In this document: positions 1 to 64,000 of the stretch, in pieces
Layout of the letters: every line of letters begins with the position of its first letter
Position numbering within the stretch: position 1 is the first letter of the stretch
DNA from: Sphaerochaeta sp. Phil3
Lineage (GTDB): Bacteria > Spirochaetota > Spirochaetia > Sphaerochaetales > Sphaerochaetaceae
Assembly (NCBI GenBank): GCA_001940825.1
Contig: MSGT01000061.1
Span: 87,742-151,741 of the forward strand
Length of the DNA stretch: 64,000 nt
Reading direction: 5' to 3'
Position numbers and translations under genes: made by a program
Notes under the pieces: generated by a model
Seen by the model: only the letters and a program-made list of their open reading frames with translations
Databases searched by the model: none
What the model was told of the DNA's origin: nothing

Positions 1-23
1 CGGTTCCGGGCGTGTCGCTTCAG
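1..23 (+). repeat. 3' end of DGR variable repeat (VR)
   Basis: Bases 1-23 are identical to 661-683, and the two copies diverge immediately afterwards (AAATGG against TAGGGC). In DGRs the GC-rich 3' end of the variable repeat is where mutagenic homing initiates, and it is kept nearly identical in TR and VR. The rest of VR lies upstream of the window. Confidence 0.85.
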
Positions 24-34
24 AAATGGAATAA
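1..34 (+). CDS. DGR variable (target) protein, C-terminal end only
   Basis: Only the last ten codons lie in the window: G-S-G-R-V-A-S-E-M-E and a TAA stop at 32-34. The first seven residues equal those encoded by the template repeat at 661-683 in the same frame. This marks the end of a variable protein whose C-terminus is rewritten by the downstream retroelement. DGR target proteins usually end in a C-type-lectin-like fold. The template encodes a Trp/Asn/Gly-rich stretch that fits this, but the fold cannot be verified because the body of the gene is outside the window. Confidence 0.8.
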   Translation, partial: GSGRVASEME

Positions 35-106
35 TGGGAACATGGAAATAAAGCGCTAAGGCACTAATCCTCCAATCTTGCAATAGGGGGGGTGATTTGA
101 TAGGAT

Positions 107-122
107 GTCGCCGTAAGGCGAC
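107..122 (+). other. GC-rich hairpin between VR and avd
   Basis: GTCGCC and GGCGAC form a perfect 6-bp stem around a GTAA tetraloop. It follows a G7 tract at 86-92 and lies about 84 bp after the end of VR. Some DGRs carry a GC-rich hairpin or cruciform just downstream of VR that aids target recognition. This one is further away than in the Bordetella phage prototype, so a role in homing is only a suggestion. It could also affect avd translation. Confidence 0.5.
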
Positions 123-141
123 TCGCCCGTGGAGGATAAAA

Positions 142-552
142 ATGAAGGATCCGGAATCACCTACGCTGAATGCATGGAGAGAGGCTTGGCTGTATCTCTG
201 TGATCTGATGCGCGGAAACAAACTTCCGAACTACCTGAAATACTCTGTCGGCGAAGACATCCTACGGGATATGATGAGGGTCGGGCAGCATATAAACAAG
301 GCTCATATGCTGATCAATTCAAAGCCGTATGAATCCAGGAAACATGTTTATCAGGCTTCCGACATCTATGATGATGTGAAGTTTGCAGTCAACCAGCTGG
401 TGGATGCCAAACATCCGGCAACTGATGCGGATAATCCCGGGAGTCCTGTGTTGCCTGACAGAACAAGGGAATACCTGTCCAAGCTTATGGACAATTTCGG
501 TAGATGGTTGGGAGGCTGGCTCAAGAACATCCAGTCTGCGGGGAGCGGATGA
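142..552 (+). CDS. avd: Accessory variability determinant (Avd-type four-helix protein)
   Basis: This 136-residue protein lies between VR and the template repeat, the usual position of avd. Avd forms a positively charged helical barrel (pentamer in the phage prototype) that binds the reverse transcriptase and template RNA and is needed for mutagenic homing. The sequence is predicted almost entirely helical, with conserved-looking W, Y and L positions (AWREAWLYLCDLM; EYLSKLMDNFGRWLGGWL). I chose ATG 142 because GGAGG lies 7 bases upstream; the in-frame TTG at 97 would add a tail across the hairpin. The stop is only about 8 bases before the template repeat. Confidence 0.8.
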   Translation: MKDPESPTLNAWREAWLYLCDLMRGNKLPNYLKYSVGEDILRDMMRVGQHINKAHMLINSKPYESRKHVYQASDIYDDVKFAVNQLVDAKHPATDADNPGSPVLPDRTREYLSKLMDNFGRWLGGWLKNIQSAGSG

Positions 553-560
553 AAAGCTTA

Positions 561-683
561 GTGTTTGCGCGTGGGCGGGCTCCAATTGGAATAATGGATC
601 TAATGGCGGGTTCTCCTATCTCAATGCAAATGACAACAACTTTGGAAATACGAATAACAACGGTTCCGGGCGTGTCGCTTCAG
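561..683 (+). repeat. DGR template repeat (TR)
   Basis: The segment is non-coding in context. In the VR frame it reads as a string dense in AAY (Asn) codons: SNWNNGSN, then LNANDNNFGNTNNNGSGRVAS. Adenines placed at the first two codon positions are the signature of a DGR template, since only A positions are mutagenised when the RNA is copied. The 3' end (661-683) matches the VR remnant at 1-23. The 5' limit is approximate because VR is not in the window for alignment. Confidence 0.85.
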
Positions 684-726
684 TAGGGCGGGAAAAGGTA
701 AGAATCTCAGAGATTCCCTTCTGAAG
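678..726 (+). ncRNA. Predicted folded region at the 3' side of the template RNA
   Basis: GAATCT (702-707) and AGATTC (711-716) form a perfect hairpin with a CAG loop. CTTCAG at the very end of TR (678-683) can pair with CTGAAG (721-726), enclosing it. DGR reverse transcription is primed from structured RNA flanking TR, so a fold closing on the last bases of TR is plausible for priming or RT recognition. Pairing was judged by eye only. Confidence 0.4.
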
Positions 727-755
727 GATCCGACCTCGCAAAGAGAAGACATAGT

Positions 756-795
756 GTCCTCATCGACCATTCGGCGGGTGAGGACGCGCTTTTTT
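756..795 (+). terminator. Hairpin with T6 tract between TR and RT
   Basis: GTCCTCA (756-762) pairs with TGAGGAC (779-785), followed by GCGC and six T. It resembles an intrinsic terminator placed after the template repeat and directly before the RT start. It could define the 3' end of a discrete template RNA, with partial read-through supplying RT mRNA. The 16-base loop is long for a classical terminator. Confidence 0.5.
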
Positions 796-800
796 ATGGT

Positions 801-2009
801 ATGAGTGATCTCCTTGACAGGATAACTGACTACTACAATTTCGTTGAAGCTGACCACGAGGTCTCACATGGGAAACGGGAACACCGGGATTATATATGCT
901 TTGAGCGGGAACGGGAGAGGTTCTTCAACTCAAGACCGAAACAGATCCGGGAGAAGACGTACAAGCACGGGCCTCTGCGGGAAAAGGTCATTTATGAACC
1001 AAAGCGGAGAGATCTGTTGATTCCGAATCTTTCGGACAGGGTGACTCATCATGCACTTATACGGATAATCAAACCATATCTTGAATCCTATTTCCATCAG
1101 GACAGCTTCTCTTGCCGCAAGGGATCAGAATATGTGAAAGTGTTTCTGAGTGAGGATGAAACCAATGGTCCTTATCTGATATATTCACGGAAGAAAGACA
1201 GCCGTAACCGGTATCCGTGCAATCTTACGATTGCCCAGACAATCAAATATGTGAGGGAAGATGCGGAGCTGCAGTTCCCGGGTCAGGTGTGTAAAGTTGT
1301 ATTCATGGCCGGAAGAGGCCAGTTGGCGGCCTGTCGGGATTACCAATCGAAAATCAGATCAGCAATAGGCAAGTGGGGCTGGAACTTCTGGATACTTGCC
1401 ATTGACTTCAAGTCTTTCTACGCCTCAATAGACCATGAGGTACTGATGTTCCTGTTCGGCCGGCTAATCAAGGAAGAGGATGTCCTGTGGCTCATCAGAC
1501 AGATTGTTGATGCCTGTCAGGAAGGGTTGCCAATAGGGTTCCTTCCCAGCCAGGACGGAGGAAATCTCGTCGGATCCACTGTTGACTACCTCGTTACTGA
1601 CATTCTCGGAGCTAGACCATATGTTCGATATGCAGATGATATCAGAATCCTATGTGGTTCAAGGGAGACTGCCAAGCGTTATCTGGAGGCAATTGACAAT
1701 TTTGTAGGTACTCGTCTGAAGATGAGGCTTTCACCGAATAAGACCAGAATCTATAAATGGTCAGGCAAAGACACCTTCTGTGGTTATGTAATATGTCCTC
1801 ATCATTTCGAGCCCAAGAAATCCACAGTTGACAGGGCTCATAGAAGGTTCAACAAGAAACTCAGGGACTTTGAAGCCGGATTGATTACTGCACAGCAACT
1901 TTATGACACTGCAAACTCTCATCTGGCCTATAGAGAGCATACTTCGCAGCCTTATGATGAGCTTGCGGCAAAGTGTATCAAGATTTCGCAATCTATTTCG
2001 CAAAAATGA
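801..2009 (+). CDS. DGR reverse transcriptase
   Basis: This 402-residue retroelement RT copies the template RNA with errors at adenines; the cDNA replaces VR. Palm motifs are visible: IDFKSFYASID (catalytic Asp near 202), IGFLPSQ at 245-251, the [ILV]GxxxSQ form typical of DGR RTs, and YADD at 277-280. The finger region has IPNLSDRVTHHAL. Between CRKG (105-108) and GRGQLAACRDYQ (171-182), which are nearly adjacent in ordinary DGR RTs, there are about 60 extra residues (YLIYSRKKDSRNRYP and beyond). No clear ribosome-binding site precedes ATG 801. The RT follows TR by about 115 bases, as expected for an avd-TR-RT cassette. Confidence 0.93.
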   Translation: MSDLLDRITDYYNFVEADHEVSHGKREHRDYICFERERERFFNSRPKQIREKTYKHGPLREKVIYEPKRRDLLIPNLSDRVTHHALIRIIKPYLESYFHQDSFSCRKGSEYVKVFLSEDETNGPYLIYSRKKDSRNRYPCNLTIAQTIKYVREDAELQFPGQVCKVVFMAGRGQLAACRDYQSKIRSAIGKWGWNFWILAIDFKSFYASIDHEVLMFLFGRLIKEEDVLWLIRQIVDACQEGLPIGFLPSQDGGNLVGSTVDYLVTDILGARPYVRYADDIRILCGSRETAKRYLEAIDNFVGTRLKMRLSPNKTRIYKWSGKDTFCGYVICPHHFEPKKSTVDRAHRRFNKKLRDFEAGLITAQQLYDTANSHLAYREHTSQPYDELAAKCIKISQSISQK

Positions 2010-2013
2010 CGAA

Positions 2014-2145
2014 ATGAAGATGATTGCCCCTGAATTGTTTCGTGGATACAGTTTCATGGAAACCACATTTGAAGTGTTGAAAACGGGATTAAACAGAATT
2101 ATAACAGTTTTAAAAGGTGATACAATGTCTGAAGAAGAGACATGA
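2014..2145 (+). CDS. Possible small ORF downstream of DGR RT
   Basis: A 43-residue ORF (MKMIAPELFRGYSFMETTF, ending MSEEET) begins four bases after the RT stop. There is no good ribosome-binding site, but translational coupling to RT is possible. I recognise no family. It could equally be non-coding sequence trailing the retroelement. Confidence 0.25.
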   Translation: MKMIAPELFRGYSFMETTFEVLKTGLNRIITVLKGDTMSEEET

Positions 2146-2251
2146 AATCCGGCTCTAAATCATGTATATTTCGCAATTTCTTGCAGTCTAAGCTGGATTT
2201 CTTCTTTCAGCTTCTATTGGATTTTACAGATACAGTCGCCCAATAATAGGT

Positions 2252-3271
2252 TCACTCGTTATATCTAATATTAGTAATCCTTCCTTGTTCATCTTGCTCG
2301 GTGATAATCACCCCGATGAGCTCTAGGATGTTTTCGGTGAAAATCTGTACTTGAATTGTCCTAAAAATCATGTCACGCTCAAACTTATCAAAATCTGTTG
2401 CGCCGGATTTTTTATAGATAGGATTAAGAATAGTTGGGTCTTTTTTTACGGCTTGAACAAAGTTTATGTTTTCGTGCTGATACTGAACAAGTGCTATTAT
2501 TTCATCGGGTTTAAGAAGGAAGACTTTCCCGGAATCTCTGGCTTCTGTCACCGATAAAGGAAACAATATCATCTCTTTGATTCCATTTGAACGATTTAAT
2601 AGCTTTCTGAAATACAGGAAGGCGTCAATTTCTGCATCATAGATCAAATGACATGACCGTTCGTTTTCATCAAGATCCTTTATCTGCTCATACAGGCCTT
2701 TATCTTCAATACTAACAGGTTCAAGATCAGTATGGCCTAAAGTCTTCCAAAGAAATTTAACCTGTGAGAACAAGTTTTCATTTATCTCACGAAGCTTCTC
2801 ATATGAAATAACAATCGGCTCACCTTCAGTATTATGACTTTCTGAATCATTAGTTGTATCAGCGTTATCATGTTTTTCTTTCACTGTAGCGGACTCTTGA
2901 ATAAAGGTACTGCCTGTTACTCTTTCGTGAATTGTTTCTCTTTCGCTTTCTTTTTCAACAACTGACGTAGACTTATTATTGATAGATGCCTCTGATGGAC
3001 TTATAGAATCAACAATACTGTCCAGTTCTTTTGTCTCAGAAGACGCGAGTCCTTTAACGCGTTTAACAACAATCTTTTTAATCTCAGGACGTAATCCTCC
3101 TTTCAAAGCCATTCTCGCAAGGTTTTTTGCTTGAGAAGCAGAGTCTGTTTGCATTTCCCAGAATGAAGAATAGCATTTTTTGCAGAGACAAAGCCCATCT
3201 TTGAGAGCTTCATGAGCCTGAGGAGAGAATAAGCCTATCTTCCTTGAGCAAAAATCACAACTCTTTGGCAT
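2252..3271 (-). CDS. Zinc-ribbon (DUF4428-like) protein of unknown function
   Basis: The 339-residue protein starts with a small Cys4 zinc-binding module: CDFC near residue 5 and CKKC near 31, with the KIGLFS spacer seen in DUF4428-type ribbons. Residues about 90-160 are low-complexity and rich in Ser, Glu and Lys, probably a linker. The C-terminal half has no motif I recognise. A good site (AAGGAG) precedes the start. It lies downstream of and parallel to the SWIM-finger gene, 32 bases away, so the two are probably co-transcribed. The pair is more AT-rich than the metabolic part of the window, which suggests acquisition by transfer. Confidence 0.65.
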   Translation of the reverse strand: MPKSCDFCSRKIGLFSPQAHEALKDGLCLCKKCYSSFWEMQTDSASQAKNLARMALKGGLRPEIKKIVVKRVKGLASSETKELDSIVDSISPSEASINNKSTSVVEKESERETIHERVTGSTFIQESATVKEKHDNADTTNDSESHNTEGEPIVISYEKLREINENLFSQVKFLWKTLGHTDLEPVSIEDKGLYEQIKDLDENERSCHLIYDAEIDAFLYFRKLLNRSNGIKEMILFPLSVTEARDSGKVFLLKPDEIIALVQYQHENINFVQAVKKDPTILNPIYKKSGATDFDKFERDMIFRTIQVQIFTENILELIGVIITEQDEQGRITNIRYNE

Positions 3272-3303
3272 ATTAATGTTTAGCTCCTTCTATAATCATA
3301 TCG

Positions 3304-5136
3304 TTATCGACCTTCTAACAACTTATGATAATGACTCTGAAAGAGATTGCCAAAGCCCTTTGTTGTCGGAAAACTGAAAATGTATGCTGGCTGGTCTTCT
3401 CCATAAATGTATACTTCAAGATCAAATTTAGTTTCATCAAGAAGATGTTTGTATATATTGTCTGCAGGGATCTGAGTAACTCTATAATGCCCCGAATCTT
3501 GAACATCCAGATAAATATCCTCTAATCTTCCGTTTTCACCATGTATCCTGCATTTCAAATACTCGCTATAATCAAAATCAATACCTGGTGCTGCATCAAA
3601 GATTATATTCCGAAAACCAAGGAACAGCTCAATGCTTCCAGTACTTCCAGTTCTCAAATCCGTCCATCTGACCATTGGTCTAAGCACAATGAAAGGCATC
3701 TTCCAAGGTTCGCATGTTTCAGTTGAAAACCCTGAAGAATAGCCATATCTAGCTTTGATGTCGAGCAATTCGAGAAACGAACTTGTAGACCTGTCTATTG
3801 GAAGTCGAGACAAGCCATTAAAATATCCCAGTTCTGTCGCAAGTCTGAACATGTGTTTACAGGGAGTAAAAGTACTCATCAGGCTGTCTCGCTCTTGGAA
3901 ATCTTTACACGTGCACGATCTGAGTGTTGTTATATAGTATTCCCCGGTATGACCAATAAAAGTTGCTTCTTTTGCTTTTCGGTTGATGGTGAACGGTCTG
4001 ACTTCAGCACTCCGCATGAAGCGCCTGTTTGCCTCGGAGTCAAAACCCTTTGCAGTAAGCCATAAATCTTTTTCCTCTTCGTAAACATTCTTGTAATTGC
4101 CGAGAATTACTTCGTCTATGGCACAATTGAGTATCAAGCATCTTTTTATGTAATCAATTTGCTCTTGATGAAGATAGCATCGGAAATCGCCAAGTTTAAT
4201 GTATACATTTCCTGAATTAAGTATTGAGTGCAACTTGTGTAGTTGATAAAATTCAATCTCGTCAGCATTGGAAGCGAGACAGAACTGGAATACGCTGTAA
4301 TACTCTTGCACGCGATAATGTGCGAGTTCGTTGATTTTCTGAAATTGATTTTGAGGATTATTGTAGCTTAATAAACCGGAACAAATTGAGAATGATTCAG
4401 CTCCAATAGGACAACAATCTAATGGAGTTCTAACAGTAACACTAATTACCCATCCTAGAAATCTATATACTTCAAAAGATGATCCAACAAGAACCTGCGT
4501 GCCATACTCTTGCTTGTATCTAGGACGGAAACCGTCAGGTTTATCTGCCTTAATCGTAAATTTCCTGTATCCAAGATTCTGTGTGGCTTCAAGAAACACC
4601 TCACGAGTTGGAACTCCTCGAAATAGCTCAGTTCCGTATTGCATTTCGATTGGAAATGTACATCTTGATAGAAAGAAGTATTTGCTACCTTCAGATGAGG
4701 GCATTGATTCATCAGCAGTTATTGCCGTTTGCGTGAATACAGGGATATGCAGTTCACCTTTCGATGCTTTAATTATTTCAGTGCTGGTATTCCCCTTAAT
4801 GCTCTTGTTTGTCATGACCATGTCGCCGTATTTTTGTCTATATGCGTCAAGAACCAATTTGAATTTCTGGATTGCATCTTCCTTAGATTCACAGTCATAC
4901 AATGCTTCCAGGGAAAGTCTCTCTTTTCCTCCTTGAATGTATTTCCCATCCTCATAATTGACACCTTTTACCCAAGAATGGCTAAAGAGTCTTCCGATAC
5001 CATATTTAACCGGGTTATCCGAGTAATGATAATCAATGAAATACCGTCCGTCATCGATAGCGATGACACAGACATAGTTGCTTGTGAAATGTCCTGACTC
5101 GTTTTTTCTCAAAGAGTCTACTCCGCTTGTTTCCAT
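3304..5136 (-). CDS. SWIM zinc-finger protein, possibly with a degenerate GIY-YIG-like N-terminus
   Basis: This 610-residue protein has a SWIM finger in its middle: CTCKDF, then TPCKHMFRLA (CxC...CxH). SWIM modules bind DNA or proteins and occur in helicases, MULE transposases and repair factors. The N-terminal 90 residues (YVCVIAIDDGRYFIDYHYSD, then a helix ending RQKYGDMV) resemble the outline of a GIY-YIG nuclease, but the GIY-YIG residues are poorly kept, so this is tentative. No helicase motif is present. There is no ribosome-binding site; a TGTTATCAT box lies 7 bases before the ATG, so the transcript may be leaderless. It probably forms an operon with the DUF4428-like gene. Confidence 0.6.
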   Translation of the reverse strand: METSGVDSLRKNESGHFTSNYVCVIAIDDGRYFIDYHYSDNPVKYGIGRLFSHSWVKGVNYEDGKYIQGGKERLSLEALYDCESKEDAIQKFKLVLDAYRQKYGDMVMTNKSIKGNTSTEIIKASKGELHIPVFTQTAITADESMPSSEGSKYFFLSRCTFPIEMQYGTELFRGVPTREVFLEATQNLGYRKFTIKADKPDGFRPRYKQEYGTQVLVGSSFEVYRFLGWVISVTVRTPLDCCPIGAESFSICSGLLSYNNPQNQFQKINELAHYRVQEYYSVFQFCLASNADEIEFYQLHKLHSILNSGNVYIKLGDFRCYLHQEQIDYIKRCLILNCAIDEVILGNYKNVYEEEKDLWLTAKGFDSEANRRFMRSAEVRPFTINRKAKEATFIGHTGEYYITTLRSCTCKDFQERDSLMSTFTPCKHMFRLATELGYFNGLSRLPIDRSTSSFLELLDIKARYGYSSGFSTETCEPWKMPFIVLRPMVRWTDLRTGSTGSIELFLGFRNIIFDAAPGIDFDYSEYLKCRIHGENGRLEDIYLDVQDSGHYRVTQIPADNIYKHLLDETKFDLEVYIYGEDQPAYIFSFPTTKGFGNLFQSHYHKLLEGR

Positions 5137-5143
5137 CAATTGA

Positions 5144-5149
5144 ATGATA
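5144..5149 (-). promoter_or_regulatory. -10 element of SWIM gene, predicted leaderless start
   Basis: On the minus strand TATCAT, preceded by TG and one base (extended -10 form), ends 7 bases before the ATG at 5136. Transcription would then start at or next to the start codon, and no Shine-Dalgarno sequence is present. Confidence 0.45.
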
Positions 5150-5164
5150 ACACTCTTTTATGTG

Positions 5165-5420
5165 GTTTTATGAATAAACATTTCCTAATTGCTTTACCCG
5201 GGATCATTTCGTCTGTATTTGCCTTGTTGGATTATCTGCGGAAAATCTGACACCGCACCGTCTTTTGTGGAGGCGATTGACAGCGGAAGGCTTAAAGAAG
5301 CTGGTTCATGGCGACCTGTTGGCGCGTGATGAGCCGAGTGACAAGAATCCCCTCGTCCTTTGGGTTTTCCTGAAGTGTACCAGCGGATTATCATAGAAGA
5401 GACGAAAGGAGGTGTTGTTG
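5165..5420 (+). other. Gene remnants; no intact gene seen
   Basis: Short runs look like decayed coding sequence, for example one frame reading APSFVEAIDSGRLKEAGSW before a stop. No reading frame is complete and no family is recognisable. It separates the SWIM gene from the small protein at 5423. Confidence 0.3.
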
Positions 5421-5422
5421 TA

Positions 5423-5626
5423 GTGTCAAAAAGCAAAGGAGTATCGGGTCATACCCATACAAGGCAGCAACTGAACGATTATGCCAATCAGCACAATCCG
5501 AACAATCCTGCCTATAGGGCTGACCAGGAGAACCAGGCATGTATGGCTGCCATAAACCGAAAGGATCAGAAGTACTGGCTTCCGGATTATGATTACAGTT
5601 ACGCGCTAGACAAGGATGATTATTGA
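5423..5626 (+). CDS. Small conserved-type hypothetical protein
   Basis: This is a 67-residue, hydrophilic protein with a repeated 'NDYANQHNPNNPAYRAD' type core and an acidic, tyrosine-rich tail (DYDYSYALDKDDY). I have seen similar small Asn-Pro-Asn proteins in Firmicutes and spirochaetes annotated only as hypothetical. The GTG at 5423 is preferred: AAAGGAGG lies 10 bases upstream, and the longer frame from 5360 lacks such a site. A terminator follows directly, so it is probably a single-gene unit. Confidence 0.6.
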   Translation: MSKSKGVSGHTHTRQQLNDYANQHNPNNPAYRADQENQACMAAINRKDQKYWLPDYDYSYALDKDDY

Positions 5627-5634
5627 AGACCTAT

Positions 5635-5666
5635 GAGCCGTCTCGATATGAGGCGGCTCGCTTTTT
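5635..5666 (+). terminator. Intrinsic terminator after the small protein
   Basis: GAGCCGTCTC and GAGGCGGCTC form a 10-bp stem (one G-T pair) around GATAT, followed by GC and five T. Confidence 0.85.
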
Positions 5667-5935
5667 CTGACTTCAGCCCGCAGACACCACTAAACCGTTC
5701 AGTATCTCCACACAAACTGGCATGCCCCTGATTGACAGCAAGTTTAAGGTCTTGCTTAGAATGCAGACATCGGACATAAGGTCTCGCGGCATATGGAGAC
5801 GGTAACGATAGTTCTTTTACGTGGGGTAAAAAACGACAGCCACATCAGCGTTGATCTAGATGTCGAGAAACTGTGTCTTAAAACAGTAAAGTAATTTCAA
5901 GGTAGTCCGGTTTTGCCCAAAATATTTCTCAAATA
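5667..5935. other. Intergenic stretch, no gene seen
   Basis: Neither strand has a convincing reading frame or repeat between the terminator and the GNAT promoter. It may be eroded sequence. Confidence 0.5.
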
Positions 5936-5944
5936 TGGTATAAT
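5936..5944 (+). promoter_or_regulatory. Extended -10 promoter of the GNAT-fic pair
   Basis: TGG followed by TATAAT ends 7 bases before ATG 5952. No Shine-Dalgarno sequence lies between, so the transcript would begin at or one base before the start codon. Confidence 0.55.
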
Positions 5945-5951
5945 CTGATTA

Positions 5952-6320
5952 ATGGTAACCCATGAAAAGAAAATTGAAATAGCGAAAATGACTCAACATC
6001 AGGCAGAGGAAATAGCCGATACATGGAAACACGAAGGAATCTACCAGTTTTATGATATGCCGGAAGATCCTGACGTTGAACTTGGACTCGGACTTAAACC
6101 CGAATACACTGGAAAAGGTTTTGGTAAGAGTTTCGTAAACATAGTAATTGATTTTCTCATTTCAAACTATCATCTTTTAAAGATCAACCTTTCTGGTGTT
6201 TCTTTCAACAGGAGGGCTATCAGGTGCTATGAGAAATGGGGGTTCAGGAAAACCGGTGTCATTCAACAGTTGTCAAACGTTTCCGTATATGAATTTGTGA
6301 CTGTGCAGTTGGAGATATGA
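5952..6320 (+). CDS. GNAT-family acetyltransferase with an internal deletion
   Basis: GNAT enzymes acetylate amines using acetyl-CoA. The acetyl-CoA loop is visible (GLKPEYTGKGFGKSF), as is the C-terminal SFNRRAIRCYEKWGFRKTG segment. At 122 residues it is about 40 shorter than related proteins. WKHEGIYQFYDMPEDPD jumps straight to VELGLGLKPEYTGKG, so the central strands that normally carry the substrate site are missing in frame. It may be inactive or a decayed gene. It is separated from fic by three bases and shares its promoter. Confidence 0.75.
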   Translation: MVTHEKKIEIAKMTQHQAEEIADTWKHEGIYQFYDMPEDPDVELGLGLKPEYTGKGFGKSFVNIVIDFLISNYHLLKINLSGVSFNRRAIRCYEKWGFRKTGVIQQLSNVSVYEFVTVQLEI

Positions 6321-6323
6321 CAA

Positions 6324-7424
6324 ATGATAACAAAGTCTGATAGTAATGAAAAATGGCAAGCAAGTCTTGAAGAATACATTAGGCAAGGGGAGCCAGAAAA
6401 GACTGAAAAATCCACGGCCTGGAAAACCGCAATCGGGCTTCAGGATGTTGACGGTTTAAAAACCTCTGATTATCTGTTGGAAACTGCAAAAGAGCATATT
6501 GAAGGCAAAATCGATATCAAGACTGCACAGAAGCGTATTCAATCGTATTACGATGAAAGAAAAACCAGAACCGAAACTGAAGAAGGAACAGAAGAAGCAG
6601 ATATCGTTTCAGCAAGAATTGCAGAGATTCTTGGAGAAAAGACTTTTCAGTTTTCACCTGCTGAATGGAAAACGATTCATCTGAGGTTGTTTAAGGGTGT
6701 TTTACCTCACGCGGGAGATTATCGTTCCTATAATATCACTAAAAACGAATGGGTATTAAATGGAGAAACTGTTCTCTATGCTTCCGCTGACAGCATACAG
6801 GCCACTTTGGACTATGATTTTGGTAAGGAGAAGGGCTTTTCCTATGAAGGATTGTCTACGGAGGAAGCGGTAAGGCATATTTCAAAGTTCACTTCTGGCA
6901 TATGGCAGATTCATCCGTTCTGTGAAGGCAACACTAGATCCACCGCTGTATTTATAATCAAGTACCTTAAGACATTTGGCTTTCAGGTTAACAATGAGAT
7001 ATTTGCAGAGAACTCCTGGTATTTCAGGAATGCACTGGTAAGAGCAAATTACAACGACTTGGCTAAAGGGATTACTGCTACAAATGTTTTTTTGGAACGG
7101 TTCTTTGAAAACCTCTTGATGGGGTATAATAACAATCTCAAGAATCGATACATTCACGTGGACTATAAGAATAATTCTCAAAGTGCAACTCAAAGTGCAA
7201 AGATGAAGGCTTTAAAGTGCAATAATTGCACTTTGGAAGAACTGGCGATTTTGAGGGTACTAAAGAAAGACCCTTCTGCCACGCAGAAAGAACTGGCGAA
7301 TGTTGTCGGTAAATCAGAGAGAACAATTAAGACCAGAACTGTTGAGATGCAGGAAAAAGGTTTTATCCAACGGGAAAACGGTAAACGCAATGGACGATGG
7401 GAAGTTTTGGTTGAGGTGGAATGA
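6324..7424 (+). CDS. Fic-domain protein with N-terminal antitoxin-like and C-terminal winged-helix regions
   Basis: Fic enzymes transfer AMP or related groups from nucleotides onto protein targets. The active-site loop reads IHPFCEGNTRSTAVF, with the catalytic His and the GN-R anion pocket intact. The flap preceding it is also seen (EWVLNGETVLYAS). Residues 1-85 (KTAIGLQDVDGLKTSDYLLETAKEHIEGKI) resemble the VbhA-like helical segment that restrains many Fic proteins in cis. The C-terminal 65 residues are a winged helix (ATQKELANVVGKSERTIKTR), suggesting DNA binding or autoregulation. It follows the GNAT gene by three bases. Its target cannot be inferred. Confidence 0.88.
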   Translation: MITKSDSNEKWQASLEEYIRQGEPEKTEKSTAWKTAIGLQDVDGLKTSDYLLETAKEHIEGKIDIKTAQKRIQSYYDERKTRTETEEGTEEADIVSARIAEILGEKTFQFSPAEWKTIHLRLFKGVLPHAGDYRSYNITKNEWVLNGETVLYASADSIQATLDYDFGKEKGFSYEGLSTEEAVRHISKFTSGIWQIHPFCEGNTRSTAVFIIKYLKTFGFQVNNEIFAENSWYFRNALVRANYNDLAKGITATNVFLERFFENLLMGYNNNLKNRYIHVDYKNNSQSATQSAKMKALKCNNCTLEELAILRVLKKDPSATQKELANVVGKSERTIKTRTVEMQEKGFIQRENGKRNGRWEVLVEVE

Positions 7425-7910
7425 TTGAGATTATTTCAGTTTTTCCTCCTTATTTGACTACCGAGGAGACGGTAGTTCTGATGTCTCGCAACTAGTGTGA
7501 ATAAAACAAATTGCTCTTCACTTTTTTTCTTGGGGATTGCCCCTTCTTGACGGAGGCGCTCGAAATGCAATCCATGAGGACGAAGCGAATGAATCCGTAA
7601 GTGGTCCGTAAGCCCGTGAGGTCCCGTGCGTCCCATAGAACGGATGCCATAACCGCCACAGACTCTACAAATGCGCCACGGATTCAACCTCTCCCACCAT
7701 GCTCACCATCACCACGAAGCACTGACATTTCAGCGTCTGCGGCCTGCCAATGGAAGTCGATTCCTTTTGAATCTTTTCATTGAGAGATCCAGGTACGAAC
7801 CATTGCATGAGTGGAGGTTGCCGGATCTGTTCTCCGTGGCCTAAAGGGCCCTTGAATGCTGTTGAAACAATAGAGGGTTCTTGCGGCTCTTAAGGTGGTT
7901 GAGACTCTGT
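7425..7910. repeat. Non-coding stretch with degenerate short-period repeats
   Basis: There is no intact gene. From about 7590 to 7730 the sequence is built of loosely repeated 8-10-base units (CCGTAAGCCCGTGAGGTCCC; ACCGCCACAGACTCTACA). Parts nearly match 28380-28470, for example CCGCCACAGACTCTACA and GCGCCACGGATTCAACC, and the style matches 17160-17250. The repeat ends near the truncation point of the following pseudogene. Confidence 0.55.
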
Positions 7911-8756
7911 GGCGACCAAATCCATCTGCAGCCGCTCTCATTCAAGGAATTCATGTCTGTCTTCGATGGTCGTGAAACGGACGGCTGGCAGCAGTACATG
8001 ACTTTCGGAGGTCTTCCGAAGCTTCTTGAGATGCAGACTGACCGGGAAAAGGCGGATTACCTCAAGGGTGTCTTCGAGGAGACATACATACGAGACATTG
8101 TTGATCGGAACGCTGTGCGCAACAGGGCGGAGATGGAGGAGCTTTTGGACGTGGTTGCCTCGTCAATCGGAGGGCTGACAAACCCGAAGAAGCTTTCAGA
8201 CACATTCAAATCCGTCAAGGGTGTGACGATCCACCCTGATACCGTCAAATCATATCTTGACTATCTGGAGGACTCGTTTCTGATAAGCAAGGCCAGAAGA
8301 TATGATGTGAAGGGAAAGCGCTACATCAATACCCCCATGAAGTACTACTTCTCAGATTGTGGTCTGCGGAATGCAAGACTCGGTTTCAGGCAAATCGAAG
8401 AGACATATCTCATGAAGAATATAATTTACAATGAACTCTACAGGCGTGGATACTCTGTCGATGTGGGATGCGTGGAGGATGTCTTCACATGTGAAAACGG
8501 CAAGCGCACCCAGAAGCAGCTTGAGATAGATTTCATATGCAACATGGGGTCGAAGAGGATGTACATCCAGTCCGCACTTGCTCTCCCAACGTTGGAGAAT
8601 GTCAGGCAGGAGCAGAGATCACTTCTGAAGGTCAATGACTCATTCTGCAAGATGATTATCGTCAAGGACGGCATATCACACTATAATGATGACTGTGTTT
8701 TGATTCTGGGGTTGTTTGATTTCCTGCTGGGCAGGACGGGAGAAGCGATAATCTGA
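7911..8756 (+). pseudogene. 5'-truncated AAA/DUF4143 ATP-binding protein
   Basis: The frame reads GDQIHLQPLSFKEFMSVF onward and aligns closely with residues from GDEIHVMPLSFSEF to the end of the intact paralogue at 9980-11257. The first ~145 residues, which hold Walker A, Walker B and sensor motifs, are absent and replaced by unrelated repeat sequence. What remains is the C-terminal DUF4143 part (FGGLPKLLEMQ; YDVKGKRYINTP; KQLEIDFICN). Without its P-loop it cannot bind ATP. The rest of the frame is undamaged, so the loss looks recent. A start codon exists at 7881 but its sequence is not homologous. Confidence 0.85.
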
Positions 8757-8819
8757 CGAGGGTCTATGCAACCCTATGGACAGAATGTCTCTGAAAGAGC
8801 AGCAGAGATGGAGGTGGAC

Positions 8820-9779
8820 ATGTGTGCTAAATGCGGCGATGGAGGACATCCGAATATTGAAAAGTTGGACAAGGCGGATATGGTTTATGACCTTTCCGCT
8901 GTCTGGAGTGTGGCAAAAGAGGTTTTTCCTTATTTTGACCGCCTACCGTTTGACTGGGATGAACAGTACCGCAAATATTTGGGAAAAGTCATCGATGTAG
9001 AGGATACGTCTGCTTTCCACGATTTGATGGAGGAATTCCTTTCAAGCCTGAATGACGGACACACAAAATACATCCCTCCTGCAGAATTCAGAAGAAGCGC
9101 TCCTTTCAGCCGTCCAGCAAAACCTTCGTTTTCTTTTTCTGACGGTGTCCTGACAATAAAGATCAACGAATTCATTGCTGACCATTCAGCGTATGTACGG
9201 AATCTCTTGGAAGAGAACGACGGCATTTCCCTTGTCAGGTTGGACATAAGAGACAATATAGGCGGAAACACCTATTACGGAGCGAAAGTTGCGGAACTTT
9301 TCATCTCAGGCGTCTTTCATGCTTGTCGGAAGTGGACGCAGGCATACAAGGCATCCGATTTCGCAGGTGCGAGCCAACTTCTGTCCGACAGCGAGGAAAC
9401 CTTGCAGGAGTATATCAGGAATGGTTTGATTACGGAAAACGAATTGGCGGAAGCTAGGAGGATAATTAGCCGGACGAACTACAAGGAGTATGAGGATTCC
9501 TGGGGGTCCGAGAAGAACAAGGCGATCTACGATGGCCCAATGGAGGTTCTTGTTTCCAACAATACTATTTCCGCCGCTGAGGACTTCGCAGCTATGTTCA
9601 GAAGCAACAGGCGTGCAGTCTTGATTGGAGAACCGACCTATGGCTCTACGGGCACTCCATGCATGGTGAATCTACGTTGCGGAGGTCGTGCCCAGGTTGT
9701 TTCCGTTGGATATCGTCTGCTTGACGGAACGGAGTTCATTGGGAAAGGCATCATCCCGGATGTGTTGAAGGGCCAATAG
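8820..9779 (+). CDS. S41-family peptidase (C-terminal-processing/tricorn-core type)
   Basis: The 319-residue protein carries an N-terminal helical region with NDGHTKYIPP, matching the DGHT of S41 peptidases, then the core with RLDIRDNIGGN. The nucleophile segment is SNNTISAAEDFAAMF, and the C-terminus reads GKGIIPDV. No PDZ domain or signal peptide is visible, so it is probably a cytosolic or tail-specific-like protease of the S41B kind. I chose ATG 8820 because GGAGG lies 5 bases upstream; an ATG at 8766 would add 18 residues unlike the family. It follows the pseudogene by about 60 bases. Confidence 0.82.
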   Translation: MCAKCGDGGHPNIEKLDKADMVYDLSAVWSVAKEVFPYFDRLPFDWDEQYRKYLGKVIDVEDTSAFHDLMEEFLSSLNDGHTKYIPPAEFRRSAPFSRPAKPSFSFSDGVLTIKINEFIADHSAYVRNLLEENDGISLVRLDIRDNIGGNTYYGAKVAELFISGVFHACRKWTQAYKASDFAGASQLLSDSEETLQEYIRNGLITENELAEARRIISRTNYKEYEDSWGSEKNKAIYDGPMEVLVSNNTISAAEDFAAMFRSNRRAVLIGEPTYGSTGTPCMVNLRCGGRAQVVSVGYRLLDGTEFIGKGIIPDVLKGQ

Positions 9780-9979
9780 GGAGGGGTCGAGGAATTCACC
9801 GTGGGAAACATACTTTGCCGATGAAGGCATTCCGAGGAAAGAAGACCGTTCCCAAGGATTTGAAAAGGCCTCTCTATTCGAATGCCCTTCCCAAGCAGAA
9901 ATCCTTGGTTTTGACAATGGCAGAATCCATGTTTGCGAATACTAGGACACGGACAGCTATCAGGCAACCCCAATGTTCA
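9780..9979. other. Gene remnant, no intact gene
   Basis: One plus-strand frame reads like coding sequence (EKASLFECPSQAEILGFDNG) but meets stops and has no start. I do not recognise the family. It lies between the S41 gene and the convergent ATPase. Confidence 0.3.
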
Positions 9980-11257
9980 TTACCAGTTAAGGCTGTCTTG
10001 ATTGAGGAGAAAGTCTTCAAGAGAGAGGAAAAGATATCCTTTGTCGTTGTGGTGTCGGACTATGCTTCTTTCGGTTATGATTATTTTCTTGAAGGAATCA
10101 GAGATGTTGTCCAGGGATTTCGTTTCTTGCAGAAGTTTATCCTCACTGTATATGTCATATGCGGATTGTATATAGAAACGTTGGCTCCCTTCGTTTGCAA
10201 CGAAATCAACCTCAAGTTGCTTCCTTTGGTTCTTCTCCCTTGTTTCAACCACTCCAACATCTACCTTATATCCTCTGTATCTCAATTCGTTGTATATAGT
10301 GTTTTCCATGAGATGTGTAAACTCTACCTGCCAAAAGCCGAGTTTGGCGTTTCGCAATCCCGTGTCCTCAAAATATACCTTGTACGGTGTGGATATGTAT
10401 GATTTGCCCTTTACGTCATAGCGGAGAGCTTTGTCGATTATGAATGCATCCTGTAGATACTTCATGTAATTGGAGATTGTGTCTGTTGACAGGTGGGTTT
10501 TCTTTTCTGACATGAAGCGTTTTTCGAGTTTTGCAGGATTTGTCAGAGTTGAAATCCCAGATGCAATGAAGTTCATCAATTCATTCAGCTCCTCTGTGTT
10601 CCTAATGTTGTTGCGTTCGATGACATCTTTGATAAATGTTTTCTCCAACTGAGAGGAAAGGTAATTCATCTTTTGTTTGTCGGACTGGGCAAGAACCGTT
10701 CGTGGAAGACCTCCGTATGTCATATACTCGAAAAGTCTTTTCGAAACATCACCTTTCAAATAACCGTAGAATTCAGAGAAGGAGAGTGGCATTACATGGA
10801 TTTCATCTCCTCTTCCTCTGAATTCCGTGATTACATCGGATGAAAGGAATTTCGAATTGCTTCCCGTGACGTAGATATCAAGGTTTCCCTTGGATAGATA
10901 TCCGTTCAGAACATATTCGAAAGCTTCAAGCCGTTGAACCTCATCGAGCAGGAGATAATATCTTTCCTTTGGGGATATCAATGTCTCCAAGTATGAGATG
11001 AATTTTTTGTAGCTTACTTTTCTTTTGTCCTTTTCGAGTTCAATTAGATCTTCGCCTATTTTTGCAAGGTCGGTTGCTGAATCAAATGCGAATTTGATTA
11101 TTCTATCTTCCTTGACACCTGATGATATGAGGTGTTCATGGAATATCGAATTCAGGAGGAAGGATTTTCCAGAACGGCGTATGCCAGTAATGATTTTCAC
11201 TGAGTCGTTCCACATTCGTGATTTCAATTCTTCAAGATAAAGATCTCTGTTGATCAT
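9980..11257 (-). CDS. AAA-family ATP-binding protein with DUF4143 C-terminus
   Basis: This is an intact 425-residue member of the large AAA_14/DUF4143 family, whose function is unknown and which is often abundant in host-associated anaerobes. Walker A is GIRRSGKS near residue 27, Walker B is YYLLLDEVQ, and VTGSNSKFL follows as a sensor segment. The DUF4143 part contains EYMTYGGLPR, YDVKGKSYISTP and KQLEVDFVA, the last resembling a restriction-endonuclease-like core. ATG 11257 is preferred over the upstream TTG because GAGG sits 8 bases before it. A duplicated 42-bp element lies just upstream. The truncated copy at 7911 is its paralogue, roughly half identical by eye. Confidence 0.88.
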   Translation of the reverse strand: MINRDLYLEELKSRMWNDSVKIITGIRRSGKSFLLNSIFHEHLISSGVKEDRIIKFAFDSATDLAKIGEDLIELEKDKRKVSYKKFISYLETLISPKERYYLLLDEVQRLEAFEYVLNGYLSKGNLDIYVTGSNSKFLSSDVITEFRGRGDEIHVMPLSFSEFYGYLKGDVSKRLFEYMTYGGLPRTVLAQSDKQKMNYLSSQLEKTFIKDVIERNNIRNTEELNELMNFIASGISTLTNPAKLEKRFMSEKKTHLSTDTISNYMKYLQDAFIIDKALRYDVKGKSYISTPYKVYFEDTGLRNAKLGFWQVEFTHLMENTIYNELRYRGYKVDVGVVETREKNQRKQLEVDFVANEGSQRFYIQSAYDIYSEDKLLQETKSLDNISDSFKKIIITERSIVRHHNDKGYLFLSLEDFLLNQDSLNW

Positions 11258-11268
11258 ATGCAATTCCT

Positions 11269-11310
11269 CTATTCGATTTTTCCGGCAATAATGTCACTTT
11301 TTTCGAATAC
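11269..11310 (-). repeat. 42-bp direct repeat, copy A
   Basis: Copies at 11269-11310 and 11351-11392 differ at only a few positions and are spaced 82 bp apart. Each contains ATTCGA near one end and TCGAAT near the other (an inverted pair) with T-rich tracts flanking a CGGCAATAATG-like core. Copy A lies only 11 bases upstream of the ATPase start. Confidence 0.85.
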
Positions 11311-11350
11311 CCACATATGATATAGCCTTGACTGCAAGCAAATCAAGCTC

Positions 11351-11392
11351 CTATTCGATTTTTCTGGCAATAATGCCATTTTTTTCGAATAC
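11351..11392 (-). repeat. 42-bp direct repeat, copy B
   Basis: This is the second copy of the element, with the same ATTCGA...TCGAAT ends. It lies five bases from the end of the PLP-enzyme gene, so the pair fills the whole gap between the two minus-strand genes. Confidence 0.85.
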
Positions 11393-11397
11393 ATAGG

Positions 11398-12594
11398 TCA
11401 TGAAACTTCGTTGGTTCCATGGCCAAGCTTCCTGATTTCCTCTGCGATTATCCCAGCTGCTTCGTCTACGAGGTCCTCTGTTACCGTTGCCATGAGGGAG
11501 ACGCGCAAGAGACATTCGCCTTCAGGAACTCCTGGAGGGAGGACCGGGTTGACGTAGACCCCGTTGTCGTACAGGTTCTTGGCAAGTTCAAGGGTGTAGT
11601 CGGCCGTCCTTGTCATGATTGGGATGATTGGTGTGGGGGAGTCAACTATCTCTATGCTATGGCTGCGGAACGAGGCTCTTGTATAATCGGCTATGGATTT
11701 GAGCCGTTCAACGATATCGGGCTGTGATTTGAGGTGTCTTAGGGCGGCCAGTGCACTTGCCGTGTTGGCCGGCGGCATGCTTGCGGAGAAGATGAAGGGC
11801 CTTGATGTGTGGCGTGCGTAGTCCACTGCGATGCGGTTTCCAGCCATGAAGCCCCCAAGGCTTGCGAACGATTTGCTGAACGTGCCCATGATGATATCGA
11901 CTTCGCCTTCAAGTCCAAAGTGGCTTGCCGTGCCACGTCCGCCTTTGCCTATGACTCCCAGTGCGTGCGAGTCATCCACCATGATGCGTGCACCGTATCT
12001 TCGTGCGAGCGAGACGCTCTCTGGTAGTTTGCATATGTCGCCTTTCATTGAGAAGACCCCGTCCGTGACTATGAGACATCCGCTTGTCGCGGGCACTTTT
12101 CTTAGCATCCTTTCAAGCTCATCCATGTCGCTGTGATGGTAGCGCAGCATGGTTCCGTAGCTTAGCCTGCAACCGTCGTATATGCTAGCGTGGTTCTCTC
12201 TGTCGCATATTACGTAGTCGTTGCGTCCAACCATTGAGCTTATGATTCCAAGGTTCGTCTGGAATCCTGTAGGGAATGTGATGGCGTCCTCCATGCCTAG
12301 GAAATCCGCAAGCTCCCTTTCAAGTTCTACATGTAGATCCAGTGTTCCGTTCATGAAGCGCGAACCCGAGCAGCCTGTTCCGTATTTGGCGAGGGCCTTT
12401 TCCGCAGCCTCCACCACATCCTTGCATGTCGTGAGTCCCAGATAGTTGTTGGAACCCAGCATTATCCTGCGCTTTCCTTCCATGACGACTTCCTTGGCCT
12501 GCCTGCTTTCAAGGCAGTGGAAGTATGGGTATGTTCCCTTTTCTCTATACTCATTAGGCTTTGTGAAAGCCTTGCACTTATCGAATAGGTCCAT
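11398..12594 (-). CDS. PLP-dependent acyl-CoA:amino acid C-acyltransferase (AONS/serine palmitoyltransferase-like)
   Basis: Alpha-oxoamine synthases condense an amino acid with an acyl-CoA and release CO2. The protein shows GSNNYLGLT, KYGTGCSGSRFMNGTLDLH, DDSHALGVIG and GTFSKSFASLGG; the Lys in TFSKS should bind PLP. GCSGSRFxNGTLDLH and GRGTASHFGL are closer to serine palmitoyltransferase-like members than to BioF. The substrate cannot be fixed from sequence. ATG 12594 is chosen because AAGGAGA lies just upstream; the longer frame adds unrelated residues. The TetR gene is divergent and probably controls it. No other biotin or sphingolipid gene is nearby. Confidence 0.85.
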   Translation of the reverse strand: MDLFDKCKAFTKPNEYREKGTYPYFHCLESRQAKEVVMEGKRRIMLGSNNYLGLTTCKDVVEAAEKALAKYGTGCSGSRFMNGTLDLHVELERELADFLGMEDAITFPTGFQTNLGIISSMVGRNDYVICDRENHASIYDGCRLSYGTMLRYHHSDMDELERMLRKVPATSGCLIVTDGVFSMKGDICKLPESVSLARRYGARIMVDDSHALGVIGKGGRGTASHFGLEGEVDIIMGTFSKSFASLGGFMAGNRIAVDYARHTSRPFIFSASMPPANTASALAALRHLKSQPDIVERLKSIADYTRASFRSHSIEIVDSPTPIIPIMTRTADYTLELAKNLYDNGVYVNPVLPPGVPEGECLLRVSLMATVTEDLVDEAAGIIAEEIRKLGHGTNEVS

Positions 12595-12769
12595 GGTTAT
12601 CTCTCCTTGTTTTGTTTTCAAAGCTGTTTTCGAAATTGTTTCCAAAACTTTACTTATTCAACATATGTGGATTATAATTGGGATTATACTTGTGCGGAAA
12701 AACTTGGTATCGGACGTTTGGATTTGCCCGTGGGGGATATTCAACACGGAGCCCAAATGTGAGGAGAAT

Positions 12770-13333
12770 ATGGATCTACGTATAGTCAAGACAAAGAAGG
12801 CGATTCGCAGGGCGTTTTTCGAGCTTCTTAGGACAAAGGATGTGAACTCCATTTCCATAAAGGAGATATCCTCGTTGGCGGAGATCGATAGGAAGACGTT
12901 CTATTCCCACTATGCAGGGGTGTACGAGCTTGTGGACGAACTTGAGAACGAGGCCGTGCTTTTGGTTGCGGACCTTGTGTACGACATAGACGCCTACAGT
13001 ATCTTCACGGATCCCGAGCAGATGCTCTACGTCCTTGAGACCATAACGGAGAACAAGGCTTTTTCATATTTGAGGTTCCTTTTCGTGAAAGGCAATGCTG
13101 ATCTTCTCAACAAGTTCATCACCTCTGTGAAGAGCCGCATGATGGCTGAGTTCAAGTCCCGTCTGAACATAGACGACTCCACATTGTCCTTGGTCGTTGA
13201 CTATACTCTTGCGGGGATCACCACCTGCTATCAGAGTTGGCTGCGTGATGACAAACCTGTCCCTATTCGTAGGCTCTGCGAACAGCTTAGCCGCATCATA
13301 GTGCTAGGCCTCAACGGAATCGCCATCAAATAG
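12770..13333 (+). CDS. TetR/AcrR-family regulator
   Basis: The 187-residue protein has an N-terminal helix-turn-helix (KKAIRRAFFELLRTKDVNSISIKEIS, then AEIDRKTFYSHYAGVYELVD) typical of TetR. The C-terminal part (residues 60-187) is a helical ligand and dimerisation domain with a TetR_C-type ending. It is divergent from the PLP enzyme, with 175 bases between, containing TATAAT- and TATACT-like boxes. It is therefore the likely regulator of that gene. GAGGAG precedes the ATG at a rather short distance (3 bases). The longer upstream frame overlaps the PLP gene and is spurious. Confidence 0.88.
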   Translation: MDLRIVKTKKAIRRAFFELLRTKDVNSISIKEISSLAEIDRKTFYSHYAGVYELVDELENEAVLLVADLVYDIDAYSIFTDPEQMLYVLETITENKAFSYLRFLFVKGNADLLNKFITSVKSRMMAEFKSRLNIDDSTLSLVVDYTLAGITTCYQSWLRDDKPVPIRRLCEQLSRIIVLGLNGIAIK

Positions 13334-13395
13334 GGCTTTTCAAAAAGTTGCAGTTAAAGTAATCTAACCTATGTAATCTACATAGAGGCCTTTAT

Positions 13396-14232
13396 ATGGA
13401 ACGCAAATACCACATTGAAAGAAACACAGTGCAGGAGACGCTTGTCATCCCCATGTACGGCAGGATGAAAAGCTCTCAGCTCTATCCTTTCCTTTTCAAG
13501 GACGATGGCGCTGCACGGCTTATGTCGCGGATCGACTACGATTTCTCTTCTTTGGAGAGCAACTCCAGAAACGCCATGCAAAGGTTTGGCTTCCTTGAGG
13601 TTGCTGTACGCCAGTACAACCTGGCCTGGGAGGTGAGGGACTACCTCAAGACACATCCAAACGCAACTGTGGTCAACCTTGGGTGCGGTTTGGACGACAC
13701 CGGTCGCCACTGTGACAACGGCACGTGCAGGATATACAACATAGACTATCCCGATGTCATTGAAGTCCGCAACAATCTCATTCCTCCAGGTGCCCGAGAA
13801 GTCAACATAGCCTGTGATTTGAATGACATATCATGGTTCCAGGCTATTGATGCAAGCGGCGGTGCGGTGTTCTTTGCTTCCGGTGTGTTCTACTACTTCC
13901 TCCGTTCGCAGGTCCAAAAGCTGGTCTCTGCCATGGCTGCGGCGTTTCCCGGTGGAAGACTCGTGTTCGATGCCGCAAATAGAACCGCAGTCAAGCTCAT
14001 GCTCAAGACATGGGTGAAGTATGCCAAGATCAAGGATGTTGGTGCATACTTCTCCGTAGAGGATGCGCAGACGGAGCTTTCACCTTGGACCAAGGAGTCC
14101 AAGGTCTCCAGCCGCAATTTCATGCTTGGATACAACGACCTCAAGGATCCATCTGTAAGCGGTCTCTTCAGGTTCATTGCAAGGATAGGGGACAAGTTCA
14201 TGAAGATGCGCGTCATAAGGTTCGATTTCTGA
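13396..14232 (+). CDS. SAM-dependent methyltransferase, LCM-like family
   Basis: The 278-residue protein has the SAM-binding motif VVNLGCGLDDTGRH near residue 95, typical of the leucine carboxyl methyltransferase family (Tcmp/Ppm1-like), followed by YNIDYPDVIEVR as the acidic motif and ASGVFYYF. Bacterial members methylate small molecules, often of secondary metabolism. The substrate is unknown. AGAGG precedes ATG 13396. It follows the TetR gene by 62 bases on the same strand and converges tail-to-tail (one base apart) with the metal transporter operon. Confidence 0.8.
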   Translation: MERKYHIERNTVQETLVIPMYGRMKSSQLYPFLFKDDGAARLMSRIDYDFSSLESNSRNAMQRFGFLEVAVRQYNLAWEVRDYLKTHPNATVVNLGCGLDDTGRHCDNGTCRIYNIDYPDVIEVRNNLIPPGAREVNIACDLNDISWFQAIDASGGAVFFASGVFYYFLRSQVQKLVSAMAAAFPGGRLVFDAANRTAVKLMLKTWVKYAKIKDVGAYFSVEDAQTELSPWTKESKVSSRNFMLGYNDLKDPSVSGLFRFIARIGDKFMKMRVIRFDF

Positions 14233-14233
14233 T

Positions 14234-15004
14234 TCAGAAAAGACCCGTCTCCCACAGCATTTCCAGATTCCCCCTCACTACATTGTAGAGTGCATCTCCT
14301 CCTGTATGATCTGGAAAGTTCCTCCATGTGATAATACTGCTGTCTGGACTTACTTGCGTGATGGGTGAGGCCACAGGGCTGTGGAGGTTGTCTATTACAA
14401 GAGTGTAGGCCTTTGAATGAGCCTCCTCTATCTGCGCAGCCGTAAGTGCGCCAGCTCCAAAGGTGGAGACTACATTTAGCCCCAGGTCCCTTGCAAACTC
14501 GGCCTGGTTGACGTTTGCGTAGACTTCAATGTCTTTGTTGGGTGATTGTGCAATCCTTTTGCGGGCATCATCAATGAGCTCTTGAAACTCTCCAAAGCGT
14601 TCTGCAGCTTTCTCCTGCGTTCCCGCCTTCTGTGACAGCATATCCACCATGTTGGAAATGTTTTCAAGTGTGTTGGTTGTCTTGACCTTCACGATTCTGT
14701 CTGGATCCAACTGTGCGGCATCTCCCAGAGTCTTCATCATCTTCTCATAGCCTGCGTGCATGAAAAGCTTTGCATTCACTACATTTGCCATGTCGTCTGC
14801 AGTGATTTCGTACTCAGGCGGATGCTTTAGGTTCGCAGGCGCTACGGTTACTACGTCATCGATTCCAGCAAGCTCCGCTATGGCGGCTACCCAACTTGTG
14901 GATGCCACATACTTCTGTGCCTTGGACTCTTCTGCGATAGGCTGCGCGAAACACAACGCCGATACAACTGCGAAAACCAAAATCAAGGTTGTTGTCTTTT
15001 TCAT
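14234..15004 (-). CDS. Metal ABC transporter substrate-binding protein (ZnuA/TroA-like)
   Basis: A signal peptide (MKKTTTLILVFAVVSALCFA) precedes a 256-residue cluster A-I type binding protein that captures Zn or Mn in the periplasm. KHPPEYEIT and KLFMHAGYEKMM match the positions of the first two metal-ligand histidines of the family. The central His-rich loop of ZnuA is missing, so this may be a Mn/Fe-type or compact form. The start overlaps the permease stop by four bases (ATGA), giving translational coupling. It is last in a three-gene operon reading ATPase, permease, binding protein. Confidence 0.82.
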   Translation of the reverse strand: MKKTTTLILVFAVVSALCFAQPIAEESKAQKYVASTSWVAAIAELAGIDDVVTVAPANLKHPPEYEITADDMANVVNAKLFMHAGYEKMMKTLGDAAQLDPDRIVKVKTTNTLENISNMVDMLSQKAGTQEKAAERFGEFQELIDDARKRIAQSPNKDIEVYANVNQAEFARDLGLNVVSTFGAGALTAAQIEEAHSKAYTLVIDNLHSPVASPITQVSPDSSIITWRNFPDHTGGDALYNVVRGNLEMLWETGLF

Positions 15005-15831
15005 TCCTTTGTTCTCCTTTTGTGTGATGTTGTATGTGATATGAGCGAATCCGCTGCATATACTGCGGTTGCGAGGACTGCCAGGATTCCGCTTACAGGA
15101 AGGTTCCAAAGCAGTGAGGCGAGATACCCTATGATTGACATCCCCATCCCTGTGATGGCGCTCCATACGAAGAGGCCCTTGAGGCTCTTTGCGTTCTTGG
15201 ATGCTCCTACCACAGGAAGAACGAGAAGCGCGTCTATAAGAAGAGCTCCCAGTACCTTCATTGCCACCGATACGATCAGGGCTGTCATGAGAACCATTGC
15301 CGTGCTGTGCAGTTTGACGGGTACTCCCATTGAGGAGGCTACATCCTTGTCGAACAGAACCATGGATATCGGCCTAAAGAATGTTGCAACGTATGCGATT
15401 GTGGCCGTTCCAAGGATTCCAAGCAGGATGAGGTCCGTTGTGGTGAGTGCAAACGGGCTGCCCCATAGCACTTCAAGCGTGTCCTTGGCCGGAACATCGA
15501 ATATATGGCTGAAAAGTGATGCCAAACCCATCGTACAGACCATCATTGCCGTGCTTGCCGTTGATAGAGTTCGTCCATTGCGGTTGAGCCTTAGCATGAC
15601 GAGTACCAGTGCGATGTTCAGTGGAATCGTCGTTGCAAGCATTGGGAGGCCTGTTGCCACCGCTGCGATTCCACCTAGGATTACACCATGCATGAGCATG
15701 TAGCGCATTGGAATGAGGCCGTTCTGGACCACAATCACGCCTACGACCGGGAATGAGACTCCGCTTATGAGCATTCCTATGAGTCCATACAGTATTGGCC
15801 TTAGCGTCAGGAGGGTGGCTATTCTGTCCAT
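15001..15831 (-). CDS. Metal ABC transporter permease (ZnuB-like)
   Basis: The 276-residue membrane protein has about eight hydrophobic segments and the ABC-3 family signature around SMGVPVKLHSTAMVLMTALIVSVAMKVLGALLIDALLVLPV. It forms the channel for the metal importer. ATG 15831 is chosen because GGAGG lies just upstream. It overlaps the ATPase gene by 13 bases and the binding-protein gene by four, consistent with one tightly coupled mRNA. Confidence 0.88.
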   Translation of the reverse strand: MDRIATLLTLRPILYGLIGMLISGVSFPVVGVIVVQNGLIPMRYMLMHGVILGGIAAVATGLPMLATTIPLNIALVLVMLRLNRNGRTLSTASTAMMVCTMGLASLFSHIFDVPAKDTLEVLWGSPFALTTTDLILLGILGTATIAYVATFFRPISMVLFDKDVASSMGVPVKLHSTAMVLMTALIVSVAMKVLGALLIDALLVLPVVGASKNAKSLKGLFVWSAITGMGMSIIGYLASLLWNLPVSGILAVLATAVYAADSLISHTTSHKRRTKE

Positions 15832-16439
15832 GGAGCCTCCACGTGCGCTTTCATTTCCACAACAGGCCATCCCAAGCCTTGGATGAGCTTGTCGTCATGC
15901 GTCACCACGATTGTGGCTATATGTGATGGCAGGGACTTCATGAGTGATGTGAAGTCCTTGCAGGAAGCGACGTCCAGAAACGACGACGGTTCGTCCAACA
16001 GCAGAAGATTTGCTTCCTGACACAGACACCTTGCAAGCGAAACGCGCTGTTTCTCCCCACCTGAAAGGTCATTGAAAGGCCTGTTGGCAAGATGTTGCAC
16101 ACCAGTTTCCATCATTGCACGCTCTACGCAAGTCCTGTCTTTTCCCTTTTGTTTGTACAGCCCCATTCCAACCACCTCGTATACCGATATCGTTGTGGCC
16201 GCTGTCGTGAAGCCCTGTTTGCAGTATGCTGTACGTGTGCTTTGCGCTAGGTGTATGCCTCCACTTGTTGGTTTGATTATTCCAAGTATACTTTTGAGCA
16301 AGGTCGTTTTGCCGCAACCGTTTGGACCTGCAACGACCAACTTGTCTCCTTTCTTCATGAGGAGTGAGAAACCATCGAGAACCTGTTTCTTCCCGTATGA
16401 CACGGCTACGTCGTCTATCTTGAGGATTGCATCTTCCAA
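15819..16439 (-). CDS. Metal ABC transporter ATPase (ZnuC-like)
   Basis: The 206-residue ATPase has Walker A GPNGCGKTT, signature LSGGEKQR, Walker B LLLLDEPS and the H-loop VVTHDD. It powers the adjacent ABC-3 permease. It is short for the family but all motifs are present. The start is TTG, with GGGAGG five to six bases upstream; no in-frame ATG is better placed. It is the first gene of the operon, with a palindromic operator about 100 bases upstream. Confidence 0.88.
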   Translation of the reverse strand: MEDAILKIDDVAVSYGKKQVLDGFSLLMKKGDKLVVAGPNGCGKTTLLKSILGIIKPTSGGIHLAQSTRTAYCKQGFTTAATTISVYEVVGMGLYKQKGKDRTCVERAMMETGVQHLANRPFNDLSGGEKQRVSLARCLCQEANLLLLDEPSSFLDVASCKDFTSLMKSLPSHIATIVVTHDDKLIQGLGWPVVEMKAHVEAPWTE

Positions 16440-16741
16440 AACATCCTCCCAAAGGGGAAACCTTTAGAGGTTTTTCGAAACTGCCTTCATGGTTCTTGGC
16501 TTTGCCTTTCCGGCTAGAAGAGCATTTCCTCCAGCCTCATAATACACAAAGTATTATTTCGGTTCTCGGAAAATGCTTTCTATCTCGCAAATCCAAAACC
16601 AATCTCCACAAAGCCCATTTTGCAAAAACCTCTTTGGTTTGGAAATGATGCCTTCGTGGCTGTCTTAAGGAACTTAAGTGCAGGTTTTCTAGCTGCTATG
16701 GGCCTTCATGACTCATGTTCGATTCTGTTGTTTTTCGTTTC
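16440..16741. other. Intergenic stretch with the metal-operon control region
   Basis: No gene is seen. The only strong feature is the inverted repeat at 16539-16557. Confidence 0.5.
16539..16557 (-). promoter_or_regulatory. Candidate metalloregulator operator
   Basis: ATAATAC and GTATTAT form a perfect 7-bp inverted repeat around ACAAA, 100 bases upstream of the ATPase start. The size and AT-rich symmetry resemble operators of Fur/Zur or DtxR/TroR-type repressors. No such repressor gene lies in the window. Confidence 0.55.
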
Positions 16742-17140
16742 TCAAGTCAAGCTGGCTATGGCCTTGTCAATGTATTCGTTGAGGCTCATGTCCATGACCC
16801 CGGCGACCGTCACGCATTTGTTGACGGGGATGAGGATTTTGTGGGCTTGACTTGCTCCAACTGAATTGGCCATCGCCGGTGTGATCTCGCCTAGCATGGA
16901 GTCTGCCATGACTATCCCAATTGGTCCAACGATATAGTCTGCATCTCGACAGGCGACCTTCACAGGATTCTCTCCCGTGGCACCCTGCCTTGCACCGCCT
17001 TTGAGCATGTTGGCGGTGGCTGTCGAATTCGTTCCAATGCACGTCAGGCTGTCCCCAAGGCCCTTTGCCACAAGCTTTTCCACTATGGCCCTTCCAATGC
17101 TTCCTCCCTGGCCGTCTATGACTACTATCTTCATGTCCAT
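16742..17140 (-). CDS. DUF3842-family protein
   Basis: The 132-residue protein begins MKIVVIDGQGGSIGRAIVEKL, a Rossmann-like nucleotide-binding turn, and continues with GTNSTATANMLKGGA, ATGENPV and ADYIVGPIGI. This matches the conserved DUF3842 pattern found in Firmicutes and spirochaetes. Function is unknown. The start is uncertain: two ATGs (17140 and 17134) lack a strong ribosome-binding site, and the frame stays open upstream through the repeat tract at 17160-17250. Confidence 0.75.
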   Translation of the reverse strand: MDMKIVVIDGQGGSIGRAIVEKLVAKGLGDSLTCIGTNSTATANMLKGGARQGATGENPVKVACRDADYIVGPIGIVMADSMLGEITPAMANSVGASQAHKILIPVNKCVTVAGVMDMSLNEYIDKAIASLT

Positions 17141-17149
17141 AAGGCTAAT

Positions 17150-17260
17150 GCTTATCCTTGGTTTTGTCGATTGGGGGTTTATGAGGTTTATGGGATGCAT
17201 GGGCCTAACGGGCCTTATGGGTCTTACGGGGCTTATGGGGCGCACGGATTGCGCACGCAT
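17150..17260 (-). repeat. Degenerate ~9-bp-period repeat tract
   Basis: The plus strand reads as loose repeats of a GGGSCTTAYG-like unit (GGCCTAACGGGCCTTATGGG, TCTTACGGGGCTTATGGGG). The minus-strand frame would encode RPISPVRPIRPVRPMHPIN. It lies between the DUF3842 gene and the divergent GntR gene and shares its style with 7590-7730. Confidence 0.6.
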
Positions 17261-17372
17261 TTCAAAAAAGACTTGCATTATCGCAATATGGGTGTATTCT
17301 GAATGCAACAGACATAATGATGTCATGCTGTCGTTATGTTGTGGCGCTAGGTTTTGAAGTTTGGAGAACTTT

Positions 17373-18086
17373 ATGGATTCCTTGTACAAGAAAGTGAAAG
17401 AGGACTTAGAGAAGAAAATCAAGGATGGAGTGTACAGCCCTGGCGACTACATACCATGTGAAAGCGAGCTTGAAGGCTTCTACAAGGTCAGCAGAACCAC
17501 CGTTCGCAAGGCTGTGACGGAGCTTGTAGAGGAAGGGTTTCTCACAATCATAAGAGGGGTTGGGACCAAGGTCGCCCCGTCAAAGCTCAATTCCAAGGGC
17601 TCCGAGCTCATGAGCTTTACCGAGCTTATGAAAAGACAGGGCATAAAGCCTGATGTGAAGGACATACACGTCAAGATTGGAAGAGGGGACGACCAGGTCA
17701 CATCTTCGCTTGAGATAAAGCCATGGGAAGAATACGTAGAGATATACAGGGTCAGAACTGCAGATGGAGAGCCGATTACAACAAACGTCTCCTACATTCC
17801 CCTTTCCATGATTCCAAACGGAGACATATCGGTCTTCGATTCGTTCATGTCCTTGTATGGGGTCCTTGAGGATAAGTGCAACGTGGTAATTTCCACTGTG
17901 GAGGATTCCATGACAGCCGTCGCAGCTACGTCCAAGCAGGCTGAAATCCTTGGTATAAACCGCAACGATCCGCTGCTTAGCATAGAACGGCACTCGTATG
18001 ACAGAAACGGCAGAACCGTCGAATGGAGCCGCATCTTCATTCGAGGCGATCGCTACAAACACATAGTTACATTGAGAAGACGATAG
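17373..18086 (+). CDS. GntR-family regulator with UTRA domain
   Basis: The 237-residue regulator has an N-terminal winged helix (GDYIPCESELEGFYKVSRTTVRKAVTELVEEGFL) and a C-terminal UTRA effector domain (EIYRVRTADGEPITTNVSYIPL; SIERHSYDRNGRTVEWSRIF). HutC/UTRA regulators sense small metabolites, often sugars or nucleosides. ATG 17373 has GGAGA 7 bases upstream. It is the first gene of the run into the PfkB kinase, ECF transporter and ADP-ribosylglycohydrolase and probably controls that operon. Confidence 0.9.
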   Translation: MDSLYKKVKEDLEKKIKDGVYSPGDYIPCESELEGFYKVSRTTVRKAVTELVEEGFLTIIRGVGTKVAPSKLNSKGSELMSFTELMKRQGIKPDVKDIHVKIGRGDDQVTSSLEIKPWEEYVEIYRVRTADGEPITTNVSYIPLSMIPNGDISVFDSFMSLYGVLEDKCNVVISTVEDSMTAVAATSKQAEILGINRNDPLLSIERHSYDRNGRTVEWSRIFIRGDRYKHIVTLRRR

Positions 18087-18095
18087 GAGGTTGGC

Positions 18096-19025
18096 ATGGA
18101 TATCGTAAGTGTATCTACATATGCAATGGACGTAATGATGAACGTAGACAGGCTCCCTGGCGAGGACGGGTTCGCGGTGGTGACGAACAACACATATCTT
18201 CCAGGTGGAAGTGGAACCAATGTAATGGTTCAGGCCTCTAGGCTTGGTGCCTCGACCGGTTTCATGGGTCTGCTTGGAAGCGACACCCTTGGCGACGACA
18301 TCATCAAGAGTCTCAAGGCAGAAGGCATGGATACTTCACGGGTACTCAGAAAGGAAGGGGGAATCTCTCTTCATACCGATATCGTTGTGGACAGCGAAGG
18401 AAAGAAGTTCATTCTCCTGAACATGGGCGATTCGTTCCTTGCCTACGATCCAAAGGATGTGGACAAAGACTACATTTCAAATGCAAAGGTCTATTACACG
18501 GACCTCCTTCCATATGGTGCTGCACTCGAGGGTCTCAAGTCTGCAAAGGAATCTGGTCTCAAGACAGGGTTCAACATGCAGGTTGACCTTTATACGATGA
18601 ACGGCTTTGGAGCCAGCAAGGAGGATGTCCTTGGAAGTCTCAAGTACGTTGATCTCTTTGCTCCTTGCAGGGCTGGACTCTACCAGATCTGCGGTACAGA
18701 GGACCTTGATGAATGTCTTGGCTATGTAAGGAAGTACTTCAAGGGAACCCTGTTGGTGACGCTTGGAAGCAAGGGTGCGGTTGCGTTCGATGAGAACGAC
18801 AAACGCTACGAGTGCGCCGCCCGCAATGTAAAGGCTGTTGACACCACCGGGGCAGGGGATTCGTTCATGGGTGCCATGCTCTACACCTACCTGTTGGGAG
18901 GAATGGAGCTAGGAAAGGCAATGGAATTTGCAACGGTTTGTTCTGCAATCACATGTCAGGGACTTGGTGCAAGAAGCACGCCTACGAAGGCTCAAGTGGA
19001 GGCGGTGCTTTCGCAGGCTTTCTGA
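18096..19025 (+). CDS. PfkB-family carbohydrate/nucleoside kinase
   Basis: The 309-residue protein shows both PfkB signatures: GGSGTNVMVQASRLGA near residue 37 and DTTGAGDSFMGAML near 247, with the catalytic Asp in GAGDS. PfkB kinases phosphorylate ribose, nucleosides or hexose derivatives with ATP. It sits nine bases after the GntR gene and before ECF transporter genes and an ADP-ribosylglycohydrolase. A ribosyl compound (ribose or a nucleoside) is therefore the most likely substrate, by context only. Confidence 0.88.
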   Translation: MDIVSVSTYAMDVMMNVDRLPGEDGFAVVTNNTYLPGGSGTNVMVQASRLGASTGFMGLLGSDTLGDDIIKSLKAEGMDTSRVLRKEGGISLHTDIVVDSEGKKFILLNMGDSFLAYDPKDVDKDYISNAKVYYTDLLPYGAALEGLKSAKESGLKTGFNMQVDLYTMNGFGASKEDVLGSLKYVDLFAPCRAGLYQICGTEDLDECLGYVRKYFKGTLLVTLGSKGAVAFDENDKRYECAARNVKAVDTTGAGDSFMGAMLYTYLLGGMELGKAMEFATVCSAITCQGLGARSTPTKAQVEAVLSQAF

Positions 19026-19039
19026 AAATTTGTCTATAA

Positions 19040-19054
19040 ACGGAGTTGCTCCGT
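19040..19054 (+). other. Small hairpin before the ECF S-component gene
   Basis: ACGGAG and CTCCGT form a perfect 6-bp stem with a 3-base loop, 10 bases before the strong AAGGAGG site of the next gene. It may stabilise the mRNA or tune translation. Confidence 0.4.
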
Positions 19055-19076
19055 AGAAAAAAAGGAGGATTTTGCC

Positions 19077-19610
19077 ATGTCTGAAGAAATCAAAAAGACA
19101 GAGGGTGATCTCAAGAAGAATAGCTGGTCTGCAAAAAGGATCGCAATCATAGCTATCTTCATCGCATTGAGTGCAGTTGGTGCCGTCATCAAGATTCCAA
19201 GTCCACTTGGATCCATTGGTCTTGATTCGTTTCCTGGATACTTCTGCGCTTTCGCATTTGGATATCCTGAAGGAGCAATCGTAATAGCGATTGGACATAT
19301 CCTTTCGGCAGCCGTTGCAGGCTTCTCGCTCACGGTTCCACTTCACCTTGCCATAGCCGTTTCAATGGCCATTGTTGCATGTGTAGTGCGTTTCATAGCT
19401 GTGAAGTGCGGAAAGATTGGAATCGTGCTGGCTGCAATCGTAGGAACGGTTCTCAACAGCTTTGTGCTTGGTTTCTGGCTCCTGCCTCTTGGCGGATGGG
19501 GACTATATGTTGGTGCAACTCCATCGCTTTTCGTTGCATCGCTTGTCAATGCAATCATCGCAGCTGTTGCATACTACGCCCTTCGTAACACAAAGCTCAT
19601 CAACAAGTAG
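19077..19610 (+). CDS. ECF transporter S component (substrate-binding membrane protein)
   Basis: This is a 177-residue membrane protein with a cytosolic N-terminal tail and about five or six transmembrane segments. The stretch AVGAVIKIPSPLGSIGLDSFPGYF followed by GAIVIAIGHILSAAVAG is typical of an ECF S-component group that includes the alpha-ribazole transporter CblT. That resemblance is from memory and does not fix the substrate. It would pair with the fused ATPase and EcfT downstream. AAGGAGG precedes the ATG. Confidence 0.8.
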   Translation: MSEEIKKTEGDLKKNSWSAKRIAIIAIFIALSAVGAVIKIPSPLGSIGLDSFPGYFCAFAFGYPEGAIVIAIGHILSAAVAGFSLTVPLHLAIAVSMAIVACVVRFIAVKCGKIGIVLAAIVGTVLNSFVLGFWLLPLGGWGLYVGATPSLFVASLVNAIIAAVAYYALRNTKLINK

Positions 19611-19629
19611 TATTGATCATTAGTTATTT

Positions 19630-19659
19630 GAAGACGGGGGTGAAGTGGCCCTCGTCTTC
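19630..19659 (+). terminator. Strong hairpin between ecfS and ecfAA'
   Basis: An 11-bp stem (GAAGACGGGGG with CCCTCGTCTTC, one G-T pair) is followed by only TTT and then GG. It is therefore a weak terminator or an mRNA-processing or attenuation element that could raise S-component expression relative to the ATPase. Confidence 0.5.
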
Positions 19660-19709
19660 TTTGGAGGAACTTTAAAGTTCCTTTTTGATACTGGCATTTA
19701 GGTATTGTC

Positions 19710-21440
19710 ATGGCGAACAACGCAATTGAAATCAAAGACCTCAGCTTCACATACAAGAACAGCGATGTAGAGGTTCTGAAAGATGTAGACCTTTCAATAG
19801 AGGAAGGCAAATTCACCGTAATCATGGGACGCACAGGTGCAGGGAAGACGACCCTTGCAATGCTTCCAAACGGAATCATCCCTCAGCTTGTAGAGGGAAC
19901 CGTGAAAGGCACGATCATAGCTGCTGGCAAGGATTCCAGCAAATACAGAGTACAGACAATGGCAAGGGAGATTGGTCTTGTCCTGCAGGACCCTGAAACC
20001 CAGATCTTTGGACGTACCGTTGATGAGGATACTGCTTTTGGTCCAAGGAATTATCTTGTACCAAGGGATGAGATAAAGGAAAGGATAAAGAGCGCATTGA
20101 ACAAGGTTCGCCTTGATGGATATGAAAAGAGGCAGACAAGCCAGCTTTCCGGAGGTGAGAAACAACGTCTTGCCATTGCAGGAATACTTGCCATGGATCC
20201 ATCGATCATTATTCTGGACGAGCCTACATCGGAACTTGACCCAATAGGCCGCGAAGAGATCTATTCCACAATGGTTTCGTTGCAGAAGGATCAGAAAAAG
20301 ACCGTAGTGGCCGTTGAGCATTCCAGTCAGGAGATAAGCGAAAAGGCTGACAACATAGTCGTTCTGAGCGATGCCCATGTTGTGTGGCAGGGATGCCCAA
20401 ATGATTTCTTCAGGGAACTTGACCTTGTCGAGAAATATGGGATAAAGCCGCTTCCCGTCAGCAAAGTTGGTTGGGAGCTCTACAAGAAAGGATTCATTCC
20501 AAAGGAGGAGATTCCTCTTTCTGTAGACGATGCATATGCGCTTGTCGTCAGGCTTTTGGATGGAAGAAAGCTTGAATTCTCACCTGTGGAAGCTCCCAAG
20601 GGCGAACGTGAGAAGCTCATTGAAGTCAGCGATGTCCACTACAAGTACGACAAGTCAAAGGAGGCTCTCAAAGGTATTTCGTTTGACATCTACGAAGGCG
20701 ACTATGTGGCTTTGATAGGTCAGAATGGCGCAGGAAAGACCACCTTGGCCAAGCATTTCAACAGTCTTTTCAAGCCTACGTCAGGGCGAATTCTGGTTTG
20801 CGGAAAGGATACGAAGAACGAAGAGCCAAATACCCTTGCCGAGCAGATTGGCTATGTGTTCCAGAATCCTGACAACCAAATCTTCTCTACGAGCGTCTAT
20901 AAGGAAATGGAATACGGTCTCAAAGCTTTGAAGCTTTCAGAGGAGGAGATGTCCAAAAGAATCCATGAGATCGCAAGGCTTTTGGGTATAGAGAAGGTTC
21001 TGGATGAACATCCGTTCTCTCTTGGAAAGGGCGAGCGACAGAGGGTCGCCGTCGCCAGCATTCTTGTTCTTAAGCCAAAGATCCTAGTTGTGGACGAACC
21101 AACTACGGGTCAGGATTGGGACGGAATCCAGAATATGATGAAGCTAATAGACGAGCTTCATGCAAATGGTACGACGATTGTAATGATCACTCATGATATG
21201 GATGTCGTTGCAACCCACGCAAACAGGGTCATTGTCATGGCCAAGGGTTCAATTGTGGCCGATGGTTCTGTCCGTGATGTATTCAAACAGGAAAAGGCCC
21301 TTAAGGATGCATATGTGGCAAGGCCTCAGATTCCAGAGCTGTCCGAGCGGCTTGGCTTGCAGGGCATGGCTTTGACGGCGCAGGAATTGGGTGGTGCTTT
21401 GATTGCCTCTTTGGAGGCTTCAAGGGAGGCTTCAAGATGA
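19710..21440 (+). CDS. Fused energy-coupling factor ATPase (EcfA-EcfA')
   Basis: The 576-residue protein contains two ABC ATPase domains. Domain 1 has GRTGAGKTT, LSGGEKQR and IIILDEPTS. Domain 2 has GQNGAGKTT, a divergent signature LGKGERQR and LVVDEPTTG. Both Q-loops (LQDPETQIFG, FQNPDNQIFS) are the ECF type. It drives uptake through EcfT and the S component. The divergent second signature suggests one of the two ATP sites is weaker. The C-terminus ends in a duplicated LEASREASR from a 12-base tandem repeat. The stop overlaps the ecfT start by ATGA. Confidence 0.93.
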   Translation: MANNAIEIKDLSFTYKNSDVEVLKDVDLSIEEGKFTVIMGRTGAGKTTLAMLPNGIIPQLVEGTVKGTIIAAGKDSSKYRVQTMAREIGLVLQDPETQIFGRTVDEDTAFGPRNYLVPRDEIKERIKSALNKVRLDGYEKRQTSQLSGGEKQRLAIAGILAMDPSIIILDEPTSELDPIGREEIYSTMVSLQKDQKKTVVAVEHSSQEISEKADNIVVLSDAHVVWQGCPNDFFRELDLVEKYGIKPLPVSKVGWELYKKGFIPKEEIPLSVDDAYALVVRLLDGRKLEFSPVEAPKGEREKLIEVSDVHYKYDKSKEALKGISFDIYEGDYVALIGQNGAGKTTLAKHFNSLFKPTSGRILVCGKDTKNEEPNTLAEQIGYVFQNPDNQIFSTSVYKEMEYGLKALKLSEEEMSKRIHEIARLLGIEKVLDEHPFSLGKGERQRVAVASILVLKPKILVVDEPTTGQDWDGIQNMMKLIDELHANGTTIVMITHDMDVVATHANRVIVMAKGSIVADGSVRDVFKQEKALKDAYVARPQIPELSERLGLQGMALTAQELGGALIASLEASREASR

Positions 21441-22222
21441 ACGAGTCTTATATCCATAGATTGAATGTAGTTACAAAGCTTTTTCTTTTCCTTTGCATCA
21501 TAGTGGCGGTGTTTCTCTTCAATCATCCGCTTCCAAACCTTGTGCTTGCGGTCGTTCTGTTGGCTTTTGTACTTCCTGCAAAGCTCAATCTCAAAGGAAT
21601 GTTCGCCACTTTGAGCGGCCTAAGGGTCATCATAATCCTTATAGTTGCAATGAGCATGTTCACCGCACAGGCATCGGCCTTCAAGAACGAGTCTTCTAAG
21701 CAGGTGTTGTTTGTGTTGTGGAAATGGCCTGCGACGCTGGGAGGATTGTATCAGGGCCTTACGTTCACGCTTAGGATTTTCATCATGGTTTTGGCTACGT
21801 GCACGTTCACCATAACGACCCCAATAGACGACCTTTTGAGTTTCCTCAATAGAGTACATGCTCCGTATGAGCTTTCCATTGTCGTGGCGACTGCAATCAG
21901 CTTCGTTCCAACATTGATGAACAAAAAGGATATGATCTTTCAGGCTCAAAGGGCGCGTGGTGCAGGTATAAACGACAAGGGTGGTATACGCCAGCTCATA
22001 GCCTACATCCCAATCATGGTGCCGCTTGTGACGAACTCCATCCTAATGGCTGACAATCTTTCCATTTCAATGACAAACAGAGGATATGGTGCCAACAAGT
22101 CGTGGACTGACATGATAGACAAGCACGCCGAAGCGAAGGACTACATTGTTATGTTCTTTGGGCTTGTTTTCACTGCGGGGCTTTTCGTTGTCAGATACGT
22201 TTTCCATGTGGGGGCAATTTGA
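21437..22222 (+). CDS. ECF transporter T component
   Basis: The 261-residue membrane protein has the two cytosolic coupling helices of EcfT, with their Ala-Arg-Gly motifs seen as AQRARGAGI and MTNRGYGAN. These helices transmit movement from the ATPases to the S component. It overlaps the fused ATPase gene by four bases and is followed at once by the ADP-ribosylglycohydrolase gene. Confidence 0.92.
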   Translation: MNESYIHRLNVVTKLFLFLCIIVAVFLFNHPLPNLVLAVVLLAFVLPAKLNLKGMFATLSGLRVIIILIVAMSMFTAQASAFKNESSKQVLFVLWKWPATLGGLYQGLTFTLRIFIMVLATCTFTITTPIDDLLSFLNRVHAPYELSIVVATAISFVPTLMNKKDMIFQAQRARGAGINDKGGIRQLIAYIPIMVPLVTNSILMADNLSISMTNRGYGANKSWTDMIDKHAEAKDYIVMFFGLVFTAGLFVVRYVFHVGAI

Positions 22223-22224
22223 GT

Positions 22225-23250
22225 ATGGGTGGTTCTATTGGTTCTATGGGTGCTGTGGAGGACAGAATCCTTGGCATGTTGTATGGTTGTGCCATTGGTG
22301 ATTCCTTTGGTATGCCCTCCGAGATGTGGACACCCTCGCATATACGTGAAAGGTTTGGTGCTGTAGATTCGTTCGTTGACAGTCCTGTGGAGAATGAAAT
22401 AAGTGGAGGCTTCAAAGCTGGTGAAACGACCGATGACACCATTGTAGCGTTCATTTCTGCAGAGGCTTTGATCAGGACATCTGGCAACATCAATCCATTG
22501 GATATAGTCCACAGTATTGAGCAATGGTCCATTGACAATCCTAAAAGCAAGACTATTGTTGGCCCTTCCACAAGGCTTGCCTTCGATGCAATCCATTCAG
22601 GTGTTCCAGTGGAGGAGGCTGGCAGGCAGGGGGAGACGAATGGGGCTGGAACCCGCGTGGCTCCCGTTGGTGTGATTGTGAGTTCATCTGATACAGAGAC
22701 ATTATGTAGGAAGGTCCAGAATGTCTGTATGGCCACACACAATACCTCTACGGCCCTTTCCGGTGCATGTGCAATCGCTGCAGCGGTTGCACACGGCATA
22801 GAAGGTGGTTGTCTGGAGGATATGGTCCAGGTCGTGCTTGGGGCTGCAGAGTACGGCTCTCATCTTGGAAGGGAGATTCCAGCTCCTTTGGTTTCAGAGA
22901 GGATAAAATACAGTCTGAATCTTTCCGGCTCTATCAAGGATGACATTGAATTCATGAAAAGGCAATATGAACTCATAGGCAGTGGCCTTCCAATGATTCA
23001 GGCTGCTCCAACGGCGATTGCAATAGCATATCGTTGCGGAGGTGATTTAATGAGGGCCTGTCGTTTGGCTGCCAATATGGGTGGTGACACTGACACGGTC
23101 GCTGCAATGGCTGGAATGGTGGTTGGTGCACATGTAGGGGCTTCCAGGATTGATTGTTACGCAAAGGAGCTTGTATCCAGTGTCAACGGACATCCTTTCG
23201 AGACCGTGGCCCATGGGCTTTTTGAACTGAGAAGATCGTTGATTGGTTGA
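22225..23250 (+). CDS. ADP-ribosylglycohydrolase family protein
   Basis: The 341-residue protein has the dinuclear-metal motifs of the ARH/DraG family: GETTDDT near residue 70 and GGDTDTVAAMAG near 290, with GCAIGDSFGMPSE at the N-terminus. Family members cleave N- or O-glycosidic bonds of ADP-ribosylated proteins or small ribosyl compounds. Its place at the end of an ECF-PfkB operon favours a small imported substrate over protein de-ADP-ribosylation. The first ~10 residues (MGGSIGSMGAV) come from a 9-base-period repeat. The gene starts two bases after the ecfT stop, and a terminator follows. Confidence 0.9.
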   Translation: MGGSIGSMGAVEDRILGMLYGCAIGDSFGMPSEMWTPSHIRERFGAVDSFVDSPVENEISGGFKAGETTDDTIVAFISAEALIRTSGNINPLDIVHSIEQWSIDNPKSKTIVGPSTRLAFDAIHSGVPVEEAGRQGETNGAGTRVAPVGVIVSSSDTETLCRKVQNVCMATHNTSTALSGACAIAAAVAHGIEGGCLEDMVQVVLGAAEYGSHLGREIPAPLVSERIKYSLNLSGSIKDDIEFMKRQYELIGSGLPMIQAAPTAIAIAYRCGGDLMRACRLAANMGGDTDTVAAMAGMVVGAHVGASRIDCYAKELVSSVNGHPFETVAHGLFELRRSLIG

Positions 23251-23304
23251 TTCTTTGAGGAGTTTTGGAAGTTTCTCCTTTGGTTATGCTTTTGTTTGGA
23301 CTTT

Positions 23305-23340
23305 CCACCATGGTGAGGTTTCTCATCATGGCGGTTTTTT
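23305..23340 (+). terminator. Terminator of the ECF-ARH operon
   Basis: CCACCATGGTGAG pairs with CTCATCATGGCGG (one mismatch, one G-T) around GTTT and is followed by six T. Confidence 0.88.
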
Positions 23341-23365
23341 ATTAGAATGACTTTGAGGAGCAGTC

Positions 23366-23794
23366 ATGGACAACCAGACCAAGGAGCAGCGCCACTACAC
23401 TATGTCTCGCATACGCGGCAAGGATACGAAGCCGGAGATTCTTGTTCGCAAGTATTTGTTTGGTCTTGGGTTGCGCTACCGCAAGAACGACAAGCGCCTT
23501 CCTGGGCATCCTGACATAGTGTTTCCAAAATACAAGACCGTTGTGTTCGTGAACGGCTGTTTCTGGCATGGACACGAAGGGTGCAAGTACTACGTCCTTC
23601 CAAAAAGCAACTGCGAGTTCTGGTCTGCTAAGATAGAGCGCAACAAGGCTAGGGACATACGTGACAGGCAGGAGCTTGAAGCCAAGGGTTGGCATGTAAT
23701 AGTCGTTTGGGAGTGTGAGCTCAAGAAGGCCAAGCGAGACGAGACTTTGGAAAGAGTCTACAAATCAGTGACGGAGAAAACCGTGAAAAACTAA
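23366..23794 (+). CDS. vsr: Very short patch repair endonuclease (Vsr)
   Basis: Vsr nicks next to T:G mismatches produced by deamination of 5-methylcytosine. The 142-residue protein starts with TMSRIRGKDTKPE and has LPGHPDIVFPKYKTVVFVNGCFWHGHEGC, which holds the catalytic Asp, His and zinc ligands, then WSAKIERNKARD. The length is normal for the family. A GAGGAG site precedes the ATG. No cytosine methyltransferase or restriction gene is nearby, so it is an orphan here. Confidence 0.93.
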   Translation: MDNQTKEQRHYTMSRIRGKDTKPEILVRKYLFGLGLRYRKNDKRLPGHPDIVFPKYKTVVFVNGCFWHGHEGCKYYVLPKSNCEFWSAKIERNKARDIRDRQELEAKGWHVIVVWECELKKAKRDETLERVYKSVTEKTVKN

Positions 23795-23983
23795 AGTGTT
23801 GCTTCAGTTTTTCGCAGTTTTTCTTGAATTTCAAGTTCGTTTTGAGCCTGCATAGAGGTTAGATGAATCCTGTATACCTTATAACAAAACATTATATTTT
23901 TCCTCAATGTGCTTTTTCTTGACGTTTCTTTCATTGTAATATGAGCCGATACTCTAACATTTACTAAAAACAAGGAGACCTAC

Positions 23984-24469
23984 ATGCCTGAGGCATTCGA
24001 CTATTCGATTGTGGACGAGGCTCTGGCCAAATGCGGCGCAAAGCAGTCCTCCATCATTGCAATACTGCAGACGATACAGGAACACTACCACTACCTGCCG
24101 GAGGAGGTCTTCCCTTATCTGGCTGCAAAGCTTGATATGAGCGAAGCGCGCATCTACAGCGTGGCTACCTTCTATGAGAACTTCTCCCTTGAGAAGAAGG
24201 GAAAGTACGTAATCAAGTTCTGCGACGGCACCGCCTGTCATGTAAGAGGCTCCGTTCCAATTCTCGAAAGGGTCAGGTCTGAGCTTGGCGTCACTGCACA
24301 GAAGAAGACCACTGACGACCAGCTTTTCACGATTGAGACAGTGTCATGTCTTGGGGCCTGCGGTCTTGCACCTGTCATGACGGTCAACGACGAGGTCCAC
24401 CCTGCAATGACACCAGACAAGGCCATGGAGGTCATCTACAGCCTCAAGGTGAAGGAGGATGCAAGATGA
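23984..24469 (+). CDS. hydC: NADH-dependent hydrogenase subunit, NuoE-like [2Fe-2S] protein
   Basis: The 161-residue thioredoxin-like ferredoxin subunit has the four cluster cysteines in FCDGTACHVRG and VSCLGACGLAPVM. With HydB and HydA it makes a trimeric, probably electron-bifurcating, [FeFe] hydrogenase linking H2, NADH and ferredoxin. AAGGAG precedes ATG 23984. The stop overlaps the next start (ATGA). The A/B/C lettering follows the Thermotoga enzyme. Confidence 0.9.
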   Translation: MPEAFDYSIVDEALAKCGAKQSSIIAILQTIQEHYHYLPEEVFPYLAAKLDMSEARIYSVATFYENFSLEKKGKYVIKFCDGTACHVRGSVPILERVRSELGVTAQKKTTDDQLFTIETVSCLGACGLAPVMTVNDEVHPAMTPDKAMEVIYSLKVKEDAR

Positions 24470-26364
24470 GCGCTGCCATAAAGACAAAGGCTATAAAAAG
24501 CAGAAAGGATCTTCAGAATCTAAGGGAGGCTATGACGAAGGCATATACATCACAGACGAGCAAAATCATCGTTTGTGGCGGTACCGGATGTGTCGCCGGC
24601 GGTTCCCTCAAGATATACGAGAACCTAAAGGCCCAAATGGAGAACAATGGCCTGAATGTGGAAGTGTCCCTTGAAAAAGAGCCTCACGACAACAGCATCG
24701 GTCTTAAAAAGAGCGGTTGCCATGGTTTTTGCGAGATGGGCCCCCTTGTAAGAATTGAGCCTCAGGGTTGGTTGTACACCAAGGTCAAAGTCGATGATTG
24801 CAATGAGATAGTCGAGAAGACGATCAAAAAAGGCGAATGCGTGGATCGTTTGGCCTACAGGATTGGCGACGAGATCTATCGCAAGCAGGAGGAGATTCCG
24901 TTCTACAAGCAGCAGATCCGTGTCGTCCTTGAACATTGCGGCAAGATAGATGCAGACAGCATAAACGAATACATTGCAATTGGCGGCTACGAGGCGTTTG
25001 AGAAGGCCCTCTTTGACATGCAGCCCGATGACATTGTGTCTGAAATTTCCCTGTCAATGCTCCGTGGCCGCGGAGGTGGAGGATTTCCAACCGGCAAGAA
25101 ATGGGAGCAGGTGCGTCGTGCCAAGGGTGAACGCAAGTACATCGTGTGCAACGGCGACGAAGGCGACCCAGGTGCGTTCATGGATAGGTCCATCATGGAA
25201 GGCGACCCGCATAGGATGCTTGAAGGGATGATGATTGCCGGTGTCGCTGTTGGCGCTCAGGAAGGCTACATCTACGTGAGGGCTGAGTATCCATTGGCTG
25301 TAAGAAGACTTATGAACGCCATAGCCCAGGCCGAGGAGCTTGGTCTTCTTGGCGATGACATAATGGGATCGGGCTTCTCATTCAGAATCTATATAGCAAA
25401 GGGCGCCGGTGCGTTCGTATGCGGTGAAGGCTCTGCACTTACGGCTTCCATAGAGGGAAAGAGAGGCTTCCCAAGGGTCAAGCCACCAAGAACCACAGAG
25501 AATGGTCTTTTCGACAGCCCAACGGTCCTCAACAATGTTGAGACGTTTGCAACCGTTTCGCAGATCATAAGCAAGGGCGCAAAGTGGTATCTTTCCATTG
25601 GAACCCCCACAAGCCCTGGAACCAAGGCGTTCGCACTTACTGGAAACATCACCAACACAGGACTCATAGAAGTCCCTATGGGTACTACGCTTAGGAAGAT
25701 AATCTTCGACATTGGTGGTGGAATGCGGGGTGACGGAGAGTTCAAGGCCGTTCAGATCGGCGGTCCGTCAGGTGCATGCCTTACCAAGGACCATTTGGAC
25801 CTTCCACTTGACTTCGATACTCTCAAGAAGATTGGAGCCATGATTGGATCCGGTGGTCTTGTCGTAATGGACAGCCACACCTGCATGGTGGAGGTTGCAA
25901 GGTTCTTCATGCATTTCACGCAGAACGAATCCTGCGGAAAGTGCGTTCCATGCCGCGAAGGCACAAAGAGGATGCTTGAAATCCTTGAACGCATAGTCGA
26001 GGGCAATGGAAACGAAGGTGACATAGAACTTCTTGAAGAGCTCAGTGATACAATCTCCAACACCGCTTTGTGCGGTCTTGGTAAGTCCGCTCCAAACCCC
26101 GTTGTAAGTACCATAAGCAATTTCAGGGAGGAGTACGAGACCCACGTCTACGAAAAGAAATGTCCTGCAGGACAGTGCCAGAAGCTCAAGAAGATCTATA
26201 TAGATCCATTGACATGCAAGGGCTGCTCTGCCTGTTCAAGAAAATGTCCTGTTGGAGCCATAAGCGGCAAGATAAAGGAACCTTTCTCCATAGACTTGAC
26301 CAAATGCATACGCTGCGGTTCCTGTATAGCGACCTGCAAGTTCAATGCAATAAAGGAGGTCTGA
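24466..26364 (+). CDS. hydB: NADH-dependent hydrogenase subunit, NuoF-like flavoprotein
   Basis: This 632-residue subunit has four parts. An N-terminal [2Fe-2S] thioredoxin-like domain shows CGGTGCVAGG and GCHGFCEMGP. A NuoF core carries NADH and FMN sites (RGRGGGGFPTGKKW; CNGDEGDPGAFMDR). A [4Fe-4S] motif reads ESCGKCVPCREG. Two C-terminal [4Fe-4S] motifs are CKGCSACSRKCP and CIRCGSCIATCKFNA. It oxidises or reduces NAD(H) in the complex. It sits between the NuoE-like and catalytic subunit genes with a 4-base overlap upstream. Confidence 0.93.
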   Translation: MSAAIKTKAIKSRKDLQNLREAMTKAYTSQTSKIIVCGGTGCVAGGSLKIYENLKAQMENNGLNVEVSLEKEPHDNSIGLKKSGCHGFCEMGPLVRIEPQGWLYTKVKVDDCNEIVEKTIKKGECVDRLAYRIGDEIYRKQEEIPFYKQQIRVVLEHCGKIDADSINEYIAIGGYEAFEKALFDMQPDDIVSEISLSMLRGRGGGGFPTGKKWEQVRRAKGERKYIVCNGDEGDPGAFMDRSIMEGDPHRMLEGMMIAGVAVGAQEGYIYVRAEYPLAVRRLMNAIAQAEELGLLGDDIMGSGFSFRIYIAKGAGAFVCGEGSALTASIEGKRGFPRVKPPRTTENGLFDSPTVLNNVETFATVSQIISKGAKWYLSIGTPTSPGTKAFALTGNITNTGLIEVPMGTTLRKIIFDIGGGMRGDGEFKAVQIGGPSGACLTKDHLDLPLDFDTLKKIGAMIGSGGLVVMDSHTCMVEVARFFMHFTQNESCGKCVPCREGTKRMLEILERIVEGNGNEGDIELLEELSDTISNTALCGLGKSAPNPVVSTISNFREEYETHVYEKKCPAGQCQKLKKIYIDPLTCKGCSACSRKCPVGAISGKIKEPFSIDLTKCIRCGSCIATCKFNAIKEV

Positions 26365-26366
26365 GT

Positions 26367-28058
26367 ATGAAGAACACTGAGTACATGTATGTAGATGGAA
26401 TACCTGTAGCCATCAACGGCGAGAAGAACATGCTTCAGGTCATAAGGAAGACAGGTGTCAAGCTGCCCACGTTCTGCTACCATACGGATCTCTCCATCTA
26501 CGGAGCCTGTCGTATGTGCATGGTGGAGGACGAGAGGGGCAACCTCTATACCGCATGTTCAACGCCTCCAAGGGCCGGTATGAGCATAAAGACCAACACC
26601 GCACGCCTTAGAAAGTATAGAAAGAACATCCTTGAGCTTCTTCTTGCAAACCACTGCCGCGACTGCACGACATGCGCCAACAACAAGTCCTGCAAACTCC
26701 AGGACCTTGCGGTTCGCTTCAACATTGATGGCGTCCGCTTCCCGAACAGGGCCGATGACAACAAGGTCACCAATTCATCTGCTTCAATAGTCTTCGATTC
26801 CGGCAAATGCATCCTTTGCGGCGACTGCGTAAGGACCTGCCACGAAGTGCAGAACGTTGGTGCAATAGACTTTGCCTTCCGCGGTTCCAAGATGCTCATC
26901 TCCACAGCCTTTGGAAAACCTCTTTCTGAGACCATGTGCGTAGGCTGCGGCCAGTGCGCCGTTGCATGTCCAACGGGAGCCATTACAGCCCGTAGCGAAA
27001 TCCAGAAGGTATGGGATGCAATCTCCAATCCATCCGTGAAGACGGTCGTCCAGGTTGCACCTGCCGTCAGAGTCGCCCTTGGCAACATGGTTGGCATTCC
27101 AGAGGGCAAAGATGTTTCAGGCCTTATCTTCGCCGCCTTGAGGAAGATGGGCTTCGATGAGGTCTTCGATACTTCGTTTGGTGCTGACATAACCGTTCTT
27201 GAGGAGTCCAAGGAGTTCCTTGAAAGACTCAAGGAGGGGAAGAGGCTTCCAATCATAACCTCTTGCTGTCCTGCATGGATCCAGTACTGTGAGAAGAAGC
27301 ATCCAGAGCTCATGGAGAACGTCTCCACATGCCGCTCTCCAATGGAGATGTTCGCATCCGTAATCAAGGAGGAGCGTCAGGAACGTGGCAAGAAACTCTT
27401 CCATGTCGCAGTCATGCCCTGTACCGCCAAGAAGTTCGAAGCCCAGCGCGAGGAGTTCCTTGGCAAGGACGGTTCCCGCAATGTGGATGCTGTCATAACC
27501 ACAGACGAACTTACCCACATGCTCAAGGAAGCCGGCATATTGCTCAACGAGATAGATCCTGAGCCAGTTGACCATCCTTACGACAATGCATCCGGTGCCG
27601 CCGTCATCTTTGGTGTTACAGGAGGTGTAACGGAAGCCGTTCTCAGGAACGTGGTAAAGGACAAGTCCCGTTCTGCTCTCATGAAGCTCTCGAATGTTGG
27701 GGAGAGAGGCAACGAGGGGCTCAAGATCTTTGAACTAACGACGGAAGACGGTGTAGGGCTTCGTATTGGAGTTGCAAGCGGACTTGCCAATGCCGAGAAG
27801 CTTTTGGGTATGCTTAAGAACGGCGAGAAGTTCGATATCATTGAAATCATGGCTTGTCCTGGTGGCTGCGTAGCTGGAGGCGGTCAGCCTTTCGTCCATG
27901 CCGATGTCCGCAAGACCCGTGGCAAGGGCCTCTACGATACCGACAGGATGCTCAGCATACGCCACTCGGAGTCGAATGCATCTGTCCAAGCTCTGTATGA
28001 CAGGCTCCTCAAGGGCCGTGAGCACGAGCTTTTGCATGTACACTATAAGAAAAAGTGA
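26367..28058 (+). CDS. hydA: [FeFe] hydrogenase catalytic subunit
   Basis: The 563-residue protein has an N-terminal [2Fe-2S] domain (YGACRMCMVED), a His-Cys3 cluster (HCRDCTTCANNKSC), two [4Fe-4S] motifs (CILCGDCVRTCHE; CVGCGQCAVACP) and the H-cluster motifs TSCCPAW near 298, MPCTAKK at 350 and MACPGGCVAGGGQP at 495. All H-cluster cysteines are intact. It starts two bases after hydB with AAGGAGG upstream and is followed by a terminator. The maturases HydE, HydF and HydG are not in the window. Confidence 0.95.
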   Translation: MKNTEYMYVDGIPVAINGEKNMLQVIRKTGVKLPTFCYHTDLSIYGACRMCMVEDERGNLYTACSTPPRAGMSIKTNTARLRKYRKNILELLLANHCRDCTTCANNKSCKLQDLAVRFNIDGVRFPNRADDNKVTNSSASIVFDSGKCILCGDCVRTCHEVQNVGAIDFAFRGSKMLISTAFGKPLSETMCVGCGQCAVACPTGAITARSEIQKVWDAISNPSVKTVVQVAPAVRVALGNMVGIPEGKDVSGLIFAALRKMGFDEVFDTSFGADITVLEESKEFLERLKEGKRLPIITSCCPAWIQYCEKKHPELMENVSTCRSPMEMFASVIKEERQERGKKLFHVAVMPCTAKKFEAQREEFLGKDGSRNVDAVITTDELTHMLKEAGILLNEIDPEPVDHPYDNASGAAVIFGVTGGVTEAVLRNVVKDKSRSALMKLSNVGERGNEGLKIFELTTEDGVGLRIGVASGLANAEKLLGMLKNGEKFDIIEIMACPGGCVAGGGQPFVHADVRKTRGKGLYDTDRMLSIRHSESNASVQALYDRLLKGREHELLHVHYKKK

Positions 28059-28095
28059 GTTTCTTGGTTTCTCCCAAGTTTTTGATTTTTCACAG

Positions 28096-28122
28096 GGGCT
28101 GCGTAAGCGGCCCTTTTGTTTT
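28096..28122 (+). terminator. Terminator of the hyd operon
   Basis: GGGCTGC and GCGGCCC form a 7-bp stem (one G-T pair) around a GTAA loop, followed by TTTTGTTTT. Confidence 0.9.
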
Positions 28123-28662
28123 GTGTTTTTGGGCTGCACGTTTTTGTTTGCTCGTGTTTGGAGTTACCTGTTTTGGGGGTGGTTTTTGCGCTGGTTTGAT
28201 GCGTCCTGATGCGCCGTGATGCAGTTATTATTAAAACAGGCTCTTCATGGAAAAGTCGGGGATTGGAAAAAGGGACGGTACTGTAAGCCCCAACAGCCCT
28301 GGAAACAAGCGTAACAATCTCTACACCTGCAACACTTCCTACACATGCGACAGGTGCCACAACCGCCACGGATGCAACACCTGCGACAGCTGCTACAACC
28401 GCCACAGACTCTACAGATGCCACAAACGCCACAACCCCTACAGATGCGCCACAGATTCAACCGTCTGAACCATTGGAACCCTTGCGACCATTGCAACCAT
28501 CGCTACGGATCGCCTACGGATCGGACGCAACTCATGACGGCATATTGGATTCGCAATCATTTTCGCATCCCTTTTCGTTTCCCTTCCCAAACAGCCTTGT
28601 GGCTTGGATGCATACTATTTGGCATGAAGGATGGAGAGACTCTGTAAGGAAGGAGACGTTTT
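28123..28662. repeat. Gene-free stretch with a degenerate 9-bp-period repeat tract (core 28285-28500)
   Basis: The core consists of loosely repeated 9-base units (CCACAACCG, CCACGGATG, CAACACCTG, CGACAGCTG, CTACAACCG). The minus strand would read VAVVAAVAGVASVAVV. Neither strand has a start with a ribosome-binding site, and the composition is unlike the genes around it. Segments match the tract at 7640-7690 closely. The remaining sequence holds nothing I recognise. Confidence 0.6.
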
Positions 28663-28869
28663 ATGGCAATAATCCTTAGACTTGATAGGGTGATGGCGGA
28701 CAGAAAGGTCTCTCTAAACGAACTGGCGGAGAAGGTTGGTGTTTCCAACGTCAACCTTTCAAAGATAAAGACCGGCAAGATAAGTGCAGTGAGGTTCTCC
28801 ACTTTGGATGCAATTTGCAAGGCTCTTGACTGTCAACCTGGAGACATATTGGAGTATAAACCAGAGTAG
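28663..28869 (+). CDS. Small Cro/C1-type helix-turn-helix regulator
   Basis: This 68-residue single-domain protein has an XRE fold (LNELAEKVGVSNVNLSKIKTGKISAVRFSTLDAICKALDCQPGDILEYKPE), resembling the YozG group of short regulators. AAGGAG precedes the ATG. It stands alone between a repeat tract and a hairpin, so its target is unknown. Confidence 0.88.
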   Translation: MAIILRLDRVMADRKVSLNELAEKVGVSNVNLSKIKTGKISAVRFSTLDAICKALDCQPGDILEYKPE

Positions 28870-28906
28870 CAGTGAGCTGTGGTAGACCAAAATCATGGAA
28901 ATTGCG

Positions 28907-28936
28907 CGCTGTGGTCTACAAATATGGACCACAGCG
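28907..28936. terminator. Perfect 10-bp inverted repeat after the HTH gene
   Basis: CGCTGTGGTC and GACCACAGCG enclose a 10-base loop and are followed by GGAAAAA. A partial extra copy of one arm (GCTGTGGT) lies at 28876. Lying between convergent genes, it may act as a bidirectional terminator; the duplicated arm could also mark an operator. Confidence 0.55.
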
Positions 28937-28963
28937 GGAAAAAGCCATGGTTATGGTCTATTC

Positions 28964-29716
28964 CTATGCCCTTGCAATGATCTTCTCCAACATTGTGCCA
29001 TCGATTTGGTTCACTGTTATGAAGTTTCCATTGTAGAAAACGGCCCAGTTGTTGAAGACACATGGTATGGCCTTTGCCTTTTCTAGAGAATCAACAAGTA
29101 TGAACGATGCCTGTATTTCGTGTTTTTTGCAGTATGCCTTCAACGTTTCGACCCTTTGAAATGTAAATGGACATTGATGGTCATAGTAGACGACAAGACC
29201 AGTGGTGTCCGTCTTACATACACGAGCGCCCTCAGTGAATTCTGGAAGCGTTCCATCGAACGACAAGGCAAGGAGTTCGTATCCGTTCAATGTCCTATCA
29301 ACAGGGACGAATCCAAATTTCTTTGCAAAGTTCTGGTCACTGAGCCATGATTTCTGCTTGTCCGCCCCAATCATACATACTCCAGATCTGCCTTGGCGTC
29401 TTGCATCGTCTATGCAATGCTGCATCAACTCTCGCCCATATCCATGCCCTTTTGGCGCTCCTTGGACCCAAAGGCAGTAGATGTAAGTATAGTTTTCACC
29501 TTCGATTGGAACCCATGCCTTTTCAAGAGGGGCGTACTCTATGAACACGCAGTCCTTCGAGTTCAGCTTGCGAAAGACATGGCCTTCATCCAATCGTTTC
29601 TTGAGCCATTGACGTTTTGCCTCAACTCCAGGGTGTGCTGTCTTTGAGCGGATTATGCAGCAAAGGTGTTCGTGGTCTATATTCTCGTTCGTTATTTCTA
29701 TGAAATCGGTCTCCAT
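28964..29716 (-). CDS. GNAT acetyltransferase with YoaP-like C-terminal domain
   Basis: The 250-residue protein combines an N-terminal GNAT domain (YCLWVQGAPKGHGYGRELMQHCIDDAR is the acetyl-CoA loop) with a C-terminal YoaP-type domain (VVYYDHQCPFTFQRVETLKAYCKKHEIQ, thioredoxin-like, with one Cys). Such two-domain proteins are common in Firmicutes and spirochaetes; the substrate is unknown. ATG 29716 has AAGGA 8 bases upstream and is preferred over the ATG five codons earlier. Confidence 0.85.
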   Translation of the reverse strand: METDFIEITNENIDHEHLCCIIRSKTAHPGVEAKRQWLKKRLDEGHVFRKLNSKDCVFIEYAPLEKAWVPIEGENYTYIYCLWVQGAPKGHGYGRELMQHCIDDARRQGRSGVCMIGADKQKSWLSDQNFAKKFGFVPVDRTLNGYELLALSFDGTLPEFTEGARVCKTDTTGLVVYYDHQCPFTFQRVETLKAYCKKHEIQASFILVDSLEKAKAIPCVFNNWAVFYNGNFITVNQIDGTMLEKIIARA

Positions 29717-29757
29717 AGGTGTTTCCTTCATAGAAAAGGATACCTGTTCGAATATAT

Positions 29758-29836
29758 AAAATCAAGTGTTTTAAATAAATGATTTATTCTTATAGAGGAA
29801 TAAAAACTTGATTTTATTCTTATATAGGAATATCAT
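29758..29836 (+). promoter_or_regulatory. Control region of the vapBC-like pair
   Basis: AAAATCAAGT (29758-29767) and ACTTGATTTT (29806-29815) form a perfect 10-bp inverted repeat. Inside and beyond it, two near-identical 19-base direct repeats (29784-29802 and 29814-29832, TTATTCTTATA-AGGAATA) lie 30 bp apart. A promoter, TTGATT with 17 bases to TATCAT, overlaps both and ends 6 bases before ATG 29843. This arrangement suits autoregulation by the antitoxin and a leaderless start. Confidence 0.6.
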
Positions 29837-29842
29837 ATTGAT

Positions 29843-30283
29843 ATGCAGTATCTTACAACAGCGGAAATAGCTTGCAAGTGGGGTGTCTCTCAGCGCCGTG
29901 TCTCTCTCCTTTGTTCGGAGGAGAGGGTCGAAGGAGCCGTTTTGGCGGGAAAAACCTGGCTTATACCAGAGAACGCACGAAAGCCTTTTGATGCGAGAAC
30001 CAAAAAAGAAGAAGGAACTGAGGTTTGTTCTCGTGATTTTGTTTCAGGGAGTATGCCTGCATATAATTCACGTCCAATCTATGTAGATGGGAAGCTTGCA
30101 ATGGCAGCCTATGCCATCTGTGAAGAAACTGGAAACGATCTTGAGACGTTGATGAATGGATTTTTGAAGAACTTGGTTGAAACGGGAGGAAATCTCCGCA
30201 TTGGTTTGGCAAGGGGTTTTCTTGGAAATACAGATGACATCGACTTCTGCAATGAAGAAGTTCTGAAGCAGTTCGGAGTATAG
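29843..30283 (+). CDS. Antitoxin-like protein with N-terminal helix-turn-helix
   Basis: The 146-residue protein begins with a MerR/excisionase-like HTH (YLTTAEIACKWGVSQRRVSLLCSEERVEGAVLAGKTWLIPENA) of the type found before Fic and PIN toxins. The C-terminal half probably binds and neutralises the partner. Its stop is two bases before the PIN-domain gene. No Shine-Dalgarno sequence is present; the -10 box lies directly upstream. Confidence 0.75.
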   Translation: MQYLTTAEIACKWGVSQRRVSLLCSEERVEGAVLAGKTWLIPENARKPFDARTKKEEGTEVCSRDFVSGSMPAYNSRPIYVDGKLAMAAYAICEETGNDLETLMNGFLKNLVETGGNLRIGLARGFLGNTDDIDFCNEEVLKQFGV

Positions 30284-30285
30284 GC

Positions 30286-30672
30286 ATGAGACTTCTCGTG
30301 GATTCCCATATACTTCTTTGGGCTTTGGATAACAATCCAAAGCTTCCAAAGGCTGCCCGCAGGCTACTTTCGGACCCTGGAAATGAAGTGTTCTGCAGCG
30401 TTGCGTCTCTTTGGGAGTTCCAAATCAAACATATGCTTCATCCAAGTATCATTGCGAATGCAAGAACATTGTTTGGTTTCTGCATTATGTCAGGCTACAA
30501 GGTTCTAAACATGACTGCAAGTGATGTCTTTTTCATTTCAACGTTGAAAGATGTCCATAGAGATCCTTTTGACAGGATTCTTTTGAGTCAAGCAAAAGCA
30601 TCGGGTTTCAAGTTATTGACGGCAGATAAGATCTTTGAAAAATATGAAGAAGAATGCGTTGTCTTAGTGTAG
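30286..30672 (+). CDS. PIN-domain toxin (VapC-like)
   Basis: This is a 128-residue PIN ribonuclease. The metal-binding acidic residues are seen in LLVDSHILLWAL, SLWEFQIK and HRDPFDRILLSQA, followed by LLTADKIFEKY. VapC toxins cleave tRNA or rRNA. Together with the HTH protein it makes a type II toxin-antitoxin pair. It converges with the phosphoesterase gene eight bases away. Confidence 0.88.
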   Translation: MRLLVDSHILLWALDNNPKLPKAARRLLSDPGNEVFCSVASLWEFQIKHMLHPSIIANARTLFGFCIMSGYKVLNMTASDVFFISTLKDVHRDPFDRILLSQAKASGFKLLTADKIFEKYEEECVVLV

Positions 30673-30680
30673 GTACGCTT

Positions 30681-31871
30681 TCAATTCTTCCATTTTCTGT
30701 TGTCTTTCCTTGTCTCCGCTCCCTCGTAGATTGAAACCAAATACTTTGCGAAGAAACCGTCACTTTCCTTCCAAAGGGCCAATGCCTCCTCGTCCACCTT
30801 TGAGAACTTGCCAAGGAAGTACTCCCTGTTGAGCTGAACTGCTATGTCCATCATCTTTTGGGCGACTACTGGGTCTAAAACGTTCAAAAGCTCATTCTTG
30901 ACCTTGTTCCTCGTACATTCGTCAAAGACTTCCTTTGCTTTGGACTTCAATGCCTCATTGGAAATCTCTCTTGTCCTATACGAGAGCTTGTCCCCTGAAA
31001 CCGTCAGGATCCCATACTGCAACGGCGTATCCACAAGGGCGGACACCGCAATGTCTGCAATACCGTTGCTTTCAACTATGGTCTGGACATGCAAATGCCC
31101 TGAAAGATTAACCTCAACACCATACTTCTCATATAGTTCTATGAGCGCCGCTGCATTGTTGAGTTGGTATCCCCAAACGAAATTCTCATTGTGCACGAAA
31201 GGATTCTGGTGCGTGGCTGAAATCACCCTGATTCCTTCCTGATTGGCCTTTGCCAAATTCTCGTCTATCCAGTCCAAGGTGGACTTCCGTATCGTTCCCT
31301 TGCTTCCCGTGTTGCTGTCAACCGATAAAAGCCACGTCTTTTCGTTGAGCTCTGCAATGTACGAATTGGACCACCTGTCCTGCGAGAGTGCCTCCCCATA
31401 GCCAAAATCCCACCAATGGTCCTCGAACCGCTGGCTTCCAAACGACGTGACCTCCTCCACGCCATCGTTTGTGTATCGGTACGCCGTCATGTTCACGTCA
31501 TGGTTGCCCGTCATCACATACACCTCTATACCGATATCCTTGAGCTTTCCCAGCAGATCCCTCAGTTCTTCATGGCTTGCTTCTTCTCCGTTCAGAGTAA
31601 GGTCTCCGGTCACTACAACGGCGTCCGGCTTGAGCTTGATCATGTCGTCTACAAAGGCCTGCGCAATGAGCGCAGACTGCACCGTGTCCTTGCCGTCGCT
31701 TTCCATCGTGACCTTCCACATAAAGTTCTCGTTTTCAATCAACGATGGAGAAAAGTAGTGCATATCGCTGACATGGACTATCGTCAGCTCTGGTTTTGCG
31801 CAACCAACCAAAGTGGTTGCTGCAATTGCTGTGAATAAAAGAAGTATCAATTCCAATGTCTTGCGTTTCAT
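30681..31871 (-). CDS. Metallophosphoesterase lipoprotein
   Basis: A lipoprotein signal peptide (MKRKTLELILLLFTAIAATTLVGC, lipobox LVGC) precedes a calcineurin-like phosphoesterase: HVSDMHYFSP, VVTGDLTLNG, MTGNHDVN, ATHQNPF and LSGHLHVQ supply the dimetal ligands. It would hydrolyse phosphoesters at the cell surface or in the periplasm; substrate unknown. The start overlaps the stop of the M48 gene by four bases, so the two are co-translated. Confidence 0.88.
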   Translation of the reverse strand: MKRKTLELILLLFTAIAATTLVGCAKPELTIVHVSDMHYFSPSLIENENFMWKVTMESDGKDTVQSALIAQAFVDDMIKLKPDAVVVTGDLTLNGEEASHEELRDLLGKLKDIGIEVYVMTGNHDVNMTAYRYTNDGVEEVTSFGSQRFEDHWWDFGYGEALSQDRWSNSYIAELNEKTWLLSVDSNTGSKGTIRKSTLDWIDENLAKANQEGIRVISATHQNPFVHNENFVWGYQLNNAAALIELYEKYGVEVNLSGHLHVQTIVESNGIADIAVSALVDTPLQYGILTVSGDKLSYRTREISNEALKSKAKEVFDECTRNKVKNELLNVLDPVVAQKMMDIAVQLNREYFLGKFSKVDEEALALWKESDGFFAKYLVSIYEGAETRKDNRKWKN

Positions 31872-33124
31872 TTTTTTAAGCTTTCTTCCTCAATCCTCCT
31901 CACCGCTGCGATTCTTTGCGAGAGGGTTGGGTGCGAGTATTCTGTCATCACAATCCATGGATGAGGGTTCACCTGAGACAAAGACTCCTTCGTGAGCTTC
32001 TTCAACGCAGAGATTAAGGCGTCTCCGTATCCTTGGCGGGCGGCAAAGGCATCGGCCTCGTATTCGTGCTTGCGGGAAAGGTAGTTGGATATGGTTCCAA
32101 GGCCAAGCGACAGAGGCCATATCATGAGGGCAAGCACATAGCTTGCAAAGTAGTAGTTGACCTCTATGAACCCAAACGCAGCAAAGAGAGCAGGGAAGTT
32201 GAGGGCAATGCCAATGCCGGCTATCATGAGTACTACGGTTGCAAGTGCGAAAGGCAACGATTTGAGAATATGTCTGAAGCGTGCATGTGCGAATTCGTGT
32301 GCAAAGACCGCCACAATTTCATCGGTAGTGAAGTTGTTCACAAGGTTGTCGTCCAATGAAATCGTCTTTCTTTTCAGACCCGTGCAGAACGCATTGGCCT
32401 TTGTCGTCCTGCGGCTTGCATCCCTCACCACGATCTTCTTCACCTTGACGCCGTATGAATCGCACAATGCTTGGAGTTTGTCTCTAAGCTCTCCCTCTCC
32501 AAGAGGTGTGAATTTGTTGAATATCCGCATGAACGGGACGGAAAGCATGTTGAATATGAGTACGAATGCAATCGCCGCAATGCTTGCCCATAGTATTGCC
32601 GCATTCCCATAATGGCTGAACAGGAACGCAATCATGGCAAGCAGTCCAAAGTTGAGAACTGCATTCACGATTGTGGATTTGACGACATCGGCCCAGAACG
32701 TCTTCTTCGTTGTCTTGTTCATGCCATAGCGTTCTTCTATGACGAACGTCTCGTAGTAGTCGAACGGGATGTCTATTGGCAGTCCTACAAGTGCAAATAC
32801 AACAACAGCAAGCAGATACTGTACATACATATTGTTTGGAGCAATCGTGCCAGCCCATGCGAACACCTTTGCATAGACATCGAACACGAGGAACGCAAGC
32901 AACATGAGCGCCGTGATTATGGCCCTTGCAAGGGAAGTCTTGCTGCAGTCTTTCTTGTACGCACGGAACTTGGCATACTCCTCATCGCTGTATACATCCC
33001 GCACATTGTCCGGAAGCTTCTTGTCCTTCTGCGAGTCATCCAGATACCGCACCAACATGTCATATGCCTTCTGTAGCACGAACGAACCCACCAAAACCCA
33101 CTTGATCACCGCGCTTGTCATCAT
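31868..33124 (-). CDS. M48-family integral membrane metallopeptidase (Ste24-like)
   Basis: This ~418-residue membrane protein has the M48A architecture: N-terminal transmembrane segments with PIDIPFDYYETFVIEERYGMNK, the zinc motif HEFAHARFRH, and EYEADAFAARQGY carrying the third ligand. Ste24-type enzymes cleave CAAX-like or damaged membrane proteins. GGAGG stands 3 or 6 bases before two adjacent ATGs (33124, 33121). It forms an operon with the phosphoesterase lipoprotein. Confidence 0.9.
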   Translation of the reverse strand: MMTSAVIKWVLVGSFVLQKAYDMLVRYLDDSQKDKKLPDNVRDVYSDEEYAKFRAYKKDCSKTSLARAIITALMLLAFLVFDVYAKVFAWAGTIAPNNMYVQYLLAVVVFALVGLPIDIPFDYYETFVIEERYGMNKTTKKTFWADVVKSTIVNAVLNFGLLAMIAFLFSHYGNAAILWASIAAIAFVLIFNMLSVPFMRIFNKFTPLGEGELRDKLQALCDSYGVKVKKIVVRDASRRTTKANAFCTGLKRKTISLDDNLVNNFTTDEIVAVFAHEFAHARFRHILKSLPFALATVVLMIAGIGIALNFPALFAAFGFIEVNYYFASYVLALMIWPLSLGLGTISNYLSRKHEYEADAFAARQGYGDALISALKKLTKESLSQVNPHPWIVMTEYSHPTLSQRIAAVRRIEEESLKK

Positions 33125-33227
33125 TCGCCTCCATTTGCCTGCATTTGTCTGCATGATAAGGCATTCCTCATTGGAATGGTAGTCCTTTTCTAGTCCGATA
33201 TTGTTGAACTTGGCCTATGGTGGAATA

Positions 33228-34067
33228 TCAATGTATGGCTGGTTCTATCGAGTATTTGAAAGAGGCAGAATCTTCAATGATGTTCACAAACTCTTTTTTG
33301 GAGAGGTCTCTTGTATCTGCTTTTTGAATTGCCATTCCCCACCATGGCTCGAAGCAGACATATTCACCTGCAAATGATTTACTCCATAATCCAATAACAG
33401 GGGCGTCTGTTTCTATAAGGTAGTCGACATCGTCTGTTTTCATAAGGTACGAATTGGTTTTTATTCCACTGAGTATAAACGTCTTGTATACCAACAGTAC
33501 TTCTTTTGATACATGAACGCTATCGATTTCTCCAAAGTTCTTTTTCCCTGCGACAAACCCGTTTTCTATTAACCATATTGTAGGTTTCTCCAAAGAACCA
33601 AAGCAGACATCTGCAATGCCGTTCTTTGCATAGAGCCCTGGATGGCCTCCAACATAAAACGGCATTGGTCTATCGCTTTTGTTTTCTACAGAATAAGTGA
33701 CGTTTATCCTTTTGTTCGCAACTTCGAAGGTCGCAGTGAACGAGAACTCAAATGGAAACTGTCTTAGAGTATTGGGAGTGGAATCGAACCTCAGAGAAAG
33801 TGAATTACTGGTTTTCGAGATAACATTCGATTGCATCCCACGGATGATTCCATGTTTCATATCGCAAAAATACTTTTTTCCGTCTATGAAATAAGGGGCG
33901 TGATCTATTACTGGGAATATTGCTATATCTTGACTTCCCCAGACATTTGGATTTACTTGGTACAGCAGTTCTCTTTTAGACCCCACATCGAATATACTCG
34001 TGAACACCGCTCCACAATCATCTACTTTGATTACTAGTTTGTCGTTTCCAATTGAGTGTATCATCAT
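33228..34067 (-). CDS. Aldose 1-epimerase (mutarotase)-like protein
   Basis: The ~280-residue protein has a galactose-mutarotase-like fold: FYVGGHPGLY supplies the catalytic His, and CFEPWWGMA near the end the conserved Glu-Pro. It would equilibrate the anomers of an aldose or act on a related sugar. It is the last gene of the ABC-importer operon, 20 bases after the ATPase gene. Two adjacent ATGs follow GGGAGA, so the exact start is uncertain by one residue. Confidence 0.82.
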   Translation of the reverse strand: MMIHSIGNDKLVIKVDDCGAVFTSIFDVGSKRELLYQVNPNVWGSQDIAIFPVIDHAPYFIDGKKYFCDMKHGIIRGMQSNVISKTSNSLSLRFDSTPNTLRQFPFEFSFTATFEVANKRINVTYSVENKSDRPMPFYVGGHPGLYAKNGIADVCFGSLEKPTIWLIENGFVAGKKNFGEIDSVHVSKEVLLVYKTFILSGIKTNSYLMKTDDVDYLIETDAPVIGLWSKSFAGEYVCFEPWWGMAIQKADTRDLSKKEFVNIIEDSASFKYSIEPAIH

Positions 34068-34087
34068 TTCTCCCAAAAGGTTGTTGG

Positions 34088-35197
34088 CTACTTTTCCAGA
34101 ATCTGTAGGTTGGTTGGATCAAAGTTCAAGAATGCCTTATCTCCGACTTGGTAGACTTTTTTCAATCTTGGATTGTAGTCTGTAATCTTCAATGTGCAAT
34201 CGTTGTATTTGACCTGGTAGTATTGATGTGACCCCATGAATGTAGAGACAATGACTTTGCATTCAAGGATTCCATCATCTGCAATGGTAGTGGATTCAGG
34301 TCTGAGTACCAACTCGCAATCGCATCCAGGTTTTGGACCATTGTTTGAAAGTATTTCTACATTGGTTCCATTTAAGCTTACTTTGACAACAAATCCATAT
34401 TTTTTTGGGTCCGTAACCTTGTATACTTCAAGTACCTTTGCAGGAAGAAAATTCGCTTCACCAATGAAGTCTGCTACGAAATGGTTTGCAGGATGATAGT
34501 ATACCATCTGAGGCGTATCCATTTGCATGATGTGACCTTTGTCCATGATGATGATTCTGTCTGAAATCGCCATTGCCTCGCTTTGGTCGTGGGTTACATA
34601 TACCGCAGTGATTCCAACCTCCTGTTGGATTCTTCTAATTTCAGTTCGCATCGACACTCTCAACTTTGCATCAAGGTTTGAAAGTGGTTCGTCGAACAAC
34701 AACACAGCAGGTTCAATGACAAGCGCTCTTGCCAAAGCAACTCGTTGTTGCTGTCCTCCAGAAAGCTGGTTGGTCATTCTATCCTCTGTTCCCTCCAGAC
34801 CGACCAGTTTCAGTATTCCAAGGACTTTTCTTCTTATTTCATCTTTTGGAAGTTTTCTGAGTTTGAGACCATAGGCTACGTTGTCGAACACGTTGTAGTG
34901 GGGTAGCAATGCATAGCTCTGGAACACCATTGCTGTATCACGTTTGTTCGGAGTCAGCGCATTTATGGCTTGGTCTCCAAAGTATATTTCGCCTGCATCA
35001 GGGCTTTCGAATCCTGCAATCATCCTTAGTGTTGTTGTTTTCCCGCAGCCGGAAGGTCCTAAGAGTGTTATGAATTCTCCAGGCTTGATTACGAAATCAA
35101 CGTCATCTACTGCATTGAAATTTCTCTTTGTCTTTGGATTCGTATAAACTTTTGTAATATGTTCGAGTTTGACTGGCATTTGTTTCTTTTGGTTCAT
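34088..35197 (-). CDS. ABC importer ATPase (Fbp/Pot/Afu type)
   Basis: The 369-residue ATPase has Walker A GPSGCGKTTT, Q-loop FQSYALLPHYNVFDN, signature LSGGQQQR and Walker B LLFDEPLSNLDAKLR, with a C-terminal TOBE-type regulatory domain (residues ~245-369). It energises the fused permease encoded just upstream. It belongs to a five-gene operon: phosphopentomutase-like, binding protein, permease, ATPase, mutarotase. Confidence 0.9.
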   Translation of the reverse strand: MNQKKQMPVKLEHITKVYTNPKTKRNFNAVDDVDFVIKPGEFITLLGPSGCGKTTTLRMIAGFESPDAGEIYFGDQAINALTPNKRDTAMVFQSYALLPHYNVFDNVAYGLKLRKLPKDEIRRKVLGILKLVGLEGTEDRMTNQLSGGQQQRVALARALVIEPAVLLFDEPLSNLDAKLRVSMRTEIRRIQQEVGITAVYVTHDQSEAMAISDRIIIMDKGHIMQMDTPQMVYYHPANHFVADFIGEANFLPAKVLEVYKVTDPKKYGFVVKVSLNGTNVEILSNNGPKPGCDCELVLRPESTTIADDGILECKVIVSTFMGSHQYYQVKYNDCTLKITDYNPRLKKVYQVGDKAFLNFDPTNLQILEK

Positions 35198-35218
35198 GAT
35201 TGAATTCCTTTTTGTTTT

Positions 35219-36943
35219 CTATATCTCTGTTTTTTTGATGGTTAGTTTCTTCGTCATTAAATCCAGTATTCCAATGGAGGCATATCCAAGGAGAATTAGA
35301 ACTGTAGCATAAACACATGCAACACCAAAGTTTCCGTTGTCTGCATAGGCATTTATTCTTACAGTTATAAATGGAATCCTTGGTGTTACGAGAAGAATTA
35401 CAGCCGATATTGATGTGATGCTTCTCACGAAGGAGGTGATTAGACCGCTGAAGAAACTATCCTTGATTAGGGGCAATGTGACAGAACTGAATACTTTTGC
35501 TGTGTTTGCGCCCATGTCATAGGCTGATTCCTCTATGGATTTGTCAATTTGGTTCAGAGCCGATATTCCGCTTCGAACACCAACGGGAAGGCTCCTTACG
35601 ACAAACACAATTATGAGTATTGCACTCGATCCATATATGCCAGCTAGAAATCCTGAGTGGAATACTCCTGTCACGAATCCACGTATGTATGCTACTCCAA
35701 GGACGGTTCCTGGCACTGCCATTGCCAGCATTGACACGAATTCAATGGCCTTTCTTCCAACAAAGCGTTTTTTTACAACGATGTATGCAATGAGCATAGC
35801 GAAAAGCGATGTGAGGCAGGCCGATATGAAAGCTAGTCCAAATGAGACTCCAAAGGCCTTGAAACCTTCGCCTGAACCCGAGAAGAGATATTTCCACCAT
35901 TTTAGAGTTGGATGGTAGTTTCTTCCCCAAACTGTCATGATGGACCCATAGAATACACACAGGTACATTATAACCACGAAGCTTCCTATTACGCCTGCAA
36001 CGATTTTCAACGGTACTGTAACGGACTTGTCTTCTATAAGGATCCTTGCACGCGAAGCCTTTCCTGTGAGGGTCGCTACGCTACGTGCTTCAAGGACATA
36101 TTTTTGGATTAGGAAGAATACTGTTGTTATCATGAGCAGGTACACTGCCATTGCGGCTGCATTGCCAGCTGATCCCGTTGACCATCCTCCCGTGTACTGC
36201 AGATAGATGGACGTCGCCAAAGTGTCAATGTTCCCTCCTATAAGCATTGGGTTGGCAAAGTCTGCGCAGCTCTCAAGAAAGCACACAAGGAATGCATTGC
36301 CAATTCCTGGAAGAAGAAGGGGAAGTGTTACAGTGAAGAACTCTCTGGGTCTAGAAGCACCCATGTTTCTAACCGCTTCCTCGAGCGATGGATCTATATT
36401 TTTAAGAAGTCCTTTTAGCATCAGGTAGACAGTTGGAAAATAGGTCAATGTCTGGACGAGGATTATTCCTGGATAGCCTTTTATGTTAGAAGAAAGCATG
36501 CCGAATATGCCTCTAGTTACAAGACCTGCATTTCCAAATAGGAAAAGTGCTGAGAGTGCAAGGACGAAAGGAGGCGAGACTATAGGCAAAGTGGCTACTA
36601 TGTTGAATATGGCCTTTAAAAAACCTGACTTGAGGTCTATGTAGGCATCGACGTATGCAAATATGAATCCTACTACAGTCGCAAGGAGACTTGAGATAAC
36701 TCCAATGGTTAATGTATTCGCTAGAGCGGATTTGAAGGTGCTCATTTTGAAGACATTCACGTAGTTGGCAAGAAATCCTTCTCCAGGTTCTACCTCGAAG
36801 CTTTCTCCAATGAGCATTATTAAGGGGTATATTACGAACAGAATGAGAAGTACTGATATCCCTGTGATTATAATCATTAGAATTGGATCGGAAAGAAGTT
36901 TTTTCCTGTCCAACTCCTTTCCTTGTTTGGTGTTGCTTTTCAT
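35219..36943 (-). CDS. ABC importer permease, two fused transmembrane domains (FbpB-like)
   Basis: The 574-residue permease contains two binding-protein-dependent transport domains, each with an EAA-type loop: SLEEAVRNMGASRPREFFTVTLPLLLPG and SIEESAYDMGANTAKVFSSVTLPLIKDS. This fused form is typical of FbpB/AfuB transporters for ferric iron or phosphorylated sugars. The ATG at 36943 is chosen over an upstream extension that runs through the palindrome at 36964-36992. Confidence 0.88.
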   Translation of the reverse strand: MKSNTKQGKELDRKKLLSDPILMIIITGISVLLILFVIYPLIMLIGESFEVEPGEGFLANYVNVFKMSTFKSALANTLTIGVISSLLATVVGFIFAYVDAYIDLKSGFLKAIFNIVATLPIVSPPFVLALSALFLFGNAGLVTRGIFGMLSSNIKGYPGIILVQTLTYFPTVYLMLKGLLKNIDPSLEEAVRNMGASRPREFFTVTLPLLLPGIGNAFLVCFLESCADFANPMLIGGNIDTLATSIYLQYTGGWSTGSAGNAAAMAVYLLMITTVFFLIQKYVLEARSVATLTGKASRARILIEDKSVTVPLKIVAGVIGSFVVIMYLCVFYGSIMTVWGRNYHPTLKWWKYLFSGSGEGFKAFGVSFGLAFISACLTSLFAMLIAYIVVKKRFVGRKAIEFVSMLAMAVPGTVLGVAYIRGFVTGVFHSGFLAGIYGSSAILIIVFVVRSLPVGVRSGISALNQIDKSIEESAYDMGANTAKVFSSVTLPLIKDSFFSGLITSFVRSITSISAVILLVTPRIPFITVRINAYADNGNFGVACVYATVLILLGYASIGILDLMTKKLTIKKTEI

Positions 36944-36963
36944 AGTTGTTTTTCCATGATATA

Positions 36964-36992
36964 GGGACTGTCGCCAATTTGGCGACAGTCCC
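36964..36992. other. Perfect 13-bp palindromic hairpin inside the ABC operon
   Basis: GGGACTGTCGCCA and its exact complement enclose a 3-base loop, between the binding-protein and permease genes, with no T tract after it. Such intercistronic hairpins often protect the upstream mRNA so that binding protein is made in excess. It also resembles REP-type palindromes. Confidence 0.65.
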
Positions 36993-37011
36993 TGAATTCG
37001 TCCTTTCAATT

Positions 37012-38139
37012 CTATTCAGTCTTGAGCTTGTTCGAAGATCCACCAATTGCTTCAAGGAACCACCCTACATATTTGGAAGTGTTGGTTCTTGAATCGTTTG
37101 TGTCATAATTGAACAGCGGGATGCTTGTGATTCCAAGAGCCGCCGCTTCTGGAACTTCGTATGCATTGCCGTTTTCATCCTTGATGCATGGCGTAGCATA
37201 ACATCCGCCATCTTTGAAATGTGATACGAAATCTGTGGTTGTGAGATATGCTATGAATTCCTTTGCAACCTCTGGATGTGCACAATTGGCAAATACTCCC
37301 GCAGAACAAATTTCGTAGCCAGTCGTCTCCGGTATGATTACTATCCTGGCATCTTCAACTCCGTATGCTACATATTGCTCTACAACATTTTGCATATAGC
37401 TTATTCCAACTACAACTTCTCCAGAAGCAAGGTAATTGGCAGGTTTTCCGCCAGACTTTGTGTACTCTTTAATGTTGCTGTCCAATGCTGCGAAATATGC
37501 TTTAAAGCATTCTTCCTGAGTATTGAGGGTGAGTCCAAGTTTTTCTCCGACTGTTTGCCTGAAAGCTTCTGTGTAGCAGAGCTGAGCTATCACGTTTACC
37601 ATTTGTTTTCCTGTTCCTGCAGTGTTTGGATTGCAGGCGGTTACAAGATTTTCAAATCTTGAGTCAAGCAGATCTACCCATCCTTTTGGAGCTTCTATCC
37701 CACGTAGGTTGAGTTCGTTTTCACTGTAGAAAATTCCAAGGACGTTCTTGTAAATTCCATACCAGTACCCGTCTTTGTCATAGAAACTATCTGACACATA
37801 TCTGCTCTGAAGCTGTTCATCTCCAATCTGCATCAAAAGACCAGCATCGGCCATTTCATTGTAAATGTCATTTGTTCCGCCAAAGAACACATCTCCGCTG
37901 GGTTTTCCGCCAGCTTTGACCTCTTCGCTTATCTTAGTTTGAACCTCTCCTGCAGAAAGGCGCTGATAAACGACATTATAGCCAGTGAGCTTTTTGAAGG
38001 CTTCGACTGTGACCTTTACATGCGCTTCTTCAGTTGAACCATAGACAATGAGATCCGGTTCACTGTTTCCTTGTGCGAATGCTGTTCCTGCAACGGCAAG
38101 AAGAAGCATTGTTACGAGAAAGATTTTTGCTTTCTTCAT
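37012..38139 (-). CDS. Extracellular solute-binding protein (family 1, Fbp/Afu type)
   Basis: A signal peptide (MKKAKIFLVTMLLLAVAGTAFA) precedes a ~353-residue periplasmic binding protein with LIVYGSTEEAHVKVTVEAFKKLTGYNV and GDVFFGGTNDIYNEM. This cluster binds ferric iron, 2-aminoethylphosphonate or hexose phosphates (AfuA). I do not see the paired tyrosines of ferric-iron binding proteins, and the neighbours are sugar-phosphate enzymes, so a phosphorylated sugar is favoured by context. GGAGG precedes ATG 38139. Confidence 0.85.
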   Translation of the reverse strand: MKKAKIFLVTMLLLAVAGTAFAQGNSEPDLIVYGSTEEAHVKVTVEAFKKLTGYNVVYQRLSAGEVQTKISEEVKAGGKPSGDVFFGGTNDIYNEMADAGLLMQIGDEQLQSRYVSDSFYDKDGYWYGIYKNVLGIFYSENELNLRGIEAPKGWVDLLDSRFENLVTACNPNTAGTGKQMVNVIAQLCYTEAFRQTVGEKLGLTLNTQEECFKAYFAALDSNIKEYTKSGGKPANYLASGEVVVGISYMQNVVEQYVAYGVEDARIVIIPETTGYEICSAGVFANCAHPEVAKEFIAYLTTTDFVSHFKDGGCYATPCIKDENGNAYEVPEAAALGITSIPLFNYDTNDSRTNTSKYVGWFLEAIGGSSNKLKTE

Positions 38140-38157
38140 TTTTTCCTCCATTTTTTA

Positions 38158-39354
38158 TTAAAAAGAAACGATTTCCGTTCCATTTTCAATTCGTGTTCCA
38201 TGGAAAACTGCTATGGTTTGTCCCACATCTGACATTGTTTCCCTAAGGCCATAGTATTTCCCCTCCAAACCTGCTTTCTGTATTAGAATTGGAACGTTCT
38301 CCCTTGTATGCAAACTGTGACCACTATAAGGGTCGTTGCCATGGTCTGCCATTACTATAAGGAGATCGTCATCTCCAAGGTTGCTCATTATTGTTCCCAG
38401 TCTTCTATCAGTTATGCCAAGTACTCGCGAGTATTCGCAAGGATTGCATTGATGACCCGCCAAGTCGGTTTCCTGGACATTTAGGAAAAAGAACGCATCC
38501 TCTTTAGTCTTGGTAAAGTCATCTATTAGTTTGTCGAGGAGCGTTTCTGTGTCAACCCCGTAGAAATTTGTTCCGTATTCGTTCGCAACTATATCCGCAG
38601 CTTTCCCATATAGATACGAGTGGATTCCTTTTTGATGCAGTGCGTGTGGAACCTGTACAGTAGTGTCGACTCCGTATCCAATATGCTGTACAAGATACCC
38701 CTTTGCATATACTCCAGTCTCCGGGGTGTCTAGTCCAATGAATTTGCCAGACGTAATGCATGAATCCAAGACTTGTTTCAATTCTACGTCTTCACCTCCA
38801 AGTGCTATTATTCTTGAGACTTGGAAATGCTTTCGTACAATATGTCCAACATCCTTTACGGTTTTGAAGTCTGTATATTTGAATGACCCTGAGACATTTA
38901 TAACTTGTCCCGGATCTGTCTCCATGTTGTCTCCGATGAATATACAATCATTGACTATAAGCGCTTGATTTCCTTCCATGCAGAACCTTGCTGTTCTGTA
39001 TCCATTTGATTTCAAATCCTTCTCTGTTTCATCTATTCCTTCACTGAATGCCTGCAACACAGGTTTCAATGGCTTTGTTCCTACTATTTCCTGATGTCCT
39101 TGGAAAGTGTCTGCCCCATAGTGCATAAGCCTGCTTTTCGAATACACAGCTTTGGGATTTCTCTTCATGATATCCGTTTCCATTCCAATTGCGTTCATAA
39201 GTCCAAGTCTTTCAAGGTTTGGAAGTTTTAGATGTTCCCTTTCAATAAGGTGCCAAGCTGTGTTGGATCCAATATCACTTGGTCTTACCTGAGGAACATC
39301 ATCCATTGCTCCAACTCCAAAACTATCAATAACAATCAAAACGCTCTTGCTCAT
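38158..39354 (-). CDS. Phosphopentomutase-like metalloenzyme (DeoB/YhfW type)
   Basis: This 398-residue alkaline-phosphatase-superfamily protein has IVIDSFGVGAMDD, QETDLAGHQ and MADHGNDP as dimetal ligands. Classical DeoB, which interconverts pentose 1- and 5-phosphates, has DTxTGHWE around its phospho-threonine; here the segment is DTFQGHQEIVGT, closer to the uncharacterised YhfW group. The second Thr is thus replaced by Gln, and mutase activity is uncertain. It is the first gene of the importer operon, divergent from the LacI gene, with a TATAAT box at about 39386-39391 on the minus strand. Confidence 0.8.
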   Translation of the reverse strand: MSKSVLIVIDSFGVGAMDDVPQVRPSDIGSNTAWHLIEREHLKLPNLERLGLMNAIGMETDIMKRNPKAVYSKSRLMHYGADTFQGHQEIVGTKPLKPVLQAFSEGIDETEKDLKSNGYRTARFCMEGNQALIVNDCIFIGDNMETDPGQVINVSGSFKYTDFKTVKDVGHIVRKHFQVSRIIALGGEDVELKQVLDSCITSGKFIGLDTPETGVYAKGYLVQHIGYGVDTTVQVPHALHQKGIHSYLYGKAADIVANEYGTNFYGVDTETLLDKLIDDFTKTKEDAFFFLNVQETDLAGHQCNPCEYSRVLGITDRRLGTIMSNLGDDDLLIVMADHGNDPYSGHSLHTRENVPILIQKAGLEGKYYGLRETMSDVGQTIAVFHGTRIENGTEIVSF

Positions 39355-39414
39355 AATCTAGTAGACTCCACAACAACTGAAAAAATTATAGGTTCGCAAA
39401 AAAAATGAAGTAAA

Positions 39415-39457
39415 GGAAATTTTTTTGCTTTCTGACTAAAAAAAGAGAAAAATTTCC
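39415..39457. promoter_or_regulatory. Inverted repeat in the divergent lacI / importer promoter region
   Basis: GGAAATTTTT (39415-39424) and AAAAATTTCC (39448-39457) are perfect inverted copies in the gap between the two divergent transcripts. They are candidate half-sites for the LacI-type regulator, although the 23-base spacing is wide. Confidence 0.4.
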
Positions 39458-39494
39458 AATTTTTGTTTTCGTTATTTCCTTTGTTTTCTCTTTG

Positions 39495-39503
39495 TGATAT
39501 CAT
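39495..39503 (+). promoter_or_regulatory. Extended -10 of the lacI gene
   Basis: TGA followed by TATCAT ends 8 bases before ATG 39512. There is no Shine-Dalgarno sequence in front of that ATG, so a leaderless or near-leaderless transcript is likely. Confidence 0.45.
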
Positions 39504-39511
39504 CTAAACAA

Positions 39512-40582
39512 ATGGGTGAAGGTATGGGTGAAAACAAAACTACGATAAGTGATATTGCAAAGGTTGTGAATATGGCCCCTAGCACTGTCTACAAGGCTTT
39601 GAGTGGAAACAAGGGTGTAAGTGAGCCCAATAGACATAGAATTCTACAGGTGTCTGAGGAATTGGGTTACATAAGCAAGACTTCCAAAAGCAACAGTTTG
39701 TCAAAGATTGTGGCTGTTGTTCTGCCTGATCCATCCGTTCTGGACTTTGAGTTCTACGAATTCATTTGGAAAGGTGTTCGAAAACGTGCTAGAGAACTCT
39801 CTTCAGTTGGTTTGGAAATCAAAGAGTACATGTTCAATGGATCTATTGACGACCAACTTAAAATTCTTTGGAGAATCGTTGACGAATCCAGATGCAAATC
39901 GGCTGAGAAGCGAATCGACGGCCTTGTGACTTTGATTTGGAATGAAAACCCTTTCCTTGGTGTCCTTGATGAGTGCTGTAAAAGCGGTATTCCAGTGTTT
40001 ACTGTGTTTTCTGATGCTCCTTCTTCCCAAAGGATTGCATCTGTTCGAGCTAATTCATATCAGACAGGAAGACTTGCTGCTGAGTATTTGGGTTCGACTA
40101 TTCCAAATGACGGTAGCGTAATAATAACAGGTACGAGACGAAATGCTTTTTCGCATGAGAAGGTTGTTCGCGGTTTCATTGATCAAATGGCCGTTACTAA
40201 TCCAGACATTCAAGTAATCGAGCTATATGAAAATAAAAATGGGTCAATGAATCATATACAAGTAGTTAAGAACATGATAGAAAGCGTTCCAGATGTGCGA
40301 GGCATTTATGCAAACAACGCTAGGACTACTAGCCTCATTGGAAAACTTCTTCTTCATAGTCCTCATAAAGACTCTCTCAAAATTATTGGGAGTGAAGTCT
40401 CGGAAGAATCTGTATTCTACTTGAATCACGGAGTGGTGAATGCCCTGATAGATGAGAAGCCTAGTAGCCAAGGATATCAAAGTATCTCTCTAGCCTATGA
40501 TTTTCTTTGCATGGGTCTTCCTGTTAAACAGACGAACTACGTATCATTGAATCTTGTTCTTCAGAACAATGTTCCAGAATAA
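39512..40582 (+). CDS. LacI-family regulator
   Basis: The ~356-residue regulator has an N-terminal HTH (TTISDIAKVVNMAPSTVYKALSGNKGVSEPNRHRI) and a periplasmic-binding-protein-like effector domain (VAVVLPDPS; GIPVFTVFSDAP; GRLAAEYLGS). The effector is probably a sugar. It is divergent from the phosphopentomutase/importer operon and likely represses it. The start is ambiguous: ATG 39512 fits a leaderless promoter, while ATG 39524 gives the more usual N-terminus. Confidence 0.88.
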   Translation: MGEGMGENKTTISDIAKVVNMAPSTVYKALSGNKGVSEPNRHRILQVSEELGYISKTSKSNSLSKIVAVVLPDPSVLDFEFYEFIWKGVRKRARELSSVGLEIKEYMFNGSIDDQLKILWRIVDESRCKSAEKRIDGLVTLIWNENPFLGVLDECCKSGIPVFTVFSDAPSSQRIASVRANSYQTGRLAAEYLGSTIPNDGSVIITGTRRNAFSHEKVVRGFIDQMAVTNPDIQVIELYENKNGSMNHIQVVKNMIESVPDVRGIYANNARTTSLIGKLLLHSPHKDSLKIIGSEVSEESVFYLNHGVVNALIDEKPSSQGYQSISLAYDFLCMGLPVKQTNYVSLNLVLQNNVPE

Positions 40583-40640
40583 ATGTTGTTCAAATTTTAC
40601 TTTTTCCACAAGTATGATTATATTAGTGGTGCTTTGAAAA

Positions 40641-40657
40641 GGAGCTTTAAGAGCTCC
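40641..40657 (+). other. Hairpin in the leader of the small basic protein
   Basis: GGAGCT and AGCTCC form a perfect 6-bp stem with a TTAAG loop, five bases before the AGGAGG site of the gene at 40673. It could tune translation. Confidence 0.45.
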
Positions 40658-40672
40658 ATTTAGGAGGACGAT

Positions 40673-40837
40673 ATGTCTAAGCATCATGAAGAAGAAACTA
40701 CACATGCTGCACAGACCAGTGAGCCTATTCAGCACAAGATGAACAAGAAGGAAAGAGAAAGAGAGCAGGAGCTTGAGCGTGAGGCGAAGGCGAAATTGAA
40801 CGCTAAGAACCATCACAAAAAGCACGGCAACTGCTAG
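40673..40837 (+). CDS. Small charged hypothetical protein
   Basis: This 54-residue protein is extremely hydrophilic, with His clusters at both ends (MSKHHEEETTHAAQ; NAKNHHKKHGNC) and a central Lys/Glu/Arg helix (NKKEREREQELEREAKAKL) likely to be a single charged coiled coil. A strong AGGAGG site lies 6 bases before the ATG. No family is recognised. The His-rich ends and final Cys might bind metal. It stands alone between the LacI and MtnA genes. Confidence 0.6.
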   Translation: MSKHHEEETTHAAQTSEPIQHKMNKKEREREQELEREAKAKLNAKNHHKKHGNC

Positions 40838-41025
40838 ATTTTTGTCATTGACTCCGTATTGGGTGTTGGTGCACGCAGACAGTATCGGCAGTACTATCTT
40901 TCGTTCCCGCCTTGAATTTGGAGTCGGTGTTTGCGTTTTCGTTTCATCAAATTCGCAGTAAATGGAAAATACTGCTAAAAGAATGAAACCTGAACGTTGA
41001 GATAAATGGCATGTCCAAACAAGGA

Positions 41026-42120
41026 TTAAATCCTGTCTTTGTATGAATATTCGCCGCTTCCACCTAGTGCGAAGTATGAGGCGAGGTCGTATGGAGACAG
41101 GATTCCTTTTTCTGTGACGATGCCTGATATCAGGTGCGGAGGAGTCATGTCGAATGCGGGATAGTAGCCTTTGATTGGGGTCTCTGCGATATCGGTCTTG
41201 AGGACCGTGCGGATTCCCATTGCTTCCAGGGAGAAGCGTGGGTCGCGCATTTCTATTGTGACCGTGTCGTGCGTGGGATGGCCTGCATCGGGTGTGCCTG
41301 AGACGAATACGGGGATGCCAAAGTGCTTGGCGCATATTGCAATCTGGCTGGTGCCTACTTTGTTGAATACGTAGCCGTCCATGGTGATGGCGTCGGCGGC
41401 GCAGGTGAAGACGTCCACTTTTTCGTGTTCCATCACGAAGGCCGGCATGTTGTCCGTTATCACAGTGGTGTCGAAACCCATTTTGTGGCAGACTGTGGCG
41501 GTGAGTCTGGCGCCTTGGAAGTAAGGTCGGGTCTCTGGGCAGAACAGTCGTATGTCGTTGCCGCGTCTTTTGCATTCGCGCAGCATCATTCCAACGATCG
41601 TCTCTGCAAAGCATTGTGTCATGACTGTTCCGTTCTTTGGGAACATATCCACAAGGTATTTGGCGGCTGCGGCTATCTTTGAGTACCTCATGTTGTTTGC
41701 TCGGACAGTGAAATCCCGTATGGCGAGGTCTGCGCGCGAACCTTCCTCTATGGCTTTCGTTGCAACCTCAACGCAGCTTCGTGTGAGTTGGGCCATGCGT
41801 TTTCTTGTCGTGGGGCGTGCATTGGAGATGCAGTTTGAGGCTTCTTCTAAATGAACTATCTGCGATTTCCTGTCCATGTTCCTGCATTCCCAAGCGGCAA
41901 GCGCCATCCCCATTGGTGCTGCGGTGTATGGTCCTGCGCTCTGAGTGACCATATCCCTTATCGCCTGCATGACTTCGACGTGGGAGTTGCAGACTACGAA
42001 ATGTGTCTTTGCAGGGTAGACTCTGCGGTCAAGAATGCGTACCTGTCCGTCCTCATACCATGCGATGTTTTCATATTGGAGCATGAACGCCAGGTCCTTG
42101 TCCTCTCGTGCCTCGTACAT
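41026..42120 (-). CDS. mtnA: S-methyl-5-thioribose-1-phosphate isomerase (MtnA)
   Basis: The 364-residue protein is of the eIF2B-alpha/MtnA family. It has ENIAWYEDGQVRILDRRVYP at the N-terminus, TVMTQCFAETI with the probable catalytic Cys, PETRPYFQGARLTA, and AADAITMDGYVFNKVGT with the catalytic Asp. It isomerises methylthioribose-1-P (or 5-deoxyribose-1-P) to the ribulose form. Divergent from the aldolase gene that would use its product. AGGAG precedes the ATG. A ribose-1,5-bisphosphate isomerase role is possible but not supported by neighbours. Confidence 0.88.
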   Translation of the reverse strand: MYEAREDKDLAFMLQYENIAWYEDGQVRILDRRVYPAKTHFVVCNSHVEVMQAIRDMVTQSAGPYTAAPMGMALAAWECRNMDRKSQIVHLEEASNCISNARPTTRKRMAQLTRSCVEVATKAIEEGSRADLAIRDFTVRANNMRYSKIAAAAKYLVDMFPKNGTVMTQCFAETIVGMMLRECKRRGNDIRLFCPETRPYFQGARLTATVCHKMGFDTTVITDNMPAFVMEHEKVDVFTCAADAITMDGYVFNKVGTSQIAICAKHFGIPVFVSGTPDAGHPTHDTVTIEMRDPRFSLEAMGIRTVLKTDIAETPIKGYYPAFDMTPPHLISGIVTEKGILSPYDLASYFALGGSGEYSYKDRI

Positions 42121-42159
42121 GAACTAAACTCTCCTAACTAACCTCTTGTGTCCATTATA

Positions 42160-42168
42160 TGCTATACT
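42160..42168 (+). promoter_or_regulatory. Extended -10 of the aldolase gene
   Basis: TGC followed by TATACT ends 7 bases before ATG 42176. No Shine-Dalgarno sequence is visible, so the transcript probably begins at the start codon. Confidence 0.5.
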
Positions 42169-42175
42169 GGCTGAC

Positions 42176-42811
42176 ATGGAACACTCGAACAACGGATATA
42201 TAGGTGCATACAAGGAGATTAGGGAGAAGATCGTCGAATACTCCCGTCTCATGTACAACGATAGACTGGTGTCCGCCACAAGCGGCAACATAAGCATGCG
42301 ATTGCCTGACCGCAGCGACGCCTTTGCAGTAACACCAAGCAGCGAAAGCTACCTTACGATGACAGCAGACCGCATTGTCATCATGACGGTCGATGGTGAA
42401 ATCCTTGGCTGTCCTAGGGACGGCAGGCCTTCGTCTGAATGGCGGCTCCATGCCGAGCTCTACAAGGCCAAGCTCGATGTTGGCGCAATCGTCCATACTC
42501 ATTCTCCCTATGCCACGGCGTTCGCTGTGAACAGGGAGTCGATTCCTTTGATCCTCATTGAAATGCAGCCTTGGTTGGGAGGCGACATTCCTCTTGCGGA
42601 ATACGCTCCAACCGGTTCTCAACAGCTTGGAATCAACACTGCAAGGGATATTGGCGATAGAGGTGGTTGTTTGTTGGCCAATCACGGAACTGTAGCTGTG
42701 GCTCCAAATCTTGAGCTTGCATACGTAAGGGCTTCTTACGTTGAGGACGCTGCAAAGATATACCACATGGCAAAGTGTGTGGGTAAGCCATACGTGATTC
42801 CAATGAATTGA
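42176..42811 (+). CDS. Class II aldolase (FucA-like; predicted 5-methylthio/5-deoxyribulose-1-phosphate aldolase)
   Basis: The 211-residue protein has the class II aldolase/adducin metal site: HTHSPYATAFA and LANHGTVAVA, with the acid in EWRLHAELYK, and TSGNISMRLP as the phosphate-binding loop. In the DHAP shunt such an aldolase splits 5-methylthioribulose-1-P into DHAP and 2-methylthioacetaldehyde (or 5-deoxyribulose-1-P into DHAP and acetaldehyde). The neighbours mtnA, nucleoside phosphorylase and MTA deaminase support this over a fuculose role. Confidence 0.85.
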   Translation: MEHSNNGYIGAYKEIREKIVEYSRLMYNDRLVSATSGNISMRLPDRSDAFAVTPSSESYLTMTADRIVIMTVDGEILGCPRDGRPSSEWRLHAELYKAKLDVGAIVHTHSPYATAFAVNRESIPLILIEMQPWLGGDIPLAEYAPTGSQQLGINTARDIGDRGGCLLANHGTVAVAPNLELAYVRASYVEDAAKIYHMAKCVGKPYVIPMN

Positions 42812-42842
42812 CGATTGAATATTTGGTGCAGAGGAAGTCTCC

Positions 42843-43748
42843 ATGGTCGAAGGCTACACATACGAATTCTACATAAAGGCCGCTGGCTACATAAAGGAAC
42901 GTTTGCTCAAGGATGGTAGAAACGTCCCTACCTTGGCTGTCGTCCTTGGCACTGGCTGCGCTCTTTTTGCAGAGCGCTTGAAAAACAGGATATCCATTCC
43001 ATATGGGGACATTCCTGGTTTTCCAACGACTACCAACCCTTCCCATAAGGGGGAGCTTGTCGTTGGCCGCATAGGCGGTGCAAAAGGCAACGACATCATT
43101 TGCATGAACGGACGTATGCATTTCTATGAAGGCTATTCCATGGAGGAGCTCAACATTCCAGTCCATGTGCTTCATGTTTTGGGTGTGAAGACGCTTGTCC
43201 TTACCAATGCCGCAGGTTCGTGCAATCCACGAATGAAGCCCGGAGACGCCGTTGTCATAAAGGACCACATAAAGCTCTACGGAGGAAGTCCCATGAGGGG
43301 GCCCAATGTGCCTGAACTTGGACCTAGGTTCTTTAGTGTCAAGGACATATACACCAAAAGTTTGAGGGTCAAGGCTTTGGAGCTTGCATCAAAGGCGGGA
43401 CTAAGGGTTCACGAAGGTATCTATATGTTCTTTCCCGGCCCTCAGTTCGAGACTGCAAGTGAGATAAGGGCGGCTCAAATACTGGGTGCTGACATCGTTG
43501 GGATGTCCACTGTCACTGAGGCTCTTACCGCTGCGCATTGCGGCATGAAGCTGTTTGGGCTTGCGCTTGTTACGAATATGGCGACAGGTGTAGACGAATA
43601 CGACAACCCAGCCAAGGAAGCAAGCTGTGATATAGAGGAAGTCGATGAAGTGGACGAGGTGGACGTTGTAGCTGCAAAGGCATCGGCGTCCTTCAGCAGT
43701 TACCTTGAAGCTGTTGTGACTTCTTTCATTGAAGCAAAGGGGGAATGA
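42843..43748 (+). CDS. Purine nucleoside / methylthioinosine phosphorylase
   Basis: The 301-residue trimeric-type PNP (family 2) shows VLGTGCALFAERL, NPSHKGELVVGRIG, MNGRMHFYEGYSM, TNAAGSCNP, FPGPQFETASEIR and GMSTVTEALTAAHCGM. It cleaves a purine nucleoside with phosphate to base and ribose-1-P. With the deaminase downstream it would phosphorolyse methylthioinosine (and inosine). Near the C-terminus a 9-base-period repeat adds EEVDEVDEVDVV. GAGG precedes the ATG. Confidence 0.88.
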   Translation: MVEGYTYEFYIKAAGYIKERLLKDGRNVPTLAVVLGTGCALFAERLKNRISIPYGDIPGFPTTTNPSHKGELVVGRIGGAKGNDIICMNGRMHFYEGYSMEELNIPVHVLHVLGVKTLVLTNAAGSCNPRMKPGDAVVIKDHIKLYGGSPMRGPNVPELGPRFFSVKDIYTKSLRVKALELASKAGLRVHEGIYMFFPGPQFETASEIRAAQILGADIVGMSTVTEALTAAHCGMKLFGLALVTNMATGVDEYDNPAKEASCDIEEVDEVDEVDVVAAKASASFSSYLEAVVTSFIEAKGE

Positions 43749-43749
43749 T

Positions 43750-45042
43750 ATGTCCATTCTTTTCAAGAATGCAAAGATAATGGAAACCAAAGACGGACGG
43801 CTCAACGTCCTTGAAAACGCCTTCCTTGGAGTGGATGGTGACACCATAGACTACATTGGAACAGAAAAGCCTCAAAAAACTTACGATCAAGAGAAGGACA
43901 TGTACGGCAAGCTTCTCATGCCGGGCTTGAACAACTGCCATGGTCATACGGCAATGAATCTTCTTAGAGGCATTGGAAGCGATCTTCCACTCATGGACTG
44001 GCTTCACAAAATGTGGCCCATAGAGGACAGGCTTAGACCTCAGGACTGTCTTGCAGGCATGGAGATGGCCATCCTTGAGATGCTTGCATGCGGTACAACG
44101 AGTTTCTGCGACATGTATCTCTTCCCCCAAGATATATGTCATTGCATTGGCGAAAGCGGTATAAAAGCCAATCTTACACGTGTTCTTATGGGTGAAAACG
44201 AGGACTACAAATCATTTTTCAAACGAAATGAGGCCATAGATTTCCGAGAACGGTGCAATGGTCTATACAACGACCGCCTTCATGTTGATTGGAGCATACA
44301 TGCGGAATACACCATTGCAGACAACATAGCCCAAGGTTTTGCAGAGGAGCTGCCAGAACTTGGAGGAAGGCTTCACATACACCTCGCTGAAACCAAAAAA
44401 GAACAGGAAGAGTGCATCCAAAGGCGTGGAAAGACACCTGCTAAGTGGTTCTATGACATGGGGTTCTTCAACATTCCATGCTATGCCGCACACTGTGTGT
44501 GGGTCACTGAGGACGACATGGACCTTATGAAGGAGAAGGGTGTGAGCGTTGTCCACAATCCATCGAGCAACATGAAGCTTGGAAGCGGTTTTGCACCTAT
44601 TCCCCGCATGGTGGAGAAGGACTTGAACCTGGCGTTGGGGACTGATGGTAGTGCCAGCAACAACAACCTGAACATGTTCGAGGAACTGCATCTTGCTTCA
44701 ATCGTCCACAATGGTTATACAGGAGACCCAACCATAATGAAGCCTGAGACTACAATCAAAATGGCTACGGTCAACGGCAGCATTCTCCAAGGCCGTCCTG
44801 ACACCGGGGCTCTTGAAAAAGGAAAGAAGGCCGATATCATAGCACTCAACCTTGATGCTCCTCATCTTGTTCCAGACTACGATACGCTTGCGCTTGTAAC
44901 ATATTCGGCACAGGGAAGCGATGTCTGCATGACCATGGTGGATGGAAGGATCCTCTATGAAAATGGACAGTACCTCACAATGGACAGGGAAAGGGTGTTC
45001 CATGACTACAGAAAGTCCTGCGAATACCTTGGAAAGGAGTAA
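43750..45042 (+). CDS. mtaD: 5-methylthioadenosine/S-adenosylhomocysteine deaminase
   Basis: The 430-residue amidohydrolase has the zinc site NCHGHTAMNLLRG, HLAET, CYAAHCVWV and LGTDGSASNNNLNMFEEL. Members deaminate MTA and SAH (and often 5'-deoxyadenosine) to the inosine forms. GGGGG ends just before ATG 43750, and the gene begins one base after the PNP stop. It feeds the phosphorylase upstream; together with mtnA and the aldolase this completes an MTA-to-DHAP route. Confidence 0.9.
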   Translation: MSILFKNAKIMETKDGRLNVLENAFLGVDGDTIDYIGTEKPQKTYDQEKDMYGKLLMPGLNNCHGHTAMNLLRGIGSDLPLMDWLHKMWPIEDRLRPQDCLAGMEMAILEMLACGTTSFCDMYLFPQDICHCIGESGIKANLTRVLMGENEDYKSFFKRNEAIDFRERCNGLYNDRLHVDWSIHAEYTIADNIAQGFAEELPELGGRLHIHLAETKKEQEECIQRRGKTPAKWFYDMGFFNIPCYAAHCVWVTEDDMDLMKEKGVSVVHNPSSNMKLGSGFAPIPRMVEKDLNLALGTDGSASNNNLNMFEELHLASIVHNGYTGDPTIMKPETTIKMATVNGSILQGRPDTGALEKGKKADIIALNLDAPHLVPDYDTLALVTYSAQGSDVCMTMVDGRILYENGQYLTMDRERVFHDYRKSCEYLGKE

Positions 45043-45047
45043 CGCCA

Positions 45048-45686
45048 ATGGGAAATGCTGGACCTTTTTCAAATCAGTCCTCCACGATGTCCAAGACATT
45101 CAAGGAACCTAAGACTTTCACGATTGGCATAGACATAGACGACACCCTTGTAGATACCTTTGAGTACTTCCAGCCTCTTGTGGCAAAGCTTACAGGCCAG
45201 CCTTTGGAGTATCTTATAGAGAACGACATCTCGTATGAGAACACTCCAAAGGAGTGGGGCATGTACTCCTTGGATTTCGCCCATAGGTTCTTCGACGACT
45301 ATGTTCCCAGCACTCCTGCAAAGGAAGATGCGGCCCAGGCCGTCGCAAGACTAAGGAATGCCGGCAACAGGATCATCATAATCACAAGCCGCACCAATAT
45401 GCTGTACAAGGACTGCTACTATACTTCAAGGCTTGAGCTTTCGAACTGCGGTATAGAGTACGACAAGCTTATATGCACGGTGGACAAGGGGTTGGCCTGT
45501 AAAGAAGAGAAGGTTGATGTAATGTTCGATGACCTTGTGTTCAACTGCGATGCTGTCTCAAAGGTGGGAACAAAGGCGATCCTCTTTACAAGCAAGGAGA
45601 ACAAGAACCAGGAGTCGGCTTTTCCTCGTGTAGAAAGCTGGAAGGAGGCCTTGGAGCTTCTTGGAAAGCTGGGCATACCCTGCTGA
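45048..45686 (+). CDS. HAD-family 5' nucleotidase (NT5C type)
   Basis: The 212-residue phosphatase has IDIDDTLVDTFEYF (nucleophile Asp and general acid), IITSRTNM and VDVMFDDLVFN, as in the 5'(3')-deoxyribonucleotidase/NT5C group. It would dephosphorylate nucleoside monophosphates or a sugar phosphate. It follows the deaminase gene by five bases with AAGGAG upstream, so it is probably part of the same nucleoside salvage operon. Confidence 0.82.
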   Translation: MGNAGPFSNQSSTMSKTFKEPKTFTIGIDIDDTLVDTFEYFQPLVAKLTGQPLEYLIENDISYENTPKEWGMYSLDFAHRFFDDYVPSTPAKEDAAQAVARLRNAGNRIIIITSRTNMLYKDCYYTSRLELSNCGIEYDKLICTVDKGLACKEEKVDVMFDDLVFNCDAVSKVGTKAILFTSKENKNQESAFPRVESWKEALELLGKLGIPC

Positions 45687-45783
45687 AAGCGAATGAGAAG
45701 GCACCAAAAAACTGGCCACAAGGACATCGGTTTTGACATTTTTGACCCAACAGCATCGGCCTAAATCGTAATCAGGCTTGCAA

Positions 45784-47454
45784 TCAGCCTTCCGTGTAGC
45801 GTGGGAACTTTAGGGTGAAGACGGTGCCCTGCCCGGGTTTTGAGTCCACGAGGATGTCTCCGTCGTTGGCAATACAGGCGTGCTTTACGATTGCAAGTCC
45901 AAGTCCGGTGCCTCCGTTGGCCTTGCTGCGCGATTTGTCCACGCGGAAGAACCTCTCGAAGATTCTGTCCTGGTATTCCTCTGCGATTCCAATGCCGGTG
46001 TCGGCGACCTTTATGTATGAGAAGGCCTCGTCCTCAAGCGTGGTGATGCTTACGTGGCCACCGTTGTCCGAGTATTTTATTGCGTTGTCAACGAGGTTGA
46101 AGATTGCACTGTAGAGCATGGAGCTGCTTGCAAGAAGCTTCGTGTGGCCGCCCTGCACCGTAAGCGTGATGCCCTTTTCGTGCGCCAACTGCGAGAGGCT
46201 GTCCTTGATGGTGAGTGCGAGCTCGTGCGAATCCACCGCCTCCTTGACGACTCCTCCCTCGCGTTCCTCTATCTTGGAGAGTCTTATGATGTCCTCTATG
46301 AGACTTTTCATGTGCTGGCATTCGTTGTATATCTGCTCAAGGAACTGCTGTTTGTCCTCGTCCTTTACGATGCCTGACTTGAGAAGCTCTGCGCTGCCGG
46401 AGATGACATGAAGAGGGGTTTTGAGTTCGTGCGAGACGTTTGCCGTGAACTCGCGTCTGCGGTTCTCTATGTCGAGCTGTCGTGTTATATCGTAGAGAAG
46501 AATGGACGTTCCGCTTTTGACGCCATGGGAGACGAGGGCTGTGGTTTCTATCCTGTATGTGCGAGACTTGCTGTGGAGAAAGCCTGAATCCTCGAAACCG
46601 CTTTCTTGGCTTTCAATGGCCTGAGTCATCTCTTCTGGTAGTATTTCTCTATAATTCATGCCAAGTGGGCTATTCTTCATACCAAGAATTTTCATTGCAG
46701 ATTTGTTTATGAATGAAATTTCACCCTTTGCCCCAACAAGTATGAGCCCCTCACGCAGGGAGTCCGATATGGATTGGAACTCCGCCTGGTTCTTCTGAAG
46801 TTCCTTCTGCTGCTTGGATATGTCTATCTTCTGGTCCCATATCTTTGCAAGCAGCGGACGTATCTCCTTGTATTCGCTTGAAGGGTCCGGAGTCTCTATG
46901 TCTATCTCGTTCAACGGCTTTACGATGCGTATTGAAAGAAGCCTTGCGATCACAGCAGCAAGAACTATGGACAGCATTGCAACGAGGATTATCTCAAACC
47001 TCATTTCGAATATCGTGTCCCCAAACGTCATCATGGTGGTGGTAGCCACTATGACCGTTCCGTCCAAAAGGCTGCGGCCAGCCATGATGAGCTCGCCGAA
47101 CATGAAAGGCGTGTGAGTGCTTATTATGCGGTTGTAGTCCTGGACGACCTCTGACAGGAACGCCACAAGTGCGTTGTGGTCGGACACAAGGTACCACACG
47201 TCATCGGACGAGTCGTTGAGTATCTTGCCCGTTGGTGAGATTATCGTGATTCTGTAGTCGTGGGTGTTGAACCTTTCGACGAAGTCCTCTCCACCTACCA
47301 TGTAGCCGTTGGAGACTATGTCAACGACCTCTCTGAGCAGCAGTTCCTGCCTGCCCGTAAGCACCTTTGAGGTTGCGGAAACCGTGAGCATCACGGACAC
47401 CGTCATGATGACGAGCATTGCAAGAAGAAGCGACCACATGAGTCTTTTCGTCAT
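45784..47454 (-). CDS. Sensor histidine kinase (PhoR-like, with PAS domain)
   Basis: The 556-residue kinase has two transmembrane segments (residues 5-28 and ~150-170) enclosing a ~120-residue extracytoplasmic sensor. A HAMP-like region, a PAS domain (QSISDSLREGLILVGAKGEISFINKSAMKILGM) and a HisKA domain (ANVSHELKTPLHVISG, His at 342) follow. The ATPase domain shows NLVDNAIKYS, DTGIGI and GGTGLGLAIVKH. It overlaps the response regulator gene by four bases (ATGA). Confidence 0.92.
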   Translation of the reverse strand: MTKRLMWSLLLAMLVIMTVSVMLTVSATSKVLTGRQELLLREVVDIVSNGYMVGGEDFVERFNTHDYRITIISPTGKILNDSSDDVWYLVSDHNALVAFLSEVVQDYNRIISTHTPFMFGELIMAGRSLLDGTVIVATTTMMTFGDTIFEMRFEIILVAMLSIVLAAVIARLLSIRIVKPLNEIDIETPDPSSEYKEIRPLLAKIWDQKIDISKQQKELQKNQAEFQSISDSLREGLILVGAKGEISFINKSAMKILGMKNSPLGMNYREILPEEMTQAIESQESGFEDSGFLHSKSRTYRIETTALVSHGVKSGTSILLYDITRQLDIENRRREFTANVSHELKTPLHVISGSAELLKSGIVKDEDKQQFLEQIYNECQHMKSLIEDIIRLSKIEEREGGVVKEAVDSHELALTIKDSLSQLAHEKGITLTVQGGHTKLLASSSMLYSAIFNLVDNAIKYSDNGGHVSITTLEDEAFSYIKVADTGIGIAEEYQDRIFERFFRVDKSRSKANGGTGLGLAIVKHACIANDGDILVDSKPGQGTVFTLKFPRYTEG

Positions 47455-48125
47455 ACTTCAAGGAACCTGTATCCTATTCCGCGGACCGTTTGTATGTACT
47501 GCGAACATGGTCCAAGCTTTGTCCTTAGAGTGCCGATATGCACGTCCACGGTCCTTGATTCCTCGCTCTTCTCCTGGCCCCATATGGTCCTGAATATCTC
47601 TTCGCGCGAAAACAGGATACCTGCATTGGATATGAGAAGCCTAAGCAGCTCGTACTCCCTGCCTGTGAGCTTGAGAGGGCTGCCGTCAAGGTATGCGCAA
47701 TGTGCTTTCTCGTCCAACGAAAGCCTCCCTATTTCGAACGACGTACGCTTGTCTTCCTTGGGGGCGCATCTTCGCAGCACGGCCTTGACCCTTGAAATCA
47801 TCTCCATCATACCAAATGGCTTGCAAAGGTAGTCGTCTGCACCGTCATCCAGACCGATGACCTTGTCGTATTCCGTTCCTCGCGCAGTTGCGATTATGAC
47901 GGGTATCTTCTGGAACCTCTCGTTGGCCCTCATCTTCTTGAGTATGGATATCCCATCCTCTCCCGGCAGGTTGAGGTCAAGCATTATGAGGCTTGGAATC
48001 TCATTCTCCAAGGCATCCCACAGAGCCTTGCCGTCCTCAAGCCCCTTTGCATCGAAGCCTGATGCCTTTAGGCTGTAGACCATCATCCCCTGTATGGATT
48101 TGTCGTCCTCTACGCAGTAGATCAT
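47451..48125 (-). CDS. OmpR/PhoB-family response regulator
   Basis: The 224-residue regulator has a receiver domain (EDD near the start, phospho-Asp in LIMLDLNLPGEDG, Lys in LCKPF) and a winged-helix output domain (LKLTGREYELLRLL; RTVDVHIGTLRTKLG; QTVRGIGYRF). It forms the phosphorelay with the kinase downstream. TTAACC direct repeats about 110 bases upstream may be its own binding site. Confidence 0.93.
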   Translation of the reverse strand: MIYCVEDDKSIQGMMVYSLKASGFDAKGLEDGKALWDALENEIPSLIMLDLNLPGEDGISILKKMRANERFQKIPVIIATARGTEYDKVIGLDDGADDYLCKPFGMMEMISRVKAVLRRCAPKEDKRTSFEIGRLSLDEKAHCAYLDGSPLKLTGREYELLRLLISNAGILFSREEIFRTIWGQEKSEESRTVDVHIGTLRTKLGPCSQYIQTVRGIGYRFLEV

Positions 48126-48458
48126 CGAAGGCCTCCTTTCCGTCCGTTACTCCTTGGGATTCTGCTATCCTATTCTATTTCTATATTTGCATTGTTTGTA
48201 TTCTACATTAGCGCGTGCGTATATGTAAAGTTTTAACCTGTTCTTAACCCAATCTAAGCCAAAACCATATCAAATCTTTGGTTTTCTATAGGTTTTCTTG
48301 ATGTTTTTCGCATATTTGAAAAGAACTATAAAAGAACTGTAAGGATTTTGTAAAAAAATTGTTGCGGAAAACCAGAACGTGGTTTACAGTTTAATAGAAT
48401 CACACAAGAAATCCTGCGTTCTGCGGATTTCCGAGTATATTCGAAAGGAGAAAAACGA
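48126..48458. promoter_or_regulatory. Divergent control region between the two-component system and the 48.4-61.8 kb block
   Basis: This gene-free 333 bases is AT-rich. It contains the TTAACC direct-repeat array (48233-48260), an inverted repeat AAAACCA/TGGTTTT near 48259-48286, and a GAAATCC/GGATTTC hairpin at 48408-48431 just before the first gene's AAGGAG site. Confidence 0.5.
48233..48260 (+). promoter_or_regulatory. Candidate PhoB-type binding site (direct repeats, 11-bp period)
   Basis: TTAACC (48233), TTAACC (48244) and TAAGCC (48255) are separated by 5-base spacers. OmpR/PhoB regulators typically bind 6-bp direct repeats with an 11-bp period, and the Bacillus PhoP box is TTAACA-N5-TTAACA. 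The site lies between the response-regulator gene and the divergent secreted-protein gene. Confidence 0.55.
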
Positions 48459-49067
48459 ATGCGTAAATCAATCATCGCTTTGGTTGTCGTCGCTCTCATA
48501 GCGGTCGCAGTTCCTACACAGCTCTTCGCTGCAATCAGCGGAGCACCTTTGAAGCAATATGAATGCCCGTTCCTTCTCACCTCCGGTGGACAGGGTGCAG
48601 GTTCCAAGATGCTCAGGCTTCTTGTCAACCAGTCCAAGAAGTTCACGCTTGGAACGGATTTCTTCCTTGAAGACGAGACCCCTGCAAGGTACGACTACAT
48701 TGACAGCGGCAAGTACAAGGCCCTTGTAGTAGTCATGTCCGTTACAGAGAAGGGACTTGGTGCTTCCGGAATCACGATCGAGGACGAGATTGGATACCTC
48801 AAGAAGGTCGTGGAGAAGGCTCAGGCGCAGAACATGCCAATCATTGCGGTTTCAATGGAGAAGGATGCCCGTAGCACAATCAAGACCAATGGAAACGAAA
48901 GGGTCATCGACACCATTTGTCCAAACGCAGACTGGATCATCACCATTGCAGACAACAATACAGACGGCAGATTCACAGAGCTTGGCAAGCAGTACAACAT
49001 TCCTGTGACGATCATCGACAAGCCTCTTGAGCTCGTCAAGGTCCTTCCGGACATTTTTGTAAAGTAA
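48459..49067 (+). CDS. Secreted protein, DUF6305-like
   Basis: A signal peptide (MRKSIIALVVVALIAVAVPTQLFA) precedes ~178 residues. The body has a Rossmann-like alternation: FLLTSGGQGAGSKMLRLLVN, KYKALVVVMSVTEKGLGASGI, MPIIAVSMEKDA and ADWIITIADNNTDGRF. It resembles proteins annotated DUF6305, next to transporters in spirochaetes; this assignment is from memory. A periplasmic ligand-binding or accessory role is possible. AAAGGAG precedes the ATG. It is first in the block with the transporter 42 bases downstream. Confidence 0.65.
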   Translation: MRKSIIALVVVALIAVAVPTQLFAAISGAPLKQYECPFLLTSGGQGAGSKMLRLLVNQSKKFTLGTDFFLEDETPARYDYIDSGKYKALVVVMSVTEKGLGASGITIEDEIGYLKKVVEKAQAQNMPIIAVSMEKDARSTIKTNGNERVIDTICPNADWIITIADNNTDGRFTELGKQYNIPVTIIDKPLELVKVLPDIFVK

Positions 49068-49109
49068 TTCTTGTAACACAATTCAGAACAAACAATTAGG
49101 AGATATTGA

Positions 49110-50417
49110 ATGTCAGTAACAGCCTTGACGTTTATTCTGCTCCTCATAATGATTGCATCATTCGTGTTGAGCAGCATCAAGCTTAAATCACCGGACATCT
49201 CCATGGTTGTCGCGGCAATCGTGATAGCCGTTGTGGGCATGTTCATGTTCCCAGACCTTGGAAGTCCTGTGATGTACCTCGTTGAAGGTCTGTTCGTGAA
49301 CCTGGACCTTGCAATGCTGTTCATAGCAGCATCCATCTTCGTGAACATCTATTCGTATTCAGGTGCGGTTTCCACAATCACAAGGGGAATCGTAGAGAAG
49401 ATAAACAACAAGTGGCTCCTCATCACCATCATGGGTGTGCTCATGCTCATCCCTGGTGCACTCACCGGTGCAGGAAGCGTTGCAATCTTCGTCCTTGGCG
49501 GACTTGTGAATACCGTCCTCGAATCCCTTGGCGTGTCCAAGAGAAAGAGAACGGTCTTCATATTCTTCTTCGCCATACTCTCTGCCGCAGCACCTCCAAT
49601 CAACCTTTGGACCATGCTCATGACGGCACAGGCCAATATGCCTTACGTTGGATTCACATGGCTTCTTCTGGTTCCAATCTGCATAGCCGGTGCAATCTGC
49701 ATCGTGTACGTAGGTTGGGGTGCAAAGCCTGAACCAAAGGAAGAGACACTCAAGAAGCTTCCTGAGAGGACTGAGGGCATGACATGGTGGAGGATCCTCC
49801 TTCCTGTCGCAGCCATCATCGTCCTTTTCGTGCTCGCACTCGTAGCACCTTGGAACCTTCCTGTCCTTGGACTTCCACTCATGTTCGTCATAGCTGCAAT
49901 CGTGGCGCTCCTTTGTAACCCAAAGAAGACCACAGGCAAGCAGTACCTTGGAATCCTTGACGACACGATGGAGCAGGTGTTCCCGCTCGTCGCCAACGTC
50001 CTTTCCATTGGAGTGCTTCAGAGCGCAATGGCCGCAACAGGTGTCAGAGGCCTCATTGGAAGCACATGCGTAGGTCTTCCTCTCGTGCTCATCTACAGCC
50101 TCATCCTCATCATTGGACCAATCTGTCAGGGATGCTTCAACTACGGTTGTTCAGTCGTCCTGGGCGGACCTCTCATCTTCATGTTCAACACGCTTGGTAT
50201 GGACGTCACCGTCATATGTGCAGCGCTTTCGCTCATATTCCCAATTGGCGACTGCCTTCCACCTTCGCGTATCGTTGGACGTCTTGCATGTGAAGAGACC
50301 GGCTACACGGATTCCTATCTTGGATTCCTCAAGTCTGCACTCGTTCCAATCCTTGCGATTGGCCTCATAGCAGTCTTGATGATCGTCAAGCCGCTCTGGT
50401 TCACATTCTTGTATTAA
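49110..50417 (+). CDS. IT-superfamily (TRAP DctM/citrate-like) membrane transporter
   Basis: The 435-residue protein has about eleven transmembrane segments in two inverted halves, with the hairpin motifs PGALTGAGSVAIFVLGGLV and GPICQGCFNYGCSVVLGG. This architecture is that of ion-coupled organic-acid carriers. No TRAP DctP or DctQ protein of the usual kind is present; the secreted protein before it and the 57-aa membrane protein after it may stand in. The partner desuccinylase-like enzyme suggests an acylated amino acid or dicarboxylate substrate, by inference only. Confidence 0.78.
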   Translation: MSVTALTFILLLIMIASFVLSSIKLKSPDISMVVAAIVIAVVGMFMFPDLGSPVMYLVEGLFVNLDLAMLFIAASIFVNIYSYSGAVSTITRGIVEKINNKWLLITIMGVLMLIPGALTGAGSVAIFVLGGLVNTVLESLGVSKRKRTVFIFFFAILSAAAPPINLWTMLMTAQANMPYVGFTWLLLVPICIAGAICIVYVGWGAKPEPKEETLKKLPERTEGMTWWRILLPVAAIIVLFVLALVAPWNLPVLGLPLMFVIAAIVALLCNPKKTTGKQYLGILDDTMEQVFPLVANVLSIGVLQSAMAATGVRGLIGSTCVGLPLVLIYSLILIIGPICQGCFNYGCSVVLGGPLIFMFNTLGMDVTVICAALSLIFPIGDCLPPSRIVGRLACEETGYTDSYLGFLKSALVPILAIGLIAVLMIVKPLWFTFLY

Positions 50418-50429
50418 GGAGGCCAAAGT

Positions 50430-50603
50430 ATGGTATTTCTAGAGAATCTTATACACATTCTTTACTTCGTCATGGCAGGCCTCATTGGACTCAGCATGGT
50501 CAAGAGCCTTTTCAAGAGGAAGAAGAACGGTTCGATAGTCTTCGACATCATGTATGCCTACTGTCTCATCCCGTTCCTCCTTCGCGTCCTTTACATCAAG
50601 TGA
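50430..50603 (+). CDS. Small membrane protein in the transporter operon
   Basis: This 57-residue protein has two hydrophobic segments (ENLIHILYFVMAGLIGLSMV and FDIMYAYCLIPFLLRVLYI) separated by a basic KSLFKRKKNGS loop. AAGGAGG lies 8 bases before the ATG. It starts 12 bases after the transporter gene and ends eight bases before the desuccinylase-like gene. A regulatory or structural subunit of the transporter is the natural guess. No family is recognised. Confidence 0.75.
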   Translation: MVFLENLIHILYFVMAGLIGLSMVKSLFKRKKNGSIVFDIMYAYCLIPFLLRVLYIK

Positions 50604-50611
50604 GGTAGAAC

Positions 50612-51880
50612 ATGGAAGCAACAAAGAAAAGGTTCATACTTAAGATTGCAATTCTGGTCGTGATGCTGGTCTTCGCAGCCATAGCAGGTGTGAAGTTCTG
50701 GCAGCTCAGACACTACAAGGAGACCATAGTCCTTTCAGAGGACATCACTGACGTGAAATGGCTCTCCGACTACTGTCCATCGCTCAAGGATACCTGGCTC
50801 GATACGCCCGTCTTCATTGCAGACTCCGGCGTGGAGGGCGGCACGGTGTTCATCAACGGATGTCCCCACCCTTATGAGCCTGCATCCACAATGGCTGCAT
50901 TCCTCATGCTTGAGAACATCAAGGTGGAGAAGGGCAAGGTCATCATCGTACCAAGGGCCAACTACTCGGGTTCCACTGAGGGAATGGTCGGTGATGCATA
51001 CCCAAGGTTCTTCACTGTCGAAACCCAGTGGGGAGGAGAGACGTTCCGCATTGGCGACAGATACACCAACCCTCTTGACCAGTGGCCGGATCCATTCACA
51101 TACGTGAACTATCCATCTGGTCAAAACCTTGCATATCAGGATATCAGAAACCTCAACAGGACATATCCTGGCCGTGAGAACGGAACCATCACGGAGCGTG
51201 CCGCATACGCAATCATGGAGATAATCAGACAGGAAGACGTCGATATCGCCATTGACATGCACGAGGCTGAAATCCTCTATCCAGTCACAAGCACATATGT
51301 TGCACCTGCAAAGGTTCTGGATAGGGAGAAGTTCCTTGAGACCGGTGTCATGGAGTACATCGAGCCTGAGAGGAACTCCCTCGACGTTGCCATGATGGCA
51401 GCCATGAACATAGACCAGTTCTTCATGAAGTGCGCAGCTTCTCCAAACACCCTCCATGGCCTTAGCCACAGAGAATGGGCTGACTGGTCTGATGCCATGA
51501 CGTTCCTCATGGAGACCCCTGAGATCTTCATTGACAAGATCACAGGTCCAAGGACGGAGGCCCTCCTCTACGAAGGCAAGGACGAGTTCCTTCAGAACGT
51601 CACGGACAAGGGTCTTACATACTTCCCATACGACATGGAGTTTGGAACTCCAATGTGGTACAGGACAGCCCGTCACCTCTCTGGTGCAATGGAGATCATC
51701 AACTGGGCGGCTCTTTTCTACGATGATGTCGAATGCATCGTTTCTTGGCCTCTCTACGAGGAGATGGCTGAGATAGAGGAGCAGGGAATCGATTCCATTG
51801 GATACTTCCTCAAGAATCCAGATGCTCCAGAGAACGAAGCGAACAGATTCGTGATCTACCACAAGCCTGTGGAGAAATAG
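50612..51880 (+). CDS. Membrane-anchored succinylglutamate desuccinylase/aspartoacylase-like metallopeptidase
   Basis: An N-terminal transmembrane anchor (FILKIAILVVMLVFAAIAGV) precedes an M14-type zinc hydrolase: GCPHPYEPAS supplies the HxxE pair and AIDMHEAE the third ligand. Family members remove acyl groups from N-acyl amino acids such as succinylglutamate or acetylaspartate. Here the active domain would face the periplasm. Start has GAGG upstream and lies eight bases after the small membrane protein gene. The substrate is unproven. Confidence 0.8.
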   Translation: MEATKKRFILKIAILVVMLVFAAIAGVKFWQLRHYKETIVLSEDITDVKWLSDYCPSLKDTWLDTPVFIADSGVEGGTVFINGCPHPYEPASTMAAFLMLENIKVEKGKVIIVPRANYSGSTEGMVGDAYPRFFTVETQWGGETFRIGDRYTNPLDQWPDPFTYVNYPSGQNLAYQDIRNLNRTYPGRENGTITERAAYAIMEIIRQEDVDIAIDMHEAEILYPVTSTYVAPAKVLDREKFLETGVMEYIEPERNSLDVAMMAAMNIDQFFMKCAASPNTLHGLSHREWADWSDAMTFLMETPEIFIDKITGPRTEALLYEGKDEFLQNVTDKGLTYFPYDMEFGTPMWYRTARHLSGAMEIINWAALFYDDVECIVSWPLYEEMAEIEEQGIDSIGYFLKNPDAPENEANRFVIYHKPVEK

Positions 51881-51893
51881 AAATTGGTATTCT

Positions 51894-51931
51894 TGCACCC
51901 TTTGGTTGGCAGCCTGCCGACTAGGGGTGCA
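51894..51931 (+). other. Nested hairpin before the first C69 peptidase gene
   Basis: TGCACCC pairs with GGGTGCA, enclosing a second stem GTTGGC/GCCGAC. It lies 28 bases before ATG 51960 and is followed by only TTT. It may attenuate or stabilise the mRNA between the transporter part and the peptidase part of the block. Confidence 0.6.
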
Positions 51932-51959
51932 TCTTTGAAAAAAAGAAGGAGAAAAACGT

Positions 51960-53564
51960 ATGAAGAAATTTTTCTTGGTTCTGACCGTTGCACTGCTTGT
52001 CGCAGTTGGAACGCTTGGAGCTTGTACTATCTTTGCAGTAGGCAAAGGTGCCACGGTTGACGGTTCGACCATGTCCACCCACTCCTGCGACTCGACAAGC
52101 GATGACCTTCGTGTTTGGCTCATCCCAAGCATGCCGGCAGGTACTGAGCGCGACGTCGTCCTCGACGGACGTGCGGGTGCCGACTATTCGCAGTTCCCAG
52201 CTGTCAAGGACTATGGTAAAAACGGAATGGTCCTTGATACCTATACGACTGAAAGGGATACCAACAGATACATCCACGCAATGTATTCCTTCATGAACGA
52301 CAAGGGCCTTGCAATGGGCGAGTCCACATGTTCCTACGATAGAAACAGCGAACAGGGCAAGCTCGTCAAGAAGGCTTTTGCAAACAAGGAAGGCATCTAC
52401 GACTGCTACATGCTTCAGGACATAGCTCTTGAGAACTGCAACACAGCACGCGAGGCTGTTGAGTTCATGGGCAAACTCGTAACCGAGTACGGCTGGAACG
52501 GCAGTGCAGAGTGTATAGATATCTGTGACGGAAACGAAGCATGGGTCTTCGAAGTCTACGGTGCAAACTATTGGGTTGCAGCTAGGGTTCCAGATGACAT
52601 GATCTTTGTGGCCGCAAACAGAGCAAGGATCAACTTCTTCGTCGAAGACGATCCAGACAACTACCTCTATGCCCCTGGCATCAAGGAGTTTGCAATAGAG
52701 AATGGACTTTGGGACGGCGAAGGCGACTTCATCCCTTGCTACACATTCGCTCCATATCCATACAGACCATACTCCACAAGAAGAGAGTGGGTTGCAATGA
52801 TGACGCTCGATCCAACTCTCAACCTTGATCCGGAAGAGAAGGACACTGACCGCAACTGGCCTTGCTTCGTCAAGCCTCAGAACAAGGTCTCAGTCCAGGA
52901 CATCTTCGAGCTTTACGGAAACTACTATCAGGGCACAGAGTACGACACGACCAAGTCCATTTGGGCAGGTCAGTTCGGCGATCCTCTCAACCCAGCACAG
53001 GACTGGACGCAGAGAGCCATCAACAGCTATCGCTGCACGTATGTTCAGATTGCAAACGTCAAGTCATGGCTTCCTGAAGAGGCAAGATGTCTCGTATGGT
53101 TCGGCTGGGGTGCACAGTCCTGCACATACCTCACACCGCTCTTTGGTTCACAGCTTTCACTTCCTGAGCACTTTGGCCGTGGATTCAGAAGCGAATACGA
53201 CGAGAACTCCGGTTGGTGGAACAACGTCCTCGTACAGCAGCTTGCAAGAATCAACTATACAGCTGCAATCGAAGACATCAAGGCCGCTAGGGACCAGAAG
53301 ATGCTCGACCAGTACGACATCACATTTGCAATCCAGAATCAGGCTGCAAAGATGATAAAGAACGGACAGAAGGAAGCTGCTCTTGAGCTTCTTACGACCT
53401 ACTCCAACCAGCAGGCCAACATGTGGTTCGAGACATACGACGATCTTGCAAAGACCCTCATCTCCAACTACATGCTTGGTGCGGTCAAGGGTTCGACATG
53501 GGGCATTCCATACACCGATTTCTGGAACGAGCTTTCAGCATCGGAATGGGGCCAGTACAAATAA
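51960..53564 (+). CDS. Exported C69-family dipeptidase, copy 1
   Basis: The 534-residue Ntn-hydrolase begins with a signal peptide (MKKFFLVLTVALLVAVGTLGA). The residue after it is Cys in CTIFAVGKGATVDGSTM, which would become the N-terminal nucleophile after cleavage, as in PepD-type C69 peptidases. Typical motifs follow: HAMYSFMNDKGLAMGESTC, GIYDCYMLQDIALENC, AWVFEVYG, FVAANRARI and LPEEARCLVWFGWGA. It would cleave dipeptides in the periplasm. The first of three tandem paralogues. GGAG precedes the ATG. Confidence 0.9.
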   Translation: MKKFFLVLTVALLVAVGTLGACTIFAVGKGATVDGSTMSTHSCDSTSDDLRVWLIPSMPAGTERDVVLDGRAGADYSQFPAVKDYGKNGMVLDTYTTERDTNRYIHAMYSFMNDKGLAMGESTCSYDRNSEQGKLVKKAFANKEGIYDCYMLQDIALENCNTAREAVEFMGKLVTEYGWNGSAECIDICDGNEAWVFEVYGANYWVAARVPDDMIFVAANRARINFFVEDDPDNYLYAPGIKEFAIENGLWDGEGDFIPCYTFAPYPYRPYSTRREWVAMMTLDPTLNLDPEEKDTDRNWPCFVKPQNKVSVQDIFELYGNYYQGTEYDTTKSIWAGQFGDPLNPAQDWTQRAINSYRCTYVQIANVKSWLPEEARCLVWFGWGAQSCTYLTPLFGSQLSLPEHFGRGFRSEYDENSGWWNNVLVQQLARINYTAAIEDIKAARDQKMLDQYDITFAIQNQAAKMIKNGQKEAALELLTTYSNQQANMWFETYDDLAKTLISNYMLGAVKGSTWGIPYTDFWNELSASEWGQYK

Positions 53565-53579
53565 TAGGAGGATTGTAGA

Positions 53580-55220
53580 ATGAAGAAAGTGTTTTTGGCG
53601 GTTCTGGTAGTCCTCCTCGTGGCTGCCCAGAGCGTAGCTGCATGTACCATATTTGCAGTTGGAAAGAACGCAACGGTCGATGGTTCGACCATGACGAGCC
53701 ACACATGTGACTCAAACTCGGACGATGTCAGAATCTGGCTCATCCCATCCATGGAAGCAGGTACTGAAAGGGACGTCGTCGTATCCGGTAGAAAGGGTGC
53801 CGACTACTCGCAGTTCCCAGCAGTTAAGGACTACGGTACGAACGGCATCGTCCTTGATTCCTACATAAACGAGAAGGCTACCAACCAGTACGTCCACGCT
53901 ATGTACTCCTTCATCAACGACAAGGGCCTTGCAATGGGCGAGTCCACATGCGTATACGACTGGTCAGCTGAAAAGAGCAAGCCTGTCAGAGAATGGATGA
54001 GCAAGAGCGAAGGAATCTGGGACTGCTACATGCTTCAGGATGCCGTCCTTGAGAACTGCTCCACAGCCCGTGAGGCAATCGCATTCATGGCAGAGAAGAT
54101 CGAGAACGACGGTTGGAACGGATTCTGCGAATGCATCAATCTCACAGACGGAAACGAAACGTGGGTCTTCGAGGTCTACGGCGGAACCGCTTGGGTTGCA
54201 ATGAGAGTTCCAGATGACTGCGTATTCGTAGCTGCAAACCGCGCTAGGATCGACTACCTCATCGAGAACGACCCTGACAACTGCCAGTACAATCCAAACA
54301 TCAAGCAGATCGCCATTGAGAACGGACTTTGGAACGGCGAAGGCGAGTTCAGACCAAACGATGTGTTCTGTCCAAACGCAGTCGAGAACATGGGATGCAC
54401 GCTCAGAGAGTGGAGAGCCATCACACTTCTGAACCCAGAGCTCTACGGCGACCTCGATCCATGGGGAGATCCTGATGACTACCCATTGTTCGTCAAGCCT
54501 GACCACCTTCTCACAGTCGATGACATCCATCGCTTCTGCTCCGACTACTATGCAGGAACGCAGTTCGACCTTTCCCGTACAGCCGATGCCGGTGACTTTG
54601 GCAACGTCCTGAGCAACTACCACAACAGCCTCAAAAAGGCCACCAGGGAAGGTGTTGCAAGACCAATCAACATGTTCCGTGCAACATACGTCCAGATCTC
54701 CCAGATCAAGGCATACCTCCCAGAAGAGGCAAGATGTCTTGTTTGGATGGGTTGGGGCGCACCAAGCACAACATACCTCACTCCAGTGTTCGCTTCTGCA
54801 ACGGAGCTTCCTGAGCACTTTGGACGCGGCGTGAGAACGGAATACGATGAGAAGTCCGGTTTCTGGAACACCGTCAACGTACAGCAGCTTTCAACCATCA
54901 ACTACCGCTCTGCAATCGAGGACATAAAGGAAGTCAGAGATCCAAAGATGGCATCCATCTACGAGCAGACAGCGGTTGCACAGGAAGTTGCAGCTTCCAT
55001 GATCAACGCTGGTCAGAAGGACCTTGCAGTCAAGTACCTCACAGGCTACACGGTTGCGGTTGCAAACGACTGGTTCGATACATACCAGGCACTTGGTGAC
55101 AAGCTCCTTGCAAAGTACATGTTCGGAAACGTCAACATGAAGGTTCCGGCAAGGTCCGACTGGTGGAAGAACATCGTATTCGAGACTGTCAGCAACAACC
55201 TTAGACCAGAGGAAGTCTAA
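53580..55220 (+). CDS. Exported C69-family dipeptidase, copy 2
   Basis: The 546-residue paralogue of the preceding gene starts 15 bases after it with AGGAGG. The signal peptide (MKKVFLAVLVVLLVAAQSVAA) is followed directly by Cys in CTIFAVGKNATVDGSTM. It keeps ESTC, GIWDCYMLQDAVLENC, WVFEVYG, FVAANRARIDY and LPEEARCLVWMGWGA. Differences concentrate around residues 255-360, which may alter substrate range. Confidence 0.9.
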   Translation: MKKVFLAVLVVLLVAAQSVAACTIFAVGKNATVDGSTMTSHTCDSNSDDVRIWLIPSMEAGTERDVVVSGRKGADYSQFPAVKDYGTNGIVLDSYINEKATNQYVHAMYSFINDKGLAMGESTCVYDWSAEKSKPVREWMSKSEGIWDCYMLQDAVLENCSTAREAIAFMAEKIENDGWNGFCECINLTDGNETWVFEVYGGTAWVAMRVPDDCVFVAANRARIDYLIENDPDNCQYNPNIKQIAIENGLWNGEGEFRPNDVFCPNAVENMGCTLREWRAITLLNPELYGDLDPWGDPDDYPLFVKPDHLLTVDDIHRFCSDYYAGTQFDLSRTADAGDFGNVLSNYHNSLKKATREGVARPINMFRATYVQISQIKAYLPEEARCLVWMGWGAPSTTYLTPVFASATELPEHFGRGVRTEYDEKSGFWNTVNVQQLSTINYRSAIEDIKEVRDPKMASIYEQTAVAQEVAASMINAGQKDLAVKYLTGYTVAVANDWFDTYQALGDKLLAKYMFGNVNMKVPARSDWWKNIVFETVSNNLRPEEV

Positions 55221-55234
55221 TTATTCAGGTTATT

Positions 55235-55334
55235 CAAGAGGGGTTGCAAAGCCCCTCGACGATTCAGGAATCCCAAGGGTTGGCCACTAGAAACGGTCGG
55301 CCCAAGGGAATCGGTCTTGGCGAATCGCTATTCG
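55235..55334 (+). other. Cluster of hairpins between C69 copy 2 and the lipoprotein gene
   Basis: GAGGGG/CCCCTC form one stem at 55235-55258, an imperfect stem spans about 55270-55310, and GCGAAT/ATTCGC form a third at 55319-55334. No long T tract follows. The folded spacer probably affects mRNA processing or downstream expression. Confidence 0.45.
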
Positions 55335-55350
55335 CTATAAGGAGCAGATG

Positions 55351-55713
55351 ATGAAGAAAAGCAGACTTATGATTTTGGCGGCCTTCGTGGTCATGGCATT
55401 GACCCTTGTAGGCTGCGCTTCCTCCATCTCAGGCGAGCCAATGAAGGCTCAGGACACATACGAGATAGTTGGCTACAGCTACGTCTTCACCCTTGATGGA
55501 AACAAGGTTGAGGTGAACTATGTGGACTGGTATGGAGACGAAGAGATAAAGGGCATGGAGGAGGCCTTCATGTCAATGGTTCCAAAGGCACGCAGTGCAG
55601 AGAGCCCCGTCTCCGGTACAATCGTCGTGACGGCCAAGAGGAACCTTACGCTTGATGAGTTCGCATCCTTCGTAGAGGGAGCCAAGGAACTCGTCTACAA
55701 TCAGATATTCTAA
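55351..55713 (+). CDS. Small lipoprotein, paralogue A
   Basis: The 120-residue protein has a lipoprotein signal peptide (MILAAFVVMALTLVGC, lipobox LVGC) and a ~95-residue domain: YEIVGYSYVFTLDGNKVEVNYVDWYGDEE, then SGTIVVTAKRNLTLDEFASFVEGAKELVYNQIF. The same layout recurs at 57455. No named family is recognised. It sits between C69 copies 2 and 3. The second of two adjacent ATGs is better spaced from AAGGAG. Confidence 0.75.
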   Translation: MKKSRLMILAAFVVMALTLVGCASSISGEPMKAQDTYEIVGYSYVFTLDGNKVEVNYVDWYGDEEIKGMEEAFMSMVPKARSAESPVSGTIVVTAKRNLTLDEFASFVEGAKELVYNQIF

Positions 55714-55714
55714 T

Positions 55715-55745
55715 GGATTCTCCATCCTTTGGAGAAATCCTTTTT
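55715..55745 (+). terminator. Terminator after lipoprotein A
   Basis: GGATTCTCC and GGAGAAATCC form a stem with one bulge around ATCCTTT, followed by five T, directly after the lipoprotein stop. Confidence 0.75.
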
Positions 55746-55759
55746 GGAAGGGAGTTTGA

Positions 55760-55789
55760 TTGGCGTCCCTGAGAGATCCTGGATGCCAA
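55760..55789 (+). other. Hairpin upstream of C69 copy 3
   Basis: TTGGCGTCC and GGATGCCAA pair (one G-T) around a 12-base loop, 33 bases before ATG 55823. It is analogous in position to the hairpin before copy 1. Confidence 0.5.
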
Positions 55790-55822
55790 TTGAATCATAG
55801 AAAAGCACAAAAGGAGTGTTTT

Positions 55823-57421
55823 ATGAAGAAAATCGTCATTACTGCATTGCTTATTGCATGTATTGCCGTTCAGAGCGTCTTCGCCTGCTTCATCACTGGA
55901 GTAGGTAGACTCGCCTCCGCTGATGGTTCGACCATGACGTCACATACGTGTGACAGTGCCAGCGATGATCTTAGACTTTGGCTCATCCCTTCAATGGCTG
56001 AGGGAACTGAGCGTGAAGTCGTTGTTGATGGAAGAAAGGATGCCGATTTCTCCAATTTCCCGGAAGTGAAGGACTACGGCGCAAGGGGCATCGTCCTCGA
56101 TTCATACATCAATGACAAGGATACATATCAGTATCTCCATGCAATGTATTCATTTGCAAACGAAAAAGGCGTCACGATGAACGAGTCCACCTGCGGATGG
56201 ACCAAGGCTCAGAGAGAGACCCTTGCTGCATACGAAGGGATCTGGGACTGCTACATGCTCCAGGACGCCGCTCTTGAGAACGCCGCAACCGCAAAGGAAG
56301 CTGTTGATTTCATGGGTGCAAAGATCACCGAGCAGGGTTGGAACGGCTGGCCGGAGTGTATTGTCGTAGCTGACGGAACGGACGTTTGGGTATTCGAAGC
56401 ATACGGTGGACACATGTGGTGTGCATTCAAGCTTCCTGACGATGCGTTCTTCTTCTGCGCAAACCGCTGTAGGATAGACTTCTGGGAAGAGGATTCCGAC
56501 ACATACCTTTCCGCTCCAAACATGAAGGAGTTCGCTCTTGAGACCGGTCTTTGGAACGGCGAAGGCGAGTTCAGACCATGTCAGGTCTTCGCAGCTGGAA
56601 ACTACTCCTTCAGCTGCATTGGAAGAGAGTGGAGAGTCCTCGTGACGCTCGAAAGCGACTACACGGCAGATGTCATTGGAAAGGACGAGCTTGCATACTG
56701 CGAGACTCCAGACGATACTTTCCCACTTTACTTCACACCTTATGAGAAGATAACCGTTGGAACCATTGCAAGGATCTGTTCGGACAACTACGAAGGAACA
56801 AAGTACGACGGAACCAAGTCCGCATACGCAGGCATGCACGGCAACGTCCTCTCCGTTCCATACGAGTACAGACCAACCAACGTCCCACAGTGCACGTACT
56901 TCCAGATCTCCAACGTAAAGGCATGGCTTCCTGAGGAGGCAAGATGTCTCGTATGGTTCGGCTGGGGTGCACCAAGCACGACATACCTCACACCTGTATT
57001 CGCTTCCCAGACTGAGCTCGCACCTCACTTTGGAGTTGGAACAAGGTATGAGTACGATCCAAATTCCGGTTGGTGGAACGAAGCCCTCGTGCAGACGGCT
57101 GCAACGCTCAATTATGCCGATGCCATCGAGGTCATCAAGTCCGTCAGAGATCCTCTCATGGAGGCTCAGTACGAAGCCACGTTCGCAATCCAGAACCAAG
57201 CTGCAAAGATGATCAAGAACGGCCAGCGCGACGAGGCCATCAAGCTTCTCACGACCTATGCGAACTATCAGGCAGAGATGTGGTTCGATCTCTACGGAGA
57301 CCTTTCCGAAGAGCTTCTTGCCAGGTACGTCGTTGGTAGAGTCAACATGAAGTCTTCTCCTGCCCTCCATAAGGATTGGTGGAAGGAAGTCGTGTCAGCT
57401 GTTTCAGCTTTGGACAAGTAG
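55823..57421 (+). CDS. Exported C69-family dipeptidase, copy 3
   Basis: The 532-residue paralogue has signal peptide MKKIVITALLIACIAVQSVFA followed by Cys in CFITGVGRLASADGSTM, so the nucleophile is kept but the following residues differ from copies 1 and 2 (TIFAVGK). It is the most divergent copy, with an extra Cys pair region (FSCIGREWR). ESTCGW, GIWDCYMLQDAALEN and LPEEARCLVWFGWGA remain. AAGGAG precedes ATG 55823; an upstream in-frame start at 55760 overlaps the hairpin and is unlikely. Confidence 0.9.
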   Translation: MKKIVITALLIACIAVQSVFACFITGVGRLASADGSTMTSHTCDSASDDLRLWLIPSMAEGTEREVVVDGRKDADFSNFPEVKDYGARGIVLDSYINDKDTYQYLHAMYSFANEKGVTMNESTCGWTKAQRETLAAYEGIWDCYMLQDAALENAATAKEAVDFMGAKITEQGWNGWPECIVVADGTDVWVFEAYGGHMWCAFKLPDDAFFFCANRCRIDFWEEDSDTYLSAPNMKEFALETGLWNGEGEFRPCQVFAAGNYSFSCIGREWRVLVTLESDYTADVIGKDELAYCETPDDTFPLYFTPYEKITVGTIARICSDNYEGTKYDGTKSAYAGMHGNVLSVPYEYRPTNVPQCTYFQISNVKAWLPEEARCLVWFGWGAPSTTYLTPVFASQTELAPHFGVGTRYEYDPNSGWWNEALVQTAATLNYADAIEVIKSVRDPLMEAQYEATFAIQNQAAKMIKNGQRDEAIKLLTTYANYQAEMWFDLYGDLSEELLARYVVGRVNMKSSPALHKDWWKEVVSAVSALDK

Positions 57422-57454
57422 GTTTGGACAAGTAAGTTTGGGAGAAAGACATAA

Positions 57455-57820
57455 ATGAAAAGAGCAAAGACAATAACAATCCTTGCAATCCTGCTGGTTG
57501 TACTTTGTCTTACATCCTGCTCCACAACATGGAAGAAGACCCAAGGGCTCAATGCCGAGGTCGCATACCGTCTTGTAGGCTATGACTATATCTTTAGCCT
57601 TGACGGCAACGAAGTCACTTTCAAGTATGTGGATGCAGTTGGAGACGATGAAGTCCCTGTAATCGCTGCGGCTCTCATGGGAGTTCTCCCTGGCGCCGTT
57701 GGATATGAAGCCCCAATTGGTGGAACCATTGTCCTCAAGGCAAAGGCCAACCTCACTGAGGCCCAGTTCAACGAGTTCGTAGCCGCCGCCCAAGCGCTTA
57801 TCTACGATACCATCTATTGA
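57455..57820 (+). CDS. Small lipoprotein, paralogue B
   Basis: The 121-residue lipoprotein (MKRAKTITILAILLVVLCLTSC, lipobox LTSC) matches paralogue A along its length: YRLVGYDYIFSLDGNEVTFKYVDAVGDDE, then GGTIVLKAKANLTEAQFNEFVAAAQALIYDTIY. Each lipoprotein follows a C69 gene, implying duplication of a peptidase-lipoprotein module. A short duplicated TTGGACAAGTA straddles the stop of the preceding gene. Confidence 0.75.
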   Translation: MKRAKTITILAILLVVLCLTSCSTTWKKTQGLNAEVAYRLVGYDYIFSLDGNEVTFKYVDAVGDDEVPVIAAALMGVLPGAVGYEAPIGGTIVLKAKANLTEAQFNEFVAAAQALIYDTIY

Positions 57821-57828
57821 TTTGACTT

Positions 57829-57874
57829 TGCACGGCATGCTTGGTTTCATCTATGATTCCACGTGTGCCGTGCA
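57829..57874 (+). terminator. Terminator-like inverted repeat before pgsB
   Basis: TGCACGGCA and TGCCGTGCA form a perfect 9-bp stem with a 28-base loop, followed by TTTATATT. The long loop makes termination uncertain. Confidence 0.5.
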
Positions 57875-57996
57875 TTTATATTCCAGGGAAGCTGTCGAAT
57901 GAAGCTGTCGAAGTTTTCCTTCCTGTGGTATTATGCTATGGTATTGAGGGGTGCTGGATCTGGTCCGGCACCTTTGTTGTTGGTGGAAGGCTTGCC

Positions 57997-59151
57997 ATGG
58001 TTATTGTTTTCACATTGACGGCGGTGCTTCTCGTCCTTGGATTGGTCGAAGCCCGCAGACACAGAAAGAACCTCAACGATGTCCCAATAAGGATTCTTGT
58101 AAACGGAACACGGGGCAAAACCACGCTTGCAAGACTTCTTGTCGCCAGCCTCAATGTACAAGGCATCCGCACGATGGGCCGTACAACAGGCTCCGAGGCC
58201 ACCATCATATACCCCGATGGCTCTGTAAAGCCAATCGTCCGCAAACGACGTGCACGAGTCTATGAGCTGGTGCCGTTTTTCAGGGAGGTCTCATTGGAAT
58301 CCTCTAGAGGCGTTTCAAGCGGTCTTGGTCCTGTCCAGTGTGTGGTGGTGGAGTGCATGGCTCTTCAGGCTGAGAACCAAGTGGCCTTCCGCGACTGGCT
58401 TGTAAGGCCAACCCATGTATTTATCACGAACACCTATGTAGACCATGTCCCTGAGATGGGCCCTACACGGGAGAGCTCCGCACAGGTTTTGGGTTTGAGC
58501 GTGCCTAAAGGTGCATCGTTGTATGTCTCCGATTCCTTCTATGATAGGCTCGATGCGAGAGTTGTCCATGTGTGCGACGCGGCTCCCCTTGAGAATCACC
58601 TTGAGGATCCCGTCATCCATCCTTCGTGCATGGCAATGGCGTGGGCGTTCCTCAAGGACATGGGATTTGGAATTGAGACGCTTCAGGTCGGTGTTTCAGC
58701 GTTCGTTCCAGACAAGGGGCTTCTTGAGCCGTTTCCGTTGCGCGGGGGTGGGGTCTTCGTTCCAAGCTTCAGCGTAAATGACGAGACCTGCATGGAGGAA
58801 ACCATACGCAAATGGAGCTCTTCGTGCGGAGGAAAAGTCAATGTTGTATTCAACAGCCGCAAGGACAGGGAGCAGCGGATTCTGCTGTTCAAGAACGTTA
58901 TGTCTAGGGTTTGCGATTTGGTGGATGATGTCCTAGTAATTGGAGACTATCCTAAAAAAGTGGCTTTCTATATTGGTTATGGTGCTGTTTCGTGTTCCGT
59001 AGAAGAAGTCTTTGATAAAGTGTCGTCCAGCTCCGGTGCTGTTTTCGTAGGTCTTGGAAACATCAAGGGAGCCGGCGAGGAGCTTATTGGAAAGCTTCAG
59101 AGTTGTGATGGCGGCTGTGATGATGGCTGTGATGGAAAGGGGGCTGTATAA
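57997..59151 (+). CDS. pgsB: Poly-gamma-glutamate synthase ligase subunit (PgsB/CapB)
   Basis: The 384-residue amide ligase, related to Mur ligases, joins glutamate through gamma bonds using ATP. An N-terminal membrane anchor is followed by the P-loop NGTRGKTTLARLL, then TTGSEA, VVVECMALQAENQ and FITNTYVDHVPEMG, all typical of CapB. GGAAGG lies 6 bases before ATG 57997; an upstream extension is spurious. The C-terminus ends in a repeat-derived SCDGGCDDGCDGKG. The TAATG junction overlaps pgsC. Confidence 0.92.
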   Translation: MVIVFTLTAVLLVLGLVEARRHRKNLNDVPIRILVNGTRGKTTLARLLVASLNVQGIRTMGRTTGSEATIIYPDGSVKPIVRKRRARVYELVPFFREVSLESSRGVSSGLGPVQCVVVECMALQAENQVAFRDWLVRPTHVFITNTYVDHVPEMGPTRESSAQVLGLSVPKGASLYVSDSFYDRLDARVVHVCDAAPLENHLEDPVIHPSCMAMAWAFLKDMGFGIETLQVGVSAFVPDKGLLEPFPLRGGGVFVPSFSVNDETCMEETIRKWSSSCGGKVNVVFNSRKDREQRILLFKNVMSRVCDLVDDVLVIGDYPKKVAFYIGYGAVSCSVEEVFDKVSSSSGAVFVGLGNIKGAGEELIGKLQSCDGGCDDGCDGKGAV

Positions 59152-59579
59152 TGCTTTTCGAATTGGTGTCGCTTAGCGTCGTACTAAGCCTTGTATGTAC
59201 TGAGTTCACTGGTCTCTTCGCCGGAGGCTTGGTCTCCGCAGGGTACTTTGCGTACTACTTCCATGAGCCTTCAAGGATTGCCTCGTCCCTTGTGGTCGCC
59301 GTTTTGATATGCCTTGTCGTCAAGCTCCTGCAGCATGTGCTCATATTGTATGGAAGAAGACGCTTTGCTTTGTCGTTGGTGCTGTCGCTTGCCGCTGTGT
59401 GGGCTTTGGAGAAGACCTTCTTCCTGTATTCAGGTCTTTCCGTCGATATCCGTGTAATCGGATACATCATCCCAGGTCTCATTGCCTCTGACATGGAGAA
59501 GCAGGGCATTTTCAAGACATTGGGAGTGCTTGCCGCCATAACATTGGTCATAAGACTCATCGTGGTCCTTGGATTGTAG
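59151..59579 (+). CDS. pgsC: Poly-gamma-glutamate synthase membrane subunit (PgsC/CapC)
   Basis: The 142-residue membrane protein has about four or five transmembrane segments and the CapC-like stretch CTEFTGLFAGGLVSAGYFAYYFHEP near the start and GYIIPGLIASDMEKQGI later. It works with PgsB in polymer synthesis and translocation. Its start shares bases with the pgsB stop. Confidence 0.9.
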   Translation: MLFELVSLSVVLSLVCTEFTGLFAGGLVSAGYFAYYFHEPSRIASSLVVAVLICLVVKLLQHVLILYGRRRFALSLVLSLAAVWALEKTFFLYSGLSVDIRVIGYIIPGLIASDMEKQGIFKTLGVLAAITLVIRLIVVLGL

Positions 59580-59605
59580 ATTTTAGGTGTGATTTGGGGT
59601 CTGAT

Positions 59606-60733
59606 ATGCGTATAGGAAAGCCTTTCTTGATTGCCGCTTTGGTTGTTCTGGTGATTGGTACATGTCTTGTGTACTTTTTGGCCCAGAAGTCCGATTCCGA
59701 TTACAAGGACCTCCAGTATGCCGCCGCACGGCGCATGGAGGAGGCCGAATCGTTCTTGAAGGAACGTATCGTGTCCCTTGGAATCCCTTTCGAGGACACT
59801 GATTTGAACTCCACCGGTTTGATTGGGCCAGAGTTCACTGAACTTACATCCACACCTGGGGACGAAAAGGCAAAGAGATCGGCCTTGAATCCATTGTTCT
59901 CCGCCGCCATGGTGCGCTATTTCCATGAAGCGGGCTTGGAGAAGGGAAGTGTAGTCGCTGTTGGAGCAAGCGGCTCGTTCCCAGGCTTCGTAATTGCAGT
60001 GCTTACCGCCGCAACGGAGATGGAGCTTGATACAAGGCTCATCGTTTCATGTGGTGCAAGCATGCACGGTGCAACACGGGTGGAGTACAACGTCTTCGAC
60101 ATAGTAGGGGATCTTCTGGATGCTGGGCTTGTTGACTGCAACGTCCTTGCCGTATCGCCCGGAAGTGCAAACGACAAGGGCGGTGGGGTGTTCGAGGATT
60201 TCCTTTACTTTGGAAGTGCAGATCTTTCAGTGAATCTGTGCAAGGCCGCCTCCTCTAGGTTTGATGCTGAGTTCATCTACTATGATGACCTGGCTCAGAA
60301 CATAGTCCATAGAAAAGAGCTCTATGGTGACGATGTGGACCTCTTTGTGAATATCGGTGGTGCCGCTGTAAACAACGGAACCAGCTCCTATTCGTTGGCG
60401 TTTCAACAGGGTCTGGTGATGCCTGACCAAGCTCCAGAGGCCCCTTCCTCTCCAACCCGCGGCTTGAACTATGAGTTCTCCTCAATTGGCGTTCCCGTCA
60501 TAAATCTTTTGAATGTGAAGCTTCTATGCCAAGAGAACGGAATTACATTCGACCCTGTGCCGTTGCCTTCAGTGGCTTCGTTCGATTCGTTCGATTGGCC
60601 AGGCCTTCAGACCGTTTCATATAACAAGTTCATTGCTTTTGGAACGCTTGCCGTCGCATTTGGCGTGCTTGCTGCAGGTGTCGTCGTCGATGTGAGGAAA
60701 AGAAGGATTCTGAAGAAGGAGAGTTGCAAGTGA
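59606..60733 (+). CDS. pgsW: Poly-gamma-glutamate system protein (PgsW)
   Basis: The ~375-residue protein has a transmembrane segment at each end (FLIAALVVLVIGTCLVYFLA; FIAFGTLAVAFGVLAAGVVV) around a periplasmic domain (VVAVGASGSFPGFVIAVLTAA; LDTRLIVSCGASMHGATR; SPGSANDKGGG). This matches the protein found with pgsB and pgsC in clusters lacking pgsA. Its role is unknown. ATG 59606 is chosen over a TTG four codons earlier. Confidence 0.85.
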   Translation: MRIGKPFLIAALVVLVIGTCLVYFLAQKSDSDYKDLQYAAARRMEEAESFLKERIVSLGIPFEDTDLNSTGLIGPEFTELTSTPGDEKAKRSALNPLFSAAMVRYFHEAGLEKGSVVAVGASGSFPGFVIAVLTAATEMELDTRLIVSCGASMHGATRVEYNVFDIVGDLLDAGLVDCNVLAVSPGSANDKGGGVFEDFLYFGSADLSVNLCKAASSRFDAEFIYYDDLAQNIVHRKELYGDDVDLFVNIGGAAVNNGTSSYSLAFQQGLVMPDQAPEAPSSPTRGLNYEFSSIGVPVINLLNVKLLCQENGITFDPVPLPSVASFDSFDWPGLQTVSYNKFIAFGTLAVAFGVLAAGVVVDVRKRRILKKESCK

Positions 60734-61767
60734 GGAGAATCCTTGGCCTTGTCTGTTTTGTCCTCTTTATGCTGTGCCTCCTTTTTGGATGTTCTTCTTC
60801 CGCCGGTGTCGTAGATGGCGGCAACGTCGTCAATGATGAAGTTCTTGGCAGTGATGGCAGACCGCTGGTGGTTGGGATTGCATGGAGGCAGGATGTGAAG
60901 AGTTCTGCTTTCATGCGGGTCGTCGATTATTTCTCCTCTGCTGGCTTTGAAGTCGTTGTTTTGGGCCAGACCACTTCTTCGTCCCTTGGATACTATCCTG
61001 ATGGGACTTTGTCCGATACCTATGTCAATCTTGATTTCTCCTTGACGGATGAGTGTGTGGAGATCCTTAGAACTTGTTCCGTGGATGTTCCTTCAGGGGT
61101 TTCAGATGTGGATTTGATTGTATTTACAGGTGGCGAGGATGTATCTCCAACGCTGTATGGAAAACCCTTTGATATGGATTCCTTGGACTTTTCAGACATG
61201 TATGTCTACAATGCCAATCGTGATGTCTCGGACTACCTTCTTATGCGCTATGCTTTGGACAACGATATCCCTGTTTTGGGAATATGCCGTGGAATGCAGA
61301 TGCTTGCAATTGCAACCGGCTATTGTTTGATAGAAGACATACCTTCGTACTATACTTCAAACGGGGTGTCTGATGCTGCCATGCACAGAGCTGTGGATGG
61401 AGGCTATTCGTTCCATGATGTCTTTGTCGAAAGCTCTGACAGCCATGGCCTATTTGAAGCAAGTGAGGTTTTCACCGTTGCCTCGTCACACCACCAAGCG
61501 GTGGATATGATCAATACGTACTCAGGCTCTAGTCTGACTTCGTGTGTCTCTTTCACCGCCTTCGACCGCCCTGGCGACTGTCTTGGTGGTCTTGGGTGCC
61601 CTGAAGGTGTCTGCATCGTAGAGGTCATGGAACGTACTGACAAACTCTTTGCCGTTGGCATCCAGTTCCATCCTGAATACTTCGTAGACCACCATGACGG
61701 ACCTGGCCATGAAGCCTCTGTCCGCTTCATAGAAAGACTTAAGAATTTCCTGATGTGCGATTTTTAG
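60730..61767 (+). CDS. Lipoprotein of the gamma-glutamyl hydrolase / class I amidotransferase family (C26)
   Basis: The 345-residue protein starts with a lipobox signal peptide (CFVLFMLCLLFGC). The catalytic triad of C26 peptidases is visible: GICRGMQMLAIATG (Cys), ASSHHQAVD and GIQFHPEY (His, Glu). Members hydrolyse gamma-glutamyl bonds. Being surface-anchored and next to pgsBCW, it may trim or release gamma-polyglutamate. The start is GTG 60730, overlapping the pgsW stop, with AAGGAG 8 bases upstream. Confidence 0.88.
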   Translation: MRRILGLVCFVLFMLCLLFGCSSSAGVVDGGNVVNDEVLGSDGRPLVVGIAWRQDVKSSAFMRVVDYFSSAGFEVVVLGQTTSSSLGYYPDGTLSDTYVNLDFSLTDECVEILRTCSVDVPSGVSDVDLIVFTGGEDVSPTLYGKPFDMDSLDFSDMYVYNANRDVSDYLLMRYALDNDIPVLGICRGMQMLAIATGYCLIEDIPSYYTSNGVSDAAMHRAVDGGYSFHDVFVESSDSHGLFEASEVFTVASSHHQAVDMINTYSGSSLTSCVSFTAFDRPGDCLGGLGCPEGVCIVEVMERTDKLFAVGIQFHPEYFVDHHDGPGHEASVRFIERLKNFLMCDF

Positions 61768-61780
61768 CATTTTTGACTCG

Positions 61781-61804
61781 TTTTCGCACAACAATGTGCG
61801 AAAA
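61781..61804. terminator. Bidirectional terminator between C26 and AlbA genes
   Basis: TTTTCGCACA and TGTGCGAAAA form a perfect 10-bp stem around ACAA; A and T flanks let it work for both convergent genes. Confidence 0.85.
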
Positions 61805-61844
61805 ACTCTAAAAACGAAGCAAAATAGCACATGAACCATTGAAG

Positions 61845-63359
61845 CTACATTGATTGCCTTTGTACTACAACAAATCGTTGGTTTTTTGTTTTGGGCTTTT
61901 CAGGGATTGTGCACCTTAGTATTCCATTATCTATCATGGGTTGGATGTACCTTGACATTATATGATAGCGTGTCATTCCTGAAAAATCTACAAGCTCCTG
62001 GCGTGTTCTTGGAGTTCTACAGAACTCTACTATTTGTTGTTCCAGCGTAATCTTTTTGTTCCTTGCTTGGTCTTGTCCGTATTTGCCATAATCTGGTGCT
62101 TTTTCATGTACTTCATTTGCAGTTGCCGGTTCGTTGTATATGTTGTTCCTGAAAACGACCTTGAATTCCCCTCTTCTTTGGCTGAACTCTGGCCTTGGAA
62201 GTCCTGCATTGCGCATTTCTGAAATCATCGTTGGAATGCCAGAGTATCGGTTCTCTGTGATTCTGAGAAGTTCAAGCATATTGGCAAGTATTGGGTTGCG
62301 TGTTTCCAGTCTGGTTTTTCCAAGTTCATCAACTGCAGCATGCCCATACAGTTCTCCGCTACTCTTTATCTCTATTCGGTCTCTGTACATTTCTATTGAG
62401 ATTGGGGTGTTCTCGGTATAGATGCTGTAATCCCTATGCACCAATGCGTTGAGAATCGCCTCCCTTATTGCGGCGATTGGGTATTCGCTTCTATCCTGTC
62501 TTCTGCCGTTCTTGTCTATTATGGTCATGTTCCTGCTGTTTCGTTTTACGAAATCCACTGCATCGTCCAGCATTTCAGGGATTGCTCCTGTCAATCGTTT
62601 GTTGTCAATGAATCTCTCTTCAAACGGACCTGTATCTCCCATTTCAATTCCTGACAATGAGACTGCGGTTATGCTGAGCTGTGGGAAATATGCCTGGGGA
62701 TACACAGAGAACACCATTATCCCTGCAAGAGTGGGCTTTCCGCTATGTGTCACTCCCATGAGTTCCAATATGTCATTATCGTTTACATTCTCGCTAAGGT
62801 TACGTCTATCTTCTTTGACGGCTTTTATGTATCTTTCAAGCCTTTCCTTGTTGAAGAGTCTCATAGTTGCATTGTCTATGGTTCTAAGCTCGCTTCTTTC
62901 CTGCCTTCTAAAAGCCTCATAGCTATAGATTTCATATTGGGTCATTTGTCTGTCTCCATCTCCAACCCTTACGAAAGAACCTTTTGCGATGCCTGTTCCC
63001 GCGTAGTAGACGGGTCGGTTTGATGCCTCAACTCCTGGAATCTCGGCGCAGACTATAGTTTTTCCTCGGATTTCACACATTGTGATGACTGCTCTTACGG
63101 GAGGCTCCATCTGTAGACAGTTCCCCATTATTTTGCGTTGCACATCATCTGCATCATAAACTCCAACGATTTCAAAATTTGGTTTGTCTGAGACCCCAAA
63201 GACAATCATGCCTCCTGAATCTTGGTTCGAGAACGATGACAGAGTATCGTGGATATGTCTTGGAAAGTCTACATGTGCAGACTTAAGTTCCACTGTCTGT
63301 CTTTCCGCTTTGAAGTGTTGTATATCAGAAACCAGTTGTACCAATTCTTCAGTCTGCAT
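61845..63359 (-). CDS. AlbA_2 (Schlafen-like) domain putative transcriptional regulator
   Basis: The 504-residue protein has an N-terminal AlbA/Schlafen-like domain (TVELKSAHVDFPRHIHDTLSSFSNQDSGGMIVFGVSD), a central HATPase_c_4-like region (REAILNALVHRDYSIYTENTPISIEMYRDRIEIKSSG) and a C-terminal winged helix. It belongs to the group often labelled RecG-like helicase, although no helicase motif is present. Function is unknown; nucleic-acid binding is likely. ATG 63359 has AAAGGAG upstream. Four TTTGCCAA-type motifs precede it. Confidence 0.83.
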   Translation of the reverse strand: MQTEELVQLVSDIQHFKAERQTVELKSAHVDFPRHIHDTLSSFSNQDSGGMIVFGVSDKPNFEIVGVYDADDVQRKIMGNCLQMEPPVRAVITMCEIRGKTIVCAEIPGVEASNRPVYYAGTGIAKGSFVRVGDGDRQMTQYEIYSYEAFRRQERSELRTIDNATMRLFNKERLERYIKAVKEDRRNLSENVNDNDILELMGVTHSGKPTLAGIMVFSVYPQAYFPQLSITAVSLSGIEMGDTGPFEERFIDNKRLTGAIPEMLDDAVDFVKRNSRNMTIIDKNGRRQDRSEYPIAAIREAILNALVHRDYSIYTENTPISIEMYRDRIEIKSSGELYGHAAVDELGKTRLETRNPILANMLELLRITENRYSGIPTMISEMRNAGLPRPEFSQRRGEFKVVFRNNIYNEPATANEVHEKAPDYGKYGQDQARNKKITLEQQIVEFCRTPRTRQELVDFSGMTRYHIMSRYIQPMIDNGILRCTIPEKPKTKNQRFVVVQRQSM

Positions 63360-63371
63360 TTTGACAACTCC

Positions 63372-63475
63372 TTTTGGCAAATATGTCTTAATTATAGCAA
63401 TTTTGTTGCCAAAATCAAGAAATTTGCCAACTTTATTGCTGAAAAGGAGAGCTTGTTACTGGTTTGCCAAAAAAC
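63372..63475 (-). promoter_or_regulatory. Array of TTTGCCAA-type motifs upstream of the AlbA gene
   Basis: TTTTGGCAAAT (63372-63382), GTTGCCAAAA (63405-63414), AATTTGCCAA (63421-63430) and GGTTTGCCAAAA (63461-63472) share a TTTGCCAA core, the first in inverse orientation. This suggests an operator array, perhaps for autoregulation. The first copy overlaps the ribosome-binding region. Confidence 0.55.
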
Positions 63476-63523
63476 TATAGAAATCACTCAACAAGACAAT
63501 ACAAGATAAAAGAGGAGTTGACA

Positions 63524-63664
63524 ATGTGCTGGGGGGGGTATTCTAGACTAAGTCAATTAAAGGGGTGTTTTTCAAATGAAAACAAAACTGTTTTGCTTGG
63601 TATGTGTTGCCTTACTTGTTATGGTAATGGTTTCTTCGTGTACATCCAGTGTCCAGAGGCTTAG
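63524..63664 (+). CDS. Upstream ORF with a G8 tract
   Basis: AGAGGAG lies 6 bases before this ATG, a better site than that of the lipoprotein gene it overlaps out of frame. The 46-codon ORF begins M-C-W-G-G and contains eight consecutive G at 63531-63538. At other tract lengths it would end at a TAA or TAG about 25-35 bases before the lipoprotein start. Probably a regulatory ORF if translated at all. Confidence 0.45.
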   Translation: MCWGGYSRLSQLKGCFSNENKTVLLGMCCLTCYGNGFFVYIQCPEA

Positions 63665-64000
63665 TTCTGATGTGGAAATAGACTTGACAGGGGAGTGGAA
63701 TGATACAGACGTGAGTATTGTATGCAGTTCTCTACTGGATGATTGTCTTTCATCTCCTAGACTTGCAAAGTTCGAATCCGAGAATGGTCGCCTTCCTTAT
63801 ATTGTTGTTGGCAATTTCAGAAACGACAGCGAAGAGCATATCGATACATCAATAATAACGTCAAAGATGCAGAAAGCAATAATTGACAGCGGCAAGGCCG
63901 ACTTTATTGTAGATATTAAAAGAAGGCAGGAGACTAGGTCTGAAATCATGGACCAACAGGCATGGTCGAACTATGACAGTGCTAAGAGTGTTGCGAACGA
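63576..64000 (+). CDS. LpoB-like lipoprotein, 3' end outside the window
   Basis: A lipoprotein signal peptide (MKTKLFCLVCVALLVMVMVSSC) is followed by SSDVEIDLTGEWNDTDVSIVCSSLLDDCL and LPYIVVGNFRNDSEEHIDTSIITSKMQKAIIDSGKADFI, the pattern of LpoB, the outer-membrane activator of penicillin-binding protein 1B, and of related PF13036 lipoproteins. The role in this organism is unproven. At least 141 residues are present and the frame is open at the window end. The ribosome-binding site (AAAGGGG) is 10-11 bases from the ATG. Confidence 0.8.
   Translation, partial: MKTKLFCLVCVALLVMVMVSSCTSSVQRLSSDVEIDLTGEWNDTDVSIVCSSLLDDCLSSPRLAKFESENGRLPYIVVGNFRNDSEEHIDTSIITSKMQKAIIDSGKADFIVDIKRRQETRSEIMDQQAWSNYDSAKSVAN

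Follow-up and report, generated by a model that had tools for sequence, protein, structure and literature searches.

A Mu-like siphophage prophage of a spirochaete with a diversity-generating retroelement in its right end and a predicted tail-module target

Organisation of the locus

The stretch analysed in the present study (the window) comprises 64,000 nucleotides, positions 87742-151741 of contig MSGT01000061.1 (C61), in a draft genome of 2.36 Mb from a gut-type spirochaete, Sphaerochaeta sp. Phil3, of the same family as Candidatus Aphodenecus pullistercoris (G049). A diversity-generating retroelement (DGR) occupies positions 1-2009, and the canonical order claimed in the initial annotation, namely the 3' end of a variable repeat (VR), avd, a template repeat (TR) and a reverse transcriptase (RT), was recovered in full on the plus strand. 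The locus was compared with a sister phage with a complete VR (IMG/VR contig IMGVR_UViG_2061766007_000309, 35,881 bp; RT 94% identical), the same single phage being returned by each of the scans of viral contigs with the RT, the target, the RT alignment and a VR/TR DNA pattern.

First, the target gene starts at window position -1235 (C61:86506) and ends at position 34 (C61:87775), with its stop codon at 32-34; the 3' end in the window (1-34) reads ...GSGRVASEME-stop, and the sister gene ends identically. The IMH-type constant 3' end of the VR (1-23) is identical to TR positions 661-683, and this shared IMH/IMH* type end of 23 bp lies 11 bp from the end of the target stop codon. The 23-base match had been noted from the outset; it is exact and confined to these two sites, as a 21-mer taken from it has two occurrences in the window with up to 3 mismatches allowed (0 copies expected from 100 shuffles) and no further ones across the genome with up to 2. 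Second, the VR is followed by a non-coding stretch (24-107), a GC-rich hairpin with a 6-bp stem and a GTAA loop 83 bp past the VR (107-122), and an avd-like accessory gene of 136 codons between VR and TR (142-552). Third, comparison of VR and TR defined a TR of 117 nt (567-683), so that the repeat end first proposed, 683, was kept and the start was moved from 561 to 567. The template had been described as AAY-rich, and 12 of its 38 codons in the target frame are indeed AAY; moreover, no codon becomes a stop under any A-to-N change, an outcome obtained in 0.5% of random permutations of the TR bases. A terminator-like element, an 11-bp stem followed by six T, lies between TR and RT (754-795) and is kept in the sister phage except for a loop change. 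Finally, the RT gene (801-2009, 402 aa) encodes the expected IGxxxSQ motif as IGFLPSQ, together with YADD, and comparison with other RTs delimits an in-frame insertion of 63 residues (aa 109-171; window 1125-1313). Searches of the window found no tRNA, and no Rfam family reached its gathering score.

Carrier prophage and target protein

The DGR is the rightmost module of an element of 37,520 bp (C61:52450-89969), the ends of which were set by comparison with the sister contig and by inspection of the end sequences. The left end, at C61:52450, is TGTACAATCCAA; the right end (window 2160-2228, plus strand) terminates in ...TTTTACA, and the ends are of the TG...CA type with TGTA termini. A 5-bp duplication of the target site, GATAC, borders the element on both sides (C61:52445-52449, directly before the left end, and window 2229-2233). 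The element encodes homologues of MuA (phrog_310, E 3e-60; tblastn to phage Mu A, E 9e-7) and MuB (phrog_296, E 2e-37), as well as a terminase, an SPP1-type portal and a Mu F-like head protein. The carrier is a Mu-like transposable siphophage prophage. Both of its ends (C61:52450-52520 and window 2010-2228) also contain spaced repeats of the AATCCAGC/TTTTTGCAA type, which, by analogy with the ends of Mu, look like transposase-binding sites.

Several other features of the prophage and its surroundings were observed. Genes at C61:60750-64117 (L028:751-4118) match the two components of PD-Lambda-5, a candidate defence system (A, E 9e-45; B, E 3e-115), and are followed by a gene for a DUF3800 protein. 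At the same site the sister phage carries a 402-aa protein that is TcmP-like by eye, with no Pfam match, and a radical-SAM protein, and comparison of the two phages indicates a swapped cargo site adjoining the repressor. Directly past the prophage, host genes lie on the minus strand (window 2252-5139), one of them with a sub-threshold DUF4428 match and another encoding 611 residues with a SWIM-like CxCxxF motif and no Pfam match. Further on are two neighbouring genes of the DUF4143 ATPase type (7881-8756 and 9980-11263); the AAA part is missing from the first of these, which resembles a truncated copy.

The target gene closes the tail gene cluster of the prophage. Upstream of it lie DUF1833, NlpC/P60 and lambda gpJ-like tail genes, followed by four small ORFs, with the gpJ-like tail fibre gene 2 kb from the target gene. 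The target protein matched no Pfam family; its matches are phrog_2889, proteins of DGR-bearing phages such as Vibrio phage VP58.5 gp18, and the crystallised DGR variable protein TaqVP (PDB 5vf4; E 2.5e-21 over residues 49-398). TaqVP has a C-type-lectin fold of the formylglycine-generating-enzyme subtype (PMC6328139). The AlphaFold model of the target is of low confidence (pLDDT 29), so the predicted C-type-lectin-type fold is assigned from homology to the crystal structure 5vf4 alone. Taken together, the matches to 5vf4, phrog_2889 and phage proteins and the tail-gene neighbours indicate that the target is a tail-module protein, not a lipoprotein, and it is probably receptor-binding. The initial annotation had left open whether the target was a surface lipoprotein or something else, a question that these results, from within a Mu-like prophage, answer with the latter. 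A cellular DGR that diversifies a spirochaete surface lipoprotein, with phage genes merely adjacent, would suit a host of this family, and lipoprotein DGRs do exist in spirochaetes, e.g. TvpA of Treponema denticola. However, the DGR lies inside an element that is bounded by target-site duplications and syntenic with a viral contig, and its target is a homologue of phage-type DGR targets, so that we regard a cellular origin as highly improbable.

Adenine-specific variation and sequence constraint

In this genome, the mutable core of the VR is covered by an assembly gap of 60 N (L003:9683-9742), and window position 1 is the first base after this run. The flanks of the run, GCGCGTGGGCGGGCTCC on the left and CGGTTCCGGGCGTGTCGCTTCAG on the right, are the two constant ends of the TR, which in the TR itself are separated by 77 nt. 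A gap of 60 would put the gene out of frame with respect to the conserved ending in the sister phage, and the N run is therefore best interpreted as the length that a scaffolder estimated for a VR core left unassembled. Variation among the sampled cells would explain the failure of assembly, and so would the repeat itself.

Because the VR core is a gap here, the adenine specificity of this DGR rests on the sister phage. The initial annotation had predicted that the 3' end of an upstream gene would align with the TR with differences mainly at template adenines; here that 3' end bears both constant VR ends around the gap, and in the sister phage 11 of the 12 substitutions between the VR and its own TR fall at template adenines (A>G 6, A>T 3, A>C 2; binomial P about 2e-6, with 29 A in 117 positions). 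The remaining differences are one T>G and one in-frame deletion of 6 nt. In both phages the constant ends of the VR equal the TR exactly despite target genes that are only 74% identical, a pattern expected of retrohoming. Among the VR/TR pairs of seven DGRs at a greater distance (six in the same bacterial family, one in a Bacteroidales genome), 92 of 93 mismatches are at adenines; less weight is given to these pairs because the search that found them favours adenine mismatches.

Conservation between the two phages also varies from part to part. The target gene before the VR is 74% identical, the RT gene 85% and the tail from RT to the right end 67%, against 96% for the 84 nt after the VR (81/84), 97% for the last 122 nt of avd, 100% for the 14 nt before the TR and 97% for the TR-RT spacer. 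Synonymous changes in avd affect 34 of 88 codons in its first part and only 2 of 39 in its last (Fisher P 8e-5). Positions 431-800 are about 97% identical outside the TR, compared with 85% for coding DNA; this identity and the suppressed synonymous change mark a probable DGR RNA core, comprising the avd 3' end, the TR and the TR-RT spacer and including a stretch inside avd. Likewise, the 96% identity after the VR marks positions 24-107 as a candidate target-side cis site for retrohoming. Predicted RNA folding was no better than that of shuffled sequences (z -0.95 for the spacer; z -0.10 for 431-800), and therefore the conservation is claimed for sequence and not for structure. Post-VR hairpins described to date have a GC-rich stem of 7-10 bp and a GRNA loop and lie 4-34 bp past the VR (PMC3240598). 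The sole hairpin found 3' of the VR here is that at 107-122, which falls outside these published limits in its 6-bp stem and its distance of 83 bp, with a loop of GTAA, and is only a candidate; such hairpins are common in phage DGRs and are not defining for all of them. The avd product itself is weakly similar to known Avd proteins, both in NCBIfam DivGenRetAVD (E 5e-4; 20 bits vs a cutoff of 80) and in an hhalign comparison with BPP-1 Avd (21 columns, the similarity being that of the LGxWL C-terminus), and the size and position of the gene fit the accessory gene of a DGR.

One might ask whether this DGR is a fossil in which the anatomy is intact, homing has ceased and the VR is frozen. The unassembled VR core in this genome would be compatible with such a state, as would the non-A change and the 6-nt deletion in the sister VR; however, the RT (dN/dS about 0.02-0.04 between the sister phages), avd and the non-coding TR flanks are all clearly constrained, and the constant VR parts still equal the TR even though the target gene has diverged elsewhere. 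A frozen element is, in our judgement, improbable.

Assignment of the RT to the DGR class is supported by several comparisons. The protein matches Pfam RVT_1 (E 3.8e-12), the PHROG reverse transcriptase family (E 4e-74) and the phage RT structure 8ub7 (E 2e-28), which is among its best solved relatives and which we take to be the BPP-1 bRT; it appears to belong to the DGR clade, carrying [LIV]GxxxSQ in place of QGxxxSP. The weak NCBIfam and PADLOC matches to group II, retron and DRT models might suggest an RT from a group II intron, a retron or a defence system beside a coincidental repeat, yet all of the NCBIfam matches are below the curated cut-offs, the PHROG and 8ub7 matches are stronger, and the IGxxxSQ motif, avd, the TR/VR pair and the A-specific substitution in the sister phage and relatives speak against it. 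The probability of such an origin is close to negligible.

The 63-residue insertion (aa 109-171) splits a CRKG/GRGQ motif that is uninterrupted, as CRKGRGQ, in the closest other RT (G049, 46% identical). Both sister phages carry it, and the values between them (dN 0.056 against dS 1.50) indicate a real, constrained part of the RT. A search of 297 genomes of the class gave no relative of the insertion, none was recognisable among phage records (best E 0.3), and it is absent from the other DGR RTs examined. An intein was considered and rejected, since inteins need more than 63 residues. The AlphaFold model of the RT is of low confidence (pLDDT 52) and gives the order beta-beta-beta-alpha-beta for the insertion. 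Our guess is that it may be a surface module, specific to this lineage, that contacts RNA or Avd. A further proposal, that the insertion is a small folded module that alters the binding of RNA, Avd or incoming nucleotides by the RT and, with the avd-encoded RNA arm, defines a structural sub-type of the DGR ribonucleoprotein, is doubtful; if true, the RT of this DGR would have an additional element for regulation or fidelity built into it. The insertion and the sequence-conserved RNA segment around the TR, including the constrained arm at the avd 3' end, are modest novelties, two small points of note for specialists.

Proposed mechanism and comparison with known systems

Herein, we propose, with a probability of roughly 94%, that a 37.5-kb Mu-like siphophage in a spirochaete chromosome carries, at its right end, a DGR that re-randomises the VR of a tail-module target. 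The anatomy, the A-specific VR/TR pair of the sister, the homology of target and RT, the selection on RT and flanks and the prophage ends were seen in the present study; the steps of the mechanism are modelled on BPP-1 and Hankyphage (PMC3240598, PMC6199706, PMC12135933). First, the TR would be transcribed within an RNA that comprises the avd 3' end, the TR and the spacer; RT and Avd would bind this RNA, and its reverse transcription would be error-prone at adenines. The resulting cDNA would then take the place of the VR in the 3' end of the target gene, guided by the identical 23-bp 3' end, so that roughly a dozen positions on the C-type-lectin-type face used for binding may be re-randomised. 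The altered face could in turn change the host surface to which virions attach and hence the specificity of adsorption.

Among the papers searched, none joins DGR, Mu-like and spirochaete terms. An assembly gap exactly on the variable repeat of a DGR is a pattern worth screening for in draft genomes, and comparison with a sister phage marks, by conservation alone, a probable functional RNA (431-800) and a cis region (24-107).

Several known systems resemble this element. BPP-1 (mtd-avd-TR-brt) has the identical gene order, a homologous RT and a target that is also a tail protein with a 3' VR; however, its annotation places an attachment site within a His-tRNA gene and it is not Mu-like, its Avd is only weakly similar, its RT is without the insertion and its post-VR hairpin differs. 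The BPP-1 system has been reconstituted in a laboratory strain of E. coli (PMC12875486). The prophage DGR of Thermus aquaticus, encoding TaqVP, shares the gene order and has a target whose homology spans 350 residues and takes in the start of the VR, but it is divergent in sequence and comes from a prophage of a thermophile. Within the same bacterial family, the DGR of G049 has a target 52% and an RT 46% identical and a VR/TR pair that is A-specific at 11 of 11 positions; its RT has no 63-aa insertion, and its phage context is different. This homologous DGR (L030) and the small tail gene upstream of it lie in a phage that appears to be of another type, and a search for MuA in the G049 genome gave no match. 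A homologous DGR in an apparently non-Mu phage suggests that the target-avd-TR-RT block is transferred as one module between phages of different kinds. In G014, another genome of this family, a 43%-identical Mu-type transposase is encoded 31 kb from the DGR on one contig, with a tail-gene order that is similar by eye from the ORF translations and with an RT that is again without the insertion; such elements appear to be carried by two genera of one bacterial family.

In its life style, the element is closest to the Bacteroides Hankyphage, and it is a known kind of system that is now seen in Spirochaetia. Both are temperate, with a Mu-like transposase, 5-bp target duplications, siphophage tail genes, an avd-like ORF, an RT, a 117-bp TR/VR and a C-type-lectin-type target (PMC6199706, PMC12135933). 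They differ in host phylum (Spirochaetota here, Bacteroidota for Hankyphage), in the target, which has 400-odd residues here and is the C-terminus of a roughly 2225-residue ORF in Hankyphage, and in the 63-aa RT insertion, which Hankyphage does not have. The combination of replicative transposition and targeted mutagenesis of a tail protein, known from Hankyphage, is hereby extended to phages of spirochaetes.

What the first reader, a model, noticed from the sequence alone, without database searches (positions are those of the whole stretch)
48459..61767. Thirteen-gene co-directional block linking transporter, deacylase, C69 peptidases, lipoproteins and pgsBCW
An exported binding-like protein, an organic-acid carrier with a small subunit, a membrane-anchored desuccinylase-like enzyme, three secreted C69 peptidases, two paralogous lipoproteins, PgsB, PgsC, PgsW and a surface gamma-glutamyl hydrolase all deal with glutamate-type amide bonds or could. 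I propose an envelope system making and recycling gamma-glutamyl polymer or peptides, with uptake of released products. pgsA is absent. This is the window's best candidate for an undescribed system.
Basis: inference. Interest (0 to 1): 0.72.

Follow-up and report, generated by a model that had tools for sequence, protein, structure and literature searches.

The report
Polyglutamate making-and-recycling gene cluster
A spirochaete carries one gene block that appears to make a chain of linked glutamates (poly-gamma-glutamate), cut it outside the cell membrane and probably take the pieces back in; versions of the same block recur in three bacterial phyla, but I found no paper describing it as one system.

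Summary
The 13-gene block is real, all on the + strand. Its core (DUF6305, DctM-like permease, tiny 2-TM protein, AstE-like zinc enzyme, secreted C69 hydrolase, pgsB, pgsC, pgsW) keeps the same order in other Spirochaetota and in Clostridia. A version with GGT instead of C69 occurs in Fusobacteriota (Cetobacterium) and other spirochaetes. In 139 family genomes PgsC occurs in 25; the permease occurs in 24 of these and in none without PgsC. Secreted-C69 and permease-A genome sets are identical (19/19). Where the module is unlinked, pgs is still present elsewhere. pgsBCW can stand alone. I read it as PgsBCW polymer synthesis plus a dedicated extracytoplasmic depolymerase and uptake module. The C69/GGT exchange argues for a gamma-glutamyl substrate. 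PgsA is absent from the genome. No enzyme activity, polymer or transport direction is shown. No description was found in the open-access library. Verdict: new variant of a known kind.

The parts
48459..49067 (+). DUF6305 exported protein (signal peptide, single alpha/beta domain), always next to the permease
   Evidence: PF19823 1.3e-32; model pLDDT 87.9; conserved neighbour
49110..50417 (+). DctM-like permease, 435 aa, about 12-13 hydrophobic segments
50430..50603 (+). 57-aa two-TM protein between permease and AstE-like gene; a 47-57 aa counterpart also sits there in the GGT-type loci
50612..51880 (+). AstE/AspA-like zinc hydrolase with N-terminal membrane anchor
   Evidence: HxxE, DxH and late Glu invariant in 19 sequences
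51960..53564 (+). Secreted C69 hydrolase, copy 1; Cys right after the signal peptide
   Evidence: PF03577 7.6e-56; Ala-Cys invariant
53580..55220 (+). Secreted C69 hydrolase, copy 2
   Evidence: PF03577 2.4e-56
55348..55713 (+). Small lipoprotein 1, 121 aa, lineage-specific
   Evidence: lipobox seen in sequence; no Pfam family
55823..57421 (+). Secreted C69 hydrolase, copy 3 (start corrected from relatives)
   Evidence: PF03577 1.1e-42
57455..57820 (+). Small lipoprotein 2, paralogue of lipoprotein 1; relatives also lie just before pgsB in several genomes
57997..59151 (+). PgsB, Mur-ligase-like synthase with P-loop GTRGKT and N-terminal membrane helix (start corrected)
   Evidence: TIGR04012 7.5e-55; P-loop invariant
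59151..59579 (+). PgsC membrane protein
   Evidence: PF14102 4.7e-30; TIGR04011 over cut-off
59594..60733 (+). PgsW, globular domain between two membrane helices, in the place PgsA has in Bacillus
   Evidence: TIGR04332 9e-78; model pLDDT 89.1
60724..61767 (+). C26 gamma-glutamyl hydrolase-like lipoprotein; in near relatives paired with a second PgsW
   Evidence: PF07722 4.9e-26; PuuD and relatives in PDB

Best explanation
The block encodes one cell-envelope system for a gamma-glutamyl polymer, most likely poly-gamma-glutamate. PgsB (ATP-dependent ligase) and PgsC would make the chain at the inner membrane and PgsW, in the place of PgsA, would help it cross. Outside the membrane, N-terminal-nucleophile hydrolases (three C69 here, GGT in the other version), an anchored AstE-like zinc enzyme and, here, a C26 lipoprotein would trim or depolymerise it. 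The DUF6305 / DctM-like permease / tiny membrane protein set would bring released glutamate or gamma-glutamyl units back in. Shown: gene content, conserved order, co-occurrence, C69/GGT exchange, conserved catalytic residues. Inferred: the polymer, all enzyme activities, the direction of transport and the order of steps.
For: Same gene order in Spirochaetota and Clostridia from a permease-only search; GGT version with pgsBCW in Cetobacterium and other spirochaetes. Co-occurrence in 139 genomes: permease 24/25 with PgsC and 0/114 without; secreted C69 set identical to permease-A set. Unlinked modules still have pgs elsewhere in the genome. pgsBCW can stand alone, so the module looks accessory to the pgs product. 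GGT-family CapD and the zinc enzyme PghP act on poly-gamma-glutamate in Bacillus and its phage (PMC4497714). Fusobacterium nucleatum, same family as Cetobacterium, is reported to make polyglutamate (cited in PMC3815933 and PMC4497714). Conserved catalytic residues.
Against: No activity or polymer shown. PgsB and AstE-like scores lie below curated cut-offs. Francisella capB and capC were not needed for its capsule (PMC4688374), so PgsW-type loci may make something else. G143 has pgsBCW without the permease. Genomes are related, so the p values overstate independence. C69 relatives with known structure are dipeptidases, not known depolymerases.
Confidence: 0.62

Rival explanations
1. Maturation or anchoring instead of recycling: the extracytoplasmic hydrolases cut and attach the polymer to the envelope, as CapD does, and the permease moves a precursor or counter-solute rather than importing breakdown products.
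For: CapD, a GGT-family enzyme in the cap operon, connects poly-gamma-glutamate to the cell wall (PMC4497714). Transport direction is not shown by any result here.
Against: Several hydrolases of different classes plus a DctM-like carrier look like breakdown and uptake capacity; TRAP carriers are importers (established knowledge of that family).
Confidence: 0.2
2. PgsBCW makes a different product, such as short gamma-glutamyl chains or a gamma-glutamyl-modified small molecule, and the hydrolases and permease process that product.
For: Francisella capBCA, whose capA is annotated as the same system protein, is not needed for capsule there and its product is unknown (PMC4688374, PMC5362203). An AstE-like enzyme would suit an acyl-glutamate.
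Against: PgsC and PgsW score over their curated cut-offs; Fusobacterium nucleatum is reported to make polyglutamate.
Confidence: 0.13
3. Two neighbouring, unrelated functions: a secreted dipeptidase and amino-acid uptake operon that happens to lie beside pgsBCW.
For: C69 and C26 enzymes occur in general peptide and polyamine metabolism; five sampled spirochaete loci have pgsBCW alone.
Against: Same order in distant phyla, near-perfect co-occurrence, presence of pgs even when unlinked, and regained linkage after apparent pgsBC displacement.
Confidence: 0.05

Closest known systems
Bacillus pgsBCA(E) / capBCADE poly-gamma-glutamate loci
   Same: PgsB and PgsC homologues; a gamma-glutamyl-active N-terminal-nucleophile enzyme (CapD) in the anthracis operon (PMC4497714)
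   Different: No PgsA; PgsW instead; C69 or GGT plus AstE-like enzyme and a DUF6305/DctM-like carrier built in
Cetobacterium somerae plasmid p1 GGT-DUF6305-TRAP-AstE-pgsBCW locus (NZ_CP143320.1)
   Same: Same core genes in the same order
   Different: GGT in place of C69; a kinase and response regulator inside the cluster; no lipoproteins or C26
Francisella capBCA
   Same: capA is annotated as the poly-gamma-glutamate system protein, the PgsW annotation (PMC5362203)
   Different: Described as a three-gene locus; not needed for capsule there; product unknown (PMC4688374)
TRAP (DctPQM) transporters
   Same: Large permease resembles DctM; an exported protein and a small membrane protein are encoded next to it
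   Different: The exported protein is single-domain DUF6305, not a two-lobed DctP; the small protein is 47-57 aa with two TM, not a four-TM DctQ
PghP-type zinc poly-gamma-glutamate hydrolases
   Same: Carboxypeptidase-related zinc hydrolases, broadly comparable with the AstE-like enzyme (PMC4497714)
   Different: No sequence match found; the protein here is membrane-anchored and closest to DoeB/AstE

Membership tests
Poly-gamma-glutamate synthase (PgsBC type) | PgsC over its curated cut-off | tested here: met
   TIGR04011 102.9 vs 96.45 bits; PF14102
Poly-gamma-glutamate synthase (PgsBC type) | PgsB over its curated cut-off, with ligase P-loop | tested here: inconclusive
   186.2 vs cut-off 222.7 bits; the P-loop GTRGK is conserved
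Poly-gamma-glutamate synthase (PgsBC type) | PgsA partner | tested here: not met
   No PF09587 match in the genome
PgsW-type (TIGR04332) system | PgsW next to PgsB and PgsC | tested here: met
   261.6 vs cut-off 100 bits; adjacent in nearly all loci
Poly-gamma-glutamate synthase (PgsBC type) | Polymer actually made | not testable with these tools
   Needs expression and chemistry
Peptidase family C69 | Profile match and N-terminal nucleophile Cys | tested here: met
   PF03577; Cys invariant; the equivalog NF033678 cut-off is not reached (206.7 vs 250)
TRAP transporter | DctM permease | tested here: inconclusive
   Window protein below cut-off (20.6 vs 23.8 bits); best relative 7.6e-17
TRAP transporter | Two-lobed DctP binding protein and four-TM DctQ | tested here: not met
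   DUF6305 models as a single alpha/beta domain; the partner has 57 aa
Succinylglutamate desuccinylase / aspartoacylase (AstE/AspA) | Zinc ligands H, E, H and catalytic Glu | tested here: met
   Invariant in 19 sequences; the Pfam cut-off is missed by the window protein (21.2 vs 25) and met by paralogues

The most novel reading that the evidence does not exclude
A previously undescribed closed-loop polyglutamate system in at least three phyla: the synthase is genetically tied to its own extracytoplasmic depolymerase (C69 or GGT, interchangeable) and to a new kind of DctM-based carrier with a DUF6305 exported subunit and a roughly 50-aa membrane subunit, so that cells can coat themselves with, or store, an external glutamate polymer and reclaim it.
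Probability: 0.4. Interest if true: 0.75.

Novelty: new variant of a known kind. Interest (0 to 1): 0.57.

Why it matters
Poly-gamma-glutamate is known mainly from Bacillus, with PgsA and separate hydrolases. Here a PgsW-type synthase is tied to its own cutting enzymes and a carrier in spirochaetes, clostridia and fusobacteria, several of them from animal guts or rumen. It proposes roles for proteins that have none (DUF6305, PgsW, the tiny permease partner), gives secreted C69 enzymes a likely substrate class, and makes the function of PgsW-type loci testable in harmless carriers.

Tried and rejected
Fold search of PgsW and DUF6305 for a known function: no useful match (TM about 0.4 or less). 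Permease against solved structures: nothing. RNA families in the block: nothing near a gathering score. Promoter and terminator scan: close to shuffled expectation, so operon boundaries are undecided. A conserved regulator: the upstream two-component pair is not kept beside the block in most relatives. PgsA elsewhere in the genome: none. A census of Clostridia was not possible because 'of' takes only G handles. The plasmid collection added only Cetobacterium. Literature: one paper uses the phrase 'poly-gamma-glutamate system protein' (Francisella capA); none on DUF6305, none on the protein PgsW, none describing the combined cluster.

Full report
OBSERVATION. Family scans name them DUF6305, DctM-like permease, a 57-aa two-TM protein, AstE/AspA-like enzyme, three C69, two small lipoproteins, PgsB, PgsC, PgsW and a C26 lipoprotein. 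The likely PgsB start is 57997 and the likely start of the third C69 is 55823, by comparison with relatives. PgsA is absent genome-wide.

LINKAGE IN OTHER GENOMES. A search with the permease alone, so not biased towards pgs, brought 25 loci from Spirochaetota and Clostridia. Annotated with the window's proteins, L090, L092, L097, L100, L101 and L107 (Spirochaetota) and L105, L108, L109, L112 and L113 (Clostridia and relatives) show DUF6305, permease, small protein, AstE, C69, pgsB, pgsC, pgsW in that order. The window differs by C69 triplication, two inserted lipoproteins and an appended C26. On a Cetobacterium somerae plasmid (Fusobacteriota) the order is GGT, DUF6305, TRAP large permease, 48-codon ORF, succinylglutamate desuccinylase, pgsB, pgsC, pgsW.

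CO-OCCURRENCE. In the 139 genomes held for the family, PgsC over cut-off occurs in 25, the permease (either type, E below 1e-30, plus the truncated type-B hit in G238) in 24 and DUF6305 in 23, the latter two wholly inside the PgsC set. The secreted C69 and permease-A sets are the same 19 genomes; a further C69 in G240 is a different, classic-type match at E 6e-160 and was set aside. Fisher p values are 1e-18 to 1e-26 without correction for relatedness. The one exception, G143, has pgsBCW at a contig end but no permease. Physical linkage explains part of this, so the unlinked cases matter. The own genome carries a second module on contig C11, at least 46 kb from pgs by contig geometry. G240 and G242 are likewise unlinked on long contigs. 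L104 and L111 show the module without adjacent pgs, and a genome search then found PgsC elsewhere in both; L106 breaks off at a contig end inside pgsB. In five other Spirochaetota loci sampled outside this family (L171-L174, L176) pgsBCW stands alone. So in the genomes checked the module depends on pgs, not the reverse.

C69 AND GGT ARE EXCHANGED. The second architecture (L114, L130, L141, L175, and unlinked L145 and L147-L149) lacks C69 and has a GGT (PF01019 confirmed for L114 and L145, others by similarity) beside DUF6305, permease and AstE. Both are N-terminal-nucleophile hydrolases (established knowledge of these families), and the GGT-family enzyme CapD acts on poly-gamma-glutamate in Bacillus anthracis (PMC4497714). 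This is the strongest clue to substrate chemistry. The tiny membrane protein is present in this architecture too, with a shared C-terminal LLRxL pattern.

DISPLACEMENT. In a rumen-associated clade (L094-L096, L099) pgsBC lies upstream of DUF6305. Its PgsB branches apart from other spirochaetes while the permease groups with them. I read this as replacement of pgsBC with linkage regained; PgsB sequences are divergent, so this is only moderately strong.

ENZYME INTEGRITY. The AstE-like protein keeps its metal ligands and late Glu in all 19 sequences, including the paralogue after PgsW. All C69 aligned have Ala-Cys at the end of the signal peptide, so cleavage there would expose the nucleophile (the processing step is inferred). 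PgsB keeps its P-loop. PgsW models confidently as alpha/beta lobes between two membrane helices with no PDB counterpart; extracytoplasmic placement is inferred from charge distribution. DUF6305 models as a single alpha/beta domain, unlike a two-lobed binding protein.

MECHANISM. The best reading is synthesis by PgsBC with PgsW, export, extracytoplasmic cutting by C69 or GGT, AstE-like and C26 enzymes, and re-uptake by the permease set. Only the genetics is shown here. Maturation or anchoring instead of recycling, or a product other than poly-gamma-glutamate, cannot be excluded; Francisella capBCA, whose capA carries the PgsW annotation, was not needed for capsule there (PMC4688374, PMC5362203).

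KNOWN OR NEW. Individual genes are named by automatic annotation, and polyglutamate production is reported for Fusobacterium nucleatum (cited in PMC3815933 and PMC4497714). I found no open-access paper on DUF6305, on the protein PgsW or on the combined system; most subscription literature was not searchable. I rate it a new variant of a known kind.

Noticed in passing
L145 (own genome contig C11), about 4284-14388: A second, GGT-type module (unknown 406-aa protein, GGT, permease-like, AstE-like, DUF6305, permease, two AstE-like) without pgs, at least 46 kb from the window's pgs genes.
   Followed up: partly
L145:13168-14388 and relatives L130, L141, L147-L149, L151, L152: A 406-aa exported protein with no Pfam match sits next to the GGT in most GGT-type modules.
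   Followed up: no
L089:1036-2995, L091:3216-5179, L110:282-2238: In the closest relatives a second, divergent PgsW is paired with the C26 lipoprotein and faces away from DUF6305; the window keeps C26 after its only PgsW.
   Followed up: partly
window 57947-57975: A 13-pair hairpin with a weak T tail lies just before pgsB; it could be an attenuator or nothing (scan counts are near shuffled expectation).
   Followed up: no
window 45784-48125, minus strand: A histidine kinase and an OmpR-type response regulator are divergent from the block; not kept beside it in most relatives.
   Followed up: partly
L114:5941-7954 and L170:5484-7386: A different kinase and response-regulator pair sits inside the GGT-type cluster in two phyla (31-40% identity), a candidate regulator.
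   Followed up: no
window 801-2009: A reverse transcriptase (RVT_1) gene of 402 aa.
   Followed up: no
window 24346-28058: NuoF-like and iron-only hydrogenase genes side by side, consistent with an NAD-linked or bifurcating hydrogenase.
   Followed up: no
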